Positions 1-64,000 of a DNA stretch of 64,000 nucleotides are shown here, in pieces. Source of the DNA: Ktedonobacteraceae bacterium (GTDB taxonomy: Bacteria; Chloroflexota; Ktedonobacteria; Ktedonobacterales; Ktedonobacteraceae). Location: positions 1-64,000 of the forward strand of contig DASRBN010000035.1 of NCBI GenBank assembly GCA_035653615.1. The letters are read 5' to 3'. How positions within the stretch are numbered: the stretch's first letter is position 1; every line of letters begins with the position of its first letter. The translations under genes and the position numbers were made by a program. The notes below the pieces were generated by a model. That model was not told the origin of the DNA, ran no database searches, and was given only the letters and a program-made list of their open reading frames with translations.

Positions 1-55
1 TGTTAAATGTCAATAAGAAATTCGGGTGAGCGCGTATTACTGCTGCCGCTGGTGC

Positions 56-844
56 TTACTCCGCCAGTTCACCTCCTTCTCCTTGCAGCCGAAGCTGTGC
101 CGTTCTGGCTCGGTAGCTCTCCAACTCCATCATGTCGAGAATGACGCAGTGGTGGATCACGCGATCCAGAGCGGCCATCGTGGTCAACGGATCCTTGAAA
201 ATGCGCTGCCAGTCCGAAAAGACGAGGTTGGTCGTGATTCCCACTGATCGGCGTTCATAGCGTTCGGCCAGAAAAGTAAACAGGATTTCCATCTCCTCCC
301 GATCCTGTGGTACATAGCCAATGTCGTCGAGGAAGACACAGGCGAAGCGATCCAATTTGGCCAACTCCTGGGGCAAACGCAGGTCACGCTTGGCGGCGAG
401 CAGCCGTTGGAGGAGTGTTGAGGTGGCTGTCCACAAGACCGAGTGGCCCTGATGAGCCAATTCATAGGCGACCGCACAGAGGGCATGACTTTTGCCAACC
501 CCAGGCTTGCCGATGGCAACGATATTGGTCGACTCCTTGAGGAACGCTCCGCTTTTGAGACGTTCGAGTTGCAAGCGTAACGCTGCCGGGAAGCCATCCA
601 GTGAGAGCGTGCGGAAGGTCTTCTCTGGAGGCAGACCAGCCTCTCGCAAGAGTCTCTGCACGCGCCGCTGCTCCCGCCTCTCACGCTGCAGTTTGACCAG
701 TTCGTAGCGATAGGCTTCGTGCGAGATCCCCTCTTTGGCGGCGCGGAGAGCCAGGTCCGCAAAACTGTGCGCGAAGGCATCCAGATGCAGCGCTTCTAGT
801 TGACGCCGCAGGTCGTCATGACGATTAGCCGCTGAGACTGGCAT
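56..844 (-). CDS. istB: IS21 IstB-type ATPase helper of transposition
   Basis: A 262-residue AAA+ ATPase that partners IstA in IS21 transposition. The Walker A motif GKPGVGKSH is near residue 115, the Walker B region reads CVFLDDIGYV, and the C-terminus has the IstB signature of a conserved R-V-I-H-H around TMAALDRVIHH. I chose the ATG at 844 (MPVSAANR) rather than the upstream one at 877, because IstB proteins normally begin close to this point. Both starts lie near or inside the istA 3' end, as expected for translational coupling. The frame is intact. Confidence 0.9.
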   Translation of the reverse strand: MPVSAANRHDDLRRQLEALHLDAFAHSFADLALRAAKEGISHEAYRYELVKLQRERREQRRVQRLLREAGLPPEKTFRTLSLDGFPAALRLQLERLKSGAFLKESTNIVAIGKPGVGKSHALCAVAYELAHQGHSVLWTATSTLLQRLLAAKRDLRLPQELAKLDRFACVFLDDIGYVPQDREEMEILFTFLAERYERRSVGITTNLVFSDWQRIFKDPLTTMAALDRVIHHCVILDMMELESYRARTAQLRLQGEGGELAE

Positions 845-2333
845 GATTCCTCCTCGCCGAGGGCACCAAACGATCATACGGGCTCAAGTCCAGAGCTGGT
901 CGCTCCACCTCTGGTGGGGTGCCAGCGTTGCCCAGGCCCAACACGTCTCGCACCGCCTCCACCGTTGGCGGACTCTTGGCTTCCAGCAAGAGCGAGAGCG
1001 CCGTTTCCACCTCGCTCTCCGAGTGTCCGGCAGCCAGGTGGAAGAGCCGCACATATTCGCGATCCGCTCGCCGGGGCAGCAAGCTTTGCAGTCGATCATA
1101 CGTCTTGCGGAAGATGGTGGTGGGGAAGAGTTCCTCCCGATAGCGATAGGCCGCAAAGGCGGCGGGCTTTTTCACCAGCGACCAAATGACATGACGATAC
1201 TCGATGCGCTTTTGCTGTTTGCCGATCAAGCGAGGAAAGCGAAAAGCCAGCTGCGTGCCGACATAGCCCTCGATGTGTTCAGCACGCACGCGCACGCTGA
1301 TGCGCGTTCCAATCAAGCGAGAAGGCACCGAATAGGTATTACCGAGTACCGTGATCGTCGAGAAGCGCGAGACGCGCACCCTCATCTCGCGGCAAGGCGA
1401 AAGAGGGGCCTGTGGCAGCGGAGCGAGGGCGGCCAGGTCTTCTTTGAAACGAGGCTTGCGAGTCTGGTTGCGTTGTTTGACCAGCTCAGCAACAAAGCGT
1501 TCATAGCCGGCGCGATCGCCAAAATCGCGGCTGCCCCGCACACGCAAAGCTTGATCGAGCGCCTCTTTGAAGCGGTGATGAGCCTGCTCCACATCTCCAT
1601 TTTCATGCGCCACGCCAACATTGTGGGTGGTGGCTTCCATCCCGTAGTGTGCCATCAGGGCTTGATAGCGCGCGGTCCACTCCTCGCGCTGCTCTTTGGG
1701 CAGCTGATGAACCGCGGCGGTCAGATGATCGGTGCGATGCTGCTTGGGAACCCCGCCGAGTTGCCACAGCGCCTGTTCGATGCCTTCGGCCAACGCCTCA
1801 AAGCTCTCGCTGAAGCACAGACGCACCGCTTCCATGTTGGAGTAGGTGAGGACAAAGTGGTACATCAGATGCGGGAAGGGTTCGCCCGCGATGGTGACCC
1901 CCAAGTCCTCCATATGGGTAAAATCGGACTGGGCGCGCTCGCCGGGCGTATGGACTTGTTCAAAGATCACCTCGCGCTCTGGACCCTGCAGGGCACGCCA
2001 GGCGGCGATCTGTCGCTGGAGAGTGCGCACCTGAGTCGGACGGTAGCGATCGGGATGGCGCTGACACAGAAGCGCGAACAAAGTGGTTCCCTGTAAGGCT
2101 GGGTCGCGCTCCAGGTGCTCGACCACCCAGGGCCAATCCTCCTCAAAGGGGTTAGGTCTGGTACGCCAGGTGCGCGGGCGTTTCAATTCAGATGGCAGCT
2201 TGCCAGCCCGCTCGTACTTGTGAGCGGTTCGCTCGCTCATGTCGGCCTTGGCCGCTGCCTGGGCTTGGGTGAGTCCTTTGCGTCGGTATTGCATAAACAA
2301 CTTAACCTCAGTATCCTTCTTCATGACACTCAT
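825..2333 (-). CDS. istA: IS21 IstA transposase
   Basis: A 502-residue DDE transposase. The N-terminal helix-turn-helix (LTQAQAAAKADMSERTAHKY) is followed by the rve-type catalytic core: first Asp in QSDFTHMEDLG, second Asp in RTDHLTAAV, and the Glu in HENGDVEQAHHRFK. A C-terminal beta-barrel-like region follows. Length and domain order match IS21 transposases. Its end overlaps the istB start region. Nothing in the frame suggests inactivity, so the element may still be mobile. Confidence 0.92.
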   Translation of the reverse strand: MSVMKKDTEVKLFMQYRRKGLTQAQAAAKADMSERTAHKYERAGKLPSELKRPRTWRTRPNPFEEDWPWVVEHLERDPALQGTTLFALLCQRHPDRYRPTQVRTLQRQIAAWRALQGPEREVIFEQVHTPGERAQSDFTHMEDLGVTIAGEPFPHLMYHFVLTYSNMEAVRLCFSESFEALAEGIEQALWQLGGVPKQHRTDHLTAAVHQLPKEQREEWTARYQALMAHYGMEATTHNVGVAHENGDVEQAHHRFKEALDQALRVRGSRDFGDRAGYERFVAELVKQRNQTRKPRFKEDLAALAPLPQAPLSPCREMRVRVSRFSTITVLGNTYSVPSRLIGTRISVRVRAEHIEGYVGTQLAFRFPRLIGKQQKRIEYRHVIWSLVKKPAAFAAYRYREELFPTTIFRKTYDRLQSLLPRRADREYVRLFHLAAGHSESEVETALSLLLEAKSPPTVEAVRDVLGLGNAGTPPEVERPALDLSPYDRLVPSARRNHASLSG

Positions 2334-2489
2334 CTCCTTGTGAAGGTTTGATGAGGGTCATAGTAGAGCCTCCTGCGGGCTTTTGTCCAGGGAGGCTCTT
2401 CCTCCTCTTCAGCAGGGGACAAGTCGCGACGATGCTCATCCCCTGTGTTCTCTCAACCGGCAGTTGTCATGCGCGTCACTGCTCACTTC

Positions 2490-2997
2490 TCATTGTCGCT
2501 CAACATACACAGATACCACGAGCGCCGCGATGAGTACAGCCATCACCACAGAGATTGCCATTCCAACGAGAAACCCTCTGAAATGCCTCGCATAGTTTTT
2601 ATAGCCTGCCATCCCCTCGGTGCCAGGAATCACCACAAACGCCGGGGTGATGGTACAGACAATCAACCAATCTAGGATCAACCAGTCCACGAGATTAAAC
2701 AGGAAGCCGACGCCGAAAGCACTGAGGAAGACGCCAGCAAAGCCTTGATGGGCAGCTTTTGCGGAGAGCGCAGCTAGCACGAGCAAAGCAATCAACAGGA
2801 GGAGAAACACTGCTGCCCAATAGGAACTCAGCCGTTTTTCCGTTAGGGTCTTCGGCGGCACTGCGTCTCGAACATCCTTCGGATAGTCTTGGAGCAACAG
2901 ACGGGGATTGTGCCATAAATAAGATGGCCAGGATGAGTGCCGAGAGCACAAGTGAACCAGGCACACCGTAGATGAGAATCGTAGCGAGTATCGTCAT
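2490..2997 (-). pseudogene. Integral membrane protein gene, frameshifted and 3'-truncated by IS21
   Basis: The start at 2997 gives MTILATILIYGVPGSL and a first membrane helix, then the frame is lost. From about 2910 a second frame continues with LLLQDYPKDVRDAV, a helix near FLLLLIALLVLAAL, a conserved-looking FNLVDWLILDWL segment and a last helix. Joining the two frames with a one-base correction near 2905-2915 gives one plausible protein of about 170 residues. The last codons (VERQ, then stop) are made from the terminal bases of the IS21 element, so the native C-terminus is lost. The family is an uncharacterised membrane protein; no function is assigned. Confidence 0.65.
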
Positions 2998-3042
2998 ACC
3001 TCCTCCTTATCAATACCAATGCAAGGTAGGAATCAACGGCAT

Positions 3043-3405
3043 CTATCGGGAAGCGCGCTGAATCAGCAGAGCTGATTGGCTGCCACTCCAGGAGGACTGG
3101 TCATGGAGAGCGAGAATCGCCTGGCGTTCTTCTGGAGTACAATCGAACAGCAGTTTGATTTCAGCGTCACGTTTCTGTCCATCCACCGTGATGAGCAGTG
3201 CGGTCACCTGCCTGGTGGACTGGCTGCCCATCCACACATCAATCCCCGATCCGTCACCCGACATGGTTCCCTGCAGATATCCATAGTCCAGGGGATAGAG
3301 GAACCCTGGATAGCGAGGATGTGCTGTCCCACGAGGACGGTCAATCACGATTTCGCTCCTTGAGACAAGCGTATCAAGTGCCTCCCAGAAATGCGGTGTC
3401 GGCAT
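3043..3405 (-). CDS. Short inorganic-pyrophosphatase-like protein
   Basis: A 120-residue protein resembling the short proteins annotated as inorganic pyrophosphatase. The visible signature is HPRYPGFLYPLDYGYLQGT followed by GDGSGIDVWMGS, matching the YPLDYGY and G-D-G-x-G-I-D-V segments that carry metal- and pyrophosphate-binding residues in the PPase fold. It is much shorter than classical family I enzymes (about 175 aa), so hydrolysis of PPi is likely but not assured. It appears to be a single gene. Confidence 0.7.
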   Translation of the reverse strand: MPTPHFWEALDTLVSRSEIVIDRPRGTAHPRYPGFLYPLDYGYLQGTMSGDGSGIDVWMGSQSTRQVTALLITVDGQKRDAEIKLLFDCTPEERQAILALHDQSSWSGSQSALLIQRASR

Positions 3406-3608
3406 AGTGAATAATCCTTCCAGGAAAACAACACAAGGTCTATCATCGTCACCTACTCGAAAAGTTACCCGCTCTGTCCGATCCTGCTCTCATCAGTCCA
3501 ACTGTTGAATGAAGATACTCTCCTTATGCATCTGCATGAGATATTACTTCAGAAGAGATGAACCACCCTCCTGAGAAAAGTATACTTGTTATAGTGGGTG
3601 TTTTCGCA

Positions 3609-4184
3609 CTAGTTCGGTTGATCGCCCGCTGGCGTCCAGCCGAGCGCCAAAACGATGTGCTCCGTATCCAAATCGGGACGTCGTATCAGCCCGACTCGCT
3701 CGGCAGTCCGTAGAGAGGCAATATTCCCGGCCCTCGTGCGGGCAATCACGGGCCACCGAGGGAGATAGGCACGCACGAGGCTGACTGCCATCCGTGCCAT
3801 TTCGCTGGCATACCCCTGGCCCCATGCACTCGGGGTAAACCGATAGTACAGGTTGAAGACATCGCGCTCACGCCAGACCCGATGTTCAACTCCCCCAAAG
3901 CCGATGACGTGCTCCTCCAGCGGAAGCATAACGGCCCAATACCCGAAGCCATAGACTTCCCAGTGATGCAGGCAACTTCGCAACATTTCTTCACTGGTTG
4001 CCAGATCGGGATGGGGGCCAGAGGGATTGTACAGGTTGGTGGCTGGATCTCCATGCACAGCAAACATGGCCGGGCCGTCTCCGATCTGGAGACGGCGCAG
4101 AATCAGCCGTTGAGTTGCCACGTGATTGAAGATGCGCTCCAGAGCGGCAGGATCGGGAAGCGCTTCTTCCCCAGGCGATGCCAT
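3609..4184 (-). CDS. GNAT-family N-acetyltransferase (RimJ/RimL-like)
   Basis: A 191-residue acetyltransferase of the RimJ/RimL type, acting on a protein or small-molecule amine with acetyl-CoA. Visible features are the N-terminal TQRLILRRLQIGD strand, the acetyl-CoA loop region WGQGYASEMARM (Q/R-x-x-G-x-G/A motif) and the terminal NIASLRTAERVGL segment typical of the group. I chose the ATG at 4184 because GGAGGA lies seven bases upstream; the open frame extends further but without such a site. It is preceded by a copy of the 11-bp-phased promoter element. Confidence 0.88.
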   Translation of the reverse strand: MASPGEEALPDPAALERIFNHVATQRLILRRLQIGDGPAMFAVHGDPATNLYNPSGPHPDLATSEEMLRSCLHHWEVYGFGYWAVMLPLEEHVIGFGGVEHRVWRERDVFNLYYRFTPSAWGQGYASEMARMAVSLVRAYLPRWPVIARTRAGNIASLRTAERVGLIRRPDLDTEHIVLALGWTPAGDQPN

Positions 4185-4310
4185 AGTATCTCCTCCAAGA
4201 GCCTCATCACCTGTGGATATTTTGCTCACCAGCCAGGCAGTGAAGCGCCGGTATCTCGGAATGCTCTTCTGGGTAAGCACCCCTTCTGCTTTCCGTTCAT
4301 CATGCCACTA

Positions 4311-4364
4311 AGTATACTGGAAAGGGGCGTAAGATACTTATCATCCGTTTAACATCGAGTTGCT
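4311..4364 (-). promoter_or_regulatory. 11-bp-phased activator-type promoter upstream of the GNAT gene
   Basis: Read on the minus strand: AGCAAC (start 4364), GTTAAA (4353) and GATAAG (4342) lie exactly 11 bp apart, then a TATACT -10 box starts 26 bp after the last hexamer (4316). There is no good -35 box; the last hexamer occupies that position. Confidence 0.7.
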
Positions 4365-4457
4365 TCTTCCCCAGATGATTGGTGAGTAGCGCTGGCTGTT
4401 CTCGCAAGCGAGAGAAGGTGAGTAATTCATCAGCATCTTCCATAGAAACGGCCTTGG

Positions 4458-4802
4458 TCACTTCCGGCTTCGAGTGTACTGATACGTCTCCCAGACTGGG
4501 ATCAGCACGATGAGTGGTGGAACAATCGCCATCATCATGATCAGAACCAGATTATCCTGCAAGGGGAGAAAGAAGGTCCCGATGCCCATTCCCACGATCA
4601 GCATTGACCAGTAGATCAGCCGTTTCGCCCCGTACGTATTGATCTGCTGCCATTTGGCCTCTGACTCACAGGACTGGCGAAAGCGAAATCCATAGCAGGG
4701 ATTTCTGGGAACGGAGCCTCTCAAGAGTGGAATGCTGATAACGATGCAGAGCAGCCCAGTTCCGATATCGAGCACTCCCAGGATCGTGTTGATTAGAGGC
4801 AT
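4458..4802 (-). CDS. SdpI-family membrane protein
   Basis: A 114-residue integral membrane protein with three hydrophobic segments. The stretch CYGFRFRQSCESEAKWQQIN followed by YGAKR is the SdpI/YhfL signature (Y-G-x-R-x-x-x-S...W...N...G). Bacillus SdpI is an immunity and signalling protein against the SDP toxin; whether this copy does anything similar is unknown, and no toxin gene is visible nearby. The ATG at 4802 is preceded by AAGGAGAGGTG, which decides it over the ATG ten codons upstream. Confidence 0.75.
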   Translation of the reverse strand: MPLINTILGVLDIGTGLLCIVISIPLLRGSVPRNPCYGFRFRQSCESEAKWQQINTYGAKRLIYWSMLIVGMGIGTFFLPLQDNLVLIMMMAIVPPLIVLIPVWETYQYTRSRK

Positions 4803-4845
4803 CACCTCTCCTTTCCGTAGAGGAGGGTTCACACTACAAGAAGAA

Positions 4846-7509
4846 TCAGCCTACCTGGCCACGCACATCCTCCAGCACGACGCAGCCCCGGTCGCCATCC
4901 ACCAGCACAAGCTGACCATCTCCCACGGTTCCCAGCAAGTCGGGGATGTTGACCACCGCCGGGAGGCCAAACTCACGGGCCACAATCGCGCCGTGCGAGA
5001 GGTAGCCGCCGGTCTCCATCACCACCGCGCAAGCACGCAGGAACAGCGGCGTCCAGCCCGGGTCGGTGGATGGTGCGACCAGGACTTCACCGGCTTGCAG
5101 GCGCTGCCCCTCGCTGGGGTGATGGATGATTCGCGCCCGCCCCGTTGCCTGACCAGGGGAAACCGCCACGCCGTGCAATTCCCGTGCATTCTTACTTGCC
5201 TGCCTCCCTGCCCGATGTGCCGTGCGCATCCCTTCTTTTTCAGCAGCAGAGGGCAACTCAGCAGGTCGTCCCTGGTCATCACAGATGAAGAGATCTGGGG
5301 GCGCCTCGGCCAGCCACCTGTTGCGCTGCGCCTTGCGATCTGCCACCAGTGCTCGTGCTCCCTGGCCATCCCACTGCTCCTGTAAGAACGCCACCAGGTC
5401 GGACCAGGTCAGGAAGAACACATCCGCACACTCATCCAGTACCTCTGCCTCAACCATGCGTCGTCCGATCTCCAGCACGATCTTGCGCAGCGGTTCGAGC
5501 AGCGCCACCATCGTTGACTTGCCGGCTTCGCGCTGGGCAGCGGCACGGCGTGCTCGCGCAGCCAACCAGGACACCAGTGGGCGCAGCCAGAGCGGCAGGT
5601 GTGCTACCTCTGCCTGGGCCGCCTGGCGTTTCTGCTGGGCCACAGCAACAGGTGCTTCAAGCGAGTGCTGAGCCAGGAGTGCCCGGACAGCATCGAGCAA
5701 GTACGTTGGGTCCTCATTCCAGCGCGGGTTGGCCAACTCGGTCTCGTAGACACCCCGGTGCCCAAATTCGTTCAAAAAAGCGGCGAACGCCTGGCGAAAT
5801 GGTGACTGCTCAGGAAGGTCGCGCCAGCCCTGAGGGTTAAGCGGCGCCGCCGCTAGATAGGTGCGAGCAGCCGGATCATGCGCCGCCGCAGCCGCCACGC
5901 CATAGAGACGGTAGCCCTGCTCGGCACTGACCACCTCGCGGCTGCCTGCCATCAAGCCAGCGGCCAACGCCTGGCCCTGACCGGATCGCTCACGCTCAAG
6001 CAGCCGGGCGAGGATCTGTTCCCAGATGCCACTCATATTGGCAAGCTGGAAGCGCGCACCAAAGGCCTGGCCCTGCTCAAGGAGCTGCCGCAGGAGCGCG
6101 AAGAGGTCGGCATGGGTGAGGTCGGTCAGCGGCAGGCACGCACACTTGCGGGCTTCCGCACGCACCCGTGCGATCTCACCGGGAAGCGTCCAGCCATTGC
6201 GTATACTGGCTCGCAGCAAGCGGAGTTGGGCACGTCTGCGACGCAATCCTGTCCACCCGCGGAGGGGATGCTGCGGCGGGACGGGAATCTCCGGCTGGTG
6301 ACCGCCCAGGCTCTGGTTGAACTCGTGTGGCAGCAGCCCAAAGGCGTCGTAGGAGACCCACTGCATGGTGGTCAAATCGAAGTAGGCCCGCCCGCTGAAG
6401 CGGCGGATGAGTTCCATACCCTCGGGCAGCCCATACCCGATCGTGCGATACGGCGCATAGAGAATGGCATCGACGGTTAACTGGACGATGCTCCAACTGA
6501 GCGGCGTCTGCACGCCGGTCACGGCGTCTTTCAGGTTGGCGTTCGACCAGATCGTGGGTAGTGCAGCTACGGCGGGAAGGGTCACACGCGGGAGGTGCGT
6601 GACCGGACGGGCCTGCACCAGCCAGAACTGTTCGCCATCAAAGGCCCACTCGACGTCCTGCTGCTCCTGCCCATCACCTAAGGCCCACAGCACCCGATGT
6701 ACCAGGGAGGCCAGGGCAGCCGCCTGCGCATTGGAGAGCACCTGCTCTTGCCTCTGCTCACGCTCGATTCGGTGTGGTTCACCATCGGCACGCTGCACGA
6801 CCGTGATCGCTTCTGGAGAGACCATGCCACTTACGACATTCTCACCCCACCCGGAGGCGGCATTGATGATCACGCGGTCGCGCTGGCCGATTCGCGGGTC
6901 GCACGAGAAGGCCACGCCGGCAGCCAGAGGCGGCGATTGCTCTGGCCCCGTCACCATAGCACAGATCACCACGGCGCAGGCGACGTCGTCATCAGCCATC
7001 CCCTGGTGGCGGCGGTAGGCCAAAGCGCGCGGTATCCAGAGGGAAGCATAGCAGCCCTTGATGGCCCGCACGACCTCATCGAGATCCTTGATGCTGAGGA
7101 AGCTTTTGTGGATACCGGCAAATGAAGTGGTAGCACTATCCTCCGCTGTCGCACTCGAACGGACGGCAACCGGTGTATCGGCGAGTCCCGCATCGGTAAG
7201 AAACGTTCGTATTGCACGTTCTATGTCCGTTGGGAGCGCGGTCGCTAGAATGTTCGTCCGCAGAGTGTCCAGGATGCCGGCGATCTCGCTCTCGACACCA
7301 TCCTCGGTCTGAACATGCGCCAGGTCAGCACATAAGGCATGCAGCTTCGGCTTGGCCATGAATTCTTTATAGACATCTGCGACGAGGATGCTACCCTTGG
7401 GCACTGCAAACCCATAGCGGTGCAGCCGCCCCAGGTTCCATCCCTTGCCTCCAACGGCTCGAGGGCCCATGGATGCGGCATCGTCATACGAGACAATGTA
7501 TTGACTCAT
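4846..7509 (-). CDS. PEP-utilising dikinase-like enzyme (PEP synthase / rifampin phosphotransferase-like)
   Basis: An 887-residue enzyme. The N-terminal ATP-grasp PEP/pyruvate-binding domain starts VGGKGWNLGRLHRYGFAVP and contains VAVRSSATAEDSATTSFAG; the swivelling C-terminal domain has TDPGWTPLFLRA and the catalytic-His segment GGYLSHGAIVAREFGLPAV. This order (ATP-grasp, central substrate-binding region, phosphohistidine domain) and the TDPGWTP motif are closest to rifampin phosphotransferases and related PEP synthase-like proteins. The substrate cannot be decided from sequence: rifamycin or another small molecule is possible. The start at 7509 follows AAGGAGGAGAG. A phased promoter lies upstream. 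Confidence 0.82.
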   Translation of the reverse strand: MSQYIVSYDDAASMGPRAVGGKGWNLGRLHRYGFAVPKGSILVADVYKEFMAKPKLHALCADLAHVQTEDGVESEIAGILDTLRTNILATALPTDIERAIRTFLTDAGLADTPVAVRSSATAEDSATTSFAGIHKSFLSIKDLDEVVRAIKGCYASLWIPRALAYRRHQGMADDDVACAVVICAMVTGPEQSPPLAAGVAFSCDPRIGQRDRVIINAASGWGENVVSGMVSPEAITVVQRADGEPHRIEREQRQEQVLSNAQAAALASLVHRVLWALGDGQEQQDVEWAFDGEQFWLVQARPVTHLPRVTLPAVAALPTIWSNANLKDAVTGVQTPLSWSIVQLTVDAILYAPYRTIGYGLPEGMELIRRFSGRAYFDLTTMQWVSYDAFGLLPHEFNQSLGGHQPEIPVPPQHPLRGWTGLRRRRAQLRLLRASIRNGWTLPGEIARVRAEARKCACLPLTDLTHADLFALLRQLLEQGQAFGARFQLANMSGIWEQILARLLERERSGQGQALAAGLMAGSREVVSAEQGYRLYGVAAAAAHDPAARTYLAAAPLNPQGWRDLPEQSPFRQAFAAFLNEFGHRGVYETELANPRWNEDPTYLLDAVRALLAQHSLEAPVAVAQQKRQAAQAEVAHLPLWLRPLVSWLAARARRAAAQREAGKSTMVALLEPLRKIVLEIGRRMVEAEVLDECADVFFLTWSDLVAFLQEQWDGQGARALVADRKAQRNRWLAEAPPDLFICDDQGRPAELPSAAEKEGMRTAHRAGRQASKNARELHGVAVSPGQATGRARIIHHPSEGQRLQAGEVLVAPSTDPGWTPLFLRACAVVMETGGYLSHGAIVAREFGLPAVVNIPDLLGTVGDGQLVLVDGDRGCVVLEDVRGQVG

Positions 7510-7554
7510 GAGAGCCTCTCTCCTCCTTTTCATGGTTAGGAAATGCTGTTAGTA

Positions 7555-7609
7555 AGTATAGGCGAAAAGAAGTGCAAGGAACTTATCAAGCGCTTAACAT
7601 GTTGTTATA
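7555..7609 (-). promoter_or_regulatory. 11-bp-phased promoter upstream of the PEP-utilising enzyme gene
   Basis: On the minus strand: TATAAC, GTTAAG and GATAAG start at 7609, 7598 and 7587, with a TATACT -10 starting at 7560. The spacing from the last hexamer to -10 is 27 rather than 26 bp. Confidence 0.65.
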
Positions 7610-7627
7610 GGCATAGGGGCCTACTGA

Positions 7628-7747
7628 TATCTCTGGTACACGGCGGCAAACCTTTTTCGGACAACGTTCGCCTTACAGGAAGCCCTCTATGGCATCGAAG
7701 ATGGCGATCATGAGGCTTTTGAAGATGGCATTGCCTACTATCGGTAA
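7628..7747 (+). pseudogene. Possible 3' remnant of an unidentified gene
   Basis: A plus-strand stretch downstream of an in-frame stop reads ...TAANLFRTTFALQEALYGI, then EDGDHEAFEDGIAYYR and a stop. The acidic, helical character resembles a real protein C-terminus rather than random sequence, but there is no start and no upstream coding sequence. I do not recognise the family. Confidence 0.25.
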
Positions 7748-7764
7748 GACGAGACTAGCATGTT

Positions 7765-8145
7765 TCATCTGTTTGACATCTCTTGCTCCTGGTTAGGAAG
7801 GACGGATGCATTGGACAAGAATGATGCTCGCAAGGACGCCATCCCCTCCTCGCGTGATATGTGCCCCTCGTACCCTAACTCGCGTCGCGCTTTGGCATCG
7901 TTCACGGTGACTTCCTCACCCATCAACTGGATGGCTAAGCGCGTGAGTGGCGGACTGCCAGGCAGGCAGAAGGCCTTGTTTTCCAGATCACTGAGAACTG
8001 GGATGGCGCCAGCGTCCTGCACGGTATTTACGGCCTTTTCAGACCGTGCCAGCGCCCGTACTTCGGTGCCAGAAGCGTGCAGTGCTGCAATCAGGTGCCG
8101 GCCAACAAAACCAGAGCCGCCGGTGACAAATGCGCGTGTCAACAT
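7765..8145 (-). pseudogene. NAD-dependent epimerase/SDR remnant with in-frame internal deletion
   Basis: The first ~50 residues are a Rossmann start (AFVTGGSGFVGRHLIAALHA) of an atypical SDR/epimerase. The frame then jumps to a segment that belongs near the C-terminus of such proteins (EEVTVNDAKARRELGYE, then HISREEGMASL). The whole is 126 residues against roughly 320-340 for the family, so the catalytic Tyr-Lys part is missing. The ribosome site (AAAGGAGG) and the phased promoter upstream are intact. It is most likely a decayed gene that is still transcribed. Confidence 0.75.
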
Positions 8146-8228
8146 AGAGTTCCTCCTTTCAAGCTCACCTTGTCCTTTTCAGGAAGCGGAAAGACCAGTT
8201 CAATGGGAATACCATCGTGGTACGATGT

Positions 8229-8282
8229 AGTATACTGAGGGAGAAAGAAAACGATTTAACATCCAGTTGCTATGTGGTTGCT
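8229..8282 (-). promoter_or_regulatory. 11-bp-phased promoter of the SDR remnant, divergent from the first regulator
   Basis: On the minus strand: AGCAAC (8282), AGCAAC (8271) and GTTAAA (8260), then TATACT at 8234, 26 bp from the last hexamer. The same arrangement recurs beside the second regulator at 13239-13292. Confidence 0.68.
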
Positions 8283-8338
8283 ATTCTCCAACAACAGCAG
8301 AGAGGTCTGAAAAGGTTCTGTGTGACGAGGTGGCATCG

Positions 8339-11038
8339 ATGAACAAAAAGCAGCAGGCGCTCTCCTCTTCCCAGCGCGTCAAGACAGAGCGCATTCCCAA
8401 TAACCGCTTGAAAGCGCAGCGGCTCAAGAAGAACTGGACGCAGGTCTACGTCGCGACCATGATTGGCACCAGCGATGTGGAGGTCTCCCGCTGGGAGACG
8501 GGCGCAACGGAACCGAGCCTCTACTTTCGCGAGAAGCTGTGTGAGCTGTTTGGCACGACGCCAGAAGCACTGGAGTTCGTTGCTGATGGTGCCGCACAGC
8601 AAGAGGAGCGCCTGTTACGGGTTCCTTCCACACTGCCGTATCCCCTCACCTCGTTGATTGGCAGAGAGCAGGAAGTTGCCGAAGCATGTACCTTGCTCCG
8701 GCGGCCAACGACCCGCTTGCTCACGCTCACCGGAACTGGCGGCGTGGGCAAGACTCGTTTGGCTCTCGCGGTCGCCCACGAGGTGCAGCAGGGCTTCGCC
8801 GATGGGGTCTGCTTTGTCTCGCTGGCCTCCTTGCACGATACGGCTTTTGTCCTTCCCACCATTGCACGGGCGCTTGGCTTGCAAGAGAGCGGAACGAGAC
8901 CACCCCTCGAGCAGGTGAAAGTGGCTCTCTATGGGCAACACCTGCTGCTCGTACTTGACAACTTCGAGCAGGTGGTGGATGCAGCACCACTCCTGGTAGA
9001 CCTGCTGGCTGGCTGTCCTCGTTTGAAACTGCTGGTGACGAGCCGAGAGAGGCTGCGCGTGCGAGGCGAACGCGAGTATGTCGTCCAACCGCTCGCCCTG
9101 CCCGCTTCTACAGGACTTCTTGAGCGGGAGGCGCTTGTCCGTTATGGAGCAGTGGCCTTGTTTGTCGAGCGGGCACGAGAGATGATTCCCGACGGTGCAT
9201 TTTCCGCCGGTGATCTTCCCCTCATCGTCGAGATTTGCCGGCGTGTCGATGGCTTGCCGCTTGCCATTGAACTGGCTGCGGCCCGACTGAAAGTGTTCCC
9301 CTTGCAGACCCTCCTGGAGCGGCTGGAGCATCGCCTGGCCGTTTTGACCGGCGGACCACGCGATCTGCCTGCCCGGCAGCAGACTATGCGCAACACCATT
9401 GCCTGGAGCTATGAGTTACTTCCTGAAGAAGAACAGCACCTCTTTCGACGCCTTTCGGTCTTCGTGGGTGGTTGTACGCTCGAAGCCGTGGAAGCACTTG
9501 TGGCACTGCTGGATGGCCGCACACCCACACCTGTGCTGGATGGGATCACCTCGCTGCTCGACAAACATTTGCTCCTTCAGGAGAGGCAAGACGGGCAAGC
9601 ACCACGCCTGCACCTGCTGGAGACGCTTCGGGAGTATGGTCTGGAGCGCCTCACCGCTTGCGGGGAGCTGGAACAGACCCGCCACGTCCATGTTCAGTAT
9701 TATGTGCACCTGGCGGAAGAAGCCGAACCGCACTTGCTCGGAGCAGAACAGCAGCGCTGGTTCCACCGGCTGGAGCAGGAGTATGACAACCTGCGCGCCG
9801 CTCTCCACTGGTCGGTGGAGCAAGGAGAGGCAGGACACTCTCTGGAGCCGGCGTTGCGCCTGGCAGGCGTGCTTGAGCGCTTCTGGGAGGTCTATGGTTC
9901 TCTGAGCGAAGGACGAGTCTGGCTCGAGCGAGTGCTGGCAAACAGCGCAGGGATGAGGACCTCAGTACGGGCTAAAGTCCTCAATAATGCCGGGTGGTTG
10001 GCTCACTGGCAAGGCGACCTTGAGCGGGCCCAGCAACTGTGTCAGGAGAGCCTGAGACTGTATCGCGCGCTAGGGGATACGTGCGGCATAGCCTGGTCGC
10101 TGTACCGCTCAGGGTTAGTGGCCTACCGGAAGAACGACTACCCGCTGGCCCGCTCCCTGGTTGAAGAGAGCCTCGCGGTCTTTAGAAAGCTAGGCAACCA
10201 GGAAGACCTGGCCTACCCACTCCTGGGCCTGGGAATCGTGGCGGTTGGACAGCGCAAGATCGAAGAGGCGCGTCCGCTGCTGGAGGAGAGCCTCACGCTC
10301 TTCAGAAAAAGCGGCCACAAGGAAGGGATGGCGTTCGCCTTGCTTTACCTCGGTTATGCCCTCTTCGTACAAAAAGAGGTGACGCCAGCCTCTTCCGCAG
10401 CAGAAGAGAGCCTGGCGCTCTTCAGCGAACTGCATCACAAGGAGGGAAGCGCCCAGGCACTTCATCTCCTGAGTCAGGCGTTGCTCTACCAGGGGGAATA
10501 TTCCAGAGCGCGTTCCCTACTCGAAGAGGCGCTAGGACTCTTCAGGGAGATAGAGGACAAGCACGGCATAGCGACATCGCTGCTGCGTCTAGCTCAGATC
10601 TACGCTGTTTCTCAGGGCGACCTCACAACTTCAGGCTTGCTGATAGAGGAGAGCCTGACGCTGGCCCGGGAATTGAACGATCAGGGCCTGCTTGCCTCCT
10701 GTCTGGAGGAAGTAGCGAACCTGACTGCGATACAAGGCGTAGGAGAAATCGAGGGAACGATCCTCCAGGTCGCGCCCTCACCCGGGATATCCGGTGAAGC
10801 TCTCCTGCGGGCTGTGCAACTATGGGGAGCAGCGGAAGCGCTGCGCGCAGCAATTGGGGGACCGCTTCCGTCCAGTGAGCTTGCTGATCACGAGCATAGA
10901 GTCACCGCCGTCCGTGCCCAGCTCGGAGAGCAGGCTTTTGCCCAGGCCTGGGAAGAAGGAAGAAGGATGACCCCGGAACAGGCCCTTGTCGCATGTGGAA
11001 ACATTCCGCAAGCTTCGCGAGGATTTCTCACTTCGTGA
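8339..11038 (+). CDS. XRE-NB-ARC-TPR transcriptional regulator, copy 1
   Basis: An 899-residue STAND-type regulator. The N-terminal XRE helix-turn-helix is near residues 22-80 (LKKNWTQVYVATMIGTSDVEVSRW). The NB-ARC ATPase has P-loop GTGGVGKT near residue 132, Walker B LLLVLDNFEQV, the LLVTSRERL segment and GLPLAIELAAARL. The C-terminal half is a run of tetratricopeptide-like repeats (for example SLVEESLAVFRKLGNQEDLA). Such proteins usually switch between ADP and ATP states on ligand binding to the repeats. I chose the ATG at 8339 because the paralogue at 13349 begins identically (MNKxQQA). About 65% similar by eye to copy 2. Confidence 0.88.
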   Translation: MNKKQQALSSSQRVKTERIPNNRLKAQRLKKNWTQVYVATMIGTSDVEVSRWETGATEPSLYFREKLCELFGTTPEALEFVADGAAQQEERLLRVPSTLPYPLTSLIGREQEVAEACTLLRRPTTRLLTLTGTGGVGKTRLALAVAHEVQQGFADGVCFVSLASLHDTAFVLPTIARALGLQESGTRPPLEQVKVALYGQHLLLVLDNFEQVVDAAPLLVDLLAGCPRLKLLVTSRERLRVRGEREYVVQPLALPASTGLLEREALVRYGAVALFVERAREMIPDGAFSAGDLPLIVEICRRVDGLPLAIELAAARLKVFPLQTLLERLEHRLAVLTGGPRDLPARQQTMRNTIAWSYELLPEEEQHLFRRLSVFVGGCTLEAVEALVALLDGRTPTPVLDGITSLLDKHLLLQERQDGQAPRLHLLETLREYGLERLTACGELEQTRHVHVQYYVHLAEEAEPHLLGAEQQRWFHRLEQEYDNLRAALHWSVEQGEAGHSLEPALRLAGVLERFWEVYGSLSEGRVWLERVLANSAGMRTSVRAKVLNNAGWLAHWQGDLERAQQLCQESLRLYRALGDTCGIAWSLYRSGLVAYRKNDYPLARSLVEESLAVFRKLGNQEDLAYPLLGLGIVAVGQRKIEEARPLLEESLTLFRKSGHKEGMAFALLYLGYALFVQKEVTPASSAAEESLALFSELHHKEGSAQALHLLSQALLYQGEYSRARSLLEEALGLFREIEDKHGIATSLLRLAQIYAVSQGDLTTSGLLIEESLTLARELNDQGLLASCLEEVANLTAIQGVGEIEGTILQVAPSPGISGEALLRAVQLWGAAEALRAAIGGPLPSSELADHEHRVTAVRAQLGEQAFAQAWEEGRRMTPEQALVACGNIPQASRGFLTS

Positions 11039-11111
11039 ACACACACGTCCTCCTCATCATACCACCATCTCGAATTACCTCTTTAACCAGTCCACAAGAA
11101 AGAATCCTCTT

Positions 11112-11139
11112 ATTAAACAGACGATAAGCTCGCGCTGAT
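11112..11139 (+). repeat. Extra set of 11-bp-phased hexamers
   Basis: ATTAAA, GATAAG and GCTGAT start at 11112, 11123 and 11134. This repeats the promoter's operator pattern about 60 bp upstream of the complete copy, but I see no -10 box at the expected distance. Confidence 0.4.
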
Positions 11140-11162
11140 GTCTCGCTCACAACCCGCAAGCG

Positions 11163-11227
11163 AGAAACAGCTTGTTAATGAGGTGATAAGTCTCTGCTAA
11201 GTTCATACGTGCGTTTTGCCGTATCCT
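11163..11227 (+). promoter_or_regulatory. 11-bp-phased promoter for the 179-aa hypothetical protein
   Basis: AGAAAC (11163), GTTAAT (11174), GATAAG (11185) and GCTAAG (11196) are phased by 11 bp. TATCCT starts at 11222, 26 bp after the last hexamer. Confidence 0.7.
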
Positions 11228-11278
11228 ACGCATGTCAAATGACGAGAAAACTGAGTCTATGCAAAGAAGAGGGAGATC

Positions 11279-11818
11279 ATGACCTACTATCGTGTCGCAC
11301 GGAAAAGCAATCAATCACCTGCCTGGCGCTGGCTCTCAACTCAATTGACCTCGCTTGAGGCCCTGTTCCGCTTCCTCAGAATCTATTCCGTGGTTCCGCA
11401 GGACCAGCTCCGTGTGTTCTCCTCCCCCTCGCTTGAGGATCTCAACGAACAACTCGCACGCGAAAACAACGGAGATGGCTCTGCCTCCGTCACGGCTGCT
11501 CAATTCCTGCATGAGAGGGGAATCCGTTCGACGAGCACGACACAGGCAGCGTCAGCAAGTAGCACACAAGAACACTCCGGCAGGAGCGGCATTGCCATCG
11601 CCTCCGTATCAGCTCAGTTGACCCAGGACAACGCGGAAAGACACGCGCCGGATGCAGGGAACGGAAACATCCTGGAGAGAAGACGGCGAGCAATAGAATG
11701 GGGAGCCGGAGGCGATCATGATCGGCCCTATGCCTTCGCCCTTCCTGGCTCCTGGCCGCAGGTTTCTGCCTGGATACGGCTGCTTGTCAGGGTTCACACG
11801 GGTGAGCTACAACCCTAG
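11279..11818 (+). CDS. Hypothetical protein of a Ktedonobacteria-type family
   Basis: A 179-residue protein. The N-terminal ~85 residues (MTYYRVARKSNQSPAWRW, then TSLEALFRFLRIYSVVPQDQ) look like a conserved small domain that I associate with ktedonobacterial genomes, ending in TAAQFLHERGI. The C-terminal half is rich in Ser, Thr, Ala and Gly and looks disordered or decayed. There is no signal peptide or membrane segment. GAGGGAGA precedes the ATG. Function unknown. Confidence 0.65.
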   Translation: MTYYRVARKSNQSPAWRWLSTQLTSLEALFRFLRIYSVVPQDQLRVFSSPSLEDLNEQLARENNGDGSASVTAAQFLHERGIRSTSTTQAASASSTQEHSGRSGIAIASVSAQLTQDNAERHAPDAGNGNILERRRRAIEWGAGGDHDRPYAFALPGSWPQVSAWIRLLVRVHTGELQP

Positions 11819-11882
11819 CCCGACTTCGCTTCTGGCGTCCTTCCTCTGAGGACATCGTACCAATGTCTCAGGCTCTGGAGCC

Positions 11883-12917
11883 TCATTGTGAAGTCTCTTG
11901 AGTTGGCAGCACAGGAATGACCTCAAGAACGCTACGGCGCTCTTGGGTCGGGACCATCCAGGAAAGTTGCAGGTCAGCCTGGGCGAGCAGCGCACGAAAT
12001 TGCTCCGCTGTCCGTTCACGTCCACCCGTGACGACGAGCATGAACAGATCTTCCCTCGCCTCCCGCTCTGTCGGCCCACGTTCCTGAAGCACAAACTCCA
12101 CCAGGACCAACCTGCTCGTGTCCGACATGGCTCGGCGGCAGCTTTTCAGGAGGCGTACAGCCTGCTCATCGTCCCAGTCGTGAAGAATCAGCGAAAGCAG
12201 ATAGAGGTCAGTTCCTCCTGGTAATTCATCACGCAAGAAATCTCCGCTCACGATCTCACACCGTGCTGCCACGCCTCCTTGCTGCAGGGACTCCATCGCC
12301 TGTTCACAGGCAGCCGGTAGATCAAAGAGCGTTGCCTGCAGGTGTGCATACCGCTGTAACAGCAGCGAGAGAAACATGCCATTGCCGCCGCCAATATCCA
12401 CGACATGGTGGTAGGGGGCAAAATCGTAGACGGCCATGACTGCTTCGGCATCCCTGCGCATGCGTCTGCTCATATGCATGTTGAAATGCGCACATGTCTC
12501 GGGATGGTCATGCAAATAGGCAAAAAAGCTCTGCCTGAAGGCGGCTTCGCACCCTGATTTGCCCGTCTTGACGCAAAAGAGCAGTTCCGCGAATGCCCGG
12601 TAATACACCTCACCTGAGATGATCACATAAGAGCGGATCGAGTCAGGATGATCGGTGCGTAAGACCTCATGACTGGCAGCTAACTGGTAGGTATGATTTT
12701 CTCGGCGCTCAAACACGCCGAGGAGAACGAGCGAAGCCATCACTCTTCTCAAAGCATCGGGATTCACATCTACGCATGCCGCGAGTTCCTCTACCGTGCG
12801 AGGAACGTTGCAGGCCAGATCAGCAAGACCCAATCTGGCCGCCACGTACGCCAGTTGAGATTCGACAAAGCGGCTAGCGAGTGTATCAAGCGAGACGAAC
12901 GATGATGGTTCAGACAT
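11883..12917 (-). CDS. SAM-dependent O-methyltransferase (dimerising, ASMT/plant OMT-like)
   Basis: A 344-residue methyltransferase with an N-terminal winged-helix dimerisation domain (LGLADL, then TVEELAACVDVNPDALRRVM) and a Rossmann SAM domain: glycine-rich VDIGGGNGMFLSLLL, ATLFDLPAACEQA, SGDFL. The catalytic base is probably the His in SLILHDWDDEQAV. Such enzymes methylate hydroxyls of aromatic or polyketide-type small molecules. The start is supported by GAAGGAG upstream. It lies downstream of a decayed transporter start and probably shares the phased promoter at 13239-13292, suggesting a secondary-metabolism or detoxification unit. Confidence 0.88.
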   Translation of the reverse strand: MSEPSSFVSLDTLASRFVESQLAYVAARLGLADLACNVPRTVEELAACVDVNPDALRRVMASLVLLGVFERRENHTYQLAASHEVLRTDHPDSIRSYVIISGEVYYRAFAELLFCVKTGKSGCEAAFRQSFFAYLHDHPETCAHFNMHMSRRMRRDAEAVMAVYDFAPYHHVVDIGGGNGMFLSLLLQRYAHLQATLFDLPAACEQAMESLQQGGVAARCEIVSGDFLRDELPGGTDLYLLSLILHDWDDEQAVRLLKSCRRAMSDTSRLVLVEFVLQERGPTEREAREDLFMLVVTGGRERTAEQFRALLAQADLQLSWMVPTQERRSVLEVIPVLPTQETSQ

Positions 12918-12992
12918 AACCGATCTCCTTCCCCTCTCGGTCAGAGGAAAGTCTGCGATACCCGCGTGGCAGATCTCAAGTTGCCAACAAAT

Positions 12993-13181
12993 TTACCATG
13001 CCGAATGATGGAGAATTGTATGCTCTCTTCCTTTTGAACGAGAGTCGCCAGATGTCGGCAGGAGGATGCTGTGGTTGCCCACACCGTCCACAGAAACGGG
13101 TCTCCCCTGCATCGTCAGAACAGGAGGTGCGACGTGGGGCGCTACACCTGGAGCAAGGGTTGATTGTTCAGTATGTGGCAT
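12993..13181 (-). pseudogene. DHA2/MFS transporter N-terminal remnant
   Basis: The 62 residues start MPHTEQSTLAPGVAPHVAPP and match the first ~30 residues of the transporter at 21216-22766 (MPQTEQPALPSGGSPQVAPP). The identity continues into the DNA upstream of both starts, including the TTGAGGAACTGACCA stretch. After residue ~30 the resemblance ends and no membrane helix follows. This is the leader of a lost transporter gene, still preceded by a phased promoter. Confidence 0.75.
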
Positions 13182-13238
13182 ACACTCCTCCTTTTTGTCA
13201 CAGATGATCGGTGGCTTGAGGAACTGACCACGCGATGT

Positions 13239-13292
13239 AGTATACTGAGGAAGAAAGTCAATGATTTAACATGCGCTTGCCATGGGGTTGCT
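13239..13292 (-). promoter_or_regulatory. 11-bp-phased promoter divergent from the second regulator
   Basis: On the minus strand: AGCAAC (13292), GGCAAG (13281), GTTAAA (13270), then TATACT at 13244, again 26 bp after the last hexamer. It would serve the transporter remnant and the O-methyltransferase gene. Confidence 0.68.
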
Positions 13293-13348
13293 ATCTTTCT
13301 ACATGTCGGAAGTGATTTCAAAAGGTTCCGTATAACGAGGCTGCATCG

Positions 13349-15991
13349 ATGAACAAACAGCAGCAAGCCGTCTTCTCTTCCCAACAGGTCAAGACAAAGC
13401 GCTCTCCGAATGAGCGTCTGAAAGCACATCGGCTCAAGAAGAACTGGACCCAGGTCTATGTCGCGACCATGATCGGCACCAGCGATGTGGAGGTCTCCCG
13501 CTGGGAGAACGGCACTTCGATTCCCAGCCTCTACTTTCGGGAGCAGTTGTGCGAGCTGTTTGGCACCACACCGGAAGCGCTGGGCTTCGTCACGGATGCC
13601 GCCGCCCCATTACAGGAGCGCCTGGGAGGAACTTCCTCCACTCTGCCGGTTCCCCTCACCTCGCTGATTGGTAGAGAACAGGAAGTCGCCGAAGTCTGTA
13701 CGCTGCTGCGGCGCCCACAGACCCGCTTGCTCACGCTCACCGGTGCTGGTGGCGTGGGGAAGACCCGTTTGGCGCTCGAAGTCGCCCATGAAATGCAGCA
13801 GGACTTCGCCGATGGCGCTTGCTTTGTCGAGCTTTCTCCCTTGCGGGAGGCCGGATTGGTCTTCCATACCATTGCCCATGCACTCCACCTCGAACACAAG
13901 GGGCTGGAACCGCTCAAGCACCTGCGAACGTTTCTCCGAGACAAGCACCTCCTGCTGGTCCTGGACAACTTCGAGCAGGTGGCAGCCGCCGCACCATCCC
14001 TGGTGGACCTGCTGGCGGCCTGCCCGCATCTGAAACTGTTGGTCACGAGCCGCGAGATGCTGCATGTGCGCGGCGAAAGCACCTTTCCCGTCCAGCCGCT
14101 GACCCTGCCCGATCCGCAGCACCTCGCAGACCCGTCGCTGGTCGCAGGCTCTGGAGCAGTGGCCCTGTTTCTTGAACGAGCGCATGAGATCATCCCCGAC
14201 CTTGTGCTGACGTCCGAAACGGCGCCGCTGATGGCCGAGATCTGTCGTCGCCTCGATGGGCTGCCCCTGGCGATTGAGTTAGCGGCCGCACGGCTCAAGC
14301 TGTTGCCCCTGCCCGCACTGCTGGACTATCTGGAACACCGGCTCTCGCTCTTAACCGGAGGGCCGCGCGATCTGCCTGCCCGGCAGCAGACCTTACGCAA
14401 CACCTTGCAGTGGAGCTACGACCTGCTTTCTGAAGCCGAGCAGCGCCTCTTTCGACGGCTCTCGGTGTTCGTTGGCGGCTGTACCTTGGAGGCAGTGGAA
14501 GCCCTGTATGACCTGCTTGAGGGGACCCATGCCGCCGTGTTGGATGGGATCATCTCGCTGCTGGACAAGCACTTGCTGTGCCGGGCAGCGCAGCGCGGTG
14601 AAGCGCAGGAGACGGGGCGCCTGCTGATGTTAGAGACCATCCGTGAATATGGCCTGGAATGCCTCTCCGCTTGTGGGGGGAGAGAAGCGACCCGCAAAGC
14701 CCATGCGGCATATTACCTGCGCCTGGCGGAGGAGGCCGAAATCCACCTCTTTGGAGTGGTGCAAGTCCGCTGGTCCGAGCGCCTGGAACGAGAGCAGGAC
14801 AATCTGCGCGCCGCGCTCGGCTGGTCGTTGGAGCAAGGGGATGCAGTCAGGAGGGAGACGGCTCTGCGCTTGACGGGAGCCCTGGCGCATTTCTCGTTCA
14901 TGCGCTGGTCCGTCAGTGAAGGACGCTCCTGGCTGGATCGAGCGCTGGCCAACAGCGAGGGAGTTTCACCTGCTGTGCGAGCCAAAGCGCTCGTCAATGC
15001 CGGATGGCTGGCGTATTTGCAGGGCGAGAGTGAGCGCGCAGAGTACCTGTGTTGGGAGAGTCTGGCCCTCCAACGCGAGGTGAGCGATACCCGAGGCATG
15101 GCCTGGTCGCTCTATCATCTGGGAGTGATCGCCTACAGAAAGGGCGAGGAGACACGGGCCCGCGCGCTCCTGGAAGAGTGCCGTACCTGCGCCCAGGAGA
15201 GCGGCGACAGCAGGAGCCTGGCCTACATCCTCTTGTTTCTGGGAATAGCTGCCATCGAACGAGGTGAGTATGCTGCAGCCCACTCGTCTTTGGAGGAGAG
15301 CCTGGCGCTGCTCCGCGCAGCGAACAACAACGAGGATATCGTCTGGCCGTGCTTCCACCTGGCCCGTGCGCTCTTCGCCCTGGGTGAGCAGAGGCGCGCC
15401 CAGGCGCTCGTTGAGGAAGGCCTGGCGTTCAGCCGAGAGACGCACTACCAGTTCGGGAGAGCCGCCGGGCTGTACCTGCTGGGGCGCTTTGCCTTCGACC
15501 AGGGCAAGTTGGTAGAAGCCCGGTCATCCCTCGAAGAGAGCCTGGCGTTCTACCGAGCCTTCAAAGAGCAGCATCGCGCTGCCCAGGTGCTCTCCTCCCT
15601 GGCCAGGGTTGCTCTTGCCCAGGGTGACGAGACGAGGGCCTGTGCGTTGTGTGAGGAAAGCGTGGCGTTGTTCCGGCAGGTGGATGATACCGAGGGCATG
15701 ATGTACTGCCTGCAAGGATTTGGCGGTACGGCCGCCAGGCAAGGCAACCCAATTTGGGCAGCACGGCTCTGGGGAGCAGCAGATGCATTGCGTTCCGTCA
15801 ACAGCCCACCCGCTCCACTCCTCTTGCCGTTTGAGCGCACCCAGGCTGAGCGTGCCGACTACGAGGTCATGGTGAAAGCCGTCCGCGTTGAACTGGGGGA
15901 GGGCGCCTTCAATCACGCTTTTGCCGAGGGGCAAGCCATGACCCCGGAGCAAGCCATACAGAGTCAAGACCACCCCCTTTCTTCCAGGTAA
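13349..15991 (+). CDS. XRE-NB-ARC-TPR transcriptional regulator, copy 2
   Basis: An 880-residue paralogue of the protein starting at 8339. The XRE domain is almost unchanged (LKKNWTQVYVATMIGTSDVE), as is the NB-ARC core (GAGGVGKT, LLLVLDNFEQV, GLPLAIELAAARL), while the C-terminal TPR-like repeats (SLEESLAFYRAFKEQHRAAQ and others) diverge. This pattern suggests the same DNA target class but a different signal. Both copies share ~120 bp of upstream DNA, including the divergent promoter, so the unit duplicated as regulator plus divergent promoter. It is intact. Confidence 0.88.
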   Translation: MNKQQQAVFSSQQVKTKRSPNERLKAHRLKKNWTQVYVATMIGTSDVEVSRWENGTSIPSLYFREQLCELFGTTPEALGFVTDAAAPLQERLGGTSSTLPVPLTSLIGREQEVAEVCTLLRRPQTRLLTLTGAGGVGKTRLALEVAHEMQQDFADGACFVELSPLREAGLVFHTIAHALHLEHKGLEPLKHLRTFLRDKHLLLVLDNFEQVAAAAPSLVDLLAACPHLKLLVTSREMLHVRGESTFPVQPLTLPDPQHLADPSLVAGSGAVALFLERAHEIIPDLVLTSETAPLMAEICRRLDGLPLAIELAAARLKLLPLPALLDYLEHRLSLLTGGPRDLPARQQTLRNTLQWSYDLLSEAEQRLFRRLSVFVGGCTLEAVEALYDLLEGTHAAVLDGIISLLDKHLLCRAAQRGEAQETGRLLMLETIREYGLECLSACGGREATRKAHAAYYLRLAEEAEIHLFGVVQVRWSERLEREQDNLRAALGWSLEQGDAVRRETALRLTGALAHFSFMRWSVSEGRSWLDRALANSEGVSPAVRAKALVNAGWLAYLQGESERAEYLCWESLALQREVSDTRGMAWSLYHLGVIAYRKGEETRARALLEECRTCAQESGDSRSLAYILLFLGIAAIERGEYAAAHSSLEESLALLRAANNNEDIVWPCFHLARALFALGEQRRAQALVEEGLAFSRETHYQFGRAAGLYLLGRFAFDQGKLVEARSSLEESLAFYRAFKEQHRAAQVLSSLARVALAQGDETRACALCEESVALFRQVDDTEGMMYCLQGFGGTAARQGNPIWAARLWGAADALRSVNSPPAPLLLPFERTQAERADYEVMVKAVRVELGEGAFNHAFAEGQAMTPEQAIQSQDHPLSSR

Positions 15992-16099
15992 CCTCGATGT
16001 GCGAGAGCACCTTTTATTAGAAGGAACGCTATTTCAGATCGGCACCATCATGGCATCACGCCCGGTCAATGGATGCAGGGGATCATCGCGTGGGCAAAT

Positions 16100-16153
16100 C
16101 ATAACTGGATGTTAAGTCGGTGATAAGTCCAGAGCCTTTCCTCAGACTATACT
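16100..16153 (+). promoter_or_regulatory. 11-bp-phased promoter for the P450 operon
   Basis: CATAAC (16100), GTTAAG (16111) and GATAAG (16122) at 11-bp spacing, with TATACT at 16148, 26 bp after the last hexamer. Confidence 0.7.
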
Positions 16154-16250
16154 CGCTCACGAGAGTGAGCTTGAAGCACCTCTCAATTGAAGAACAGGAT
16201 GTCTACCTGAAGCGCAGGAACAGCTTCTCGAGAAGAAAGGCAGATGAGCT

Positions 16251-17465
16251 ATGGATTCTGATAGCACTTCCATTGGAAATCCCTTTACCGCTACCACCGA
16301 TCCAGCGCGGTTGTATGACTCTTATCACCGTTTGCGTGAGCAAGACCCCGTCTTTTGGAGCGAACAAACGCACTGCTGGTTTACGTTCTCGTACCCGGAA
16401 ACGTCTGTGGTCTTGAGCCAGCCACGCTTTGATAAACGGGCCTACCTGACCAGAATGCAACAGAATTTCGGCCCCTCGGTCGCCGACATGCTCACGCACA
16501 TGCCCTTTTTCATGGAACCACCCGCACACACCCGTACACGCGCACTGCTGGCCTCGGCCTTTACGGAGCAGGCCGTTGGGCAACTGCGCCCACACATTCA
16601 GGCTCTTGTGGATACCCTTCTCCAACCCGTCATGGAACAGAGGAGCATGGATATGGTCACCGATCTCGCCAACCCCCTGCCGTTGATGGTGATCAGCCAG
16701 ATTCTGGGTGTGCCGGAAAGCGACTATCCCGTGTTTGCGGAGCGCTGTCGGACCTTATCTGAGGCGACCGATCCCTTCGCGAAGCCAGAGGTCCACCAGG
16801 CCGGAGCGAGGGTTCTGGAAACCTTCCGGGCCTACTTTCTGGAGCTTGTAGCAGTTCGGAGACGCCTTCCAGGAACTGCCCTCCTCGACGCGATCATCCA
16901 GGCACATGATGAACAACACGGCCAGTTGAGCGATGAAGAGATCGTGGCGATCTGTATCAATATCATTTTCGCAGGTTCCGGAACCACCACCACCTTGCTT
17001 GGGAATCTGATGGGTTCGCTCTTGAGCCATCCTGAACAGTGGTCACGGCTCCTGCACAATCATACGCTGGTGAGACCTGCCATCGAGGAAACTGCCCGCT
17101 ATGAAACCCCGGTTCAGTTCTTCGGCAGGGGAGTTGCTGAGGATATCACGCTCCGGGAGAAATATCTGCGCAAAGGCCAGCTCGTGTTTGCGGCTCTTGG
17201 GGCGGCCAATCGCGATCCAGAGGTCTATTCTGATCCCGACCGTTTTGACATCACCCGCTTTACCGATACATCCACCAGACCGCACCTGGCCTTCGGGAGA
17301 GGCTTCCGCTATTGCCTGGGGGCGCAGCTTGCACGACTGGAAGCAGAAGTGGTGCTTGAAACCTGCTTGTCGCGCTTCCCGACCTTGCAGATGGTGGACG
17401 CATTGCCCCGCTGGCAACCGGCCCCAGTGGAACGCAAACTCGAAACGTTACTGGTCACGTGGTAG
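16251..17465 (+). CDS. Cytochrome P450
   Basis: A 404-residue soluble bacterial P450 monooxygenase. The I-helix oxygen-binding motif is FAGSGTTTT, the ExxR motif is EETAR, and the haem-ligand Cys is in AFGRGFRYCLGAQLARLE near residue 355. It lacks a membrane anchor, so it would use ferredoxin-type redox partners, which are not encoded here. It starts an apparent operon with an SDR, a methyltransferase and an adenosine deaminase gene, all plus strand with short gaps, driven by the phased promoter upstream. Substrate unknown. Confidence 0.92.
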   Translation: MDSDSTSIGNPFTATTDPARLYDSYHRLREQDPVFWSEQTHCWFTFSYPETSVVLSQPRFDKRAYLTRMQQNFGPSVADMLTHMPFFMEPPAHTRTRALLASAFTEQAVGQLRPHIQALVDTLLQPVMEQRSMDMVTDLANPLPLMVISQILGVPESDYPVFAERCRTLSEATDPFAKPEVHQAGARVLETFRAYFLELVAVRRRLPGTALLDAIIQAHDEQHGQLSDEEIVAICINIIFAGSGTTTTLLGNLMGSLLSHPEQWSRLLHNHTLVRPAIEETARYETPVQFFGRGVAEDITLREKYLRKGQLVFAALGAANRDPEVYSDPDRFDITRFTDTSTRPHLAFGRGFRYCLGAQLARLEAEVVLETCLSRFPTLQMVDALPRWQPAPVERKLETLLVTW

Positions 17466-17493
17466 ATGAGCACCTTTTTGGAGGGAAAAGAGC

Positions 17494-18288
17494 ATGAATC
17501 TGGGCTTACACGGAAAAGTGGCGCTGGTGACAGCCGCCAGCAAAGGGCTTGGTCGCGCATGCGCTCTGACACTCGCGGCTGAGGGTGCGCAGGTCATGAT
17601 CGCCGCTCGTCATCAAGAGGCACTGCTCCTCACCGCACGCGAAATCGGGGAGAGGACAGGGAGGAGGGTGTACACCTATCCTACTGATCTGAGCAAGCGG
17701 GAGGATATAGGGGCTCTGGTGACGAAAACATTGGAGGCTTTTGGCGGCATTGACATCCTCGTTCACAATACGGGCGGTCCACCTGTCGGAACGTTTGCAG
17801 ATGTTTCTGATGAGCAGTGGCAAGCGGCGTTTGAAACTGAACTGCTCAGCGCCGTCCGTCTCATCCGCCTGACCTTGCCCACTATGCGGCAGCGAGGTGG
17901 TGGGCGCATCATCCACATCGTCAGTACATCGGTCAGGCAACCAAGCGAGGGTCTCGTTCTGGCCAATGCCATTCGTCCTGGGGTGGTGGGGCTGGCAAAG
18001 ACTCTCGCGCTTGACCTTGCCCCGGAGCACATTACCGTGAACACGGTCTGCCCTGGACGGGTCCTCACCGATCGCCTGCGCTACGGAGGAGGTGTGCGAG
18101 CCAGAATGGCGCAGGGGATGTCGGAAGAACAAGCCTTGCAAGAGATGGTCCAGGCGATCCCGATGGGACGAGCTGGCCGCCCCGAAGAGGTCGGAGCGCT
18201 CGTCGCCTTTCTCGCCTCTGAGCAGGCGGCCTATATCACGGGCACGACGATGGTGATCGATGGAGGATTCGTGCGGAGTATCTGGTAG
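17494..18288 (+). CDS. SDR-family oxidoreductase with altered active site
   Basis: A 264-residue short-chain dehydrogenase. The cofactor loop is TAASKGLGRA, followed by HNTGGPP in the NNAG position and the C-terminal ITGTTMVIDGGF typical of FabG-like proteins. The usual catalytic Y-x-x-x-K is not present: the corresponding stretch reads GLVLANAIRPGVVGLAKTLA, with Asn-Ala-Ile-Arg where Tyr...Lys is expected. A recognised SDR subgroup has this LxLxNxLR variant, so it may be a real enzyme with different chemistry. GGAGGG precedes the ATG. Probably co-transcribed with the P450. Confidence 0.85.
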   Translation: MNLGLHGKVALVTAASKGLGRACALTLAAEGAQVMIAARHQEALLLTAREIGERTGRRVYTYPTDLSKREDIGALVTKTLEAFGGIDILVHNTGGPPVGTFADVSDEQWQAAFETELLSAVRLIRLTLPTMRQRGGGRIIHIVSTSVRQPSEGLVLANAIRPGVVGLAKTLALDLAPEHITVNTVCPGRVLTDRLRYGGGVRARMAQGMSEEQALQEMVQAIPMGRAGRPEEVGALVAFLASEQAAYITGTTMVIDGGFVRSIW

Positions 18289-18323
18289 GGTGTGCTTCGA
18301 GCAAGAAGAGGAGTTTGGCAGAG

Positions 18324-19118
18324 ATGATTCACAAACCAGAATCGTGGGCGTCAAAATACGCGGAGCCATTTCAGGACAAGAGCGTCGTAGAGGCCTATCG
18401 CCATCGCCCGCCCTATCCGCCTGAGGTCTTCGAGATCCTGGCAGGACTCCTCACCGCTCTGCCTCCGTCTTCCCGTCGCGTTCTCGATGTTGGCTGCGGT
18501 ACCGGCAACATCGCACGCCATCTTGTAGACCACGTCGAGCAGGTGGACGCGGTTGACTGCTCATGGTTAATGATCGAGCAGGGCAAAGCTCTTCCCAATG
18601 GCGACCATCCCCGCTTACGCTGGCTGTATGGGCGCGTTGAGGATGTTGTGCTCGATCCTCCCTATGCGCTGGTAACGGCGGGCGAGAGCCTGCACTGGAT
18701 GGAGTGGAGCATCGTGCTGCCGCGTTTTCACGAGGTATTGCTCCCAGCAGGGTACCTGGCAATTCTGGATCACGTCATGATACCCGAACCCTGGTCGCTC
18801 CTGGGCGAGATCCTGACACGATATCGCACCAATAGCTCTGCTGGGCCCTACAACATGCTCGCAGCGTTGGAGAAGCAGGGCTTATTCCAGAAAGTGGGTG
18901 AGAAGACGACCGAGCCAATCTCGTTTGTGCAATCAGTCGAGGACTTCATCGAGTCGTATCATTCGCGCAGTGGCTTCTCCCGGGAGCGCATGGGACCCGT
19001 GCAGGCCGAGGCCTTTGACCAGGAGGCGAGAAGCATCCTGCAAGAGGTGTATGGCGAGGGTGTCATCGCTTTTCAGGTGGCGGGAAGAATCGCCTGGGGT
19101 TATCCAGGAACTGGATGA
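18324..19118 (+). CDS. Class I SAM-dependent methyltransferase
   Basis: A 264-residue methyltransferase with motif I VLDVGCGTGNIARHLVDHV, acidic residue in VDAVDCS, and the ESLHWM segment typical of the small-molecule methyltransferase-11/25 type. I prefer the ATG at 18324, 11 bases after AGAGGAG; a TTG three codons upstream is too close to that site. It sits in the P450-SDR operon. The substrate cannot be inferred. Confidence 0.8.
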   Translation: MIHKPESWASKYAEPFQDKSVVEAYRHRPPYPPEVFEILAGLLTALPPSSRRVLDVGCGTGNIARHLVDHVEQVDAVDCSWLMIEQGKALPNGDHPRLRWLYGRVEDVVLDPPYALVTAGESLHWMEWSIVLPRFHEVLLPAGYLAILDHVMIPEPWSLLGEILTRYRTNSSAGPYNMLAALEKQGLFQKVGEKTTEPISFVQSVEDFIESYHSRSGFSRERMGPVQAEAFDQEARSILQEVYGEGVIAFQVAGRIAWGYPGTG

Positions 19119-19130
19119 AGAAAGAACAAG

Positions 19131-20201
19131 ATGTCGTTGGAGGAATATGTGCAGGCCGCTCCCAAGGCCGAGTTGCACGTCCACCTGGAGGGAGCTATTC
19201 AACCGGCAACTGCCCTCGAGCTTGCACAACGCAACAAGGTACCGCTGCCCATTGAAACAGAAGGGGAACTGCGACACCTGTTCGCCTATCGCGACTTTGA
19301 CCACCTCATTGAAATCTTTCTGATGGTCACACGCTGCCTGAAAACGCGCGAGGACTACGAGCAGATCGTCTACGAACTCGGGGCAAGGATGGCAGAGCAA
19401 CATATCCGCTATGCTGAGGTGACGGTGACACCAAGCACGCATCATCTGCTTGGCGTGCCGCACGACGTCTACTTCTCCGGCATGCACCGCGGGAGGGCGC
19501 GTGTGCAAGATGACTTCCATGTCGAGATCAATTGGATCTTCAACATTGTGCGCCAGTGGAATGATTCCACGCACACGTGGCCCATGGCAGATTAGACCGG
19601 CGTGGCGATTGAGGGAAAGGATGACGGCGTGGTGGCGCTCGGACTGGCGGGAGCAGAAGCAGGGGCGCCTCCCGAACCTTTCGCACTCTACTTCGAACGG
19701 GCACGCAGCGCCGGATTACATAGCGTCCCGCACGCAGGTGAATTCGCCGGACCAGAGAGCATCTGGGGAGCGCTCACTGCGCTTGGCGCTGAGCGGATTG
19801 CACATGGAGTCCGTGCCATAGAAGACCCGACGCTCGTGAACTATCTCGCGCAACATCATATCCCCTTGGACATCACGCCAACCAGCAACCTCCTCCTTGG
19901 GATCTATCCTACCTATGTGGCTCATCCGCTGCCACGATTACATGCTGCGGGTATCCCCATCACCGTCAGCACAGATGACCCGGCGCTCTTCCAGACGACG
20001 CTCAATGAGGAAGTCACGCGCTTAGCGACCGACTTTGACCTGGATGTTGCTGCTATCAACGACATTCTCTTGAATGGGATCAGATACAGCTTTCTTCCAG
20101 CACAACGTCGTCAGGAATTGGAGGCAGCATTCCAGTCAGAACGAGCAATCCTGAAGACAAAGCACTCCTCAGGAGACGGCAGTAATTTGCTCAATATCTA
20201 G
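19131..20201 (+). pseudogene. Adenosine deaminase gene interrupted by an in-frame TAG
   Basis: Two parts in one reading frame together make a complete adenosine deaminase-like protein of about 355 residues. The first part has the zinc-binding LHVHLEGA; the second has the HAGE segment (VPHAGEFAGPESIW), ERIAHGVRAI and STDDPALF, all catalytic or metal-site signatures. They are separated only by TAG at 19593-19595, where relatives usually have an aromatic residue. One base change (TAC to TAG) explains it. Either the gene is newly inactivated, the stop is read through, or it is a sequencing error. The 3' end overlaps the convergent nucleotidyltransferase gene by 33 bp. Confidence 0.85.
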
Positions 20202-20675
20202 GTGATCAACTTCTCGGTCAAGCATCGCTTTGTAGGCAAGCAGTTCGTCCTTTGGCATGATCGCGACCTCTACGCCGTAGAGGCGGATGAGGGTAGACGT
20301 GGTGAAATCGATCGGCTGATCTTCCCAGCGACCATCCCGATGGTTATAGAAGCGCGGATGGGTGGTGGACTCAGCGACTTCGATGTGCACTCCCTGGTAG
20401 TTGAGCGCCAGATAGAGGATATCCCACGAAACGCTCCGGTAGGGCGCCCATTCGCGGATGAGATAGGGGTGGATTTCATCCATCACTGCCTGGAAATGTG
20501 GGCTATCCTGCAATGAGGCATATATATCGATATCAACCAGCGGGCGTGTCGCTCCATACGCTTTGGCCGCCAACCCTCCACAAATCTGATAGGGAATCGT
20601 GTAGCGGTTGAGCAGGGAGACAATCCAGCCCAGAGCTTGGCCAATTTTCTGGGGATCGTTGGTCACTTCAAGCAT
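20169..20675 (-). CDS. Nucleotidyltransferase-superfamily protein
   Basis: A 168-residue protein with ICGGLAAKAYGATRPLVDID, the G-G-x(n)-D-x-D pattern of the pol-beta/MNT-AbiEii nucleotidyltransferase fold, then YQGVHIEVAES for the third acidic residue and KDELLAYKAML near the C-terminus. Such proteins may be toxins, antibiotic-modifying enzymes or tRNA-modifying enzymes; no partner antitoxin is visible. The ATG at 20675 follows GAAGGAAG; the longer frame would run through its promoter. Confidence 0.72.
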   Translation of the reverse strand: MLEVTNDPQKIGQALGWIVSLLNRYTIPYQICGGLAAKAYGATRPLVDIDIYASLQDSPHFQAVMDEIHPYLIREWAPYRSVSWDILYLALNYQGVHIEVAESTTHPRFYNHRDGRWEDQPIDFTTSTLIRLYGVEVAIMPKDELLAYKAMLDREVDHLDIEQITAVS

Positions 20676-20780
20676 GGCATACTTCCTTCGTTTTGCTCCA
20701 TAGTGTACCTTGTGCGATGCTAGCTGCGTTTCTCCTTTGATCGGAAAGCGAGAGGTTGCTTTACTCCTGTCTCTATAACG

Positions 20781-20834
20781 AGTATACTTGAAAGCGAGAA
20801 AAGACACGTATCAAGCAATTAACATTTACACTTT
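20781..20834 (-). promoter_or_regulatory. 11-bp-phased promoter of the nucleotidyltransferase gene
   Basis: On the minus strand: a weak AAAGTG (20834), GTTAAT (20823), GATACG (20812), then TATACT at 20786, 26 bp after the last hexamer. Confidence 0.6.
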
Positions 20835-21020
20835 CCTCAGTGGCCCTGATGGTCCATGTACTCACCTCAGCGAGGAGGAAAGCAATGTTTTACTGCTTCC
20901 AAATGATCATCTCCACAAGCAACGTATGCCGATCGGTACCGGAGCCTGGCAAGAAGCGCTAGGCCGCTTTCAACCCCGCTCCACAGAGGGCAATAATCAC
21001 AAGCTCATTTGAGGCCGAGT

Positions 21021-21197
21021 TCAAAACATTCTGATTTTCTTCGCTGATCGGTTTCGAACTGGACATCTTTTATCTCTCATTGTAGAGGACAACGCTTCTG
21101 CTTTACTCCTTCTCGCTCTGTTTCCCCCTGACTTGCCGCAAAAACGAGCGCTTCCCGGAAGCTCTGCTCCACACACGCGGCACCGAATGATTCCCAT
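21021..21197 (-). pseudogene. Zinc-ribbon fragment
   Basis: About 58 residues beginning MGIIRCRVCGAELPGSARFC, then GKSGG. This is the start of a zinc-ribbon domain of the kind found at the N-terminus of larger proteins, but the fourth ligand is Ser instead of Cys and the rest is low-complexity basic sequence. It lies just outside the 5' side of nothing recognisable and directly downstream of the transporter gene. It is probably a remnant. Confidence 0.4.
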
Positions 21198-21215
21198 TCC
21201 TACCAAACTTACAGG

Positions 21216-22766
21216 CTAACTCCTACTTGCTTGAGATGCCTGCGTCTCCTGTGGCATTTGTCTACATACGAAGCGAGGATGGCATGCCGCATACGTGACG
21301 CATGCCGAAAACAGGCCTACGCTCGCAAAGACGGCCGCGCACACCCATGCTGCCCCGGATGCATCAACGGCCTGAAGTATGAAGGAATGACCTCTCATGG
21401 CTCCAGAGACCTGGAGGTGCCCAGTAAAGACGCTGACCAGGATGGCGACTCCGAGGACGAACCCGATCTGCCGGAACGTGTTGAAGACCCCGCTGCCTAC
21501 CCCTAGCCGTGCGCGGGGTATATCGGAAAGCGCGATGATGGGCTGGCTGAGGAACACCAGGCCCATCCCGGTCCCCAGTAGCAGGCCACGCCACGCAATA
21601 TCCAGATAGGCTGCATGAGGATTCAGCAGGCACAGCAGACCAAAGCTTACTGCGACCAGCAGCAGACCCGCGATTCCCATCACGTGCGGATTGATCCGCC
21701 TGCTTAATCTCCCAGTGAGCACGGCAACGGCGAAAGCACCAAACGCCATGGGCAAGAGCGCGTAGGCTGTCTGCATCTGGGTATAGCCCTGCGCATTCGT
21801 GAAGGAGAGCACTGCAATCAGATACGCTCCCTGAATGGCAATGCCAAAGAGGAACATCGTGCTATTCGCACCACTAAAGCTGCGGACCGCGAAGAGGCGG
21901 AAGTCGATCATCGGCTCGGGCTTTTTCAACTCAATCGTGATGAAGAGCAGAAAGCTAACCACTGCCCCAGCAAAGAGCGACACGATAGGTATACTTGTCC
22001 AACCCCAGGTATTGCCTTCGATGACGGCCAGCACCAGGCAGAACAGCGCGGCTGAGAGCGTGAGGATCCCAGCGACATCCACGCGCTGACCGGCGTGTGG
22101 ATCGCGTGTCTCGGGCACAAAGCGAGCGATCATCAGCAGCCCCACCAAGCAGAGGGGCAGGTTGACCAGGAAGATCCAGGGCCAGCCGACTGTTTGCACC
22201 AGGAACCCACCCAACACCGGGCCTACTGCATTCGCCAGGGTCGCACACGCTCCCCAGAAACCAACGGCTGCTCCGCGCTTCTCAGGCGGGCAGATCGCTA
22301 GAATAATGGCCAGACTCACCGGAGCCAGTGCCGCAGCGCCGCTCGCCTGTACTGCACGGAACCCGATTAGCCAGCCAATCGCCGGCAAGCCGCTGAACTG
22401 CCCAAATGGCTGTGCCAGGGCGCAGCCGAGAGAAGCCAGGCTGAACAGGCTCATTCCCAGCATGAGGAGGCGTTTGCGTCCATACTGGTCGGTCAACCGC
22501 CCTCCCGTGACGAGCAGCACCGCAAACACCAGATTGTACGCATTCAAGACCCAACTGACCGCAGCCAAATTCGTCTTGAGATTGGTTTGAATGGCAGGGA
22601 TAGCGATATTGACAATCGTCAAGTCCAGTGTGCCCATGAAGTATCCGATGATCACCGCGGCGAGCGCCAACCACAATCTCACTGGTTTCCCGCGTATTGT
22701 CAGAACAGGGGGTGCTACTTGTGGCGATCCACCTGAAGGAAGGGCTGGTTGTTCAGTTTGTGGCAT
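21216..22766 (-). CDS. DHA2-family MFS drug exporter (14 TM)
   Basis: A 516-residue major facilitator of the EmrB/QacA type. The cytoplasmic loop between helices 2 and 3 is GGRLTDQYGRKRLLMLGMSL (MFS motif A), and helix 1 has the GTLDLTIVNIAIPAIQ signature. The helices continue to the C-terminus, and the length fits 14 TM. It would export drugs or metabolites using proton motive force. The start at 22766 follows GAGGTGA; the open frame runs further upstream but has no ribosome site. It is the last gene after the ligase and the FAD oxidase on the same strand. Confidence 0.88.
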   Translation of the reverse strand: MPQTEQPALPSGGSPQVAPPVLTIRGKPVRLWLALAAVIIGYFMGTLDLTIVNIAIPAIQTNLKTNLAAVSWVLNAYNLVFAVLLVTGGRLTDQYGRKRLLMLGMSLFSLASLGCALAQPFGQFSGLPAIGWLIGFRAVQASGAAALAPVSLAIILAICPPEKRGAAVGFWGACATLANAVGPVLGGFLVQTVGWPWIFLVNLPLCLVGLLMIARFVPETRDPHAGQRVDVAGILTLSAALFCLVLAVIEGNTWGWTSIPIVSLFAGAVVSFLLFITIELKKPEPMIDFRLFAVRSFSGANSTMFLFGIAIQGAYLIAVLSFTNAQGYTQMQTAYALLPMAFGAFAVAVLTGRLSRRINPHVMGIAGLLLVAVSFGLLCLLNPHAAYLDIAWRGLLLGTGMGLVFLSQPIIALSDIPRARLGVGSGVFNTFRQIGFVLGVAILVSVFTGHLQVSGAMRGHSFILQAVDASGAAWVCAAVFASVGLFSACVTYAACHPRFVCRQMPQETQASQASRS

Positions 22767-22815
22767 ACACTTCACCTCTTTGTTATGGATGATTGGCTCT
22801 TTGAGGAACTGACTA

Positions 22816-24216
22816 TCATCTTTCCCTCTTCTTTTCGCACAAAACTCCAGGCTGGTACTTTGACGCATGGGCGATATGTGAGACAATCAACGGCGCCTTG
22901 CCACTCGCGTTCCTGGGAATGGCTGCCACATGCTGAATATGGATAGGTGGTACCATCGCTCCTTGCTCAGCCAGTGCCTGCCGCAGTGCCTCAAGCAGGG
23001 GTTCCTCCTTCCATCCCGCAGGTGCTCCGCTCAGGAGTACCTGCAACCGGTCACGCTCCTGCACGATCTGCCACCCACTGACCGGCAGCGTATCCATCAC
23101 CCGGTGAAACACATGGGGAATTACTGCCACCTGCCCACCTGTATGCGCCGGGAAATGCAGCACCTCCGGCGCGCGCCCCTCAATGTCCTCAAGCAGGGCG
23201 AAAGGCCGCCCGCACAGGCAGTGTGTTCGTGAGGAAACGCTGATCCGATCACTCACCTCATAGCGAATAAGCGGCTGCGTGCGGCTGAAAAGGACGGTGA
23301 GCAGCACTTTGTTTCCATATACTCCTACCGGGACTGGACGGTTGTGTGCATCCACCACTTCTACAATGACCAGGTCCTCGAACAAATGCAGGCCGCGATG
23401 GTACTGACACTCCATTGCCATGATGCCTCCTTCCGTGGTGGCGTACATATTGAAGAGGCGTGTGCGCCAGGTCTGCTCAAGGCGTCGTCTCGTGTCTTCC
23501 GTCAGCGTTTCGGACACACTGACGAGGAGCCTGGGGGCGATGTGCAGCCGCCCCTGGTTCTGCTCATCTGCCAGCACGCGCATCATCGAAGGATAGCCTG
23601 CCATCAGGTCTGGCTGCCACTCGTTGAGTTGGCGCACCAGCACCTCCACGGGGTCGCTCGCTGACAGGTGGAGTCTCGGCAGCACTTGCCCATTTACTGC
23701 GATGGGAAGCTGCGACGACATATGCTCGGGAGCGGTCGAGCCAATGACAGCGACTTTGCTTCCTGGTGTTACCCCGGCCCAGGTGGGGAAACGTGAGAGG
23801 CCGACCGAGACAACGGCGCCTTCCGCCGGCCCGCGCAGAAACACGCCGGGCTGTCCCGTGCTGCCGGAAGTGACCATCACCCGGTAGCGGTTGAGAAAGC
23901 GCTCCTGTCCACCTGGATGTGCCAGATAATCCTGGATGTCTTGTAGGTGAAGCGCGCGGTCAGTGACGATGTCGTCGAAGTGTTCCATCAGCATCACCTT
24001 CGTCAGTACAGGCAGTTCCTGCAAGGGACGATCGGTCAGTCCCCGGTGGAAGCGCTGGTAAAAAGGGGAGTGCGCGTAGGCATACTCGCGGCAGGCCCGG
24101 ACAGCACGCGCCTGATACTCCTGCAATTGCTGGCGCGTCCACTGCTCATGCTGCAGGTAGGGATCGGGATCGTTGGCTTGCCATGAACTCAGAGGCGGAA
24201 AAGCGTTGGTTGACAT
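22816..24216 (-). CDS. Phenylacetate-CoA ligase-like (PaaK-family) adenylate-forming enzyme
   Basis: A 466-residue ANL-superfamily protein of the PaaK type. The AMP-binding P-loop is VMVTSGSTGQPGVF, the A5-like motif is NMYATTEGG, and RYEVSDR corresponds to the adenylate-binding Asp region; a CLCGRP stretch follows. The C-terminal PRNASGKAPLI contains the expected catalytic Lys. It probably activates an aryl or short carboxylate as the acyl-AMP, with transfer to CoA or another acceptor. It starts 11 bp after the FAD oxidase ends and is followed by the exporter, so the three likely work on one metabolite. Confidence 0.82.
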   Translation of the reverse strand: MSTNAFPPLSSWQANDPDPYLQHEQWTRQQLQEYQARAVRACREYAYAHSPFYQRFHRGLTDRPLQELPVLTKVMLMEHFDDIVTDRALHLQDIQDYLAHPGGQERFLNRYRVMVTSGSTGQPGVFLRGPAEGAVVSVGLSRFPTWAGVTPGSKVAVIGSTAPEHMSSQLPIAVNGQVLPRLHLSASDPVEVLVRQLNEWQPDLMAGYPSMMRVLADEQNQGRLHIAPRLLVSVSETLTEDTRRRLEQTWRTRLFNMYATTEGGIMAMECQYHRGLHLFEDLVIVEVVDAHNRPVPVGVYGNKVLLTVLFSRTQPLIRYEVSDRISVSSRTHCLCGRPFALLEDIEGRAPEVLHFPAHTGGQVAVIPHVFHRVMDTLPVSGWQIVQERDRLQVLLSGAPAGWKEEPLLEALRQALAEQGAMVPPIHIQHVAAIPRNASGKAPLIVSHIAHASKYQPGVLCEKKRER

Positions 24217-24227
24217 GGGTAGTTCTC

Positions 24228-25586
24228 CTAGCTCGTTGGTGTGATGTTGTGGTTGAGATGAAAGAAGTTCGTGGGGTCATAGGCGTGCTTGACCTGCACC
24301 AGCCGCTCGTAGTTGGGGCCGTAGCTGGCTCGCACGGCTGCCAACTCGTCCCCCTCACTGCCCAGGAAATTTATGTAGGTTCCACTGCTCGCAAATGGCT
24401 CTGTCGCCCTCCAGAGGTTGCGCACCCACTTGATCGTCGTCTCTGCTTCGCGGACCGCATTCTCAGTCCACGAGGCCATGATTTGCAGAGAGTGATACTC
24501 TTTGCGCAGTGCAAAGGCGGTCTCGGTCGAACCGACACGGCTGGCTGCGCCGTGAACATGCTGAAGCACGATTAGCGTCCAGGGCGAAGGACGCGCTGCA
24601 TGAGCCTCGATCATGGCCTCGAATACCTCCTTAGAGAGCGTGGGCAGCGAGTGGGCCTTACTATAGTAGCAGCGCCCGGCTAGGACGAAGGCATCGAGCA
24701 TCGAGATGAGTTCGAGGTAGGACATGGGACGCACCATGTCGGCCAGCGGATTGCTGGCTGTCCTGAGTGGTTCGAGGAACCGTTCGCCTTTCGTCAACGA
24801 CCCACAGGAGCAGACGCCGAGAGCCAGCATCAGCCCATCGGGAGTGCTTGCCAGAGCTACACTAGCCGTCAGTTCGTCGGGAGCGGTGCGCGTGAGATCG
24901 CAGTACAGGCTCAAGACCTCTCTCGCCTGGGACGGCGGATAGATCAGCATGCCTGCCAGTAATGTACTGACCGGGTGTAGTCGGAACTCGAAGGTAGTGA
25001 CAATCCCGAAGTTGCCCCCACCTCCACGCACGGCCCAGAACAGCTCGGGATAGTTGGTAGGGCAGGCCCAAAGGATACGTCCATCGGCGGTGACGATTTC
25101 GACGGCCAGCAGATTATCCAACGTGAGGCCATATTTGCCCATCAACCAACCGGTGCCACCGCCCAGCGTGAGGCCGGCCAGGCCCGTCTCCGAGGCTGTT
25201 CCGACCGGGATGCCTAGCCCGAATTTCTGGATCTCGTGGATGCATTCTCCCAGTGTGGCACCAGCCTGGATGGAAGCGATGCACTTGACCGGATCTACCT
25301 GGATCCGTTTCATCGGCGACAGATCGATGACGAGACCTCCATCGCAGGTTCCGTTACCTGCGAAGCTATGACCGCCACCACGCACAGCCACCTCAAGATA
25401 CTGATCCCGCGCGAACTGCACGGCCCTCACCACGTCAGCCACATCAGCGCAACGGGCAATCAAGGCCGGGTATTTATCGATCATGCCATTCCACACCCGG
25501 CGGGCGCTCTCGTAGGTCTCATCGCCCGGCGTGATCAGTTCGCCGTGGAGATTGGCTTTGAAATTGTGAAGGGTTGTTGGATTCAT
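24228..25586 (-). CDS. FAD-linked oxidase, berberine-bridge (BBE) type, copy 1
   Basis: A 452-residue vanillyl-alcohol-oxidase/PCMH-fold flavoprotein. The N-terminal FAD domain has VAVRGGGHSFAGNGT, whose His is the expected 8-alpha covalent FAD attachment, and GLTLGGGTGWLMGKYGLTLDN. The position used for a second Cys-FAD bond in bicovalent members is not Cys (IPVGTASETG). The C-terminal BBE motif is YDPTNFFHLNHNI. It oxidises alcohols, sugars or amines with O2. Its paralogue begins at 31191. Confidence 0.9.
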   Translation of the reverse strand: MNPTTLHNFKANLHGELITPGDETYESARRVWNGMIDKYPALIARCADVADVVRAVQFARDQYLEVAVRGGGHSFAGNGTCDGGLVIDLSPMKRIQVDPVKCIASIQAGATLGECIHEIQKFGLGIPVGTASETGLAGLTLGGGTGWLMGKYGLTLDNLLAVEIVTADGRILWACPTNYPELFWAVRGGGGNFGIVTTFEFRLHPVSTLLAGMLIYPPSQAREVLSLYCDLTRTAPDELTASVALASTPDGLMLALGVCSCGSLTKGERFLEPLRTASNPLADMVRPMSYLELISMLDAFVLAGRCYYSKAHSLPTLSKEVFEAMIEAHAARPSPWTLIVLQHVHGAASRVGSTETAFALRKEYHSLQIMASWTENAVREAETTIKWVRNLWRATEPFASSGTYINFLGSEGDELAAVRASYGPNYERLVQVKHAYDPTNFFHLNHNITPTS

Positions 25587-25698
25587 AGTCGTCTCAAACA
25601 GAGAAAGATTTCATCCTTTTCTTGCATACAGGAACACATACCTTTGTTCTTTGGCAGGAGAGAGCACAAGCGGGTCTGACTTTACTCTCCTGCATGAG

Positions 25699-25959
25699 TT
25701 ATGCTCTGATCTCCTGCAATTCAGGTTCACGACCTGGCTCTTCAGTACAGTCGGCGAAAAGCTCACTTATTTGCTCAACCGGTTTCATACGAGACCTGCG
25801 TGCAACAAAGAACTTCCCTATCCTGCTCGGCAGGTAGCTTATTCTGCCGTGATGGCCCTGGCCTACCTGGGCAAGCAGACGCTCTTGTTCTGCCTCGCCC
25901 TGCAGGTGTTGACGATGCTCAAGAAGCAGCTTTTCGTGGATTTGGATGTGTGGCATCAT
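25699..25959 (-). CDS. Small hypothetical protein
   Basis: An 86-residue charged protein (MMPHIQIHEKLLLEHRQHLQ, later ADCTEEPGREPELQEIRA). The ATG at 25959 follows AAAGGAGTACACTG and lies ~25 bp downstream of a phased promoter's -10 box, which supports it as a real first gene of the FAD oxidase-ligase-exporter transcript. There is no membrane segment and no family I recognise. Confidence 0.6.
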   Translation of the reverse strand: MMPHIQIHEKLLLEHRQHLQGEAEQERLLAQVGQGHHGRISYLPSRIGKFFVARRSRMKPVEQISELFADCTEEPGREPELQEIRA

Positions 25960-25982
25960 CAGTGTACTCCTTTCACCTGTGG

Positions 25983-26036
25983 AGCATAAGACAAAAACGC
26001 GCATTTCACTTAGCACCGACTTATCATCTCTTCATC
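25983..26036 (-). promoter_or_regulatory. 11-bp-phased promoter of the oxidase-ligase-exporter operon
   Basis: On the minus strand: GATGAA (26036), GATAAG (26025), GCTAAG (26014), then TATGCT at 25988, 26 bp after the last hexamer. Confidence 0.68.
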
Positions 26037-26110
26037 AAGCATTTTCTGTGTGAGAGAGAACAGAGTGATGTCTCTTTCTTCTCACAGTGCTTTCTTGCCC
26101 GCATAGCGGG

Positions 26111-26245
26111 TTAATGAAAGCCGCTCCATTGCCGCCTGCGCTCCCATTCGAGGCTGTCAACCCAGTCCGTGCTATCAAAGCCCCACCGTAGGGCCGCTCC
26201 AGCGAATCCAAGCAGCACAGTGAGCAAGATGATCACGGTCTCCAT
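26111..26245 (-). CDS. 44-residue membrane microprotein
   Basis: This short frame begins METVIILLTVLLGFAGAALR, a single hydrophobic helix, and ends in an acidic/basic tail (DSTDWVDSLEWERRRQ). The ATG is preceded by AAGGAGGG at ideal spacing and the gene is ~140 bp downstream of its own phased promoter. These features make it a likely real single-pass small protein with a cytoplasmic tail. Function unknown; it could be a regulator or stabiliser of a membrane partner. Confidence 0.65.
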   Translation of the reverse strand: METVIILLTVLLGFAGAALRWGFDSTDWVDSLEWERRRQWSGFH

Positions 26246-26385
26246 CGTGCCCTCCTTACAAGTCCAGTTTGCCACTGCTGATCAGATGCTTGAGGAACTC
26301 CCAATGGCGCAAGCAGTGTCGCCCGATCGCTGCACCTGTTTGATACCATTGCCGCAGCCACAGCAGGGCAACGATTTCCTCTTAC

Positions 26386-26451
26386 AGGATACGGGAAAAA
26401 AAGCGCCGCTAACTTAACGCCGACTTATCATCTCTTTAACAAGGTGTTGCT
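26386..26451 (-). promoter_or_regulatory. 11-bp-phased promoter with four hexamers
   Basis: On the minus strand: AGCAAC (26451), GTTAAA (26440), GATAAG (26429), GTTAAG (26418), then TATCCT at 26391, 27 bp after the last hexamer. It would serve the 44-residue protein, and overlaps the 3' end of the upstream gene. Confidence 0.68.
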
Positions 26452-26711
26452 CTAGTCGATGTTCTCCTCCTGCCATCTCCGTAGAGCGCACAAACTTCCT
26501 TCAAAAACATCAGAAAAGAGATATACTCCTGCTTCGGCTCCTTCTCACGCGCTTCCAAGGGCGATACTACCTGCCAGGTCCAGTCATTTTCCTGGATATT
26601 CAACAAGGCATATGCTTCACCCACTGTTGCGACAAAGCGACGGACATGCCAGGTGCGAGACTGTTCGTGCAGCAGAGAGCAATGCAGCACCATCCCCCCT
26701 TGCCCCACCAT
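26436..26711 (-). CDS. Hypothetical 91-residue protein
   Basis: A small protein with FVATVGEAYALLNIQENDWT and a helical middle (YISFLMFLKEVCALYGD). GAGGAGG lies six bases before the ATG, which is strong support for translation. I do not recognise the family. It is divergent from the flavoprotein gene at 26920. Confidence 0.55.
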   Translation of the reverse strand: MVGQGGMVLHCSLLHEQSRTWHVRRFVATVGEAYALLNIQENDWTWQVVSPLEAREKEPKQEYISFLMFLKEVCALYGDGRRRTSTRATPC

Positions 26712-26799
26712 TTTAAGACCTCCTCATCCTCAACCCCACTGATGAGAAGAGGACGAACGGGGCACTGCGCCTGAGAGCCGTCTCGGTCACAGGCGAGTA

Positions 26800-26864
26800 G
26801 GCAACAACCTGATAAGGCAATGTTAAGGGCCTGCTAAGTCCTCAGCCCCTTTTTACGGTATCCT
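26800..26864 (+). promoter_or_regulatory. 11-bp-phased promoter of the LLM flavoprotein gene
   Basis: GGCAAC (26800), GATAAG (26811), GTTAAG (26822), GCTAAG (26833), then TATCCT at 26859, 26 bp after the last hexamer. Confidence 0.7.
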
Positions 26865-26919
26865 TCTGAAAAACAGTGCTTGTCATCTTCAGAGAAGGTG
26901 ACATCTACCAGGAGGAACA

Positions 26920-27777
26920 ATGCATATCGGCATAGCACTGCCGACCGCTGTCCCCGGCACCAGTGGACACCTGCTGCTAGAGTGGGTGCGCAAAGCCGAT
27001 AGCGGACCCTTCTCCAGTCTCACGGTGCTGGATCACACGAACAGCGGGAGCTACGAACCCTTTACCGTCCTGGCGGCGGCAGCAGCACTCACGCAGCGCG
27101 TTCGGCTGGCCATCATCCTCCCTGGTGGCTCGCTACGCACCACGTTGCTGCTGGCTAAAGTGACGACGTCCATCGATGCACTCTCGCAGGGTCGCCTGAT
27201 TGTGGGTCTGGCATTGGGAGGTCACCCGCAGGGCTATGCGGCCCTGGGCATCGATCCTCCCTCCCATGGCAAGCTGCTGACCGGCCAGCTCTCGGCCCTG
27301 CGTGCGCTCTGGAACGAACGACCCCTCGGGCCAAAACTCGCCCACTCTGGTGGACCGCCTCTTCTGTTAGGAGGACCAGGGGAGCAGGTGGCGGCCCGGA
27401 TTGCACTGGCTGCTGATGGCTTGGTCGCAGGACAGGATGCGCAGCACTTTGCACGGGCTGCCCGGCAGGTAAGGGCAGCCTGGGCTGGGACTGGACGTCC
27501 AGGGCGGCCGCAACTATGGGCAGTAGGTCACTTCGCGCTGGGTGACGATGCTGCTGAGGGAGGCAGGCGCTACCTGCGGGAGTCCTTTGCCTTTGCCGGC
27601 CCTTCGTTCGCACAAGAAATGGTGGCACAGCTCCTGGCAAGTCCTGACGCCATCATGCGTTGTCTCCATGCCTTCGAAGAGGCCGGATGCGATGAGTTCG
27701 TCTTCTCTCCAACCGTTGCTGACCTGGCGCAACTGGATCGATTGATCACGGTTCTCCAGGGACGAAGGCAAACGTAA
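26920..27777 (+). CDS. LLM-class (luciferase-like) flavin-dependent oxidoreductase
   Basis: A 285-residue F420- or FMN-dependent TIM-barrel oxidoreductase. The N-terminal strand MHIGIALPTAVPG and the segment LLAKVTTSIDALSQGRLIVG, then LALGGHPQGYAALG, are the luciferase-like signature; the C-terminus has CDEFVFSPTVADLAQLDRLI. AGGAGG lies six bases before the ATG. The cofactor (F420 versus FMN) cannot be settled by eye. A P450 fragment follows directly. Confidence 0.88.
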   Translation: MHIGIALPTAVPGTSGHLLLEWVRKADSGPFSSLTVLDHTNSGSYEPFTVLAAAAALTQRVRLAIILPGGSLRTTLLLAKVTTSIDALSQGRLIVGLALGGHPQGYAALGIDPPSHGKLLTGQLSALRALWNERPLGPKLAHSGGPPLLLGGPGEQVAARIALAADGLVAGQDAQHFARAARQVRAAWAGTGRPGRPQLWAVGHFALGDDAAEGGRRYLRESFAFAGPSFAQEMVAQLLASPDAIMRCLHAFEEAGCDEFVFSPTVADLAQLDRLITVLQGRRQT

Positions 27778-27778
27778 T

Positions 27779-27934
27779 CGATTGTCTACACTTCAGCACT
27801 ACCTGGCACATCTTGTCAAGGAGCGCAGGAACGACCCTAAGGATGATGTGATCAGTGCTCTGGTCTCAGCCCAGCCAGGAGAACGGCCATTTGACGATAC
27901 AGAATTTACAAGGAAGTTAAGGCTTGGTACATAG
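27779..27934 (+). pseudogene. Cytochrome P450 internal fragment
   Basis: The plus-strand frame after the flavoprotein stop reads LSTLQHYLAHLVKERRND, then DVISALVSAQPGERPFDDTE before a stop. This matches the segment just before the I-helix of bacterial P450s (helix G/H region, K-x-R-x-x-P-x-D-D-x-I-S-A-L). Neither the I-helix nor the haem region is present. It overlaps the 3' end of the convergent NUDIX gene. Confidence 0.6.
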
Positions 27935-28517
27935 TTCGATGGATCACCGATCTGAACTGTCCCCATTCCTTCCAGGTCGTCCCCAATTGATCGCAATAGA
28001 TGTCAGGCAAAGCGTCAAGCTCTGTGGCTATCTTACAGAGGTCATCAATGGCTACCTCCCCATACCCTAAGAGGTTTTCTTGCTCATCGACCACGCTGGG
28101 AAAGCCCTCTTCCTCCTGATGGAAGAGAAAGGCAAAGGTCGTAAATCGAATGGAAGCCTGTACGCTTTCCTGATCATGTTCTGCCCGATAGGAGATGACC
28201 GCTAAGAGCCGTTGAGGAGTCATCTGCAATCCAGTTTCCTCATAGACTTCTCTAGCAAGTGCTTCCAACACGCTTTCATGAAACTCAACGCCACCCGTCA
28301 ATAACCGGTACAATCCCTTTGGATAAAAGGTCTTGGTAAACGTTAAAACACGACTATTTGCACGAAGAATAACCATGCACACTTCGCGAGAGCGATTGTT
28401 TGTCTGGCTTTCCCAAAACGTAGGTGACCCAACAGAGACCGTTTCGCTCACGAGAGGATTCCCATAGTGTTGGAAGAGGGCTTCCAGTTCCTTCTGGTGA
28501 TCAATCAGTTCAGTCAT
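27906..28517 (-). CDS. NUDIX hydrolase
   Basis: A 203-residue protein with a complete NUDIX box, GGVEFHESVLEALAREVYEE followed by TGL (G-x5-E-x7-R-E-x2-E-E-x-G), which binds the metals for hydrolysis of a nucleoside-diphosphate-linked substrate. The flanks are extended compared with a minimal ~150-residue member. It is downstream of the APH-like kinase gene and probably in the same transcript as the hydrolase gene upstream. Confidence 0.88.
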   Translation of the reverse strand: MTELIDHQKELEALFQHYGNPLVSETVSVGSPTFWESQTNNRSREVCMVILRANSRVLTFTKTFYPKGLYRLLTGGVEFHESVLEALAREVYEETGLQMTPQRLLAVISYRAEHDQESVQASIRFTTFAFLFHQEEEGFPSVVDEQENLLGYGEVAIDDLCKIATELDALPDIYCDQLGTTWKEWGQFRSVIHRTMYQALTSL

Positions 28518-28627
28518 TGCAGTCTTCTTTTCTCTGCTCCAAAACTCCGCTCTCTGTTATTTGCATGGAGACCTGGCCGCATCCGGTGCTCTCTATTTTA
28601 CGAGTCTGGAAGTTATTACCGCCAGTG

Positions 28628-29818
28628 TCATCTGAATGCGGGATACGCTAGCATCGCTTCTGCATCAGGCCAGAGCATGCGCATCTTCGTCGCCATGGCA
28701 CCGATGGTTGCGCCAATAGCCTCCATATGCCCTGCTTCCTCGGTCGTTTGCGCTACTACGTCTGAACGCAGGAGGTGACGCTGCCGATCGGTGGCAGCCA
28801 CAATGAGTCGGTCGTGCTCCAGGATATGCGACAAGGGGGCCATCTGATACCAGCCGATCATCCAGTACACGCATGCCTCGGCAACAGCCTGCGAAAAGAG
28901 ATGATCATCGCTTGCCTCCGGACAGCCTTTGACTAACTCCGCACGATACGCTGCCTCCATCTGGCGTGGGAGCGGTTCAGGCATGCGGTAGACACAGCGG
29001 CAGGTCGGAAAGTGCATTCTGCCATAAACCCCTTCCTTAAGTGCCTGATCAAACATCCCACCTTCGAAATCCACCAGCCACGGAGTGGAGCCGATAAAGA
29101 GGCAGTTATCAGGACACGAATCTGCCTGGATAAAGGAGAGGAAGGGTCCCGGATGCAGCAGGGAGGCTTTCAGTGCCGCTACCTCTTGCTCGACACCACG
29201 CGCAGGTGTTACGCCTAACACTTCAGCCGCCTGGTACAATGTTGGTGCAAGCCACTCATAAGTCTGATATCCATCTTCCAGCATGCAGGGACCAAGCGAC
29301 TCGCGCAGCTGTCTGAACTCGTCGTGTTTCCCAATGGTAGCGGCATGGAGACGACCATGGATTACAGCAAATCCGATCAGGGCAGAAGCTGCCCTGTGTG
29401 GATCGGTTCCCATGAGAAACTGCTCCAGGCTGGTCCCGTGTCCCACGTCTTCCATGACCAGCACGCCTCGCGCCGCATCTCCACCATAGAAGCGAGGTCC
29501 AAACGTGGTACCAGTGGGAATGGTGCCTAAGAACTGCAGGCTGGCCCATTCATTGAAGAAGGCCCAGGCAGGCATGGTGGCACGCGTCGGATCATACGGG
29601 GCTCGCTCCGTCGATTTGACGTGCTTCACAATCACGCTTGCCGGAGTCTGAGGAAGTCCATCAAGCACAGGGAAACGGTACACGAGCGAGCGTATCCCAT
29701 CTTGCAGGAGTGCTCCTGCACCGAGACGGACACTCTTGCCAAAAGTCTGGCCAAGCAGGCGCTCGGCTGTCGTCATGAGTGCTTGAGAAGGGGGGAGTGG
29801 ATGTCGCTGCTTGTTCAT
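28628..29818 (-). CDS. Aminoglycoside-phosphotransferase-like (APH-fold) kinase
   Basis: A 396-residue small-molecule kinase-like protein. The catalytic loop reads QADSCPDNCLF (H-x-D-x-x-x-x-N with Gln replacing the common His) and the metal-binding acidic motif is WLVDFEGG. The N-lobe has the segment SVIVKHVKS, with the probable ATP-binding Lys. Such proteins phosphorylate antibiotics, sugars or choline-like molecules; the substrate is unknown. No strong ribosome site is visible at the chosen start. Confidence 0.72.
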   Translation of the reverse strand: MNKQRHPLPPSQALMTTAERLLGQTFGKSVRLGAGALLQDGIRSLVYRFPVLDGLPQTPASVIVKHVKSTERAPYDPTRATMPAWAFFNEWASLQFLGTIPTGTTFGPRFYGGDAARGVLVMEDVGHGTSLEQFLMGTDPHRAASALIGFAVIHGRLHAATIGKHDEFRQLRESLGPCMLEDGYQTYEWLAPTLYQAAEVLGVTPARGVEQEVAALKASLLHPGPFLSFIQADSCPDNCLFIGSTPWLVDFEGGMFDQALKEGVYGRMHFPTCRCVYRMPEPLPRQMEAAYRAELVKGCPEASDDHLFSQAVAEACVYWMIGWYQMAPLSHILEHDRLIVAATDRQRHLLRSDVVAQTTEEAGHMEAIGATIGAMATKMRMLWPDAEAMLAYPAFR

Positions 29819-29863
29819 ACGCTTCTTGCTCTCGCTGTGCCGGCACGTGTCGCCCGCTGTTGC

Positions 29864-30631
29864 TCAAGAAACAGGAGCGCCTCGCAAAAAGGCGAATGCC
29901 GGGGGAAAAACAATGTCTCTTTCACTGAGTTCTTGTTCGTGATCGAGATGCTCAAAGATGTGAAGGGAAATGCCGGCTTTTTCCATCTCGTGCTGGCGCT
30001 CCAGGAGTGGCTTGACCACACGATCATCGCGCGAGCCGGCATACACTAAGAGGGGGCAACGCACTTCATCCGGCTCCACCACCGGCCAGGAAACGAGGGC
30101 TTGCCAGCAGGCGATCAGGGCAGGGATATTTCTCTGCTCAACCAAGGTCTGTTCCTCGGGCTCCATGTCAAGGCTGGCAAGGTTGCCCTCTCGTTGTGCA
30201 GCGAGGATGTGCTGCAACTCAGCGACAATGGGTTCGATGCGCTCTTCGGGATACACACGGCCAAAAAAGCTGCCAGCCACCACCGCGCGGGTAATCCGGT
30301 TGGAGCGTGCAGCGAGGTGAAGGGTTTGAGAACCGCCAAACGAGTGCCCCCACATGAGGAAGTGCTGGGCCCCACAGGCATCGGCAACACGGTAGATATC
30401 ATCAAGCAGTTTTTCGACCGTGTAGGCTCCTGGTTCCGTCGGCAGGTCACTTTCCCCCATGCCTCGCCGATCCATCGTCATCACCTGAAAGTGCTGACAG
30501 AGGCGATCCACATATCCCAACTCCTGCCAGATCTGGCGGCGTCCGCCAATCCTGGAAGCAACAGCAGCGCAGGGCCATGCCCCTGCACATCGTAAGCAAT
30601 CCTCGTTCCATCAGATGACGTAAGAAACATC
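29864..30631 (-). pseudogene. Alpha/beta hydrolase gene with a frameshift
   Basis: The start at 30631 has GGAGGAG five bases upstream and gives MFLTSSDGTRIAYDVQGHGP, then LLLLPGLADA. Around 30535-30545 the frame is lost, and the next frame continues as WQELGYVDRLCQHFQVMTMD, with the nucleophile elbow WGHSFGGSQ and a late acidic/His pair (YAGSRDDRVV, LDHEQEL). One base added or lost in a GCCGCC run explains the break. If corrected it is a ~255-residue serine hydrolase. A phased promoter lies upstream. Confidence 0.78.
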
Positions 30632-30785
30632 GCTACTCCTCCGCATGCTGAATATTCTACACGCGCACGTCCAAAGACGTCTTCTTTTTGCGCCCAGCCC
30701 CCGGCATCATCGTGAGGTGAGCGAAGAACGCACCCTCGGCACGGGCCTGTTCAGCCGCTGCGCTTTACTCCTCTGTCTGGTAAGA

Positions 30786-30839
30786 AGTATACTCGAAAGC
30801 AGGAGAAGCGACTTATCAAGCACTTAACATCCTGTTGCA
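30786..30839 (-). promoter_or_regulatory. 11-bp-phased promoter of the hydrolase-kinase-NUDIX genes
   Basis: On the minus strand: TGCAAC (30839), GTTAAG (30828), GATAAG (30817), then TATACT at 30791, 26 bp after the last hexamer. Confidence 0.7.
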
Positions 30840-31071
30840 CCTTGGTTCTGCCTTCCTCTGTTCGGGGGAGGGCGAGCACGAGCGGACACATGGCGGAGCT
30901 TGCGCCAGGCCAGGAAAAAGCAGCAGAAGCGCTCGACGTTCACTTTTCCACTCACACATCATCCGATGTGTCTCCTTTACGCCTCCTCTCTTCCTGCCGA
31001 CCAGCAGGAGTTGCCCAGGCCATCCTCGCACGCTGACGCTTGCCTCTGACCGAAACAGAGACCTGTGAGAG
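30840..31071. other. Intergenic region between divergent phased promoters
   Basis: I see no convincing gene here: the open frames lack ribosome sites and protein-like composition. The region separates the minus-strand promoter ending at 30839 from the plus-strand one starting at 31072. Confidence 0.5.
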
Positions 31072-31136
31072 AGCAACCTCTTGTTAAAGAGATGATAAGC
31101 CCCTGCTAAGTTCTCAGCCGCTTTTTCCCGTATCCT
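31072..31136 (+). promoter_or_regulatory. 11-bp-phased promoter with four hexamers, FAD oxidase copy 2
   Basis: AGCAAC (31072), GTTAAA (31083), GATAAG (31094), GCTAAG (31105), then TATCCT at 31131, 26 bp after the last hexamer. This is the most complete copy of the element in the window. Confidence 0.72.
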
Positions 31137-31190
31137 ATGCACGTCCTATGGTGAGAGTTTCGTACGTTTCGCAGAAGAAGGAGGAAATCC

Positions 31191-32555
31191 ATGTTTTCCA
31201 CATCCATCAATCCCAAGGCTCTTCAAGACTTCAAAGCCAGCCTGCATGGCGACGTGATCGGCCCGAACGACGAGGGCTATGAAAATGCTCGCCGCGTCTG
31301 GAATGGCATAGTTGACAGGCACCCGGCCTTGATCGTGCAGTGTGTCGATGTCTCCGATGTCATTGCTGCTGTTCAATTTGCACGTCGTCAAGACCTGACG
31401 GTGGCGGTGCGTGGAGGAGGTCACGACGTGAGCGGTCATGGTGTCTGCGATGACGGGCTGGTGATCGACCTGTCTCCAATGAAAGGGATTCAGGTTGACC
31501 CAGAAAAGCGCGTGGCACGCGCCGAGGCAGGTCTGACCAGCGGGGAGTTCCTGCGCGCAACCGAGCCGTTCGGATTGGTGATCCCAACCGGAGTCTTCTC
31601 CACGGTCGGGCTGTCCGGCCTCACGCTTGGCGGCGGCATCGGCTGGCTGACGAGCCGCTACGGTCTGACCATCGATAATCTTCTTGCGGTCGAGATCGTC
31701 ACGGCGGATGGGATACAGCTCACAGCCAGCGCAACAGAGCATCCAGACCTCTTCTGGGCAGTGCGGGGAGGAGGAGGCAACTTCGGCGTGGTCACGGCGT
31801 TGACCTTTCAACTGCACCCACTGGCACAGGTACTGCGAGGTGGGGTGATCCATCCCCTGGCACGCGCACGCGAGGTCTTGCGCTTTTATAGAGAGTACAG
31901 CAGGCAGTGCCCCGATGAACTGACCGTCAACGCCAGCCTGACCACGGGGCCGGACGGGCATCCGGTGGTCATCCTGGATGCCTGCTACTGTGGTGACGAT
32001 CTCGTCGAGGGCGAGCGTGTGCTGGCACCCCTGCGCACCTTTGGCCCCCCGCTCGTCGATCTGATCCGCCCCATGTCCGTGCTAGAAAGCACGACGCTGT
32101 TGGACTTCGTCAACCAGCCCGGTCGATCTTACGCCTATCATGCGGAGGCGCTTCCTCACCTGAGCGATGAGGCGCTCGACACGGCCATCGCCTTTGGCTC
32201 CGCGCGTCCCTCGCCCCTCTCCACGGTGGTGTTCTATCAGATTCACGGCGCAGCCATGCGGGTCGATCCTGCGGCGACGGCCTTTGCCTTACGCCACGAT
32301 CATTCCATCCTGGAGATGATTGCGCAATGGGCGGAAGGGGAGGCACAGCCCCATCTGGAGTGGATTGAGCGCTTCGGGAGAGCCATCCAACCGTTCGCTG
32401 AGGAAGGGGTCTATGTCAACTTCCTGACGGACGAGGGGGAAGCCCGCATCCGGGCCAGCTACGGTGACAATTATGAGCGGCTGGTGCAGGTCAAGAACAG
32501 GTACGACCCGACCAACTTCTTTCATGTAAACCAGAACATCAAACCGGCAAAATAG
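31191..32555 (+). CDS. FAD-linked oxidase, berberine-bridge (BBE) type, copy 2
   Basis: A 454-residue paralogue of the oxidase at 24228-25586, sharing domain order and most motifs: VAVRGGGHDVSGHGVCDDG with the FAD-linking His, GLTLGGGIGWLTSRYGLTIDN, FWAVRGGGGNFGVVTALTF, and YDPTNFFHVNQNI at the C-terminus. As in copy 1 the second Cys for bicovalent FAD is absent (IPTGVFSTVG). AAGGAGGAA precedes the ATG. It is followed by a decayed transporter gene, mirroring the oxidase-exporter pairing of copy 1. Confidence 0.9.
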   Translation: MFSTSINPKALQDFKASLHGDVIGPNDEGYENARRVWNGIVDRHPALIVQCVDVSDVIAAVQFARRQDLTVAVRGGGHDVSGHGVCDDGLVIDLSPMKGIQVDPEKRVARAEAGLTSGEFLRATEPFGLVIPTGVFSTVGLSGLTLGGGIGWLTSRYGLTIDNLLAVEIVTADGIQLTASATEHPDLFWAVRGGGGNFGVVTALTFQLHPLAQVLRGGVIHPLARAREVLRFYREYSRQCPDELTVNASLTTGPDGHPVVILDACYCGDDLVEGERVLAPLRTFGPPLVDLIRPMSVLESTTLLDFVNQPGRSYAYHAEALPHLSDEALDTAIAFGSARPSPLSTVVFYQIHGAAMRVDPAATAFALRHDHSILEMIAQWAEGEAQPHLEWIERFGRAIQPFAEEGVYVNFLTDEGEARIRASYGDNYERLVQVKNRYDPTNFFHVNQNIKPAK

Positions 32556-32660
32556 GGATGATGAACGTCCCACAAACGAAAGCATGAGAGATGATGCAGC
32601 AGGCGGAACAATACACAGGATGCACGAGAGCGCGCCGCCCAGGCGGTCTCTCCGCTCGCG

Positions 32661-33420
32661 ATGGCGCATGACCGGTCCCTGAGACCCTGGCTGGTCCTGG
32701 CGGCGGTCCTCTGTGGTTTCTGCATGGTCGTCCTCGACACGACCGTCATGAACATTGCCATTCCCACCATCCAGACCAGCCTGAAGACAGATCTGCCCTC
32801 GGTCAGTTGGGTGCTCAACGCCTATAACCTGATGTATGCAGTACTCTTGTTCACCGTGGGGCGCTTTGCCGACCAATATGGACGCAAGCGCCTGTTCTTG
32901 CTCGCCATGCTCCTCTTCAGCCTGGCTTCCCTCGGCTGCGCGCTCGCGCCGGTCTGCGGGCGGCTCCCTGGTACGCCCGCCATGAGCTGGCTGATCGGCT
33001 TCCGCGCACTGCAGGGCATGAGCGCAGCCGGGCTGACCGGGGTCAGCCCGGCGATTGTGATGGCCGTTTTCCCGCATGAAAAACGTGGTGCCGCCCATAG
33101 CGGTCTATGTCCAGCGCTGGCTGGGGCGGCACTGGGCGATTGGCCTCAACATCCTCGGCAACGCCGTGATGTTTGCGGCTCCGGCGCTCGTGGCCACTGC
33201 CTGGCTGATTGGAGCGACTGCCGTGCTGGGTGGGATGGCCGGCCCCTGTGGACCATCGCGGCAGCATCCCTGCTTGGACGCAGGGTTCCTTCCGTATTGC
33301 AGGGACGGGTCAATGCCGCCTACCGCTTCCTGGGCACCGGGTTGGCGGCGGGTCCACTGCTCGGGGGCCCGCTGGCGCAGGTGTTTGGCCTCCGCTTCGC
33401 GTTCATCGTGTGCGCCTGCG
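32661..33420 (+). pseudogene. Chimeric MFS transporter remnant (DHA2 N-terminus joined to another MFS C-terminus)
   Basis: The first ~145 residues are a DHA2 exporter: VVLDTTVMNIAIPTIQTSLK, the loop motif GRFADQYGRKRLFLLAMLL and ending at FPHEKRGAA, exactly where relatives continue into helix 5. From about 33096 the sequence changes to the C-terminal helices of a different MFS type, partly in another frame (AIGLNILGNAVMFAAPALVA) and then back in the first frame (LLGRRVPSVLQGRVNAAYRF, LGGPLAQVFGLRFAFIV). At least two frameshifts and a family switch mean it cannot encode a working transporter. The join may mark a deletion between two former transporter genes. Confidence 0.75.
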
Positions 33421-33426
33421 ATGATC

Positions 33427-33861
33427 CCCCAGAACCAGATGAGCACAATCCACCCGATGCTCCAACCAATGGGAACCCGAAGCACAGACCAGCAACACTA
33501 TCGAAGAACAGACACACGTTCACACTCATCTCTGCTTCTTCCTTTGACGATGAAAGGCCGTCCAAGCGATCCTGCCTGGGCAACCGACAGGAGGTACTGC
33601 TCCTATTGTCGCACACATGTTCGTGAAGCCTTGCCGTGTGTGATAGGGTGGGTGCAACGAGCCGAGATATCGGCATTTGCCATGAAATGTATACAAAATA
33701 TGACAGAAGAGAGCATCCTACCAGCCCAGATTACTTTTCCCTACGCCCAGCCATCCCATTTTGTCTTAAAACGTATACACCTGGTGCTTTCTCTCTGCAA
33801 GAGAGCCATAGACAACTCCATGCCCCAGAGCATCTGCTAGCCGGTTTTCGCCTGAAAATAG
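33427..33861. other. Region between transporter remnant and island boundary
   Basis: No gene recognised; the open frames have no ribosome sites or family resemblance. It ends at the left TGTCTGACA cluster. Confidence 0.45.
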
Positions 33862-33922
33862 TGTCTGACAGTAGCGACCTCTTGTCTGACAACTTGACGA
33901 TTTTCTCCGGTGATGTCAGACA
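33862..33922 (+). repeat. Left terminal cluster of the 21.9-kb island (three TGTCTGACA-type sites)
   Basis: TGTCTGACA at 33862, TGTCTGACA at 33883 and the complement TGTCAGACA at 33914 are spaced 21 and 31 bp. The mirror-image cluster at 55697-55758 has the same spacings in reverse order (31 and 22). Additional matches flank the sites, such as CGGTG before the inner site. The outermost bases give TGT...ACA termini, as in transposons moved by DDE transposases of the Tn7/Mu/Tn5053 kind. Confidence 0.6.
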
Positions 33923-34022
33923 TCACTTGTGCTCCGAAACACTTATACCATGAAACGTTACGTTCACACACATCCCGTGAAAGCGCAGCCACTTCATACT
34001 CAAGCCATCGATTTATCTCGCA

Positions 34023-35207
34023 TTACTCGACGAGAAATATTTCTGAGTTCTCGACCACAATCGCATGTGGGCGGTAACGCTGCCCTTGCAGTCGCATGTC
34101 GAGTACGCGAATGTGCATACCTGGAGAAGCTTTTTTTAGCTGCGGAAAACGCTCCTGAGGAGCAACGATACGGACTTCAGCCTCGCGCCATTCCACTGTT
34201 ACGACCCAGTAATACCCTTTTAGCTCTATTGTTCTAATTTTTCCCTCGAAGCCTAGCACAGCCATTTGCAGAGCTATAGAGAGGTGAGGATGATTCGCCT
34301 GCCACGCCCAGAATGGTTGACACCAGGGACGAAATTCGCACAAGGCACAGGTCTCACCAGGGGTAGCGAGTTGTTCAACTGAAGCACATTCCTGTACCTG
34401 CTTGATCAATACTCTAGCCTCATTCTCAACAGCGCGACAGGTCTCGGGATCAATCGCTACTCTGTACATGGCTCCTGTGAGCGGATAGGTCACCCACGCT
34501 TCCTGTGGCCACTCGCCAAATGTCTCGTACCACAGCAGCGCATAGAGCTGGAGTTGCCGCTCATACCGCGCAGGTAGCTCGTCACGTAACGCAGATTTAT
34601 AATCGAGCAGACGCAGACCTGTAGGAAGCCTTTCGGCATGATCCACCCTTCCAGTGAGAAGCCCATCGTGGGATTGTATTGGTATCTCGACCAGCACTTT
34701 CCCTTCACTTATCTGCTTCATCTCAGAGAGGGGGACTTCCTCCGCTCCCGTTGCACCTCGGTTTTCATACCCGATCCGCCCGCTTGTAAACTGCTTTGTT
34801 AGGCGGAGCGACTCGGAAGCGAGAGCCTCTAGTGCGCGATGTATCCGTTCTTCGTCACGAGGAAGCAGTTGTTCACGAGGGCGGCTTTTTTTCTGTTCCT
34901 CTTGTTGAGATAATTCGTGATGAAAACGCCGGTGGGCTTCCGCAATGATTTCACTTCGATTATCAGACCTGATGGGATACTCGGTGAGCGATTGGAGCGT
35001 ATTGTGAAACGCGATGCCCACTCGTGCGGCGTACGCTGTACGGCGCTCATAGCCCTGCGATCGCTCAAAGCACGCGCGCAATCCACAAGTACGGATCATT
35101 TCAATGGAGGTTGGCCCAAACGGTGCTTCAGGCCGTCCACGCGGCGGCGTGAGGTCTCTTTGGTTCAGGCACCAGGTGAATGCGGTCTTACGTGAATGCA
35201 TAGTCAT
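34023..35207 (-). CDS. RecB/Cas4-like PD-(D/E)XK nuclease with Fe-S cluster motif
   Basis: A 394-residue nuclease. The core has GIAFHNTL (the conserved His), LTGRVDHAE and LRLLDYKSA (Asp then D-x-K), and RYERQLQLYALLW (Q-x-x-x-Y motif), as in RecB/Cas4. Four cysteines placed like the Cas4/AddB 4Fe-4S site are visible: one in IRTCGLRACFE and three in CALCEFRPWC. The start overlaps the DruE stop (ATGA), so translation is coupled and the nuclease belongs to the helicase operon. It probably processes DNA ends or strands exposed by the helicase. Confidence 0.85.
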   Translation of the reverse strand: MTMHSRKTAFTWCLNQRDLTPPRGRPEAPFGPTSIEMIRTCGLRACFERSQGYERRTAYAARVGIAFHNTLQSLTEYPIRSDNRSEIIAEAHRRFHHELSQQEEQKKSRPREQLLPRDEERIHRALEALASESLRLTKQFTSGRIGYENRGATGAEEVPLSEMKQISEGKVLVEIPIQSHDGLLTGRVDHAERLPTGLRLLDYKSALRDELPARYERQLQLYALLWYETFGEWPQEAWVTYPLTGAMYRVAIDPETCRAVENEARVLIKQVQECASVEQLATPGETCALCEFRPWCQPFWAWQANHPHLSIALQMAVLGFEGKIRTIELKGYYWVVTVEWREAEVRIVAPQERFPQLKKASPGMHIRVLDMRLQGQRYRPHAIVVENSEIFLVE

Positions 35208-38200
35208 CGTGTCACCAGATGATTGAGAACCCAGAAAGGACGACGCTCAAGGTCAAACGTCGTGTGGACGGCACAGCGCAAACCATGCTTACTCAAGAAA
35301 GCTTGCCGCTCATCGCTCGTTGGCCTGGCTTGCAAAGGATGGATGACCCAGATTCCCACCTCGAGGCCTTCCTGGTCGCGCAGGACGCAAGGGAAATACT
35401 GATCTCCGACAACGCGTCCGGGTAAGATCTGCCAGCTCGTCTTCGCATATTCTGCAAGCGGAACTGCACTACGGCTCATGTGGGCGGAACTCAACGATGG
35501 CTCCTGATGACGAAGTACAAAGCGCAGCAGTGCGGCACCTAATGCTCGGTCCAGTAGCAGGTGAAGTGCCTGGTTGCGATAATCAAACATACAATGATAG
35601 CAGGCCCCGCCACAGGCTGGATTTGCACACTGCTCCCCCAACTCCAACGCCTTCTCTAAAATGGGCTGCATATTTTGCTCGATGGCGCGTGCATACCCCG
35701 CCCCACCGGGTACGTCATCGTAGAGGAAGACTTCACCGTGCAGGCGGTGATCGAGCCCACGCCGCACCGCCCGAACTCCAACTTTGAGTTCTCCGGGGTC
35801 TATTTGCAAGATAATAGCCGCTGCATTCGCAACGAGCACGCCGAACGAATACCAGGCCGCTCTACCCGACGGCTGTTGGAGAGGAGCATCCATCGTCGCT
35901 GGCAGATCAACTCCCAAAAGAATGACCTCTGAGACGAACTGGTGACCGAGAATGACCTGGTTGCGGAAATCCGTTGTGTTGGGACACCAATCACCCGCAC
36001 GAGGCCCGGCGTTTCTTCCGCTAAACGGTGGAACACTCGCTGGATAGCGGTGTGAGCCGGGGTTATCTGGATCGAGCGCACGCCCACACACCGGGCAGAT
36101 AATAAAGCCGGGAAAGTCGGGATTTGGGCCTTTGTTACAGGTAAAGAGCTTGCCTCGGCGAACTCGGACATAGAGGCTTGGGGCAAAGGGAACTTGTGGC
36201 TTGCCCGTCGTAAAGGATGTTTCCCCTACAAGCAGCCGAGGTGGAATGGCGTACCCGCCGCGTTCCCGCCCGCCCCTCTCGTACAATTCACCGCCCCCAT
36301 TGGGCAATGCACAGTCTACGGTGAAGCCTGGAGGACGCACATAAGGGAGTGCCATCACATGGAAACTCCCGCATTCCGCGCACTGGTCCGGAGCATCCTC
36401 GATGTTGTCAACGAGCATGATAGATTGACAATCTGCGCACTCTATCAATGCGCCAGAGGGATGATAGTGAGGATTCGCGTTGTACCGGTCATAGACGCCC
36501 ACACTTTGATAGATATAGGTATTGGGAAACTTACCCCGAATCACTTCCGCTCCTGGCGCATACTCGGCCAGGGCTATTTTCAGGTCCCGCTCCATACCAT
36601 CGTTTTCGATTATCTCCCACTCGTCATAGTCATATGACGATTTTTCTGATGGAATGAAAAGGCTCACCACGTCCACCGGGAAGGCATATTTCGGAAGGTA
36701 ACCAGCCGTGATGAGTTCATGCAGGACACTTGCTTTCGCCTCACCACCATTGACGGTAGATTGCACTTCCCCAACCAGGTCGCTTATCCATGCGCCGAGA
36801 CGATGGAGAAAGGCAGAACCGACGATCTGTTCGCAGCGCGCAATCAGCGAAGCTCGATGTGTTGCCAGGTATTGCCGTAAACGTACGGCGCCTTGCATAT
36901 TGGTAAAATCGGCGATGGTACCCCAGGCGGCGAAGAGGCTTCCCTGTTGTGATGCTTGCCTGGACTTGAGCATGGAAGAGAAGAAATCCTGCAAAATCAA
37001 GGATCGCACATGACGGCGCGCAATGACAGCATTATTGAGATAAAGAGCTGGAACACGCGGCGGGTTACTGACAATTTCTGGCGGATGCGCGAAGTAATAC
37101 TGATCGTGAGGACGAAACTGCGCAAATGCCAGGACCGTCGCCAACGCACTTCCGCGTCGTCCTGCGCGGCCTGCACGCTGTTGGTAGTTGGCAACGGTTG
37201 GAGGCATATTGCGCATCCCTACGCTTAACAGGCTACCGATGTCAATGCCCATCTCCATCGTGGTTGTGACCGAAAGCACATCAATGCGATAATCATCAGG
37301 CTGCTGGTGATCGTGAAAGAGGTCCTGGAACCAACGCTCTTCGTCACGCGCTTCTTTGCCTGAAATCTGTGCTGTGTGTTCTGCAGAACGTAATGGATAG
37401 GGATCATCAAACAAGGACGCAGGCAGAGCGTGCAGTGCCGCGCGTCGGTAGAAATTGCGGATAGACGAAACGGGGGTAGGGCTGGTGCGTTGGCCGCAGC
37501 GCAGGCACACATCAAAGAGCACTCCACCCATAATGTAGGCACAAGCAGTGCATTGATGAACTGTGTCCCCTAGCGGCTGCAACTCAAATCCATCGATGCG
37601 AATGCCATAAGGAACCTCGTTGCCATATTTCTTGCCCGCCCTGTCCAGGATATTTAATCCCTTCAGTGCATTCCAGAGCGGTGTGACGAGCTCGCTCACC
37701 CATTTGGCGGCTGCCTCCCTGTTAGGAAGGCGCCCCAGCCTGACAAGCGCCTCTGAAACAGCGATCACATAGCGTCCGAGCTTGCGTTTGTTCTGGAGGT
37801 TATACGAGATCGTTTGGCGTCCGTCACCAGGCGATTTGACATATCCCCAGACAAGCACAGCTCGCTCGTACCCCTTCACCAAGTTTTCCGGCCACTCCCA
37901 CGGAGCGAGTGGACGAGGTGGCAGCAACACATTTTCGGTTGCCAGGATGCGCGTGACAGCCTGGAGAAAAAGGCGCGTCTCATCCTGGCTCAGTTGTGGA
38001 AATGCTCCAATGAGTTCTGGTAACACAAAGCGCCAGTACGCCAATCCCAACGGCTCCAATGCAAAATCGCGTTGGGAGAGTTCACGGCGCAAGCCAACGT
38101 GAAACGCAGTTTCTGCCTCTTTGTAGGCGGCTTCGTAAGAGGCTTCATCTCCATTGTACATCCGAGCGAAATAGTCGCGGATGCGCCCATTGGTTGGATT

Positions 38201-40666
38201 GATGCCGCGCTGTAATTGTAGAGCAATGACCTGCTCACGCACCTGCTCAAAAGTCATCGGTTGTGGATGGGGATGTCTTCCCGTGCCTATGCATGTAGTA
38301 CACGGTTTCGTCTGCACACTCTGCTCCTGACCAATAATATAGGGGCCTTTTCCCTCGTCCTCGGTAGAGCCGGTGCCAGCACAATCAGGGCAGGATAACA
38401 GCACGCGATAGACGAGTTGACGAAAGATGTCGTTATGGTGATCATCGCGCAAGTCCGCCGCGAGTTGAGCGGCTTCCTGCCGCGAATCCGTAAAAAGCAG
38501 GGTTTTGCGTCCATAATTGGGAGGGGGACCGTAGGCCGCACGTGGCTGAACACGAAAACCATCCTCGGCCACAATTGAGAATGTGCGTGGGCCTTTCGTG
38601 CGTAAGGGTTCAATGACTTCCCGTCCGTCCTTCCCCATCTGGCGGTAGTTCCGACAACGCGGGCATTGACTGGGAAATTGACTGACCTGGATATCATTTT
38701 CTTGTGCCGGCTCGGCCGGATACACCGGGCGTGCGTAACTATCATGCTGATGCGTGTGCAGGGTGGTCCGGGTTGAGCGATATTCACACGAGGCATAAGC
38801 ATCTGGTGCCTCAACGCCGAATATCTGAAACTGCTGGATGTCTTCCCGTTTGCCGCTCAGGTCGTCGCTCCAGGGCCAAAGGCTGCCTTGTGCAGAATCT
38901 GGAATGCCACCGAGATAGAGCAATCCACAATGTCGGCACGAAAACAGCTCGAGTACCCGTGCTCCGCACTCGCACCAAGGGCGAGGGTCCATGTAGAGCT
39001 TCCCGACTGGGCGAGACGCAACGCTGGTCGGTAAAGGCGGTGCAGCGGAGCAGTCTGGGTCCATACAGGCCCAAATACCATAGATCCCGCGGAAAAAGAG
39101 ATGCATACGCATGGACAGGAGAGGCGGCGTATCTGGAAGGGCAGAGGCGCGTGCAAAACTACCCGCCGCTAGAATTCCTGCCGTGGCCCTCTCGCGCTCC
39201 TCAGATATGCTTAATCCCGGCCAGCATTCCTCAGCCAGCACGTCAAGTAAAGTGGCACGACGTGCCGTGCGTTGGCGCACCCAGTCGATATCATGATTCT
39301 GCTCGAGCAAAGCGTAGAGGGCCACCTGCGGGTCGACCTGTGTATCGACAGGACCCAGTTCAAGTTCAGAGGCGAGCTGTTCGATGGCAGGCACGGGATC
39401 GTTGAGCGAAAAACGCTCATAGAAGCGTCCGAAGGCGTACAAGGATCGAGAAGACGCCTGGCGAGTGGAGGTTCCCCGCGCTGCGTTGCCGGTCCTGATC
39501 AGCGTAAACCGACTGGCAGGTTCGCCAAACAGGTCCGAGATAAACTCCAGTAATTGCTCATCAGCATCTGCCGGGACGGAAGCTGTTGTAGCTATGGCGC
39601 GAAACTGCGGTGAACCTGAAGGTAATCCCAGCCGTTCTTTGAGACGCCTGACCAGATAGGCGACTTCGGTTCCCTTCGCCCCCGTATACGTGTGCGCCTC
39701 ATCCAGCACAAGCGTTATACGTGCCTCCGGTGTACTCTCCAGCCACCGTCGCGTGAGCTCAAAGATCCTCGCCTCAATGGGGCGGATCAGCATATACTCA
39801 AGCATGGAGTAGTTCGTGACCAGGATGTCAGGGGGCGCGGACTGGATATCCCAGCGACAGAGCATCTCTGTGCTGTCCGGACGCGGCCAGGTGCCAGTAT
39901 CGCGCAGATCGGCGCGCAACTTGTCCCAATCCTGCCTGAGCTTCTCAAGATAGGCGGCGAAGCGATCTCGCGGCTGCTTGTAGGCCCAGTTTCCGGTGGG
40001 TTGCGACATACCGGTATACATACCGAAGTGAATGACGTTCCCCTGCAGGTGTTCTTTCTGCCACTCAGGCGAGGTTCCACGGGCGAGGATACGGCGCAGG
40101 CGCGAGAGCTGATCGTTCACTAGAGCATTCATCGGGTAGAGCACGAGGGCACGCATGGCCGCCGGGCGACGTTCATGCCTCCGACTATGGAGCCAGCCTT
40201 TCTGGGGATCAAAACGACTTGGACGTTCCTGGTCAGCAACCGGTTCCCACCACGGGGCCTCCCGCAAAATATCTGCCAGAATGGGGAGGAGAAAGCTTTC
40301 GGTCTTTCCAGAGCCTGTCCCGGTGGCGACCAGCAGGTTAGGCTGATCTCCGTAAGCGGTCAGTAGAGCTTCTTCCTGGTGGGTATAGAGGGGAAAGCGG
40401 TCAATGGGCACGCCATGTTGCACCAGTGCAGCCAGCCCAGCGGGAACGCTCTGCGGATACAATGCCTCAAGTTCTGCGAGTTTATGTGCTGTTGGAAATG
40501 CTGGGATTGCTTCAATAAATGGGGCTTGAGCAACCACTCCCCGTTGGCGGAGGATCTCCCCGCGTTCAGCAAAGATAGCAGGATGCGCGATCTTATAAGC
40601 CGTTTCCAGGTATTCGATCATCGACTCTTTGATGTGTTCGAATGCCTCACTTGGTGTGAGATGCAT
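35204..40666 (-). CDS. druE: DruE-like giant DEAD/DEAH helicase with DUF1998
   Basis: An 1820-residue SF2 helicase. The P-loop ATGTGSGKTE is near residue 115, followed by VTNYSMLEYMLIRP, the DEAH box LVLDEAHTYTGAKGTEVAYL, LLFTDSRQEAAQLA and the motif V/VI region MEMGIDIGS...YQQRAGRAGRRGSA. Several zinc-ribbon-like Cys pairs occur, including two CxxCxGTG repeats. The C-terminal DUF1998 region has YDDVPGGAGYAR and a four-Cys segment (ANPACGGACYHCMFDY). Length and domain order match the DruE hallmark of Druantia phage defence. AAGGAGGGG precedes the ATG. It lies 49 bp after druA. Confidence 0.85.
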   Translation of the reverse strand: MHLTPSEAFEHIKESMIEYLETAYKIAHPAIFAERGEILRQRGVVAQAPFIEAIPAFPTAHKLAELEALYPQSVPAGLAALVQHGVPIDRFPLYTHQEEALLTAYGDQPNLLVATGTGSGKTESFLLPILADILREAPWWEPVADQERPSRFDPQKGWLHSRRHERRPAAMRALVLYPMNALVNDQLSRLRRILARGTSPEWQKEHLQGNVIHFGMYTGMSQPTGNWAYKQPRDRFAAYLEKLRQDWDKLRADLRDTGTWPRPDSTEMLCRWDIQSAPPDILVTNYSMLEYMLIRPIEARIFELTRRWLESTPEARITLVLDEAHTYTGAKGTEVAYLVRRLKERLGLPSGSPQFRAIATTASVPADADEQLLEFISDLFGEPASRFTLIRTGNAARGTSTRQASSRSLYAFGRFYERFSLNDPVPAIEQLASELELGPVDTQVDPQVALYALLEQNHDIDWVRQRTARRATLLDVLAEECWPGLSISEERERATAGILAAGSFARASALPDTPPLLSMRMHLFFRGIYGIWACMDPDCSAAPPLPTSVASRPVGKLYMDPRPWCECGARVLELFSCRHCGLLYLGGIPDSAQGSLWPWSDDLSGKREDIQQFQIFGVEAPDAYASCEYRSTRTTLHTHQHDSYARPVYPAEPAQENDIQVSQFPSQCPRCRNYRQMGKDGREVIEPLRTKGPRTFSIVAEDGFRVQPRAAYGPPPNYGRKTLLFTDSRQEAAQLAADLRDDHHNDIFRQLVYRVLLSCPDCAGTGSTEDEGKGPYIIGQEQSVQTKPCTTCIGTGRHPHPQPMTFEQVREQVIALQLQRGINPTNGRIRDYFARMYNGDEASYEAAYKEAETAFHVGLRRELSQRDFALEPLGLAYWRFVLPELIGAFPQLSQDETRLFLQAVTRILATENVLLPPRPLAPWEWPENLVKGYERAVLVWGYVKSPGDGRQTISYNLQNKRKLGRYVIAVSEALVRLGRLPNREAAAKWVSELVTPLWNALKGLNILDRAGKKYGNEVPYGIRIDGFELQPLGDTVHQCTACAYIMGGVLFDVCLRCGQRTSPTPVSSIRNFYRRAALHALPASLFDDPYPLRSAEHTAQISGKEARDEERWFQDLFHDHQQPDDYRIDVLSVTTTMEMGIDIGSLLSVGMRNMPPTVANYQQRAGRAGRRGSALATVLAFAQFRPHDQYYFAHPPEIVSNPPRVPALYLNNAVIARRHVRSLILQDFFSSMLKSRQASQQGSLFAAWGTIADFTNMQGAVRLRQYLATHRASLIARCEQIVGSAFLHRLGAWISDLVGEVQSTVNGGEAKASVLHELITAGYLPKYAFPVDVVSLFIPSEKSSYDYDEWEIIENDGMERDLKIALAEYAPGAEVIRGKFPNTYIYQSVGVYDRYNANPHYHPSGALIECADCQSIMLVDNIEDAPDQCAECGSFHVMALPYVRPPGFTVDCALPNGGGELYERGGRERGGYAIPPRLLVGETSFTTGKPQVPFAPSLYVRVRRGKLFTCNKGPNPDFPGFIICPVCGRALDPDNPGSHRYPASVPPFSGRNAGPRAGDWCPNTTDFRNQVILGHQFVSEVILLGVDLPATMDAPLQQPSGRAAWYSFGVLVANAAAIILQIDPGELKVGVRAVRRGLDHRLHGEVFLYDDVPGGAGYARAIEQNMQPILEKALELGEQCANPACGGACYHCMFDYRNQALHLLLDRALGAALLRFVLRHQEPSLSSAHMSRSAVPLAEYAKTSWQILPGRVVGDQYFPCVLRDQEGLEVGIWVIHPLQARPTSDERQAFLSKHGLRCAVHTTFDLERRPFWVLNHLVTR

Positions 40667-40715
40667 AGGAAACCCCTCCTTGCCTAACCGCTCGCGTGTT
40701 CTGCTCCAGAACGGC

Positions 40716-41924
40716 CTACTGAGTTGCCCCTACTAAATGCTCCCAGGTGGTTTCTCTTGTCCAACGCACATAGTCTGGATACCTGCTCGCCCTCGGGATA
40801 AGCCAGCGATTGACGGCAAGCGTCCCGATGCTCGCCGCAGAAGAGCGCACAGCCGCTCCAACCTCTGCTTCCCCGCGTAAACACTCTCGCCAATTAGGAA
40901 CGAGAGGAACTCCATAGATTTCTCGACTGATGCCGTGTTGAAGCATGTGAGGGTCGAGGCCAACCCGGCGCAAAGCCTCGCGCGCTACCCGTAGGCGCCA
41001 GTTTGGTCCTTGTCCGAACTGGTGTCCAGACGCGTAAGGGTGCCCTTCACGGCGGAGAAGCTCCCGCATCAGCAGGAAAAGCGGCTGGGGAATGTGAAAA
41101 TGCCCCCAGCCGGTGGTCTGCCCAACGTGGACAAAGTCTACCGTCCCCGGCAGTTTGAGGCGGTTGTAGAGGGAGGAGCGCCCGAGTGCCGAGGTGACGG
41201 TAATCAGCAGGAGTTGTGCATGTTTATATTGCTGGCTGATAATGCCGCTCCGATGATTATACTTGGCGGCAAAAGTGTCGCTGACTTCTTGAGACGCCAT
41301 CAACGCTGCGGTAACCTTTCCCCCGAGCAGCAGGGAATAGGGGGGCACTGCTCCAACAATATGGGCGTCCATCACGTGTACAAGCTGCTGCCGCCGCTCA
41401 TCAAGGCTCCAGCCAATCCACGTATCACGTGCCTTCAAGTTAAACACGGGGTCGGTGAGGGCAAAGAGACCGAGGAGCTTACCATTAGCGCGATCGCGGA
41501 CAAGAAAACGCATCCGGCGCCCATACCCCCGTGAGACAGGCACCGACCATAACAACGTCGCGAGGCGAAATAAAGCAGCATCTTCGGTATCCGACGAGAC
41601 GAGAGAGATCTGAGGCTCAACAGCCTCAGGAATAACTTCGTGGCCCTCAGCAAAATGTGGCAGAAGGGCGCGGCCATAGCGAGCAAGAAATTGCTGCTCG
41701 CCTTCTCTAAACGCGGCCCTCTGTGCTGCATGACGGGCGCGCACAAGATCCTTCGTATAAATCTGCTCTCTCCCATCCGGTGATGGACTCAGTCCAATAA
41801 GAGCGAGATGCGCTAGAAGTTCCACTCGGATGCGTTCGCGCAACTCAGCTAGATCACTCTCTTCAATGCAACTATACTCTTCACTCTGTACCTCATCGGT
41901 AAGCTCCCTCAATTGCGTCACCAT
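40716..41924 (-). CDS. druA: DruA-like protein (DUF4338)
   Basis: A 402-residue protein of the DUF4338 family, named DruA in Druantia. Characteristic segments are FLVRDRANGKLLGLFALTDP, NLKARDTWIGWSLDERRQQL, VGAVPPYSLLLGGKVTAALM and LGRSSLYNRLKLPG, then TTGWGHFHIP and the C-terminal RWLIPRASRYPDYVRW. The biochemical role of DruA is not established; the fold may bind nucleic acid. It is followed directly by druE, as expected for the system. Confidence 0.85.
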   Translation of the reverse strand: MVTQLRELTDEVQSEEYSCIEESDLAELRERIRVELLAHLALIGLSPSPDGREQIYTKDLVRARHAAQRAAFREGEQQFLARYGRALLPHFAEGHEVIPEAVEPQISLVSSDTEDAALFRLATLLWSVPVSRGYGRRMRFLVRDRANGKLLGLFALTDPVFNLKARDTWIGWSLDERRQQLVHVMDAHIVGAVPPYSLLLGGKVTAALMASQEVSDTFAAKYNHRSGIISQQYKHAQLLLITVTSALGRSSLYNRLKLPGTVDFVHVGQTTGWGHFHIPQPLFLLMRELLRREGHPYASGHQFGQGPNWRLRVAREALRRVGLDPHMLQHGISREIYGVPLVPNWRECLRGEAEVGAAVRSSAASIGTLAVNRWLIPRASRYPDYVRWTRETTWEHLVGATQ

Positions 41925-42182
41925 AAATGAAGGACTCCAATCTTCCCCTAAGTCGTTTCCTACATTCTAGCAACTCCTTTCGCCGTTTGTCTATAGCTCT
42001 GGTATAAGGTCGATACGCATTAAGCTGGCAGTATTGCCACGCAAGCCACCAATAAGGGTCTGTCTAAGCTGCCTGTTGATTCTGCAGAAGGTATACAGCG
42101 CCACTTTCGCAGCCACCGGCTACATATGTGTGAAATCCGCCGGACGCGTGTATTTATCGTTTCAACCTCTTTGTGCGTTCTC

Positions 42183-44516
42183 TCAGGAATCCTCTTCTCC
42201 CGAAGAACCATACCGCAATACATTCTCCACGTAGAGATCGATCAGGTGGAAATAGTATGGCGAGACGGTATATTGCTTGTGACGCACAAAAAGCACCCCC
42301 ATTGTTTTCAGAAGCTCTTCTTTATCAAAGTGTGAGCTTCCCTGCATGATCTGGAAACGCCTGACGAGATGCGCTCGTGCTTGTCCCTGGAGATTCATGC
42401 TTGTTGGAGAACCTACGAGAAAGGCATCCGTATCATCATACCAAATACCCTGATAGAGTTGAACATTTTCGCCTCTTTCAGGTAAAAACATTCCCAGGTC
42501 GTTATAAATCCTCGTGATCAGTCTGCGGTGGTATTTCCCCTGGCTCGTTGCTTTGCTGTCAAAAATGCGGGCAATCCGTTCCAGCCATTCTCCGCTCGTT
42601 AACTCTTGATAGGTGAGCATAGGATGTGTCGCAGCTACCTCTTCTAAAAAGGCATCATAGGCGAGCAATTGCCTGTAAAAAGCCTGAGAGTCCCGAGCTT
42701 TTCTCGTGCTAGGTTGCTTGCTACCATCCAGGAGACCCTGTTGCATCATCTGCTCCAAGGGTAAGAGTGTCGTAGACCGCTCTTGCTGAATCCTCTCATA
42801 GTGTGGAGCTAACTGAAAGTATTTGACAGGATAGGCCGTGGAATATTGTTCTTGATGTCGCTGCTCGATAGCATCGTAGTCGTAGAAGATACGTTCTTTT
42901 AGGTTCTCGATAGCGACGAAAAGATCACGGCCCACAATGATATCAAACTCGGGTAGGTCCTTGACCTGCCCCTGCTCTGAGATGCGCTTTCGTTCTGCGA
43001 GGAGCTTCTCATATTGCTTATCCCAGTCAACCCCCCATCCCTCGAGCATCTCATAAAATGGCTCGCTTTGTGCTGGGTCTCCTAGATCGATAAAGTGCAA
43101 CTGCTGTTCTGCAAACCAGAGCGCTGTTGTGATGGTATCGCCGTCAAAGGGCCTCCGACGAACAAATGCCAGTTCATCAGGGATAAATGGCAAGGGGTAA
43201 CGCGCCGTGCCATGAATGATGGCGCATTTCAGATAGAGTTCGCTCAGTACTACGTCAAGATTTCGCTTAAAATCCTTATCGGACAGTTGAAGCATGGAAT
43301 AATCGAGATAATCTCCACCTTCTAACGCATCAGGGTCGTTGGTATTGACATTGATGGACTGTTTAGGAACGTTGGGATGCTCCCTATAGAGTGGAGGGTA
43401 GGGATCATCCCGGCCAAAGAGGAGCCCATCCTCCTCAAAATCTTCTGCCGCCGCATCCAACAAGACGATGACTCCTCCCTGCGGTGCAGAGGCAATATCA
43501 TCTAAGGCCGCAAAGCGGAGCGCGGGGTACATGCCTTGAAAGAGATCAAGATAGGCGTCGAGGCTGTGTGTGCGTCTCAAGCGATTATCATAGATGCCTA
43601 CCTCAGTCAGTTGCTGTACAGCTATATCGGCTGTTTTGGATAAAGGCGCCAGCGTGAAGTTACGTTCTCGCAGATGGGCGACTATGCCTACCTCTCTAAG
43701 ACTGACAATAAATTGCTGGGTGAAGTCAAAAACGATCTTGCCTCTACCTGCATTCACATCACGCAGGTCGTGATACTTGATCTGCACCCGTTTACCCGGA
43801 AAGGTAACAAGGCTATAGACTGGCGATTCTTGCTCAACTGCTGCCGTCGTGAGATGGAGCAAAACGAATCTGCTTCCAACTGCACGCTTTCCAAAGAAAG
43901 GGGTCCCTGGTCGCAACGGCGGAGTCACTTTGCCAAAACACCTGGCGTGAGGAATGACACGAAACTCTTGTGTTGGAGCGTCCTCACTATTAGCCGGAGC
44001 ACCGCTCAACTCAATTTCCACGCAATAGTGAAAGTCACTGTCCTTCCCACCTGGACGTGCATATACATAGCATTTGTCCTGGCCGACGAAGCGGTTCGTC
44101 TTATCGCCTCGGAAAAGCCTGAACTGTAACAGTTTGAGCAGCACATGCAATGGTAGGTCGCTAAACGCTATCTCCCGCCGAGGAAGGGGAGTACGTGGTT
44201 GATACCAGGTCAGGACCAGTTCACTGACTTCGGCCTCTCGCGGATAAAGAACGTAGACCGCCCATTGTTTATTCAGCGCCCCATCAAGGGTATCATACTG
44301 AAATGACCTGTAAGGAAATTTGATTTGATCGCGGATGGCGTTGTGAACGCGACCAAAGTCAGCAGCATTCTGGGAGCGTAACGCTTTGGGAATGAGATAG
44401 CGCACGAGCCGGAACCGCTCTTCGAGCAGTGCATAATTTTGAGGGCGCTCGATAACTAGCGTGGTTGTCTTCGCCGTGTGTTGTTTGGGGTGAGCCTGGG
44501 TTGTTTGGGTTGTCAT
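42183..44516 (-). CDS. 777-aa protein with Argonaute MID/PIWI-like features
   Basis: I do not recognise this family with certainty. Residues ~370-460 resemble an Argonaute MID domain: GGVIVLLDAAAED, PPLYREHPNVPKQSINVN (a K-Q dyad like the 5'-end pocket) and FKRNLDVVLSELYLKCAIIH, comparable with the N-L-x-L-K-x-N helix. The C-terminal ~90 residues resemble the end of PIWI: DDTDAFLVGSPTSMNLQGQA, then LLKTMGVLFVRHKQYTVSPY and YFHLIDLYVENVLRYG. A clear DEDX tetrad is not visible, so it may be inactive. The start overlaps the upstream stop (ATGA) after GAGGAG. It could be an unrelated novel defence protein instead. Confidence 0.45.
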   Translation of the reverse strand: MTTQTTQAHPKQHTAKTTTLVIERPQNYALLEERFRLVRYLIPKALRSQNAADFGRVHNAIRDQIKFPYRSFQYDTLDGALNKQWAVYVLYPREAEVSELVLTWYQPRTPLPRREIAFSDLPLHVLLKLLQFRLFRGDKTNRFVGQDKCYVYARPGGKDSDFHYCVEIELSGAPANSEDAPTQEFRVIPHARCFGKVTPPLRPGTPFFGKRAVGSRFVLLHLTTAAVEQESPVYSLVTFPGKRVQIKYHDLRDVNAGRGKIVFDFTQQFIVSLREVGIVAHLRERNFTLAPLSKTADIAVQQLTEVGIYDNRLRRTHSLDAYLDLFQGMYPALRFAALDDIASAPQGGVIVLLDAAAEDFEEDGLLFGRDDPYPPLYREHPNVPKQSINVNTNDPDALEGGDYLDYSMLQLSDKDFKRNLDVVLSELYLKCAIIHGTARYPLPFIPDELAFVRRRPFDGDTITTALWFAEQQLHFIDLGDPAQSEPFYEMLEGWGVDWDKQYEKLLAERKRISEQGQVKDLPEFDIIVGRDLFVAIENLKERIFYDYDAIEQRHQEQYSTAYPVKYFQLAPHYERIQQERSTTLLPLEQMMQQGLLDGSKQPSTRKARDSQAFYRQLLAYDAFLEEVAATHPMLTYQELTSGEWLERIARIFDSKATSQGKYHRRLITRIYNDLGMFLPERGENVQLYQGIWYDDTDAFLVGSPTSMNLQGQARAHLVRRFQIMQGSSHFDKEELLKTMGVLFVRHKQYTVSPYYFHLIDLYVENVLRYGSSGEEDS

Positions 44517-47500
44517 GCTTCGTTCTCCTCTGCTGGACGTAACGCTTTTTTGAGGTCGGCAAGGAACATCGTGAATGCAGCCTGGTAAGAACTGGGGGCT
44601 TGACGATCAAGCGCGCCTTGCACAACGATGATCGCTGCCTCGGAAAAGTCCGTGACCTTTCGAAATTCGCGGGTATAGTATCCTAGTGGTCGCTCCTGCC
44701 CGCTGACAAGGTTGATATAGATGAGCTTACCATCGGGTCCGACAGTGTGCCGAATACGATCGAGCTTGTCTTGTGCGTGCCTGGTAAAGGCTGACTCGTT
44801 CAACGACGGATGCCACAGCGGATCGTCGATGGGAAGGGAAAAGCGATCAAGGGTGAGGTCGTTGTAGTTTTTACAATCGATGAACCAGGGCTTTGTGTCA
44901 ATGCGCAGGTCCGCAATCTCGAAAAGCGCATCAGGTAGCGATTCTATCGGAATACCATCCTTCTCCAAAAGCGCGGTAACCGCCTCCTCTCCGATTGCTC
45001 CAGCCAAAATGGCTTGGAGGCAATAGGGGGTGAAGAAATGAGAGCTTGGATGATCGAACTGTAAGTCGTACCCTTGATCGAGAAAATGGTCGCGAATCAC
45101 GGGGTTTTCCGCGACAATGGCATAAACCCCATCCAGGTGGAAAATCCGACTACCAGGTACCGCGAGCGCAAGGGGCAGAAGGTCAAGTTCAGGTGTGAGA
45201 TTCAATCGACCATGCGCATAATACGGGGAAGAAGCGGCGCAATGGTAGCGACTCACCACCTCTGCATGAAAATCATGCCGGAGTACTGCCCGGCGCAGCG
45301 CTTCCCAGTCATGCCTGGCTTCCAGGTCTTTCCCCTGACTGCGAACTAATTCGAGCCGGGTAACTAAAGTCTGAATCGCTTCCCGACAAGCATCGTTTCT
45401 GGCTCGTAGACGCGTGTCATGTCGACGGCGTGCCTCGCGCTCGAAATCTGTTGTCTTGCGTGCAACGTCAGTAAGCACGGATTGGAGGTTGGCAGAGGTA
45501 AAAGGCGCATGCTGCTCTCTGATCGCTTCATACCTGTCATCCATAAATGCCTGGAATGCACGGAAGACTTCTGGACTGAGCAACGCAACTTGAGCAGGCG
45601 TCTCACCCCAGGTCCGTTCCACACGGCCCAATGCTTGAATAAAGATGGCAAGCTGATTCAGGAGACAGTCCTCCGCCGTCGTTCCCTGCTGATAGCGTAC
45701 ATTCCACTCTCCAGGTCGGTTGATGGTACTGAGAACCTGGCGAAAGCGCGCCTCAGAAATCAGTTTGGCGCAGAAGAGCTTTGCCTGATACCACACATTC
45801 TCCTTCCGACCAGCGAAAACATCGTCGAAGGATTGCTCCTGTGGATCAGGATTCGTGAAAAAGTAATAGGGAGCCTCGAGCAGCCCAATATGCGTGAAGT
45901 CCTGTGCTGGCCCGCCTTTCTCGTTTGTGTACTGGAGATTGACGCCATTGCCAGCGGAGAGATACTGGGTGACGACGATCACCGGATCCGCCGTCCAGAA
46001 GAGCCGCGTAAAAGCCTGTTCGGCTTCTTTGCTTTGTCGCACTTGTGTAGCAAGCTCGGCATTAAAAAAGACCACGGTGATTTTGCGTTGAGCTATCGTG
46101 AGCCTAAAGGCATCGAACCAGGGGGTATCGGGCAATGGCTCGACCTGATAGACACCTGCCTCCTCCCCGTGACTGGCAAAAGTGGTAAAAAGAAGTCGTA
46201 TCTGGTGAAAAGAATTCAAAAAGAGCAGTTGCCGAGGACGCTCGCCCCCGTGATCAAGCAGCCAAAACAGGCTGGCGCAAAAACGGTGCATGCGCTGGCT
46301 CCGATGTCCACCCGCATCCTTTTCAAATTCATCATCGTGTGTCACCGCTTCCAGGAACTGAGACAGGCGTTCTTGAACAGGATCAGCCTTGTCGAGACCA
46401 TCGACGAGTGCGACACTCATCTGGTGACCTCCTCGCTGCTTTGCCTTCTGCGCACTCATGAGTTGGATGTCGGAGCGATCCTCATCGGTCGTAGGAAGCA
46501 GGAGGTCCTGTTGGTCGAACCAGTCAAGATCGAAATGATGAATACAGCGTGGCAGATCGGCAGTTGCCGAGAGGCCGAAGACAAGGAACTTCTCTGCGAG
46601 AGCATGGAGCAAGTTTTCAGGTGTTTGCAGCATCTGATAGTATTGTACTTCAACCTCTTCGTTATCGGTACGTTGCTCAAGGTCACTAATGTCGAAGAGA
46701 TCATATCCTCCACTGAGCAGGCTTCCACGCTGGGTAGTCTGCGTTTGTTCTTGACGAGGTAACCGTGGAATGACGGCAACTTGATCGAAAAAGTCCGTAT
46801 TATTAAAACACTGGCGCAGGATCTCCCAATAGCGCACTTCTTCATCACGCTCCATCTCTTTGAGCAGCGCGATGGTACGCGTCGTGGCCGTTCCAACAGC
46901 GTTAAAGAGCCACCGTGCCGCAACCCAGTTCGGTTTGCTGCGCTGCATCTCTAGCTGGAAAGCGCGCTCAGTTTGGTTAATATAAAGCGGATTGGTGCTG
47001 ATCACATGCTGCGTGCGAAACACTGCCGGGGTAAAACGCTGGTTTGCTGGCGTGGGTGTTTTTTCCAGCGTGAACTGATTGATTGTCGGATAGCTCAGCC
47101 CTTTTCCCTGCACGCCATCGATGATCTCGACGATCTTTTCGATACGTTTGCGGATATTGGGGTGAAGGGGAAAATCAGCTTTCGGGAGCTTATGATGGGC
47201 CATCGCCCGATAGAAGTGTGCCATGAAAGCAAAGGGATCAGTGATCTGGGGGCCGCGGCAAATCAATGTGACAAGATCGTGTTCGAGGAAATCAAACTCA
47301 TCGAGAAAAACGACCAGGCGTTTCTCGGCAGCAAGATCGGTGAGGCTGCGCATCTGCGCACCGTCGAAAAAGCCATAGTAGGCTTTGTGGAGCGTCACCA
47401 ACATAATGCGGACTTCAGAGCGGCGGCGAAAAGGAATGGCCGGGAAGAGTGCCTCGACGATAGGGTGACTTACCAGCCAGGTATAGACCTTGCCCTGCTC

Positions 47501-47998
47501 ATTTTCATCACGTGTGACCTGAAGAACCCAGCGGACCGCCTGGAGCACTATCCGCGCTTGCGCATCAACGTACCTGGATAGCCAGTCCGGCAATATCCGT
47601 TCCTCTTTTGTCATCTCAAGCACTTGCTGGCAGGCACGACGAATAGCAACGATTTCCAGGCTTTTCAGGCGGCTTTTTTGGCGAGCCCGCGCGAGGTAGG
47701 ACTTGAAGCGAGGATCAGCGAGCAATGCTTCAAAGGCCGCTCGCTGGGTCAGAAGCACTTCCCGCACGACCTCGAGATCACGCCGTAAGATGACATACTC
47801 TCCTGGCTTGAATCGCGCTGCCATTTCTTCGAGCAGTTGTTTACGGTTAGCCATATAGATGAACTTGCGATCAGGATTCGCATGCACAACATCGGGAATA
47901 CTGCTGCTTTTGCCCAGGCCTGTTGGCCCCAAAACAAGTTTGAGGCCATGCTCATACGCATCAATCGCACGTTGATAGTAACCAGGGTATCCTGTCAT
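44513..47998 (-). CDS. Helicase-like ATPase fused to a PD-(D/E)XK nuclease domain
   Basis: An 1161-residue protein. The N-terminus has a P-loop (LVLGPTGLGKSSSIP) and FIYMANRKQLLEEM; motif II is probably RLVVFLDEFDFLEHD. In the second RecA-like half, TQYLSAGNGVNLQY resembles motif V and FIQALGRVERTWGE motif VI, as in Cas3- or DinG-type SF2 helicases. The C-terminal ~150 residues contain FEIADLRIDTKPWFIDCKNY, a D...D-x-K nuclease site. It couples unwinding to cleavage, probably of invading DNA. The gene overlaps the next by four bases, and I find no described Druantia partner that it clearly matches. Confidence 0.7.
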   Translation of the reverse strand: MTGYPGYYQRAIDAYEHGLKLVLGPTGLGKSSSIPDVVHANPDRKFIYMANRKQLLEEMAARFKPGEYVILRRDLEVVREVLLTQRAAFEALLADPRFKSYLARARQKSRLKSLEIVAIRRACQQVLEMTKEERILPDWLSRYVDAQARIVLQAVRWVLQVTRDENEQGKVYTWLVSHPIVEALFPAIPFRRRSEVRIMLVTLHKAYYGFFDGAQMRSLTDLAAEKRLVVFLDEFDFLEHDLVTLICRGPQITDPFAFMAHFYRAMAHHKLPKADFPLHPNIRKRIEKIVEIIDGVQGKGLSYPTINQFTLEKTPTPANQRFTPAVFRTQHVISTNPLYINQTERAFQLEMQRSKPNWVAARWLFNAVGTATTRTIALLKEMERDEEVRYWEILRQCFNNTDFFDQVAVIPRLPRQEQTQTTQRGSLLSGGYDLFDISDLEQRTDNEEVEVQYYQMLQTPENLLHALAEKFLVFGLSATADLPRCIHHFDLDWFDQQDLLLPTTDEDRSDIQLMSAQKAKQRGGHQMSVALVDGLDKADPVQERLSQFLEAVTHDDEFEKDAGGHRSQRMHRFCASLFWLLDHGGERPRQLLFLNSFHQIRLLFTTFASHGEEAGVYQVEPLPDTPWFDAFRLTIAQRKITVVFFNAELATQVRQSKEAEQAFTRLFWTADPVIVVTQYLSAGNGVNLQYTNEKGGPAQDFTHIGLLEAPYYFFTNPDPQEQSFDDVFAGRKENVWYQAKLFCAKLISEARFRQVLSTINRPGEWNVRYQQGTTAEDCLLNQLAIFIQALGRVERTWGETPAQVALLSPEVFRAFQAFMDDRYEAIREQHAPFTSANLQSVLTDVARKTTDFEREARRRHDTRLRARNDACREAIQTLVTRLELVRSQGKDLEARHDWEALRRAVLRHDFHAEVVSRYHCAASSPYYAHGRLNLTPELDLLPLALAVPGSRIFHLDGVYAIVAENPVIRDHFLDQGYDLQFDHPSSHFFTPYCLQAILAGAIGEEAVTALLEKDGIPIESLPDALFEIADLRIDTKPWFIDCKNYNDLTLDRFSLPIDDPLWHPSLNESAFTRHAQDKLDRIRHTVGPDGKLIYINLVSGQERPLGYYTREFRKVTDFSEAAIIVVQGALDRQAPSSYQAAFTMFLADLKKALRPAEENEA

Positions 47999-48037
47999 GA
48001 CAGTGCCTTTCTCACTGGAGGCAGTTCCTCCAATGGG

Positions 48038-49024
48038 CTAATGAGAGTCAGAGGTATTGCACCCAGCATACCGTTCCGTTAGCTGAAGTGTCTCAGTAGC
48101 GATAGCTTCCCGTAGTTGGAGAGGGGAAATGACTTCTACTGATGCCCCCCATTGAAGGATCCAGGAGACCATTTCGAGAGGCTCGGACACCTGAAATGTG
48201 ACACGACAGCCTCCATCTTGTTGTGGTATCACACGCTGGCTGGGATGCCAGAACGCCTCCTGTACAAGACGTGCGGTGTCGCCAAAAAAGAGCAATTCTA
48301 CCATCTGAGGAGGAGTATCACGCCAGACCACTCCCCAGGCTTCTGCAAACATACGATTAGGATTGAAGCTGGAGGGGATGTCGAACCGCTCATTGGTTAA
48401 CTCGGCAGCAGCAATGCGATCAAGTTTGAAGGTGCGGATTTCCCCACGCAGTTCATCGAAGCCAATAGTATAGCAACTATTCGTCGCACCATAGGGTTCA
48501 ATGCAGTAAGGATGAAAACGCCGCTCTGTGGGAGTCCCTTCACGATCACGGTAATGCAGATAGACAACCCGTCCCTCGGACCAGGCCTGTGTCATCGTTT
48601 CTAACACGGCAAGATAGCGTTCATGCAATGGCAGCGACCGCTGCAGCAGGGCGGCCTCCTCGATATAGCTCGAAAAGCGGGGGGCGTCATCCTGCACAGC
48701 ATTGGCGAGCTTGAGCATAACCCTCTCTGCATGGGGATTACGATCACTCTGATGGCGTGAAAGCAAACGGCATGCCAGGGACAACGCCAGCACTTCATCT
48801 GGCGTCAGTCGTAGAGGGCGGGTCGCCTGATGAAAGCTTATCTTGTAGCGCCGACCACGTTTGTGTATATCTACTCCTGTCGATGATAAGCGGGCCAAAT
48901 CGCGCCGGACCGTGCTAACATCAACCTCTAAAGATTCCGCCAGTTCACTAGATGTGAGACCCGCTGGATGACGACGCAATAGCGCTTCAAGTTCTTCAAG
49001 GCGTGAACCGTAAGCTTGTTCCAT
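48038..49024 (-). CDS. WYL-domain transcriptional regulator
   Basis: A 328-residue DeoR-type HTH plus WYL protein. The N-terminal winged helix is LRRHPAGLTSSELAESLEVD, VSTVRRDLARL; the WYL core has VVYLHYRDREG, FHPYCIEPYGATNSCYTIGF and the RTFKLDRIAAAEL strand, with a C-terminal WCX region (PQMVELLFFGDTARLVQEAF). WYL proteins often repress phage-defence operons and respond to nucleic-acid ligands. The ATG at 49024 follows AGGGGAG. It is the first gene of the island operon, and the palindrome in its own promoter suggests autoregulation. Confidence 0.9.
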   Translation of the reverse strand: MEQAYGSRLEELEALLRRHPAGLTSSELAESLEVDVSTVRRDLARLSSTGVDIHKRGRRYKISFHQATRPLRLTPDEVLALSLACRLLSRHQSDRNPHAERVMLKLANAVQDDAPRFSSYIEEAALLQRSLPLHERYLAVLETMTQAWSEGRVVYLHYRDREGTPTERRFHPYCIEPYGATNSCYTIGFDELRGEIRTFKLDRIAAAELTNERFDIPSSFNPNRMFAEAWGVVWRDTPPQMVELLFFGDTARLVQEAFWHPSQRVIPQQDGGCRVTFQVSEPLEMVSWILQWGASVEVISPLQLREAIATETLQLTERYAGCNTSDSH

Positions 49025-49058
49025 GTAACACTCCCCTATTTGATCTTTAGCTCTGTTT

Positions 49059-49102
49059 ATTATACCAAAAGCGCGCAAAAAAAGCAACTTTTGCGCGCTT
49101 TT
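49059..49102 (-). promoter_or_regulatory. Promoter with overlapping 14-bp inverted repeat, probable WYL operator
   Basis: On the minus strand, TTGCTT (49087-49082) and TATAAT (49064-49059) are 17 bp apart. A perfect inverted repeat, AAAAGCGCGCAAAA at 49067-49080 and TTTTGCGCGCTTTT at 49089-49102, covers the spacer and -35 box. A bound repressor would block the polymerase. A hairpin in RNA is an alternative reading. Confidence 0.65.
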
Positions 49103-49207
49103 TGAGACCTAGAATATATATCGGTAGCTAAACTTGGATTCTCATCAGGGAAGCAAAAAAAATTATACGTAAGGTTAAGAACGGCTGATAGCTGCACCTG
49201 CATAGGG

Positions 49208-49213
49208 TATACT
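49208..49213 (+). promoter_or_regulatory. Possible -10 box of the YgiT-like gene
   Basis: TATACT lies 23 bp before the start codon. GTTAAG is present 34 bp upstream, but the phasing does not fit the shared 11-bp element. Confidence 0.35.
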
Positions 49214-49235
49214 AGAGCAGATTCTCAGGGACTTC

Positions 49236-49561
49236 ATGGGTCAGAAGGGAGAGCGACAGGTGCTTGACCACACCATAGCGAGCTTCTCTGCCTCTCCAAC
49301 CTATGTGCGCGATCAGGGTGTGCAGCACCTGGTGGCCTCGACGCGAGCCGTGTCATTCCGGTGGGTCGGTCACATGGTATGTATCGAGGTCATTGGCATA
49401 CCAGCGCTGAAGTGCCAGATTTGCGATGAGCAGAGCTATGACCTTACCTTGCTGCACGCATCGAAAGCGCCTTGCGTAGATGTGTCGAGCGGAGAGACCT
49501 GCGAACATCGTATCTGTTTGAACAACTCGCCGCCGAACTGACAATGGATACATTGCGTTGA
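49236..49561 (+). pseudogene. YgiT/MqsA-type zinc-finger protein gene with a frameshift
   Basis: The first frame gives RQVLDHTIASFSASPTYVRD, VSFRWVGHMVCIEVIGIPAL and KCQICDEQSYDLTLL, resembling YgiT-type proteins in which a CxxC follows a P-A-L segment. Near 49455 the frame must shift to continue as ARIESALRRCVERRDLRTSY, LFEQLAAELTM, a typical C-terminus. One missing base explains it. Such proteins are often antitoxins, but no toxin gene is adjacent. Confidence 0.5.
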
Positions 49562-49808
49562 GGAAGAGTGAGCCCAGGTAGCCACTTTTTCAATGATCTG
49601 GGCAGGACGGTACGTAAGCAGAAGGCAAGAGAGGCAAATTCGCGTGCCAAATCGCCTGCGGCCAATCACATCCTGCCTCAGCGGGATGACGAGAAGCACC
49701 TCCTGATTCGTCCTTTTTTCTCCTGTATCTGTGCGGAAAGCAGTCGGCGCGTCTTTTCGCCTTGTCATCTACGCCGCTCCCAGTCGTGCGGGCCAATGAG
49801 AGGGTCTC

Positions 49809-52373
49809 TTAGAGCAGAAGGGTCTCAGCTGGAATCTGCCTCTTCTGCGCGGCCAGTAGCATAATCTGCTTCAGCATAGAGGAAGCAGGCTGTTTACGGA
49901 TGTGCGGCAGGTGGGCGACGATCAGCAGCTTATCCCTGGCCCGGGTGACGGCCACGTTGAGCAGGCGCATGGCGTCAGACCCCCATCCTTCACGCAGAAA
50001 GGGGGCAATCCTCAGGTCAGGCGCTTCGACAACATCGAAGATGACGACGCGGAATTCCATCCCCTGAAAGGCATGGACTGTCCCCACTCTGCAATAGATC
50101 TCCAGGTCCTTGCCCTGCATCCGTTCCTTGATACATTCGCGCTGGGCTGTATACGGTGTCACGATGCCGATGTATTCCGCATACCGCTCGTTTATGGGGA
50201 CACTAGAAAGGACTTGCTTTGCCAGGATGAGATCAAGCTCGGCATGGTACTGGTTATAGCGCGACTGGCCATTGTCCGGGTGATACGCTCGCGCGCGTTT
50301 GACATTCCCAGTATCATAGAGCACAACGGCGTGTTCAGGCTCTGGTTGATAGGCGCGCCTGGGTGCCAAGGGGTTGCGATCCTTGAGCCGCCTTTGATAG
50401 ACCGGACCGCGAACCAGGTCGCAGATGTCTCTGTGCATGCGACTCTGATAACGGAGGAGGATGCAGTGGTGCGTTCCCTGCTCCGCCTCCTCCAGGGTGT
50501 AGTGCCCGTGAGCGAACACGTCGAGACCGAGCCAGCGGTACACCAGGTCATCCTTGAAGATACAGATGGGTGCAAGCTGCTGTGGGTCGCCAACGATGAT
50601 CAGGTGATGCCTGGCGCAATCAGCCGCCACTTTTACCGCTGGCGGTGGGGCCATCGATGCTTCATCAACCAGCACGACATCCCATTCCTGGGCGAGGAGC
50701 ACCGGGTTGAGGTAGAGCGCGGTGAGCGTTGCGGCGATGATTTTGGCCCTCTCCACAGCCTGCCGTTCCGCTTCGCGCTTCAGATCCGCGACCTGCTGAT
50801 CGAGGCGGGCCAGGGTTCCCTCAAGTGAGGCTACCTCCTGTTCCCAGGAGGCGATGTCACGCTCGATCTCGGCAATATGCAGGTTGCCTTCAGCCAGTTC
50901 CTGCGTCAGATCGTTGAGTTGCCTGGTCAGCGTGTCCTGCTGCTCTACCGCGTGGATCGGTCGCGCATCACGCGCTTGTTCCCAGTATGCGATAGCAGGA
51001 GCAAGGCTATCCCTTCGTTGCCTGGCTTGTAGATAAGCATCGATATCCTGCCTTTGCTCCTGCTGAAGCTCTTTGATCTGCATGGCAAGGTCATGGAGCT
51101 GAGTTGCCAGCGTTTGGACGGTTTCCTCCAGATCCTTTTCTCGCTCGCCCGTCCATACCCCAATCACGAGACGAATCACGGACGGATACTTCCGAAGGTG
51201 TTCGAGCTTCCTGTAGGCAGTCTCGTACCGTATCCATTGCTCCTGGTAAAACGCTTGCAACGGTTGCAACTGGCGATCCGCTTCTTCCCAGTCGGCTCTG
51301 GTGTCTTTCATGGTCTGCTCTTCTTTCGCATACTGATCCAGGTGCAGTGAGAGATGCTCCAGGATCGGGGCCTGCCTCGCATGCTCCTCAGCTTCCAGGT
51401 CGGCCAACGCGCGCTCGGCTCGCTTACATTTCCGCAGTAACTCAGCGGATCGCTGCTGCCACGCCTGCACTTGCTCAGGCAGTTCCTCTCGAGATTCGGT
51501 GAGTTGCTTAAGCAGGGTTGCGCGCCTGAGTTCCAAAATTGTCATCTCCTGGCGATTGGACGCCACGCGGTCGGCCACAATGTGTGGCAGGGTGACGGTA
51601 CGATAGTCCTCTTCTTCGAGTTTGGCCAGGTGCGGATTCCCGAAGCGGATCAGGCGCTGCCCGTCGAGCCACTGCCCCAGCCTACATGCACGAAGAAAAT
51701 GCGCCAGGCAGATGACGGCGTTGTCGAGCGAGACGTTCGTGTGTGAGACGATGAGCACCCGAGAACCAAAGAGCGTGGCGTGGAGCAGGGCAATGGCGGC
51801 CAGCACGTTGGTCTTGCCAGTGCCTGGCGGTCCCAGGACGACCAGCAATGCGCTTGCCAGCGCACGCCGGAGCGCCTGGCGCTGTGCCTCGTCGGGGACG
51901 AAGGCATCCTGAATGGTATCGACCAGGTGCGAGGCTGCCTCATCATCGGGGCAGTCGAGTACACCGAAGAGTTTGAGCCCTAACTGGGCCGTGGTCGCTT
52001 TGCGAAGGAGAGCTTCTTTCAGTTTCCTGAGCTGGAAGCCACAGTCCACGACGAGCTGCGCAGAGGTCAGCGTGCTCTCCATGAGTCGCCGCGTCACCGT
52101 GATGATCACAGTATCCTCTTTGGTGCCTGACAGTTCGACCGGGAGCGGATTAATGAGGTCTGCACTGGAGAGCCTCAGGTCGGTTCCATCGGGCAGATCC
52201 CAGCGCCCTTTGACGAGCGTGAACGCATAGCGATAGCGTCGGTGCTGCTCATATAGCAATTGGCCATCGGTCACCGCGTAGTGCCTCTTTCCGGCGGACA
52301 AGGCGATGGCCTTGTCAAGAGCCTCCTCCATCTCTGGCCGAGGATCCTTCTGTGGACGAAAGGCATTCGACAT
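49809..52373 (-). CDS. UPF1/DNA2-like SF1 helicase with central coiled coil
   Basis: An 854-residue superfamily 1B helicase. The P-loop is VVLGPPGTGKTNVL near residue 185, then VLIVSHTNVSLDNAV; motif II is DVVLVDEASMAP, motif III VGDPQQLAPI, motif V VHAFQGMEF and motif VI NVAVTRARDKLLIV. About 300 residues between motifs Ia and II form charged coiled-coil helices (for example KCKRAERALADLEAEEHARQ), as in several phage-defence SF1 helicases. Its 3' end faces the YgiT-like remnant. It may be a second, separate defence gene. Confidence 0.85.
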   Translation of the reverse strand: MSNAFRPQKDPRPEMEEALDKAIALSAGKRHYAVTDGQLLYEQHRRYRYAFTLVKGRWDLPDGTDLRLSSADLINPLPVELSGTKEDTVIITVTRRLMESTLTSAQLVVDCGFQLRKLKEALLRKATTAQLGLKLFGVLDCPDDEAASHLVDTIQDAFVPDEAQRQALRRALASALLVVLGPPGTGKTNVLAAIALLHATLFGSRVLIVSHTNVSLDNAVICLAHFLRACRLGQWLDGQRLIRFGNPHLAKLEEEDYRTVTLPHIVADRVASNRQEMTILELRRATLLKQLTESREELPEQVQAWQQRSAELLRKCKRAERALADLEAEEHARQAPILEHLSLHLDQYAKEEQTMKDTRADWEEADRQLQPLQAFYQEQWIRYETAYRKLEHLRKYPSVIRLVIGVWTGEREKDLEETVQTLATQLHDLAMQIKELQQEQRQDIDAYLQARQRRDSLAPAIAYWEQARDARPIHAVEQQDTLTRQLNDLTQELAEGNLHIAEIERDIASWEQEVASLEGTLARLDQQVADLKREAERQAVERAKIIAATLTALYLNPVLLAQEWDVVLVDEASMAPPPAVKVAADCARHHLIIVGDPQQLAPICIFKDDLVYRWLGLDVFAHGHYTLEEAEQGTHHCILLRYQSRMHRDICDLVRGPVYQRRLKDRNPLAPRRAYQPEPEHAVVLYDTGNVKRARAYHPDNGQSRYNQYHAELDLILAKQVLSSVPINERYAEYIGIVTPYTAQRECIKERMQGKDLEIYCRVGTVHAFQGMEFRVVIFDVVEAPDLRIAPFLREGWGSDAMRLLNVAVTRARDKLLIVAHLPHIRKQPASSMLKQIMLLAAQKRQIPAETLLL

Positions 52374-52487
52374 GAGCTATGTGCTTTCTAGGTTCCTTTG
52401 ATGGGCTGTGGAGCATGCCCTTAGCCACAGAAGCGCCGCCCGTTAGCACAGCTTCAAAGGACATCCATTGCTTTGTCAACCGATACA

Positions 52488-53366
52488 TCAGCGGATGTAG
52501 TGACCAAAAATGATGTCAATGCGGTTGTGGCCAAGGCAGCGACTGACATACAGAGCAGCATCGCGGTCCAGGTTCGCTGATTGCAGCCGACCTGTTAATG
52601 GCGGCAGCGGCTTGCCGGAGAGATGCTCATAAAGTTGCTGTGCAAACTCTCGGCGATAGCTGTGAATGTCCAGATTGCCGGAAATCTTCGTAAACACATG
52701 CTCGCCGGGAGAGCGACCAGTGACTTGCGAGAGAACGGCCTGTTCGCGGCCAGGGAAGACAGGCACCTGACGATCTTTGCCCCCTTTGCCGTGTCTGACA
52801 CAGACCACCAGGCGATGATCACTCGGTCGAGGGTAGACCTCATGCACACGGAGGTCGCGTAGCTCCTCCCGCCGCAGCCCACAGGCTAAGCAGAAGTTGA
52901 TGACATGTTGCCAATTCTCCGGGTTAATGTGTTTGTCGCGGATGGCGGGCCAGCGGGAGCGTGTGATATCTTCACGCCGCCGTTTAGGTAATTCTACGCA
53001 ATCGGTAAGCGTGCGATCCTGAAAGAACATGCGCAATGCAGAGCGCTCGGTTGCCAGTGTCCAGGCACTATAATCTCGCTCGATGCGTTCCAGCAAGTAG
53101 AGCGAGGCCAGTTCGTCAGCCTCCAAGTCGATACGAGCCAGGTCACGGATATTGTGCTGATCGCGCACCCAATCGATGAAACGCATCACGATCTTCTGAT
53201 AATTGTTGCGCGACTCAAAGGCATGAATCTTGTTGTCGGTGAAGGCAAATAGGGACTCTCCGCGTGCGCGGGCCTCATCCTTGGCTGTCATTCGTTTCTG
53301 ATGATCCGCCATGAGTGTATTGAGGCGCTGAACGGCGGCATACTTGGCTCCAGGTCGTTTGCCCAT
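52488..53366 (-). CDS. Tyrosine recombinase/integrase
   Basis: A 292-residue XerC/D-like site-specific recombinase. The N-terminal SAM-like core-binding domain (YQKIVMRFIDWVRDQHN) precedes the catalytic domain with ACGLRREELRDLRV (Arg I), the beta-hairpin Lys in HGKGGKDRQVPVF, IHSYRREFA (H-x-x-R), LGHNRIDIIFGHYIR (His and nucleophile Tyr). All active-site residues are visible. GGAGGG precedes the ATG. It may mobilise the island or resolve its dimers. Confidence 0.88.
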   Translation of the reverse strand: MGKRPGAKYAAVQRLNTLMADHQKRMTAKDEARARGESLFAFTDNKIHAFESRNNYQKIVMRFIDWVRDQHNIRDLARIDLEADELASLYLLERIERDYSAWTLATERSALRMFFQDRTLTDCVELPKRRREDITRSRWPAIRDKHINPENWQHVINFCLACGLRREELRDLRVHEVYPRPSDHRLVVCVRHGKGGKDRQVPVFPGREQAVLSQVTGRSPGEHVFTKISGNLDIHSYRREFAQQLYEHLSGKPLPPLTGRLQSANLDRDAALYVSRCLGHNRIDIIFGHYIR

Positions 53367-53984
53367 GGCGTGCCCTCCTATTACTTCTGCTAGGAAACCA
53401 TAATCGAGTTGAGAAATTTTCCGAAGCTCGACACTTATCCGCAGGTACTGATGACGCTCCTCGATCCTTCTTTACCTACTCCCCTGTTTATCCGTTCATC
53501 AATTGAACAGCTGCCGGGAACACCCAAACCTCTTTGGGAGGGATATCTCTCTACCAGTCCCGTCATCCGATCCTGCCAGAGGACTCTCACCGCTAGCAGG
53601 CACGCACTCCAAGGGTGCCCTACGAGAACGTCATGCCAAATCGTCGTGGTGCCTCAGAACTGCTGAGGTAGCTAGGCTGCGCCAGGTGCGGAGCGAACCA
53701 GATCATTGAGGCGACCTGCACCAGCTCGTAAGAGGGGAGCCACGCCCATCATGGCCACCGAGAAGGGTGGCTGGCAGATGCGGCCCGGTTGCTTGTGAAA
53801 AGCATCTGGTCGGTGTTCCAAGAACTGCTTGCCACGGCGGAACCACGCCTCGTCGTTTCACCACCAGCGGACTTCCCAGCCGCTAGCACAGTGAGGTGAC
53901 GATCGACCTGAGCCTTTCCAGGGGTTGCCCCACTGGCACAGCGGCCCGTACTGTAACTCCCTTTGGGCGAAGTCATACCACAAT
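53367..53984. other. Intergenic region upstream of the integrase
   Basis: I find no supported gene. The open frames lack ribosome sites and family resemblance. Confidence 0.45.
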
Positions 53985-54082
53985 AGTATACAGGTCTTAT
54001 AGCATATATTTAGGGAATTTTCAAATGATACGTGTTAATTTTAAACTTATATATGTTGATCATTTTACTTATATGTATTAGT
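53985..54082. other. AT-rich tract next to the phased repeat array
   Basis: About 100 bp of strongly AT-rich sequence with several TATATA-like steps, unlike its G+C-rich neighbours. Beside an array of repeated sites this is the arrangement of a replication origin's unwinding element, but an ordinary promoter region is also possible. Confidence 0.4.
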
Positions 54083-54101
54083 TTCCTCAAAAAGAGAGAC
54101 C

Positions 54102-54450
54102 TGTCATGACGGAGAGTAAGAGAACATCGGTGCAGAAAGAGGATCTGTCATGACTATGCCAACAGAGAGAAGAGCGGGAGGGAGCGACACGTCATGACCG
54201 CAGAACTTGGCTGATGCACAAGAAGAGGCGACCTGTCACGACAGGAAGCGCTGATGAAGCAACACGCATACAGGAGGAAGGAGACGGAGATGCCTCTATT
54301 GCGAGTGCCTGTCATGACAGGAGTATCTGCTGGGTAAGGATGATGTATGGACCCGTCACGACAAGATGCTGGATAAACGAGGCCGACTGCAAAGCCCTGA
54401 CATGACAAGAACGATACCGCCAAGTCTTCTCAGGACCGACATGTCATGAC
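54102..54450 (+). repeat. Eight TGTCATGACA-type sites phased at exactly 44 bp
   Basis: The sites start at 54102, 54146, 54190, 54234, 54310, 54354, 54398 and 54442. Spacing is 44 bp within each group of four and 76 bp between groups. The core is TGTCATGAC, with variants CGTCATGAC, TGTCACGAC, CGTCACGAC and TGACATGAC; the full TGTCATGACA is a perfect palindrome. The DNA between sites is not repeated apart from a weak GAC before the core. This is a bound-protein array such as iterons, a centromere or a multi-operator. Confidence 0.8.
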
Positions 54451-54738
54451 ATATGAGTTCGCGCGTATCCTTGTACCGATGAACTGGCCTTCAGGCATCC
54501 AGCAGATTACGATAACGCACAAATCTGGTGCCTTGACCAATTTCAGGGAAAATGTTGGGTGAAAACTAACAGCTATGTGGCATTTTTTCTGCTACAGTAG
54601 TGAGCGGGAAGCATGATGAAGAGAAGGGGCGCGGCAGAAGATGTAGCCAGACGAATGAAAAGGGTGGCAAGAAGGCTCGGACAAGACGTGGAGGGCGGTG
54701 ACGCGTATTGACCGGAAACGCAGAATACAGGAAACGCT

Positions 54739-55452
54739 ATGAGAAAAGAGCAGCACGAATACGAGGGACGCAAGTATCTCACAGGAGCAGAAGCAGCCGC
54801 CTTGCTGGGTGTCAACCCTCGTACCATCTACCGTATGATAGATCGAGGTGAACTGGTCGCATCCCATGCCAGGAGCAACAAGCTGCGGATCGCCTACGAC
54901 GATGTTCTGGCCTGGAAAGAGCGGCAAGGTCTGCCAACTCTCTCCTCGGACGATCGCCACGAACAGCTTGTCCATGCCGTGCAAGAACTCACCGAGCAAG
55001 TTCACTTCCTCCGGGTGGAGATTGATTCCTTGCTGGCGCTGTTCACTACCGCCAGGGTTCGAGCCAAGACCCAAGCAACCGATTCAGAGCAGCAGCCCTC
55101 CTTCGAGCCCCACGACATGGTCCGCTTGCTCGCCGGGTTTCGTTCGTCAAGGGCGACGGATCGATCGCTCTCGGTGCTGGGCAGGAGGGGCTTGCCGTCA
55201 GGATCAATGACCGTCGCAGCCTTCGCGCAGCAACATCAGGTGAAAGTGAATCGTGTCAAGAAACTGTACGAGGAGCAGCAGATCGCCCTCTCGATTATTT
55301 CGCGGGACAACGCCACGCGTAATGCGCGCGAGTGGTGGATTACGCCGCAGCAGCAAGAGGCACTCGTGCGCTACTGGCAGCAACAGCACATCCCTTATGC
55401 CACGTGTCCACAATGTCCTCATGCGGTTTCTTCCGAAGTACATCCAGAGTAG
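54739..55452 (+). CDS. HTH protein with excisionase-like N-terminal domain and second C-terminal HTH-like domain
   Basis: A 237-residue DNA-binding protein. Residues ~10-65 are a MerR/excisionase-type HTH (LTGAEAAALLGVNPRTIYRM, IDRGELVASH), followed by a helical coiled-coil segment (LVHAVQELTEQVHFLRVEID). The C-terminal ~70 residues look like another small HTH (MTVAAFAQQHQVKVNRVKKL) and end with a CxxC pair (ATCPQCPHAV). AGGAAA precedes the ATG. It lies between the 44-bp-phased array and the CRISPR-like repeats, so it is a candidate binder of the array; a replication or transposition accessory role is possible. Confidence 0.72.
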   Translation: MRKEQHEYEGRKYLTGAEAAALLGVNPRTIYRMIDRGELVASHARSNKLRIAYDDVLAWKERQGLPTLSSDDRHEQLVHAVQELTEQVHFLRVEIDSLLALFTTARVRAKTQATDSEQQPSFEPHDMVRLLAGFRSSRATDRSLSVLGRRGLPSGSMTVAAFAQQHQVKVNRVKKLYEEQQIALSIISRDNATRNAREWWITPQQQEALVRYWQQQHIPYATCPQCPHAVSSEVHPE

Positions 55453-55484
55453 CCAGCCACCCGTGATTGATGCTACGATCCACG

Positions 55485-55593
55485 GTGTTAAAGGAGATAC
55501 TGCTTCCAAGTTCCTCACTACGAAAACCGCCTGGACTTCTGGCAGCAACATCATCCGTGTTAAAGGAGATACTGCTTCCAAGTTCCTCACTAC
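55485..55593. CRISPR. Two-repeat CRISPR-like mini-array
   Basis: Two identical 37-bp direct repeats lie at 55485-55521 and 55557-55593, separated by a 35-bp unrelated spacer. Each begins GTGTTAAAGG and ends CCTCACTAC. Repeat and spacer sizes are typical of CRISPR, but two units cannot prove it. No cas gene is in the window. It starts 32 bp after the HTH gene and ends 104 bp before the island's right terminal cluster. Confidence 0.5.
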
Positions 55594-55696
55594 ACCATCT
55601 CTTTCAAAAGGCGGTACACGCTATCCTATCCTCCTGCTGCGCTAGAAATCAGGTGGCACCAGCACATTGCACCATTACTAGTGGATCTGGGGACTC

Positions 55697-55758
55697 TGTC
55701 TGACAGCACCGTGATTCTTAAGCGGCGTGTCTGACAGAGATGTATATGATGTCAGACA
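55697..55758 (-). repeat. Right terminal cluster of the island (three TGTCTGACA-type sites)
   Basis: TGTCTGACA at 55697, TGTCTGACA at 55728 and TGTCAGACA at 55750. Read as the complement, the order and the 22/31-bp spacings reproduce the left cluster at 33862-33922, and the outermost ten bases (GTGTCTGACA) are identical at both ends. Confidence 0.6.
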
Positions 55759-56123
55759 CCTGTGTGCAATTTACGTAGGCCAAGAGAGTTAATGTGATTC
55801 GGGCACAGCTCGAGCCTGTCTCCAGGTCGTCTCTCATGCACGGTTTCCCCTCCGAAACGATTTAGCCACAGCGCAGGTAAGAGAACATGTTTCCATGCGA
55901 TATGAAACCTGTGTAGAATCAAGAACAATCGGGACAAGGGATGCACAAGATATATCTTCTAAATAGCGTTCTTAGGGGAAACAGGACTTCTGCCAAGAAA
56001 ATTGACGCATCTGCGGAAAGCTCGCTATGATAACACTGAAAATGCATATCCGGTCCGTTACAGCGTCTATCGCAGATAATGACGAGGGGTTTTCCCTCTT
56101 CACGAGAAGAAGGCTTTGCTCGT
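55759..56123. other. Region between island end and PLD gene
   Basis: A minus-strand frame from 55946 (MHPLSRLFLILHRFHIAWKH) runs into the island and stops within the terminal TGTCTGA. I do not recognise it; it may be the stub of a gene cut by the island. Nothing else is visible. Confidence 0.35.
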
Positions 56124-56678
56124 ATGCAAAACGATATACCGTCTCTCTTTCGGCTAGTGATGCCCCCCTGGCGATCTACCCTAGTAGAAGCCGTCAAGCA
56201 AGCACAGCAAGACATTTTCTGTATTAGTCCTTATTTCACTGACGATGTGCTTGAAGACGTAGAAAAAACGCTGCTTTCCCTTCCACAAAAAGCAAACTCA
56301 CTCATTACCTTCCATATCTTGACACGCATCCGCATCGAGGACTTTTTAACAGGGGCCTCTGAGTTGAAAGCACTTGAACGCCTTCTCGCCTGGCCAAGCC
56401 AGATGCCGCATTGGGCAGTCGAACTGCGGACACATCAGCGCATTCACGCGAAGGTATGGGTCATTGATAGGCAATTTGCCGTCGTTGGTTCCGGGAGCGC
56501 AACCCGCTCTGGCTTAGACCGCAACCTCGAATATGGCGTTGCAGTTGCCGACCCGAACTTCATTGAGCGTATTCGAGCGGATTGGGCTCCTTTCTGGGAG
56601 GAAAGTCAACCGATCAGCAACGAACAGTTGCGCGATATGCGAAGACTGTTAGAACACATAGAGCGTGACTCACAGTAG
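56124..56678 (+). CDS. Phospholipase D-like nuclease-family protein, single HKD motif
   Basis: A 184-residue PLD-superfamily protein. The active-site segment is RIHAKVWVIDRQFAVVGSGS (H-x-K-x4-D), followed by SGLDRNLEYGVAV; the N-terminal half has the paired-strand region VKQAQQDIFCISPYF. With one HKD motif it would act as a dimer, like Nuc or the DrmC/DpdK nucleases of defence systems. I chose the ATG at 56124 (MQNDIPSLF), about 11 bases after AAGAAGG; an upstream start at 56079 is possible. It is just outside the island's right end. Confidence 0.75.
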   Translation: MQNDIPSLFRLVMPPWRSTLVEAVKQAQQDIFCISPYFTDDVLEDVEKTLLSLPQKANSLITFHILTRIRIEDFLTGASELKALERLLAWPSQMPHWAVELRTHQRIHAKVWVIDRQFAVVGSGSATRSGLDRNLEYGVAVADPNFIERIRADWAPFWEESQPISNEQLRDMRRLLEHIERDSQ

Positions 56679-56720
56679 CAGCATCTTACAGACCAGCTTC
56701 AGCAACGCCGGAAGGCCCTC

Positions 56721-57519
56721 GTGCAACAAAGTCGCCTCCCAAACCATCTAGGAACGCCTGATTCACCATTCCCACAATCGCCTGTATCGAAAACCCCTTC
56801 TTCCATGAGCGATAATAGTCCAGCGCCTCTTCCGATGGCAGATTCTGCTGCACTGACCCAACTCACACTCGACGCATTGCTTTCAAAAAAGGAAGTTAGC
56901 TCTTCATCGATACAGGAGGACACAAGAGGCATATCTCTCGCTGACCAATCACTTCTGTCAGAAAAAGATGTTCTTCATGTCGTCGCTCATGAATTATGGC
57001 AGGCCCTTTGTTGGCTTTATCCCTTTCTGGAAGATGCAGAAGAGCTTGCAAATGAGGACATCCATCTGATCTGGCTCCCCCAGAAACATGTTTTGGAATG
57101 TATGCTTGGTAATTCAGGACGAAGTTCTTATGCGTCTATTGAGGCAACTGGCCGTTCAGACGAAGAGGCTTTGCACATCGAGCTGAGCAGAGAGCAGTGC
57201 CAGGAAGTTCAGAGGGCGCTTCTAAAAATCGTTGAAACAGATACATTTTCGAGACAGAGACCGCTTCTTCAGCTTGCGATCAGCAAACCAACACGATCCA
57301 TACATATCTCACTGCTTGGAGGGCAGCCAATGGCACCTCTCTACCTCCAGGTGGCATTGAGCAATGAACGGTATAGCTGGATCGTAAAGAAGGACCTCCG
57401 CAGATGCGTAACTATTACACATACTCAGTTTATGAATGCGTTGGCCTCCCTGGAACGGGCATGGCATGACTGCGAAGAAAAGAGCCCCTCGCTCCCTCCA
57501 TTATCTGCTTGTAAATCAC
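56721..57519 (+). pseudogene. Hypothetical protein gene interrupted by ISL3
   Basis: About 266 native residues, rich in Ser and Pro near the start and then LSEKDVLHVVAHELWQALCW, helical and acidic. The frame begins with GTG; an ATG at 56805 is an alternative start. The insertion sequence enters at 57520, and the remaining 60 codons of the frame are IS-encoded. I find no continuation beyond the IS. The gene follows the PLD gene closely on the same strand. Function unknown. Confidence 0.5.
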
Positions 57520-59367
57520 GGTTGTCAGGCTCAGACGCACTTTTGCTGAGACACGTGTTCTATATTCCCCCTGTTCTTTTATGCACTTTTAATAGCTTGT
57601 TGTCGGATGATGCAGTACACTCTTTTGCCAAAGATAATTCTGGAATGGATGGAAGGAGTCCACCGCCATGGCAAGTGTCTTACTGCTCCCCGACGCGGCT
57701 GAACTAATGCTTACCCACCTGGAGGTTGATGAGCCCACGAAGACGATTGTGGCGACGGCTCTCACCACGGCCTCCGAGGCCCGATGCCCACGCTGTCAGC
57801 ACCCTTCAAGCAAGGTCCATTCTCGCTACGTTCGGACGCTTGCTGACCTCTCTTGTTCGGGACAGCGAGTGCGCTGGCTCGTGCAGGTCCGGCGTTTCCG
57901 CTGTCTGAATGGGGACTGCGAACGCAAAATCTTTACCGAGCGCTTGCCCACCTGCGCGCCAACTTACGCCCGTCGGACAATCCGGCAGGCAGAGACCTTG
58001 TGTGAACTGGCCTTTGCGCTCGGAGGGAGAGCAGGCGAACCGATTGTTCACCTGCTGGGCATGCCGGTCAGCCACGATACCCTTGTCCGGCTGATGCGGC
58101 GAAGCCATCCTCCCGAGAGCGCCACACCTCGGGTGTTAGGGGTCGATGACTTTGCCTGGAAACGTGGCCGCCGCTACGGAACGATTCTCATCGACCAGGT
58201 GCTCCACCAAGTCATCGATGTCCTGCCCGATCGAGAGGCGGAGACCCTGGTCAAGTGGTTGGCCGCGCATCCTGGCATTGAGATCGCGAGCCGTGATCGC
58301 GCGGGCGCGTATGCCGACGCGCTGCGGCGTGGCGCGCCGAGTGCCAAGCAGGTCAGTGACCGCTTTCATCTCTTGCTGAACCTCCAGGCCGCTCTGACCC
58401 GTCTGTTTGAGCGCAAGCACGAGACCCTCACACGGCTGGCCTCGGAAGCACAGTGCAGACAGCAGGCGGAGACGGTTCCACCTCCCGGTGAGCCAGCATC
58501 AGAGGGGAAAGGTGAGCCGAAGCCTCTCACCTGCGCGGAAGCGCAGCGACAAGCTCGTCGCGCTAGACGCCAAAGTCGCTATGAGGCAGTGATTCAGTTG
58601 CACGCGCAGGGAGCCAGCCAAGTGGCGATTGCCACCCTGGTGGGACTGGACCGGGACACCGTTCGTCGCTACCTCAGAGCCCCGGCCTTCCCAGAAATGG
58701 CGCGGCGAGGCTTGCGTCCGAGCAAACTCGACCCCTACAAAGCCTATCTCCAGCAGCGCGTGCAGGCGGGCCAATGCAACGCCACTCGCCTCCTTGAAGA
58801 ACTGCGAGGGCAAGGCTATCAAGGTGGCAGCACGATTGTCCGGGACTATCTCCGCAGCATGCGCAAACAGCCTGCCTGGAAGGAGGCGTACCAGCAGTCT
58901 CAAAAGCACCATCACCCCGGGACCACCCCTGCACCCCTTACAGCGCGGGAGGCGGCCTGGCTCTTTGTGTGCAATCCCTGCAAGCTCAAACTGAGATAGG
59001 TCTGGCAATTGGACCCGCTGCGTAGAGGGGACGAAGAACTGGACCAGGCGTATCAGCTTGCCCAAGATTTCCGGGCCATGGTGGCTTCTCATCAGGCAGA
59101 TCCCCTTCCGCGCTGGCTTGAGGAAGCCAAAGCCAGTGGGATTCCAGAACTCAAGGGGTTTGCTGCCGGGATCTATCGGGACTACGACGCGGTTCGCAAT
59201 GGGCTGGCTTTGGAGTGGAGTCAAGGGCAGACCGAGGCTCAGGTCCATCGACTCAAACTGATTAAAAGGCAAGGATACGGACGAGCCAACTTCGACCTAC
59301 TTCGTCTCCGCGTGCTTCACCGCTCGGGGCTGCCGCATCAGCAAAAGTGCGTCTGAGCCTGTCAACC
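57520..59367 (+). mobile_element. ISL3-family insertion sequence
   Basis: The 30-bp terminal inverted repeats at 57520-57549 and 59338-59367 differ at one base; each starts GGTTG(T/A)CAGGCTCAGACGCA. The enclosed frame is an ISL3 transposase. The flanking octamers (TAAATCAC on the left, CTGCGAAA on the right) do not match, so the target duplication is missing; this suggests a rearrangement after insertion. Confidence 0.85.
57668..59356 (+). pseudogene. ISL3-family transposase interrupted by an in-frame TAG
   Basis: Two segments in one frame together give a ~562-residue ISL3 transposase. The N-terminal zinc region has CPRCQHPSSKVHSRYVRTLA, and the catalytic Asp residues are in VLGVDDFAWKRGRRYGT and SRDRAGAYADALR. 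The Glu is in WSQGQTEAQVHRLKLIKRQ, after the break. An insertion HTH (SQVAIATLVGLDRDTVRRYL) lies between the second Asp and the Glu, as usual for part of the family. The TAG is at 58997-58999. Since the Glu is downstream, the truncated product would be inactive. Confidence 0.85.
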
Positions 59368-59457
59368 CTGCGAAATTCCGGCCTAAAAACCGGCATCAGA
59401 CTCAATCCTTTCCATTGCTGGCCGCGATGGCCAGATCTGGTTTGGCGGTCAACGTCA

Positions 59458-59565
59458 CTAGCTCTTTCCCCCGAAGGGGGTACGAGATGCCTCGTAAGTA
59501 AAAGACCTCCCCTGATGCAACAAGCGATCGATCATCGCCATCATCAAGGCGATATCGCACAGTAT
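59458..59565 (-). pseudogene. IstB C-terminal remnant of another IS21-like element
   Basis: The minus-strand frame reads DIALMMAMIDRLLHQGRSFT and ends shortly after. It resembles the conserved C-terminus of IstB proteins (A-x-x-D-R-L-L-H...S-Y-R). No ATPase motifs remain. It lies between the ISL3 element and the peptidase gene and marks a junction of mobile DNA. Confidence 0.45.
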
Positions 59566-59578
59566 GTCGCGGCCGTCG

Positions 59579-61318
59579 TTACCCCGCTTGCACGGGGAGC
59601 CGCAGATAAGAAGGGTGCGCGCCACCCGTGTGGATGACGTGTGAGCCGCTGTTCGCACCGACGTATTCCTGGATTCCCGGCATCATCGTGCCAAGCAGGT
59701 TGTTAGAGCTGATGACGAAGCGAAGCTGTTCGCCTGGGTGGAAGGCAAGTCCGATCGGGAGCAGTTCAATTTCGATCTCGACGACCTCGCTCGGTGAGAG
59801 CTTCTCGATACGGTCGAACGTGTGGGCGGGCACGTCGTCGGTCGACAGCGTCTCGTCGAGGTTGCGGGCAGAGACGCGCAGGCGTCCGTCGGATCCCTTG
59901 TACCTCAGGATCGTCGCACCGTGATCAGTGATGTCGTGGATCATCGCGCTGTGGTTGGGCACGGTGAACGCTTGCAGTGGCGTGCCGCCCTTGTCGAGCT
60001 TCTGCATGAGCACGAACAAGTCCATGTCGTCAGCGCCCTGTGCTTCGACCCAGAGATGGGCCTTCGGGTAACCGACGAGCACAGTCTCCTGGTCGAAGCG
60101 CATGATGAACGACACCGCACTGGGGTTGGAACCGACAGCGTAGGTCGCTGCCACCTCATCCGGCGGGGCTTCAGTGGTCAGGACTCTCGAGCGTCCGTTG
60201 AGGTAGTACTTCGTCGGCGTGACATCTTTCGGGGGGAATTGGTCCGCAGCGATGTTGATCCTGTCGCCGCCCTCGAGGTCAAGCACGGAGTAGCGAACGC
60301 GTGGTGTCTGTTCCCACCCGTTGTCCTCGCCCTTCAAGTAGCGGTCGAAGAATCGACGCAGGTCGTCCCTGTTCGTCTCGTCGTAGTAATCGGGCCACTC
60401 CTGGCTGTTGTGGATACGCAGCCACTTCTCCTTCGAGGCAATCCGCCTCCAGCCGCGGAACGTTCCTGCGGTGTGCAGCGTGTTTGAATAGCTCGCAACG
60501 ACATAGGCAGGCACGTCAATCCGGCCGAAATCCGCAATCTTGTGCTCCCACAGGTCGTTGACGAGCGGGTACTGCTCGACCTCCGCGAGTATGTCCTCCT
60601 TCTGGCCTTTGCCGAAGAAGCTGCCGGTCTGCAACTGGCGGGCGAAGCCGGTGTCCGGCATTCCGCCTCGCATGACGAGATCGCGGTAGACATCGCTCAC
60701 ACCCTCCCACGGGTTGATGGCGGCGAGGTGCGGCGGCTGCTCGGCTGCGGTGAACCACTGCGTGGCCGCCAGGTAGGAGGTCCCGCTCATCGCGACCTTG
60801 CCACTGCACCATTCCTGTTCGGCCAGCCACTCGATGAGATCGTAGCAGTCACGACCGTCCTGTCGATCCCATAGCACACTGTCGCCGTCGGAGTTGCCTA
60901 TGCCGCGGATATCAGGGTTGCAGATCGCGTACCCCTGCGCGCACCAGAATGCTGGGTCAGGCCCCTCGAACTTCTCCAGACCCGAGACGATACTGTTGTC
61001 CAGGCCGACCAGACCAAAGATGCCCATCACGCTCAGGGAGGTGCCTTGGCCTTTGCCGTATGGGCTGTAGGCCACGATGACGGGCACCTTCTCTTCGCCT
61101 ACCGGACGGAACACATCCACGTAGACCGTCACCCCGTCACGCAACGTGACCGCAATGTCCTTCTCGAGCACCACATCGACGGGCAAAGGCCGGAACTGGG
61201 GCGCGATCTGAAAGCCCGCCTTCAGGGTGCGGATCCCGGGGTCGAATCCGGTCAACACCCCAGACCTGGCCGCCGGAAGCGGACTGGATGACACATATAT
61301 CTTCTTGTCGTCGCTCAT
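59579..61318 (-). CDS. CocE/NonD-family (peptidase S15) hydrolase
   Basis: A 579-residue X-Pro-dipeptidyl-peptidase/CocE-like serine hydrolase. The N-terminal domain has VTLRDGVTVYVDVFRPVGEE, PDIRGIGNSDG and the nucleophile motif VAMSGTSYLAATQW; the late His is probably in the WLRIHNSQEWPDYY segment. The C-terminal jelly-roll domain includes AHLWVEAQGADDMDLFVLMQ. It hydrolyses esters or amides; substrate unknown. The start at 61318 follows GAGGAGAGG. The last codons coincide with a CCCCG...CGGGG hairpin (59582-59597), so the native C-terminus may have been altered. G+C-rich codon use differs from the island. Confidence 0.85.
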   Translation of the reverse strand: MSDDKKIYVSSSPLPAARSGVLTGFDPGIRTLKAGFQIAPQFRPLPVDVVLEKDIAVTLRDGVTVYVDVFRPVGEEKVPVIVAYSPYGKGQGTSLSVMGIFGLVGLDNSIVSGLEKFEGPDPAFWCAQGYAICNPDIRGIGNSDGDSVLWDRQDGRDCYDLIEWLAEQEWCSGKVAMSGTSYLAATQWFTAAEQPPHLAAINPWEGVSDVYRDLVMRGGMPDTGFARQLQTGSFFGKGQKEDILAEVEQYPLVNDLWEHKIADFGRIDVPAYVVASYSNTLHTAGTFRGWRRIASKEKWLRIHNSQEWPDYYDETNRDDLRRFFDRYLKGEDNGWEQTPRVRYSVLDLEGGDRINIAADQFPPKDVTPTKYYLNGRSRVLTTEAPPDEVAATYAVGSNPSAVSFIMRFDQETVLVGYPKAHLWVEAQGADDMDLFVLMQKLDKGGTPLQAFTVPNHSAMIHDITDHGATILRYKGSDGRLRVSARNLDETLSTDDVPAHTFDRIEKLSPSEVVEIEIELLPIGLAFHPGEQLRFVISSNNLLGTMMPGIQEYVGANSGSHVIHTGGAHPSYLRLPVQAG

Positions 61319-61387
61319 TGAAAGCCTCTCCTCATTTCCGGTCCGAAGATCGGTTCTCGCATGGTTGCGAGCATACGTCCGCGTTTT

Positions 61388-61415
61388 ACGTAACTCAACG
61401 TGTGTTGAGTTACGT
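61388..61415 (-). promoter_or_regulatory. Perfect palindromic operator upstream of the CocE-like gene
   Basis: ACGTAACTCAAC and its exact complement GTTGAGTTACGT flank a four-base centre (GTGT). It lies ~70 bp upstream of the start codon. The form suits a dimeric TetR-, GntR- or MarR-type repressor; the GntR gene at the window end is a candidate. Confidence 0.7.
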
Positions 61416-61467
61416 GTCAAGTGGCTAATGGGGTCTGCGAATACTTCATTGCGTTGGCTCGGCACAT

Positions 61468-62520
61468 CTATTGCCGACTTTTCTTGGCCTGCGAGGGCAG
61501 CACGACGTATTTTGCGTGCGGCGACGTTGCCTGCCCGCGCCAGGCCTCGGGGAGATCCTCGAGCAATACCGTCTTGACATGCACACGAAGCGTGCCCCCC
61601 TTTAGTGCAGCCCACAGCCAGGACAGAGCCGGCTGCTTCTCCTTAAGCGGAGTGTGTACTCCGGCGAATCCGAAGAGGGCCACCTGCTTGCCGCGAAGGA
61701 TGCCAGCGGGAATCGACGCCGTCGCGCCTGCCGAGTGTCCGACGTTGACCACACGCGCGTGTGATGCGCACACCGGCAGCGCGGCTTCCAGCGGCAGTCC
61801 ATACAGGCAGTCCAAAATGACGTTCACCGCGTCGGCCATGTCACGCAATCGGTGCGTGAGCTCGACCGCCTCTTCGCCAGCGTGCAGCTCGACGACAGCA
61901 TCGGCGCCAAGAGATTTCAGGTGCTCCAGCACGGCGCGGTCGCGGCCGACCCCGACCACACGGGCCGCACCCTTTGCCTTTGCGATCTGGACTGCAATCT
62001 GGCCGACTACACCGGTCGCGCCGAGGATCAGCACGTTATCGCCTGGCCTTATTCTGGCGATCTCGACCAATGGTATGTATGCCGCAACTCCAGAGTTTCC
62101 GATGGCGGCAGCCTGTATCGGATCGAGTCTATCGGGCAACAAAAGGATGTTCTCGTCGTCCACAAGTACCTGGGTTGAAAAAGCTCCCGGTCTGGCCGGC
62201 GACGCATGACACTCCGCATACACGAGGGTTCCCTGCGCGAATCGGTCTGAGTCGATCACGACTCCCACGCATTCGCTGCCGGGGACGTATGGAGATTCGT
62301 GGCGTACGGAATGAAATGTCCCCGAAGCGATGAGCAGGTCGAGGGGGTTTAATGGAGCGGCAATCACTTGTAGCGATGTGGTGCCGGGCGAGCGCGAGGG
62401 CAATTCAAGCCAGCCCACCAGCGGTTCTGCGCCGGGAGCGTTCACAATCCCCGCGAGCGCCTTCACAGTGTCCGCCTTCTGCGGGCCATGGTTAACAAAT
62501 CGAGCATCCATCGACGACAC
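61468..62520 (-). CDS. Zinc-independent MDR/quinone-oxidoreductase-like dehydrogenase
   Basis: A 350-residue medium-chain dehydrogenase/reductase. The N-terminal GroES-like domain has IAAPLNPLDLLIASGTFH and VPGSECVGVVI; the Rossmann domain has LILGATGVVGQIAVQIAKAK, then ARVVGVGRD. The zinc-ligand Cys/His set of alcohol dehydrogenases is absent, pointing to an NADPH quinone oxidoreductase or enoyl reductase type. The start is uncertain: a GTG at 62520 has GGGAG at good spacing, while ATGs lie at 62541 and 62511. It is divergent from the DUF3500 gene. Confidence 0.8.
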   Translation of the reverse strand: MSSMDARFVNHGPQKADTVKALAGIVNAPGAEPLVGWLELPSRSPGTTSLQVIAAPLNPLDLLIASGTFHSVRHESPYVPGSECVGVVIDSDRFAQGTLVYAECHASPARPGAFSTQVLVDDENILLLPDRLDPIQAAAIGNSGVAAYIPLVEIARIRPGDNVLILGATGVVGQIAVQIAKAKGAARVVGVGRDRAVLEHLKSLGADAVVELHAGEEAVELTHRLRDMADAVNVILDCLYGLPLEAALPVCASHARVVNVGHSAGATASIPAGILRGKQVALFGFAGVHTPLKEKQPALSWLWAALKGGTLRVHVKTVLLEDLPEAWRGQATSPHAKYVVLPSQAKKSRQ

Positions 62521-62565
62521 GTCATCTCCCTTGCTAAACATCGATATGGTTATGATGTTTTGTTA

Positions 62566-62595
62566 ATTATATGCACCTCGTGTAGGGGATGTCAA
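62566..62595 (-). promoter_or_regulatory. Consensus sigma-70-type promoter of the MDR gene
   Basis: On the minus strand, TTGACA (62595-62590) and TATAAT (62571-62566), both perfect matches, are 18 bp apart. Confidence 0.75.
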
Positions 62596-62608
62596 GACGT
62601 CCGCGCCA

Positions 62609-62638
62609 TTGCCAAGAAATACGCATAAATGTTATAAT
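62609..62638 (+). promoter_or_regulatory. Sigma-70-type promoter of the DUF3500 gene
   Basis: TTGCCA and TATAAT with an 18-bp spacer, 28 bp before the chosen start codon. It diverges from the MDR gene promoter with only 13 bp between their -35 boxes. Confidence 0.65.
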
Positions 62639-62665
62639 CTTTTCATGAGCAGAAAGGAGGCCCAA

Positions 62666-63823
62666 ATGACGACCCGCAACTCCACCAGACAGCCGACACA
62701 CGAAGACGCGCAGACCATCCAGAAGTTGCTCGTTGGCGTGATTGGCCTGATCGATACTTTTTCAGCCGAGCAGCGCGGCGCAGCCCTGTTCGGATTCGAT
62801 GACGCTCGTCGTCTCGACTGGGACATCATTCCGAAGCCCGACCGCGTCGGAGTCTCGATGCATAACCTCGATCGTCACCAGAAGGTCGTGGTGCATGACC
62901 TCGTGCGACTTGCGGTCTCACACGAGGTCTACACCAAGGTGCTCGCCATTATGCAGCTCGAGCACGTACTACGGGCGCGGGAGGCGGAATTCCTGGGGGT
63001 CGCCGCACCACTATGGCGCACCTCCGATTCCTACTTCCTCAGCATCTTCGGCCGACCCGGGTTCGAAGATACCTGGTCACTGCGCTTCCTCGGTCACCAC
63101 GTGTGTCTCAATATCACCATCGTGAACCAGCGCTGGATTTCGACCACGCCAAGCGCTCTTGGCCAGCAGCCTATGATCGGCTCCGGTGTGCTGAATCCGA
63201 TGTCCGATGACGAAGGACTCGGCTTCGAGCTGCTCGACTCACTGAATGACGACCAGCGCAGTCTCGCTGTCATCCATGACGTGGCGCCCGCCGACTTCGT
63301 GTCACGACAGGTGCCGTTGATCGGCGCGATTGAGTATCCCGACCACTACGACCTGGGAATGCCGCAGTACCAGATCACGACCGAAGATCGGAAGGCGCTT
63401 GCTTTGGTGCGTGATCAGCCGTCCGGCATTCCGGCAGACCGTCTCATGGAGACCCAGCAGGCTCTGCTTACCCGTCTGATCGACACGTACCTTGCCCGCC
63501 TTCCCGCGCGCGCGGCCGGAGAGTACCGCGCGCAGATCGATGCTGACGGCCCGACCGAAACCCACTTCGCATGGGCAGGCGGGCTAGTGCGAGGTCAACC
63601 TCACTACTTCCGAATCCAGACACGCTTACTCCTCATCGAGATGGTGAATGCTGTCGACAGCGGAAACCATCTTCACTCTGTTATTCGGGACTTCGAGCAC
63701 GACTTCGCCCACGACACTCTCCATGACCATGCGGCGCGCCTGGCCGAGTACGGCTCTCACCTCTCGACTCGCACCACGTCGAGCGAGAGCACCGGGCTTC
63801 AAGTAAATGACTGGTCCTGGTGA
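62666..63823 (+). CDS. DUF3500 family protein
   Basis: A 385-residue protein of the DUF3500 type. Typical segments are FSAEQRGAALFGFDDARRLD, WSLRFLGHHVCLNITIVN, and the C-terminal HYFRIQTRLLLIEMVNAVDS, GNHLHSVIRDFEHDF, which has the family's His- and Asp-rich end. The function of the family is not established. The ATG at 62666 follows AAAGGAGG; the longer frame would overlap the promoter. The G+C-rich, Arg- and Asp-rich style fits actinobacterial origin. Confidence 0.82.
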   Translation: MTTRNSTRQPTHEDAQTIQKLLVGVIGLIDTFSAEQRGAALFGFDDARRLDWDIIPKPDRVGVSMHNLDRHQKVVVHDLVRLAVSHEVYTKVLAIMQLEHVLRAREAEFLGVAAPLWRTSDSYFLSIFGRPGFEDTWSLRFLGHHVCLNITIVNQRWISTTPSALGQQPMIGSGVLNPMSDDEGLGFELLDSLNDDQRSLAVIHDVAPADFVSRQVPLIGAIEYPDHYDLGMPQYQITTEDRKALALVRDQPSGIPADRLMETQQALLTRLIDTYLARLPARAAGEYRAQIDADGPTETHFAWAGGLVRGQPHYFRIQTRLLLIEMVNAVDSGNHLHSVIRDFEHDFAHDTLHDHAARLAEYGSHLSTRTTSSESTGLQVNDWSW

Positions 63824-63880
63824 TCCCCGCACCCGGTGCGGCCCTATCCAATCTAGACTGTTTCTTGGGAGTCTGAATAC

Positions 63881-64000
63881 ATGAAATCCTTAGCAGGCCT
63901 GACGCGCGCGAATATCCTTGCGAGCGAGATCGAACAGCAGATTCTCGACCGAGAGTTCAAGCCCGGCGAACTGATCGGCACTATTGACTCGCTGAGGGAG
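63881..64000 (+). CDS. GntR-family regulator, 5' part only
   Basis: The first 40 codons before the window ends: MKSLAGLTRANILASEIEQQ, ILDREFKPGELIGT and so on. This is the first helix and strand of a FadR/GntR winged helix (I-x-x-x-I-L-x-G-x-x-x-P-G-x-x-L). It follows the DUF3500 gene by 57 bp and may control it and the CocE-like gene. Confidence 0.7.
   Translation, partial: MKSLAGLTRANILASEIEQQILDREFKPGELIGTIDSLRE

Follow-up and report, generated by a model that had tools for sequence, protein, structure and literature searches.

A DdmDE-like pair and a compact Druantia trio as probable neighbouring modules of an acquired defence island in a Ktedonobacteraceae bacterium

The stretch of DNA analysed here (the window) comprises the first 64,000 nucleotides of contig DASRBN010000035.1 from a Ktedonobacteraceae bacterium. 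It carries a block of six co-directional ORFs on the minus strand, from 34023 to 49087. Their positions, and the two ATGA overlaps at 44513-44516 and 35204-35207, are those given in an initial annotation made from the sequence without database searches. In transcription order, the block reads as follows.

48038-49087, minus strand: HTH-WYL-WCX transcriptional regulator (TTG start; alternative ATG at 49024)
44513-47998, minus strand: DdmD-like SF2 helicase with a C-terminal PD-(D/E)XK nuclease, 1161 aa
42183-44516, minus strand: DdmE-like long Argonaute, 777 aa, with a PIWI site predicted to be inactive
41925-42182, minus strand: inter-module gap, 258 bp
40716-41924, minus strand: DruA (DUF4338; PADLOC DruA1, Pfam DruA)
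35204-40666, minus strand: DruE, YprA-family SF2 helicase with an MZB/DUF1998 domain, 1820 aa
34023-35207, minus strand: DruK, RecB/Cas4-like PD-(D/E)XK nuclease with a four-Cys (Fe-S) pattern (PADLOC DruK, Pfam PDDEXK_1)

The WYL gene is followed after 39 bp by the ddmD-like gene, which overlaps the ddmE-like gene; 258 bp then precede druA and 49 bp precede druE, which overlaps druK. The initial annotation took the six genes to form one transcript. The overlaps and short gaps speak for this and the 258 bp before druA against it, so that one or two transcripts are both possible. Within that gap (41925-42182) a search found no terminator-like site, and the single promoter-like match, at 41993-41964 (10/12), is at chance level, 0.5 such matches being expected. 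The base composition of the block is foreign-looking, as GC3 lies between 0.49 and 0.57 in all six genes versus 0.66 to 0.75 in the flanking host genes.

As for the surroundings of the block, a tyrosine recombinase/integrase is encoded nearby at 52488-53366. It lies beside a gene for a UPF1-like SF1 helicase (49809-52373) similar to PADLOC MkoA/MkoC. Neither is counted as a member of the system, since they have no matches in the homologous loci and since the GC3 of the helicase gene is host-like (0.69). On the far side of the island, the segment 56079-58999, in which GC is lowered, holds a gene for a PLD-domain protein and, next to it, one for an ISL3-type transposase. At the other end, a major-facilitator-like transporter gene, judged by eye from the translations to be broken over two frames (32661-33840), adjoins the defence block.

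The two large proteins upstream of druA were the least familiar members of the block. Taken alone, the 1161-residue protein matches the V. cholerae DdmD of the PDB at 9e-8 with phmmer and the PADLOC DdmD profile at 2e-7, a score of only 27 bits. A seven-row profile of its family, however, reaches V. cholerae DdmD at 2.3e-26 and Lactobacillus casei DdmD at 3.7e-6. Its helicase motifs are intact (Walker A GPTGLGKSS, DEFD, SAT, QALGRVER), and its C-terminal nuclease keeps GEEA..D..IDCK, which aligns with GE..D..LDSK of the V. cholerae protein. The initial guess of a helicase-nuclease fusion was thus right, and homology identifies the protein as a putative DdmD-like helicase-nuclease. In the related protein of another genome (G258, discussed below; L055 156-2384), helicase motif II reads FWDEFD and not FLDEFD.

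The 777-residue protein gave no meaningful match to Pfam, NCBIfam or PADLOC, nor to the PDB with phmmer. Its AlphaFold2 model, computed with relatives from other genomes included, has a pLDDT of 78 and a pTM of 0.72. An earlier fold from six sequences had been weak (pLDDT 69, TM 0.25), and it improved after a fragment was swapped for two divergent full-length relatives. When the model is searched against the PDB with Foldseek, DdmE chains of V. cholerae and L. casei take the first four places (E 3e-20 to 8e-19), and the next non-DdmE Argonaute follows at 1e-8. The TM-scores to DdmE, 0.5-0.58, are moderate, with an rmsd near 12 Å and a loose placement of domains in the model, and identity in the structural alignment is 12-14%. 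The sequence profile of the family has L. casei DdmE as its sole significant match in the PDB (6.7e-5), the second match standing at 0.04. Fold and profile thus bear out the earlier description of this protein as PIWI-like and argue for a DdmE-like long Argonaute. Where the first catalytic Asp of the PIWI domain is presumed to lie, the family appears to have an invariant Arg (R453), a position mapped by strand order and secondary structure rather than by superposition; by the same mapping, the RDG-like position is not conserved. The arginine suggests that the PIWI site is inactive. Q386 and K430 are invariant in the family, and from human AGO2 we take them to lie where Argonaute MID domains bind the 5' end of the guide, an assumption that serves as a lead only.

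The two proteins would thus make up a two-gene system like those of V. cholerae and L. casei, with a helicase-nuclease whose motifs are intact and a long Argonaute. The window pair differs from these by the low identity of its DdmE-like protein, by PADLOC recognizing DdmD only faintly and DdmE not at all, and by having Druantia genes as neighbours. It might also be assigned to the branch of ApsAB, described in E. coli ST38 as the helicase-nuclease ApsA with the Argonaute-like ApsB. ApsA and DdmD belong to a single continuum, and the same motif order has been reported for ApsA (GxGKS, DExH, SAT, QxxGRxER, D..DxK; PMC11096173). The Argonaute partner speaks against this assignment, which we consider quite unlikely: the 777-residue protein matches DdmE in both fold and profile, whereas ApsB, here compared through its published description, is reported to be dissimilar to DdmE and to lack a conserved PIWI fold.

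The DdmD-DdmE pair forms an independent unit. Among 400 sampled genomes of the phylum, together with two classes, a small minority contain a DdmE-like protein, and in six other genomes (L010, L011, L013, L031, L032 and, as a decaying copy, L017) a ddmD-like gene lies directly upstream of the ddmE-like gene with tight spacing. No DruA, DruE or DruK was found near the pairs of those six genomes, and a class-wide DruA search found none in G328, G321, G358 or G265. Scans of viral contigs for DdmE- and DdmD-like proteins yielded no relatives, and no relative of the 777-residue protein was found in plasmid records. Decay was seen in two genomes. In one (G358:C10; L017 and L018), DdmD has an internal TAG and DdmE lies in pieces over ~12 kb with transposase-like ORFs between them; in another (G340:C2:2096252-2097445), DdmD survives as fragments only. 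In such genomes the ddmDE-like system is being lost. In the draft genome G265, an intact ddmE-like gene (L015 4417-6696) lacks an adjacent DdmD-like partner, and none was found in the rest of that draft. Recombinase-like ORFs, recognized by eye, adjoin the pairs of two other genomes (L033 1254-2279; L010 8548-9588 and 11393-11857), as in the window, a hint that these modules travel on integrating elements.

The first gene of the block encodes a WYL regulator, as the initial annotation had it (Pfam WYL 5e-15, WCX 1e-16, HTH_11 3e-10). Because a WYL gene (VC1772) lies directly upstream of ddmDE in V. cholerae (PMC12409362), a likeness shared by the window, this gene is probably best assigned to the DdmDE-like module, as its regulator. 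No WYL gene was found beside the other Chloroflexota DdmD-DdmE pairs at the loci examined.

Downstream of the 258-bp gap, the identities and adjacency of DruA and DruE are certain. DruA matches PADLOC DruA1 at 3.9e-138 and Pfam DruA at 4.3e-81. DruE, the sole component common to all Druantia types (PMC13192584), matches DruE1 at 3.9e-298, which places the locus within Druantia whatever its type. Nevertheless, its scores are nearly even across the profiles of types I, II and IV (DruE1 991 bits, DruE2 881, DruE4 874), whereas a genuine type I DruE used for comparison gives 2068 versus 641 bits. Profiles for DruB, DruC and DruD found no match among the eight scanned proteins, and only 49 bp separate druA from druE, which sets the locus apart from type I. 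Those for DruM/F/G, DruH and DruF+DruL likewise found none among the same proteins at E-values up to 0.1, and this leaves out types II, III and IV.

One could still imagine a plain type I system in which DruB, DruC and DruD had diverged into the 777- and 1161-residue proteins, given that the PADLOC profiles matched best are DruA1 and DruE1. Neither large protein, however, matches any Dru profile, although the same library finds a genuine DruD at 1e-147; both match DdmD or DdmE instead, and their homologues occur without Druantia. We regard this explanation as practically discounted. The initial annotation had been unable to place the two proteins among described Druantia partners, and the PADLOC profiles agree, ruling out an identity with DruB-D, F, G, H or L. 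In a Druantia system of a Nitrosococcus plasmid (L079 3034-5901), a 955-residue protein occupies the expected place of DruB/DruC and has no PADLOC match.

As for the last gene, its assignment as a PD-(D/E)XK nuclease holds: DruK matches PADLOC DruK at 3.2e-21 and Pfam PDDEXK_1 at 8.7e-18, and Cas4 weakly. Eight residues (D189, D202, K204, Q218, Y222, C287, C290 and C296) are invariant in all six aligned DruE-linked nucleases, and C41, common to the three closest ones, completes a four-Cys Fe-S pattern like that of Cas4 or AddB. It differs from the PADLOC DruK proteins whose profile it matches by accompanying DruA. Among the open-access papers searched, none names DruK together with Druantia; no relatives were detected in viral contigs scanned for DruK-like proteins, and no DruK in phage records. 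Type I DruE has been reported with only an inactivated nuclease domain (PMC12458937), and the cutting would therefore most naturally fall to DruK.

The three genes recur together. On a Meiothermus taiwanensis plasmid (NZ_CP021131.1) they stand in the order E-K-A, flanked at either end by transposase genes and without DdmDE. In the DruE tree, the proteins of the window, G258 and Meiothermus form a clade supported at 100/100, sister to the DruE of DruA-containing (type I-like) systems. DruE and DruK are also neighbours in three further genomes (G354, G013 and G044), and neither DruE nor DruK accompanies the DruA homologues of G108, G140 and G293. Recurrence and a monophyletic DruE, in three examples only, lead us to propose a compact Druantia lineage made up of the three genes for DruA, DruE and DruK. 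It would resemble type I by its DruA and by the position of its DruE, but have DruK instead of DruB, DruC and DruD.

The association between the two sets of genes is not confined to the window. In G258, a genome of another genus of the same family, DruA-DruE-DruK is followed after 283 bp by DdmD, with identities to the window of 70% for DruA, 62% for DruE, 55% for DruK and 63% for DdmD, compared with 37-45% for other DdmD relatives. The contig ends inside DdmD, and a DdmE partner is thus out of view. The initial annotation would have counted it against its reading if homologues of the large proteins never occurred beside DruA and DruE; this DdmD, directly after the trio, is one that does. The order of the modules is swapped relative to the window, as if the block had been circularly permuted. 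No other ORF of the window has a counterpart on the G258 contig, which indicates that the block has moved. Together with the shared low GC3 and the nearby recombinase, this makes a transferred, mobile defence block the best reading of the six genes.

It is tempting to see in such a block a single integrated six-gene system, in which the Druantia helicase and the Cas4-like nuclease would provide the Argonaute-helicase pair with DNA fragments or with single-stranded sites of entry, and whose parts would no longer work alone. The association was seen twice with a different gene order, the four genes common to both loci have diverged to a similar extent (55-70%), and in the window the genes are co-directional, share one base composition and have no terminator-like site in the gap between the modules. 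On the other hand, each module occurs alone, and the largest gaps fall exactly at the module borders (258 bp in the window and 283 bp in G258 versus at most 68 bp within modules). With two genomes, both of one family, shared descent of a linked block suffices to explain the association. We consider an integrated system unlikely. Since both modules are found separately elsewhere, we favour, with a probability of about 85%, two neighbouring modules, a DdmDE-family module and a compact Druantia module, joined head to tail in an acquired defence island. The initial annotation had wavered between a new Druantia subtype and two defence systems fused together. The idea of two systems fits the block, the DdmDE-family pair standing without Druantia in other genomes, and that of a new subtype applies to its DruA-DruE-DruK half only. 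Our full-text search returned no description of a DdmDE-Druantia pairing in the text that it covered, where one paper lists both systems separately; an earlier report is possible.

How the two modules might act can be pictured from their studied relatives, which supply the use of guides, the targets, the order of events and the control by the WYL protein assumed here. By analogy with the solved DdmDE systems, whose mechanism has been reviewed (PMC12409362), the WYL protein would probably turn on the ddmDE-like genes. The DdmE-like Argonaute, presumably catalytically dead and carrying a short DNA guide, would find the DNA of a plasmid or another invader. It would then load the DdmD-like protein onto the strand displaced there, for translocation and cutting. 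As for the Druantia module, type III DruE engages replication intermediates containing single-stranded DNA (PMC13192584). The DruE of the compact lineage may similarly act on invader DNA with single-stranded parts, and DruK may cut the DNA opened by DruE. A more speculative scheme, which we hold to be very improbable, has DruE and DruK trim invader DNA and the DdmE-like Argonaute use the resulting single-stranded pieces as its guides; if true, it would explain the origin of DdmE guides.

Our analysis widens the DdmDE family by a divergent branch whose DdmE escapes the sequence libraries that we tried, so that surveys relying on them miss it. The proposed minimal Druantia, with a Cas4-like nuclease replacing the usual partners, would offer a simpler object for the study of the roles of DruA and DruE. 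Druantia III and Zorya II have already been shown to share DNA intermediates (PMC13192584). The repeated pairing of an Argonaute-based anti-plasmid module with Druantia makes it testable whether such modules are separate defences stacked side by side or work on common DNA intermediates.
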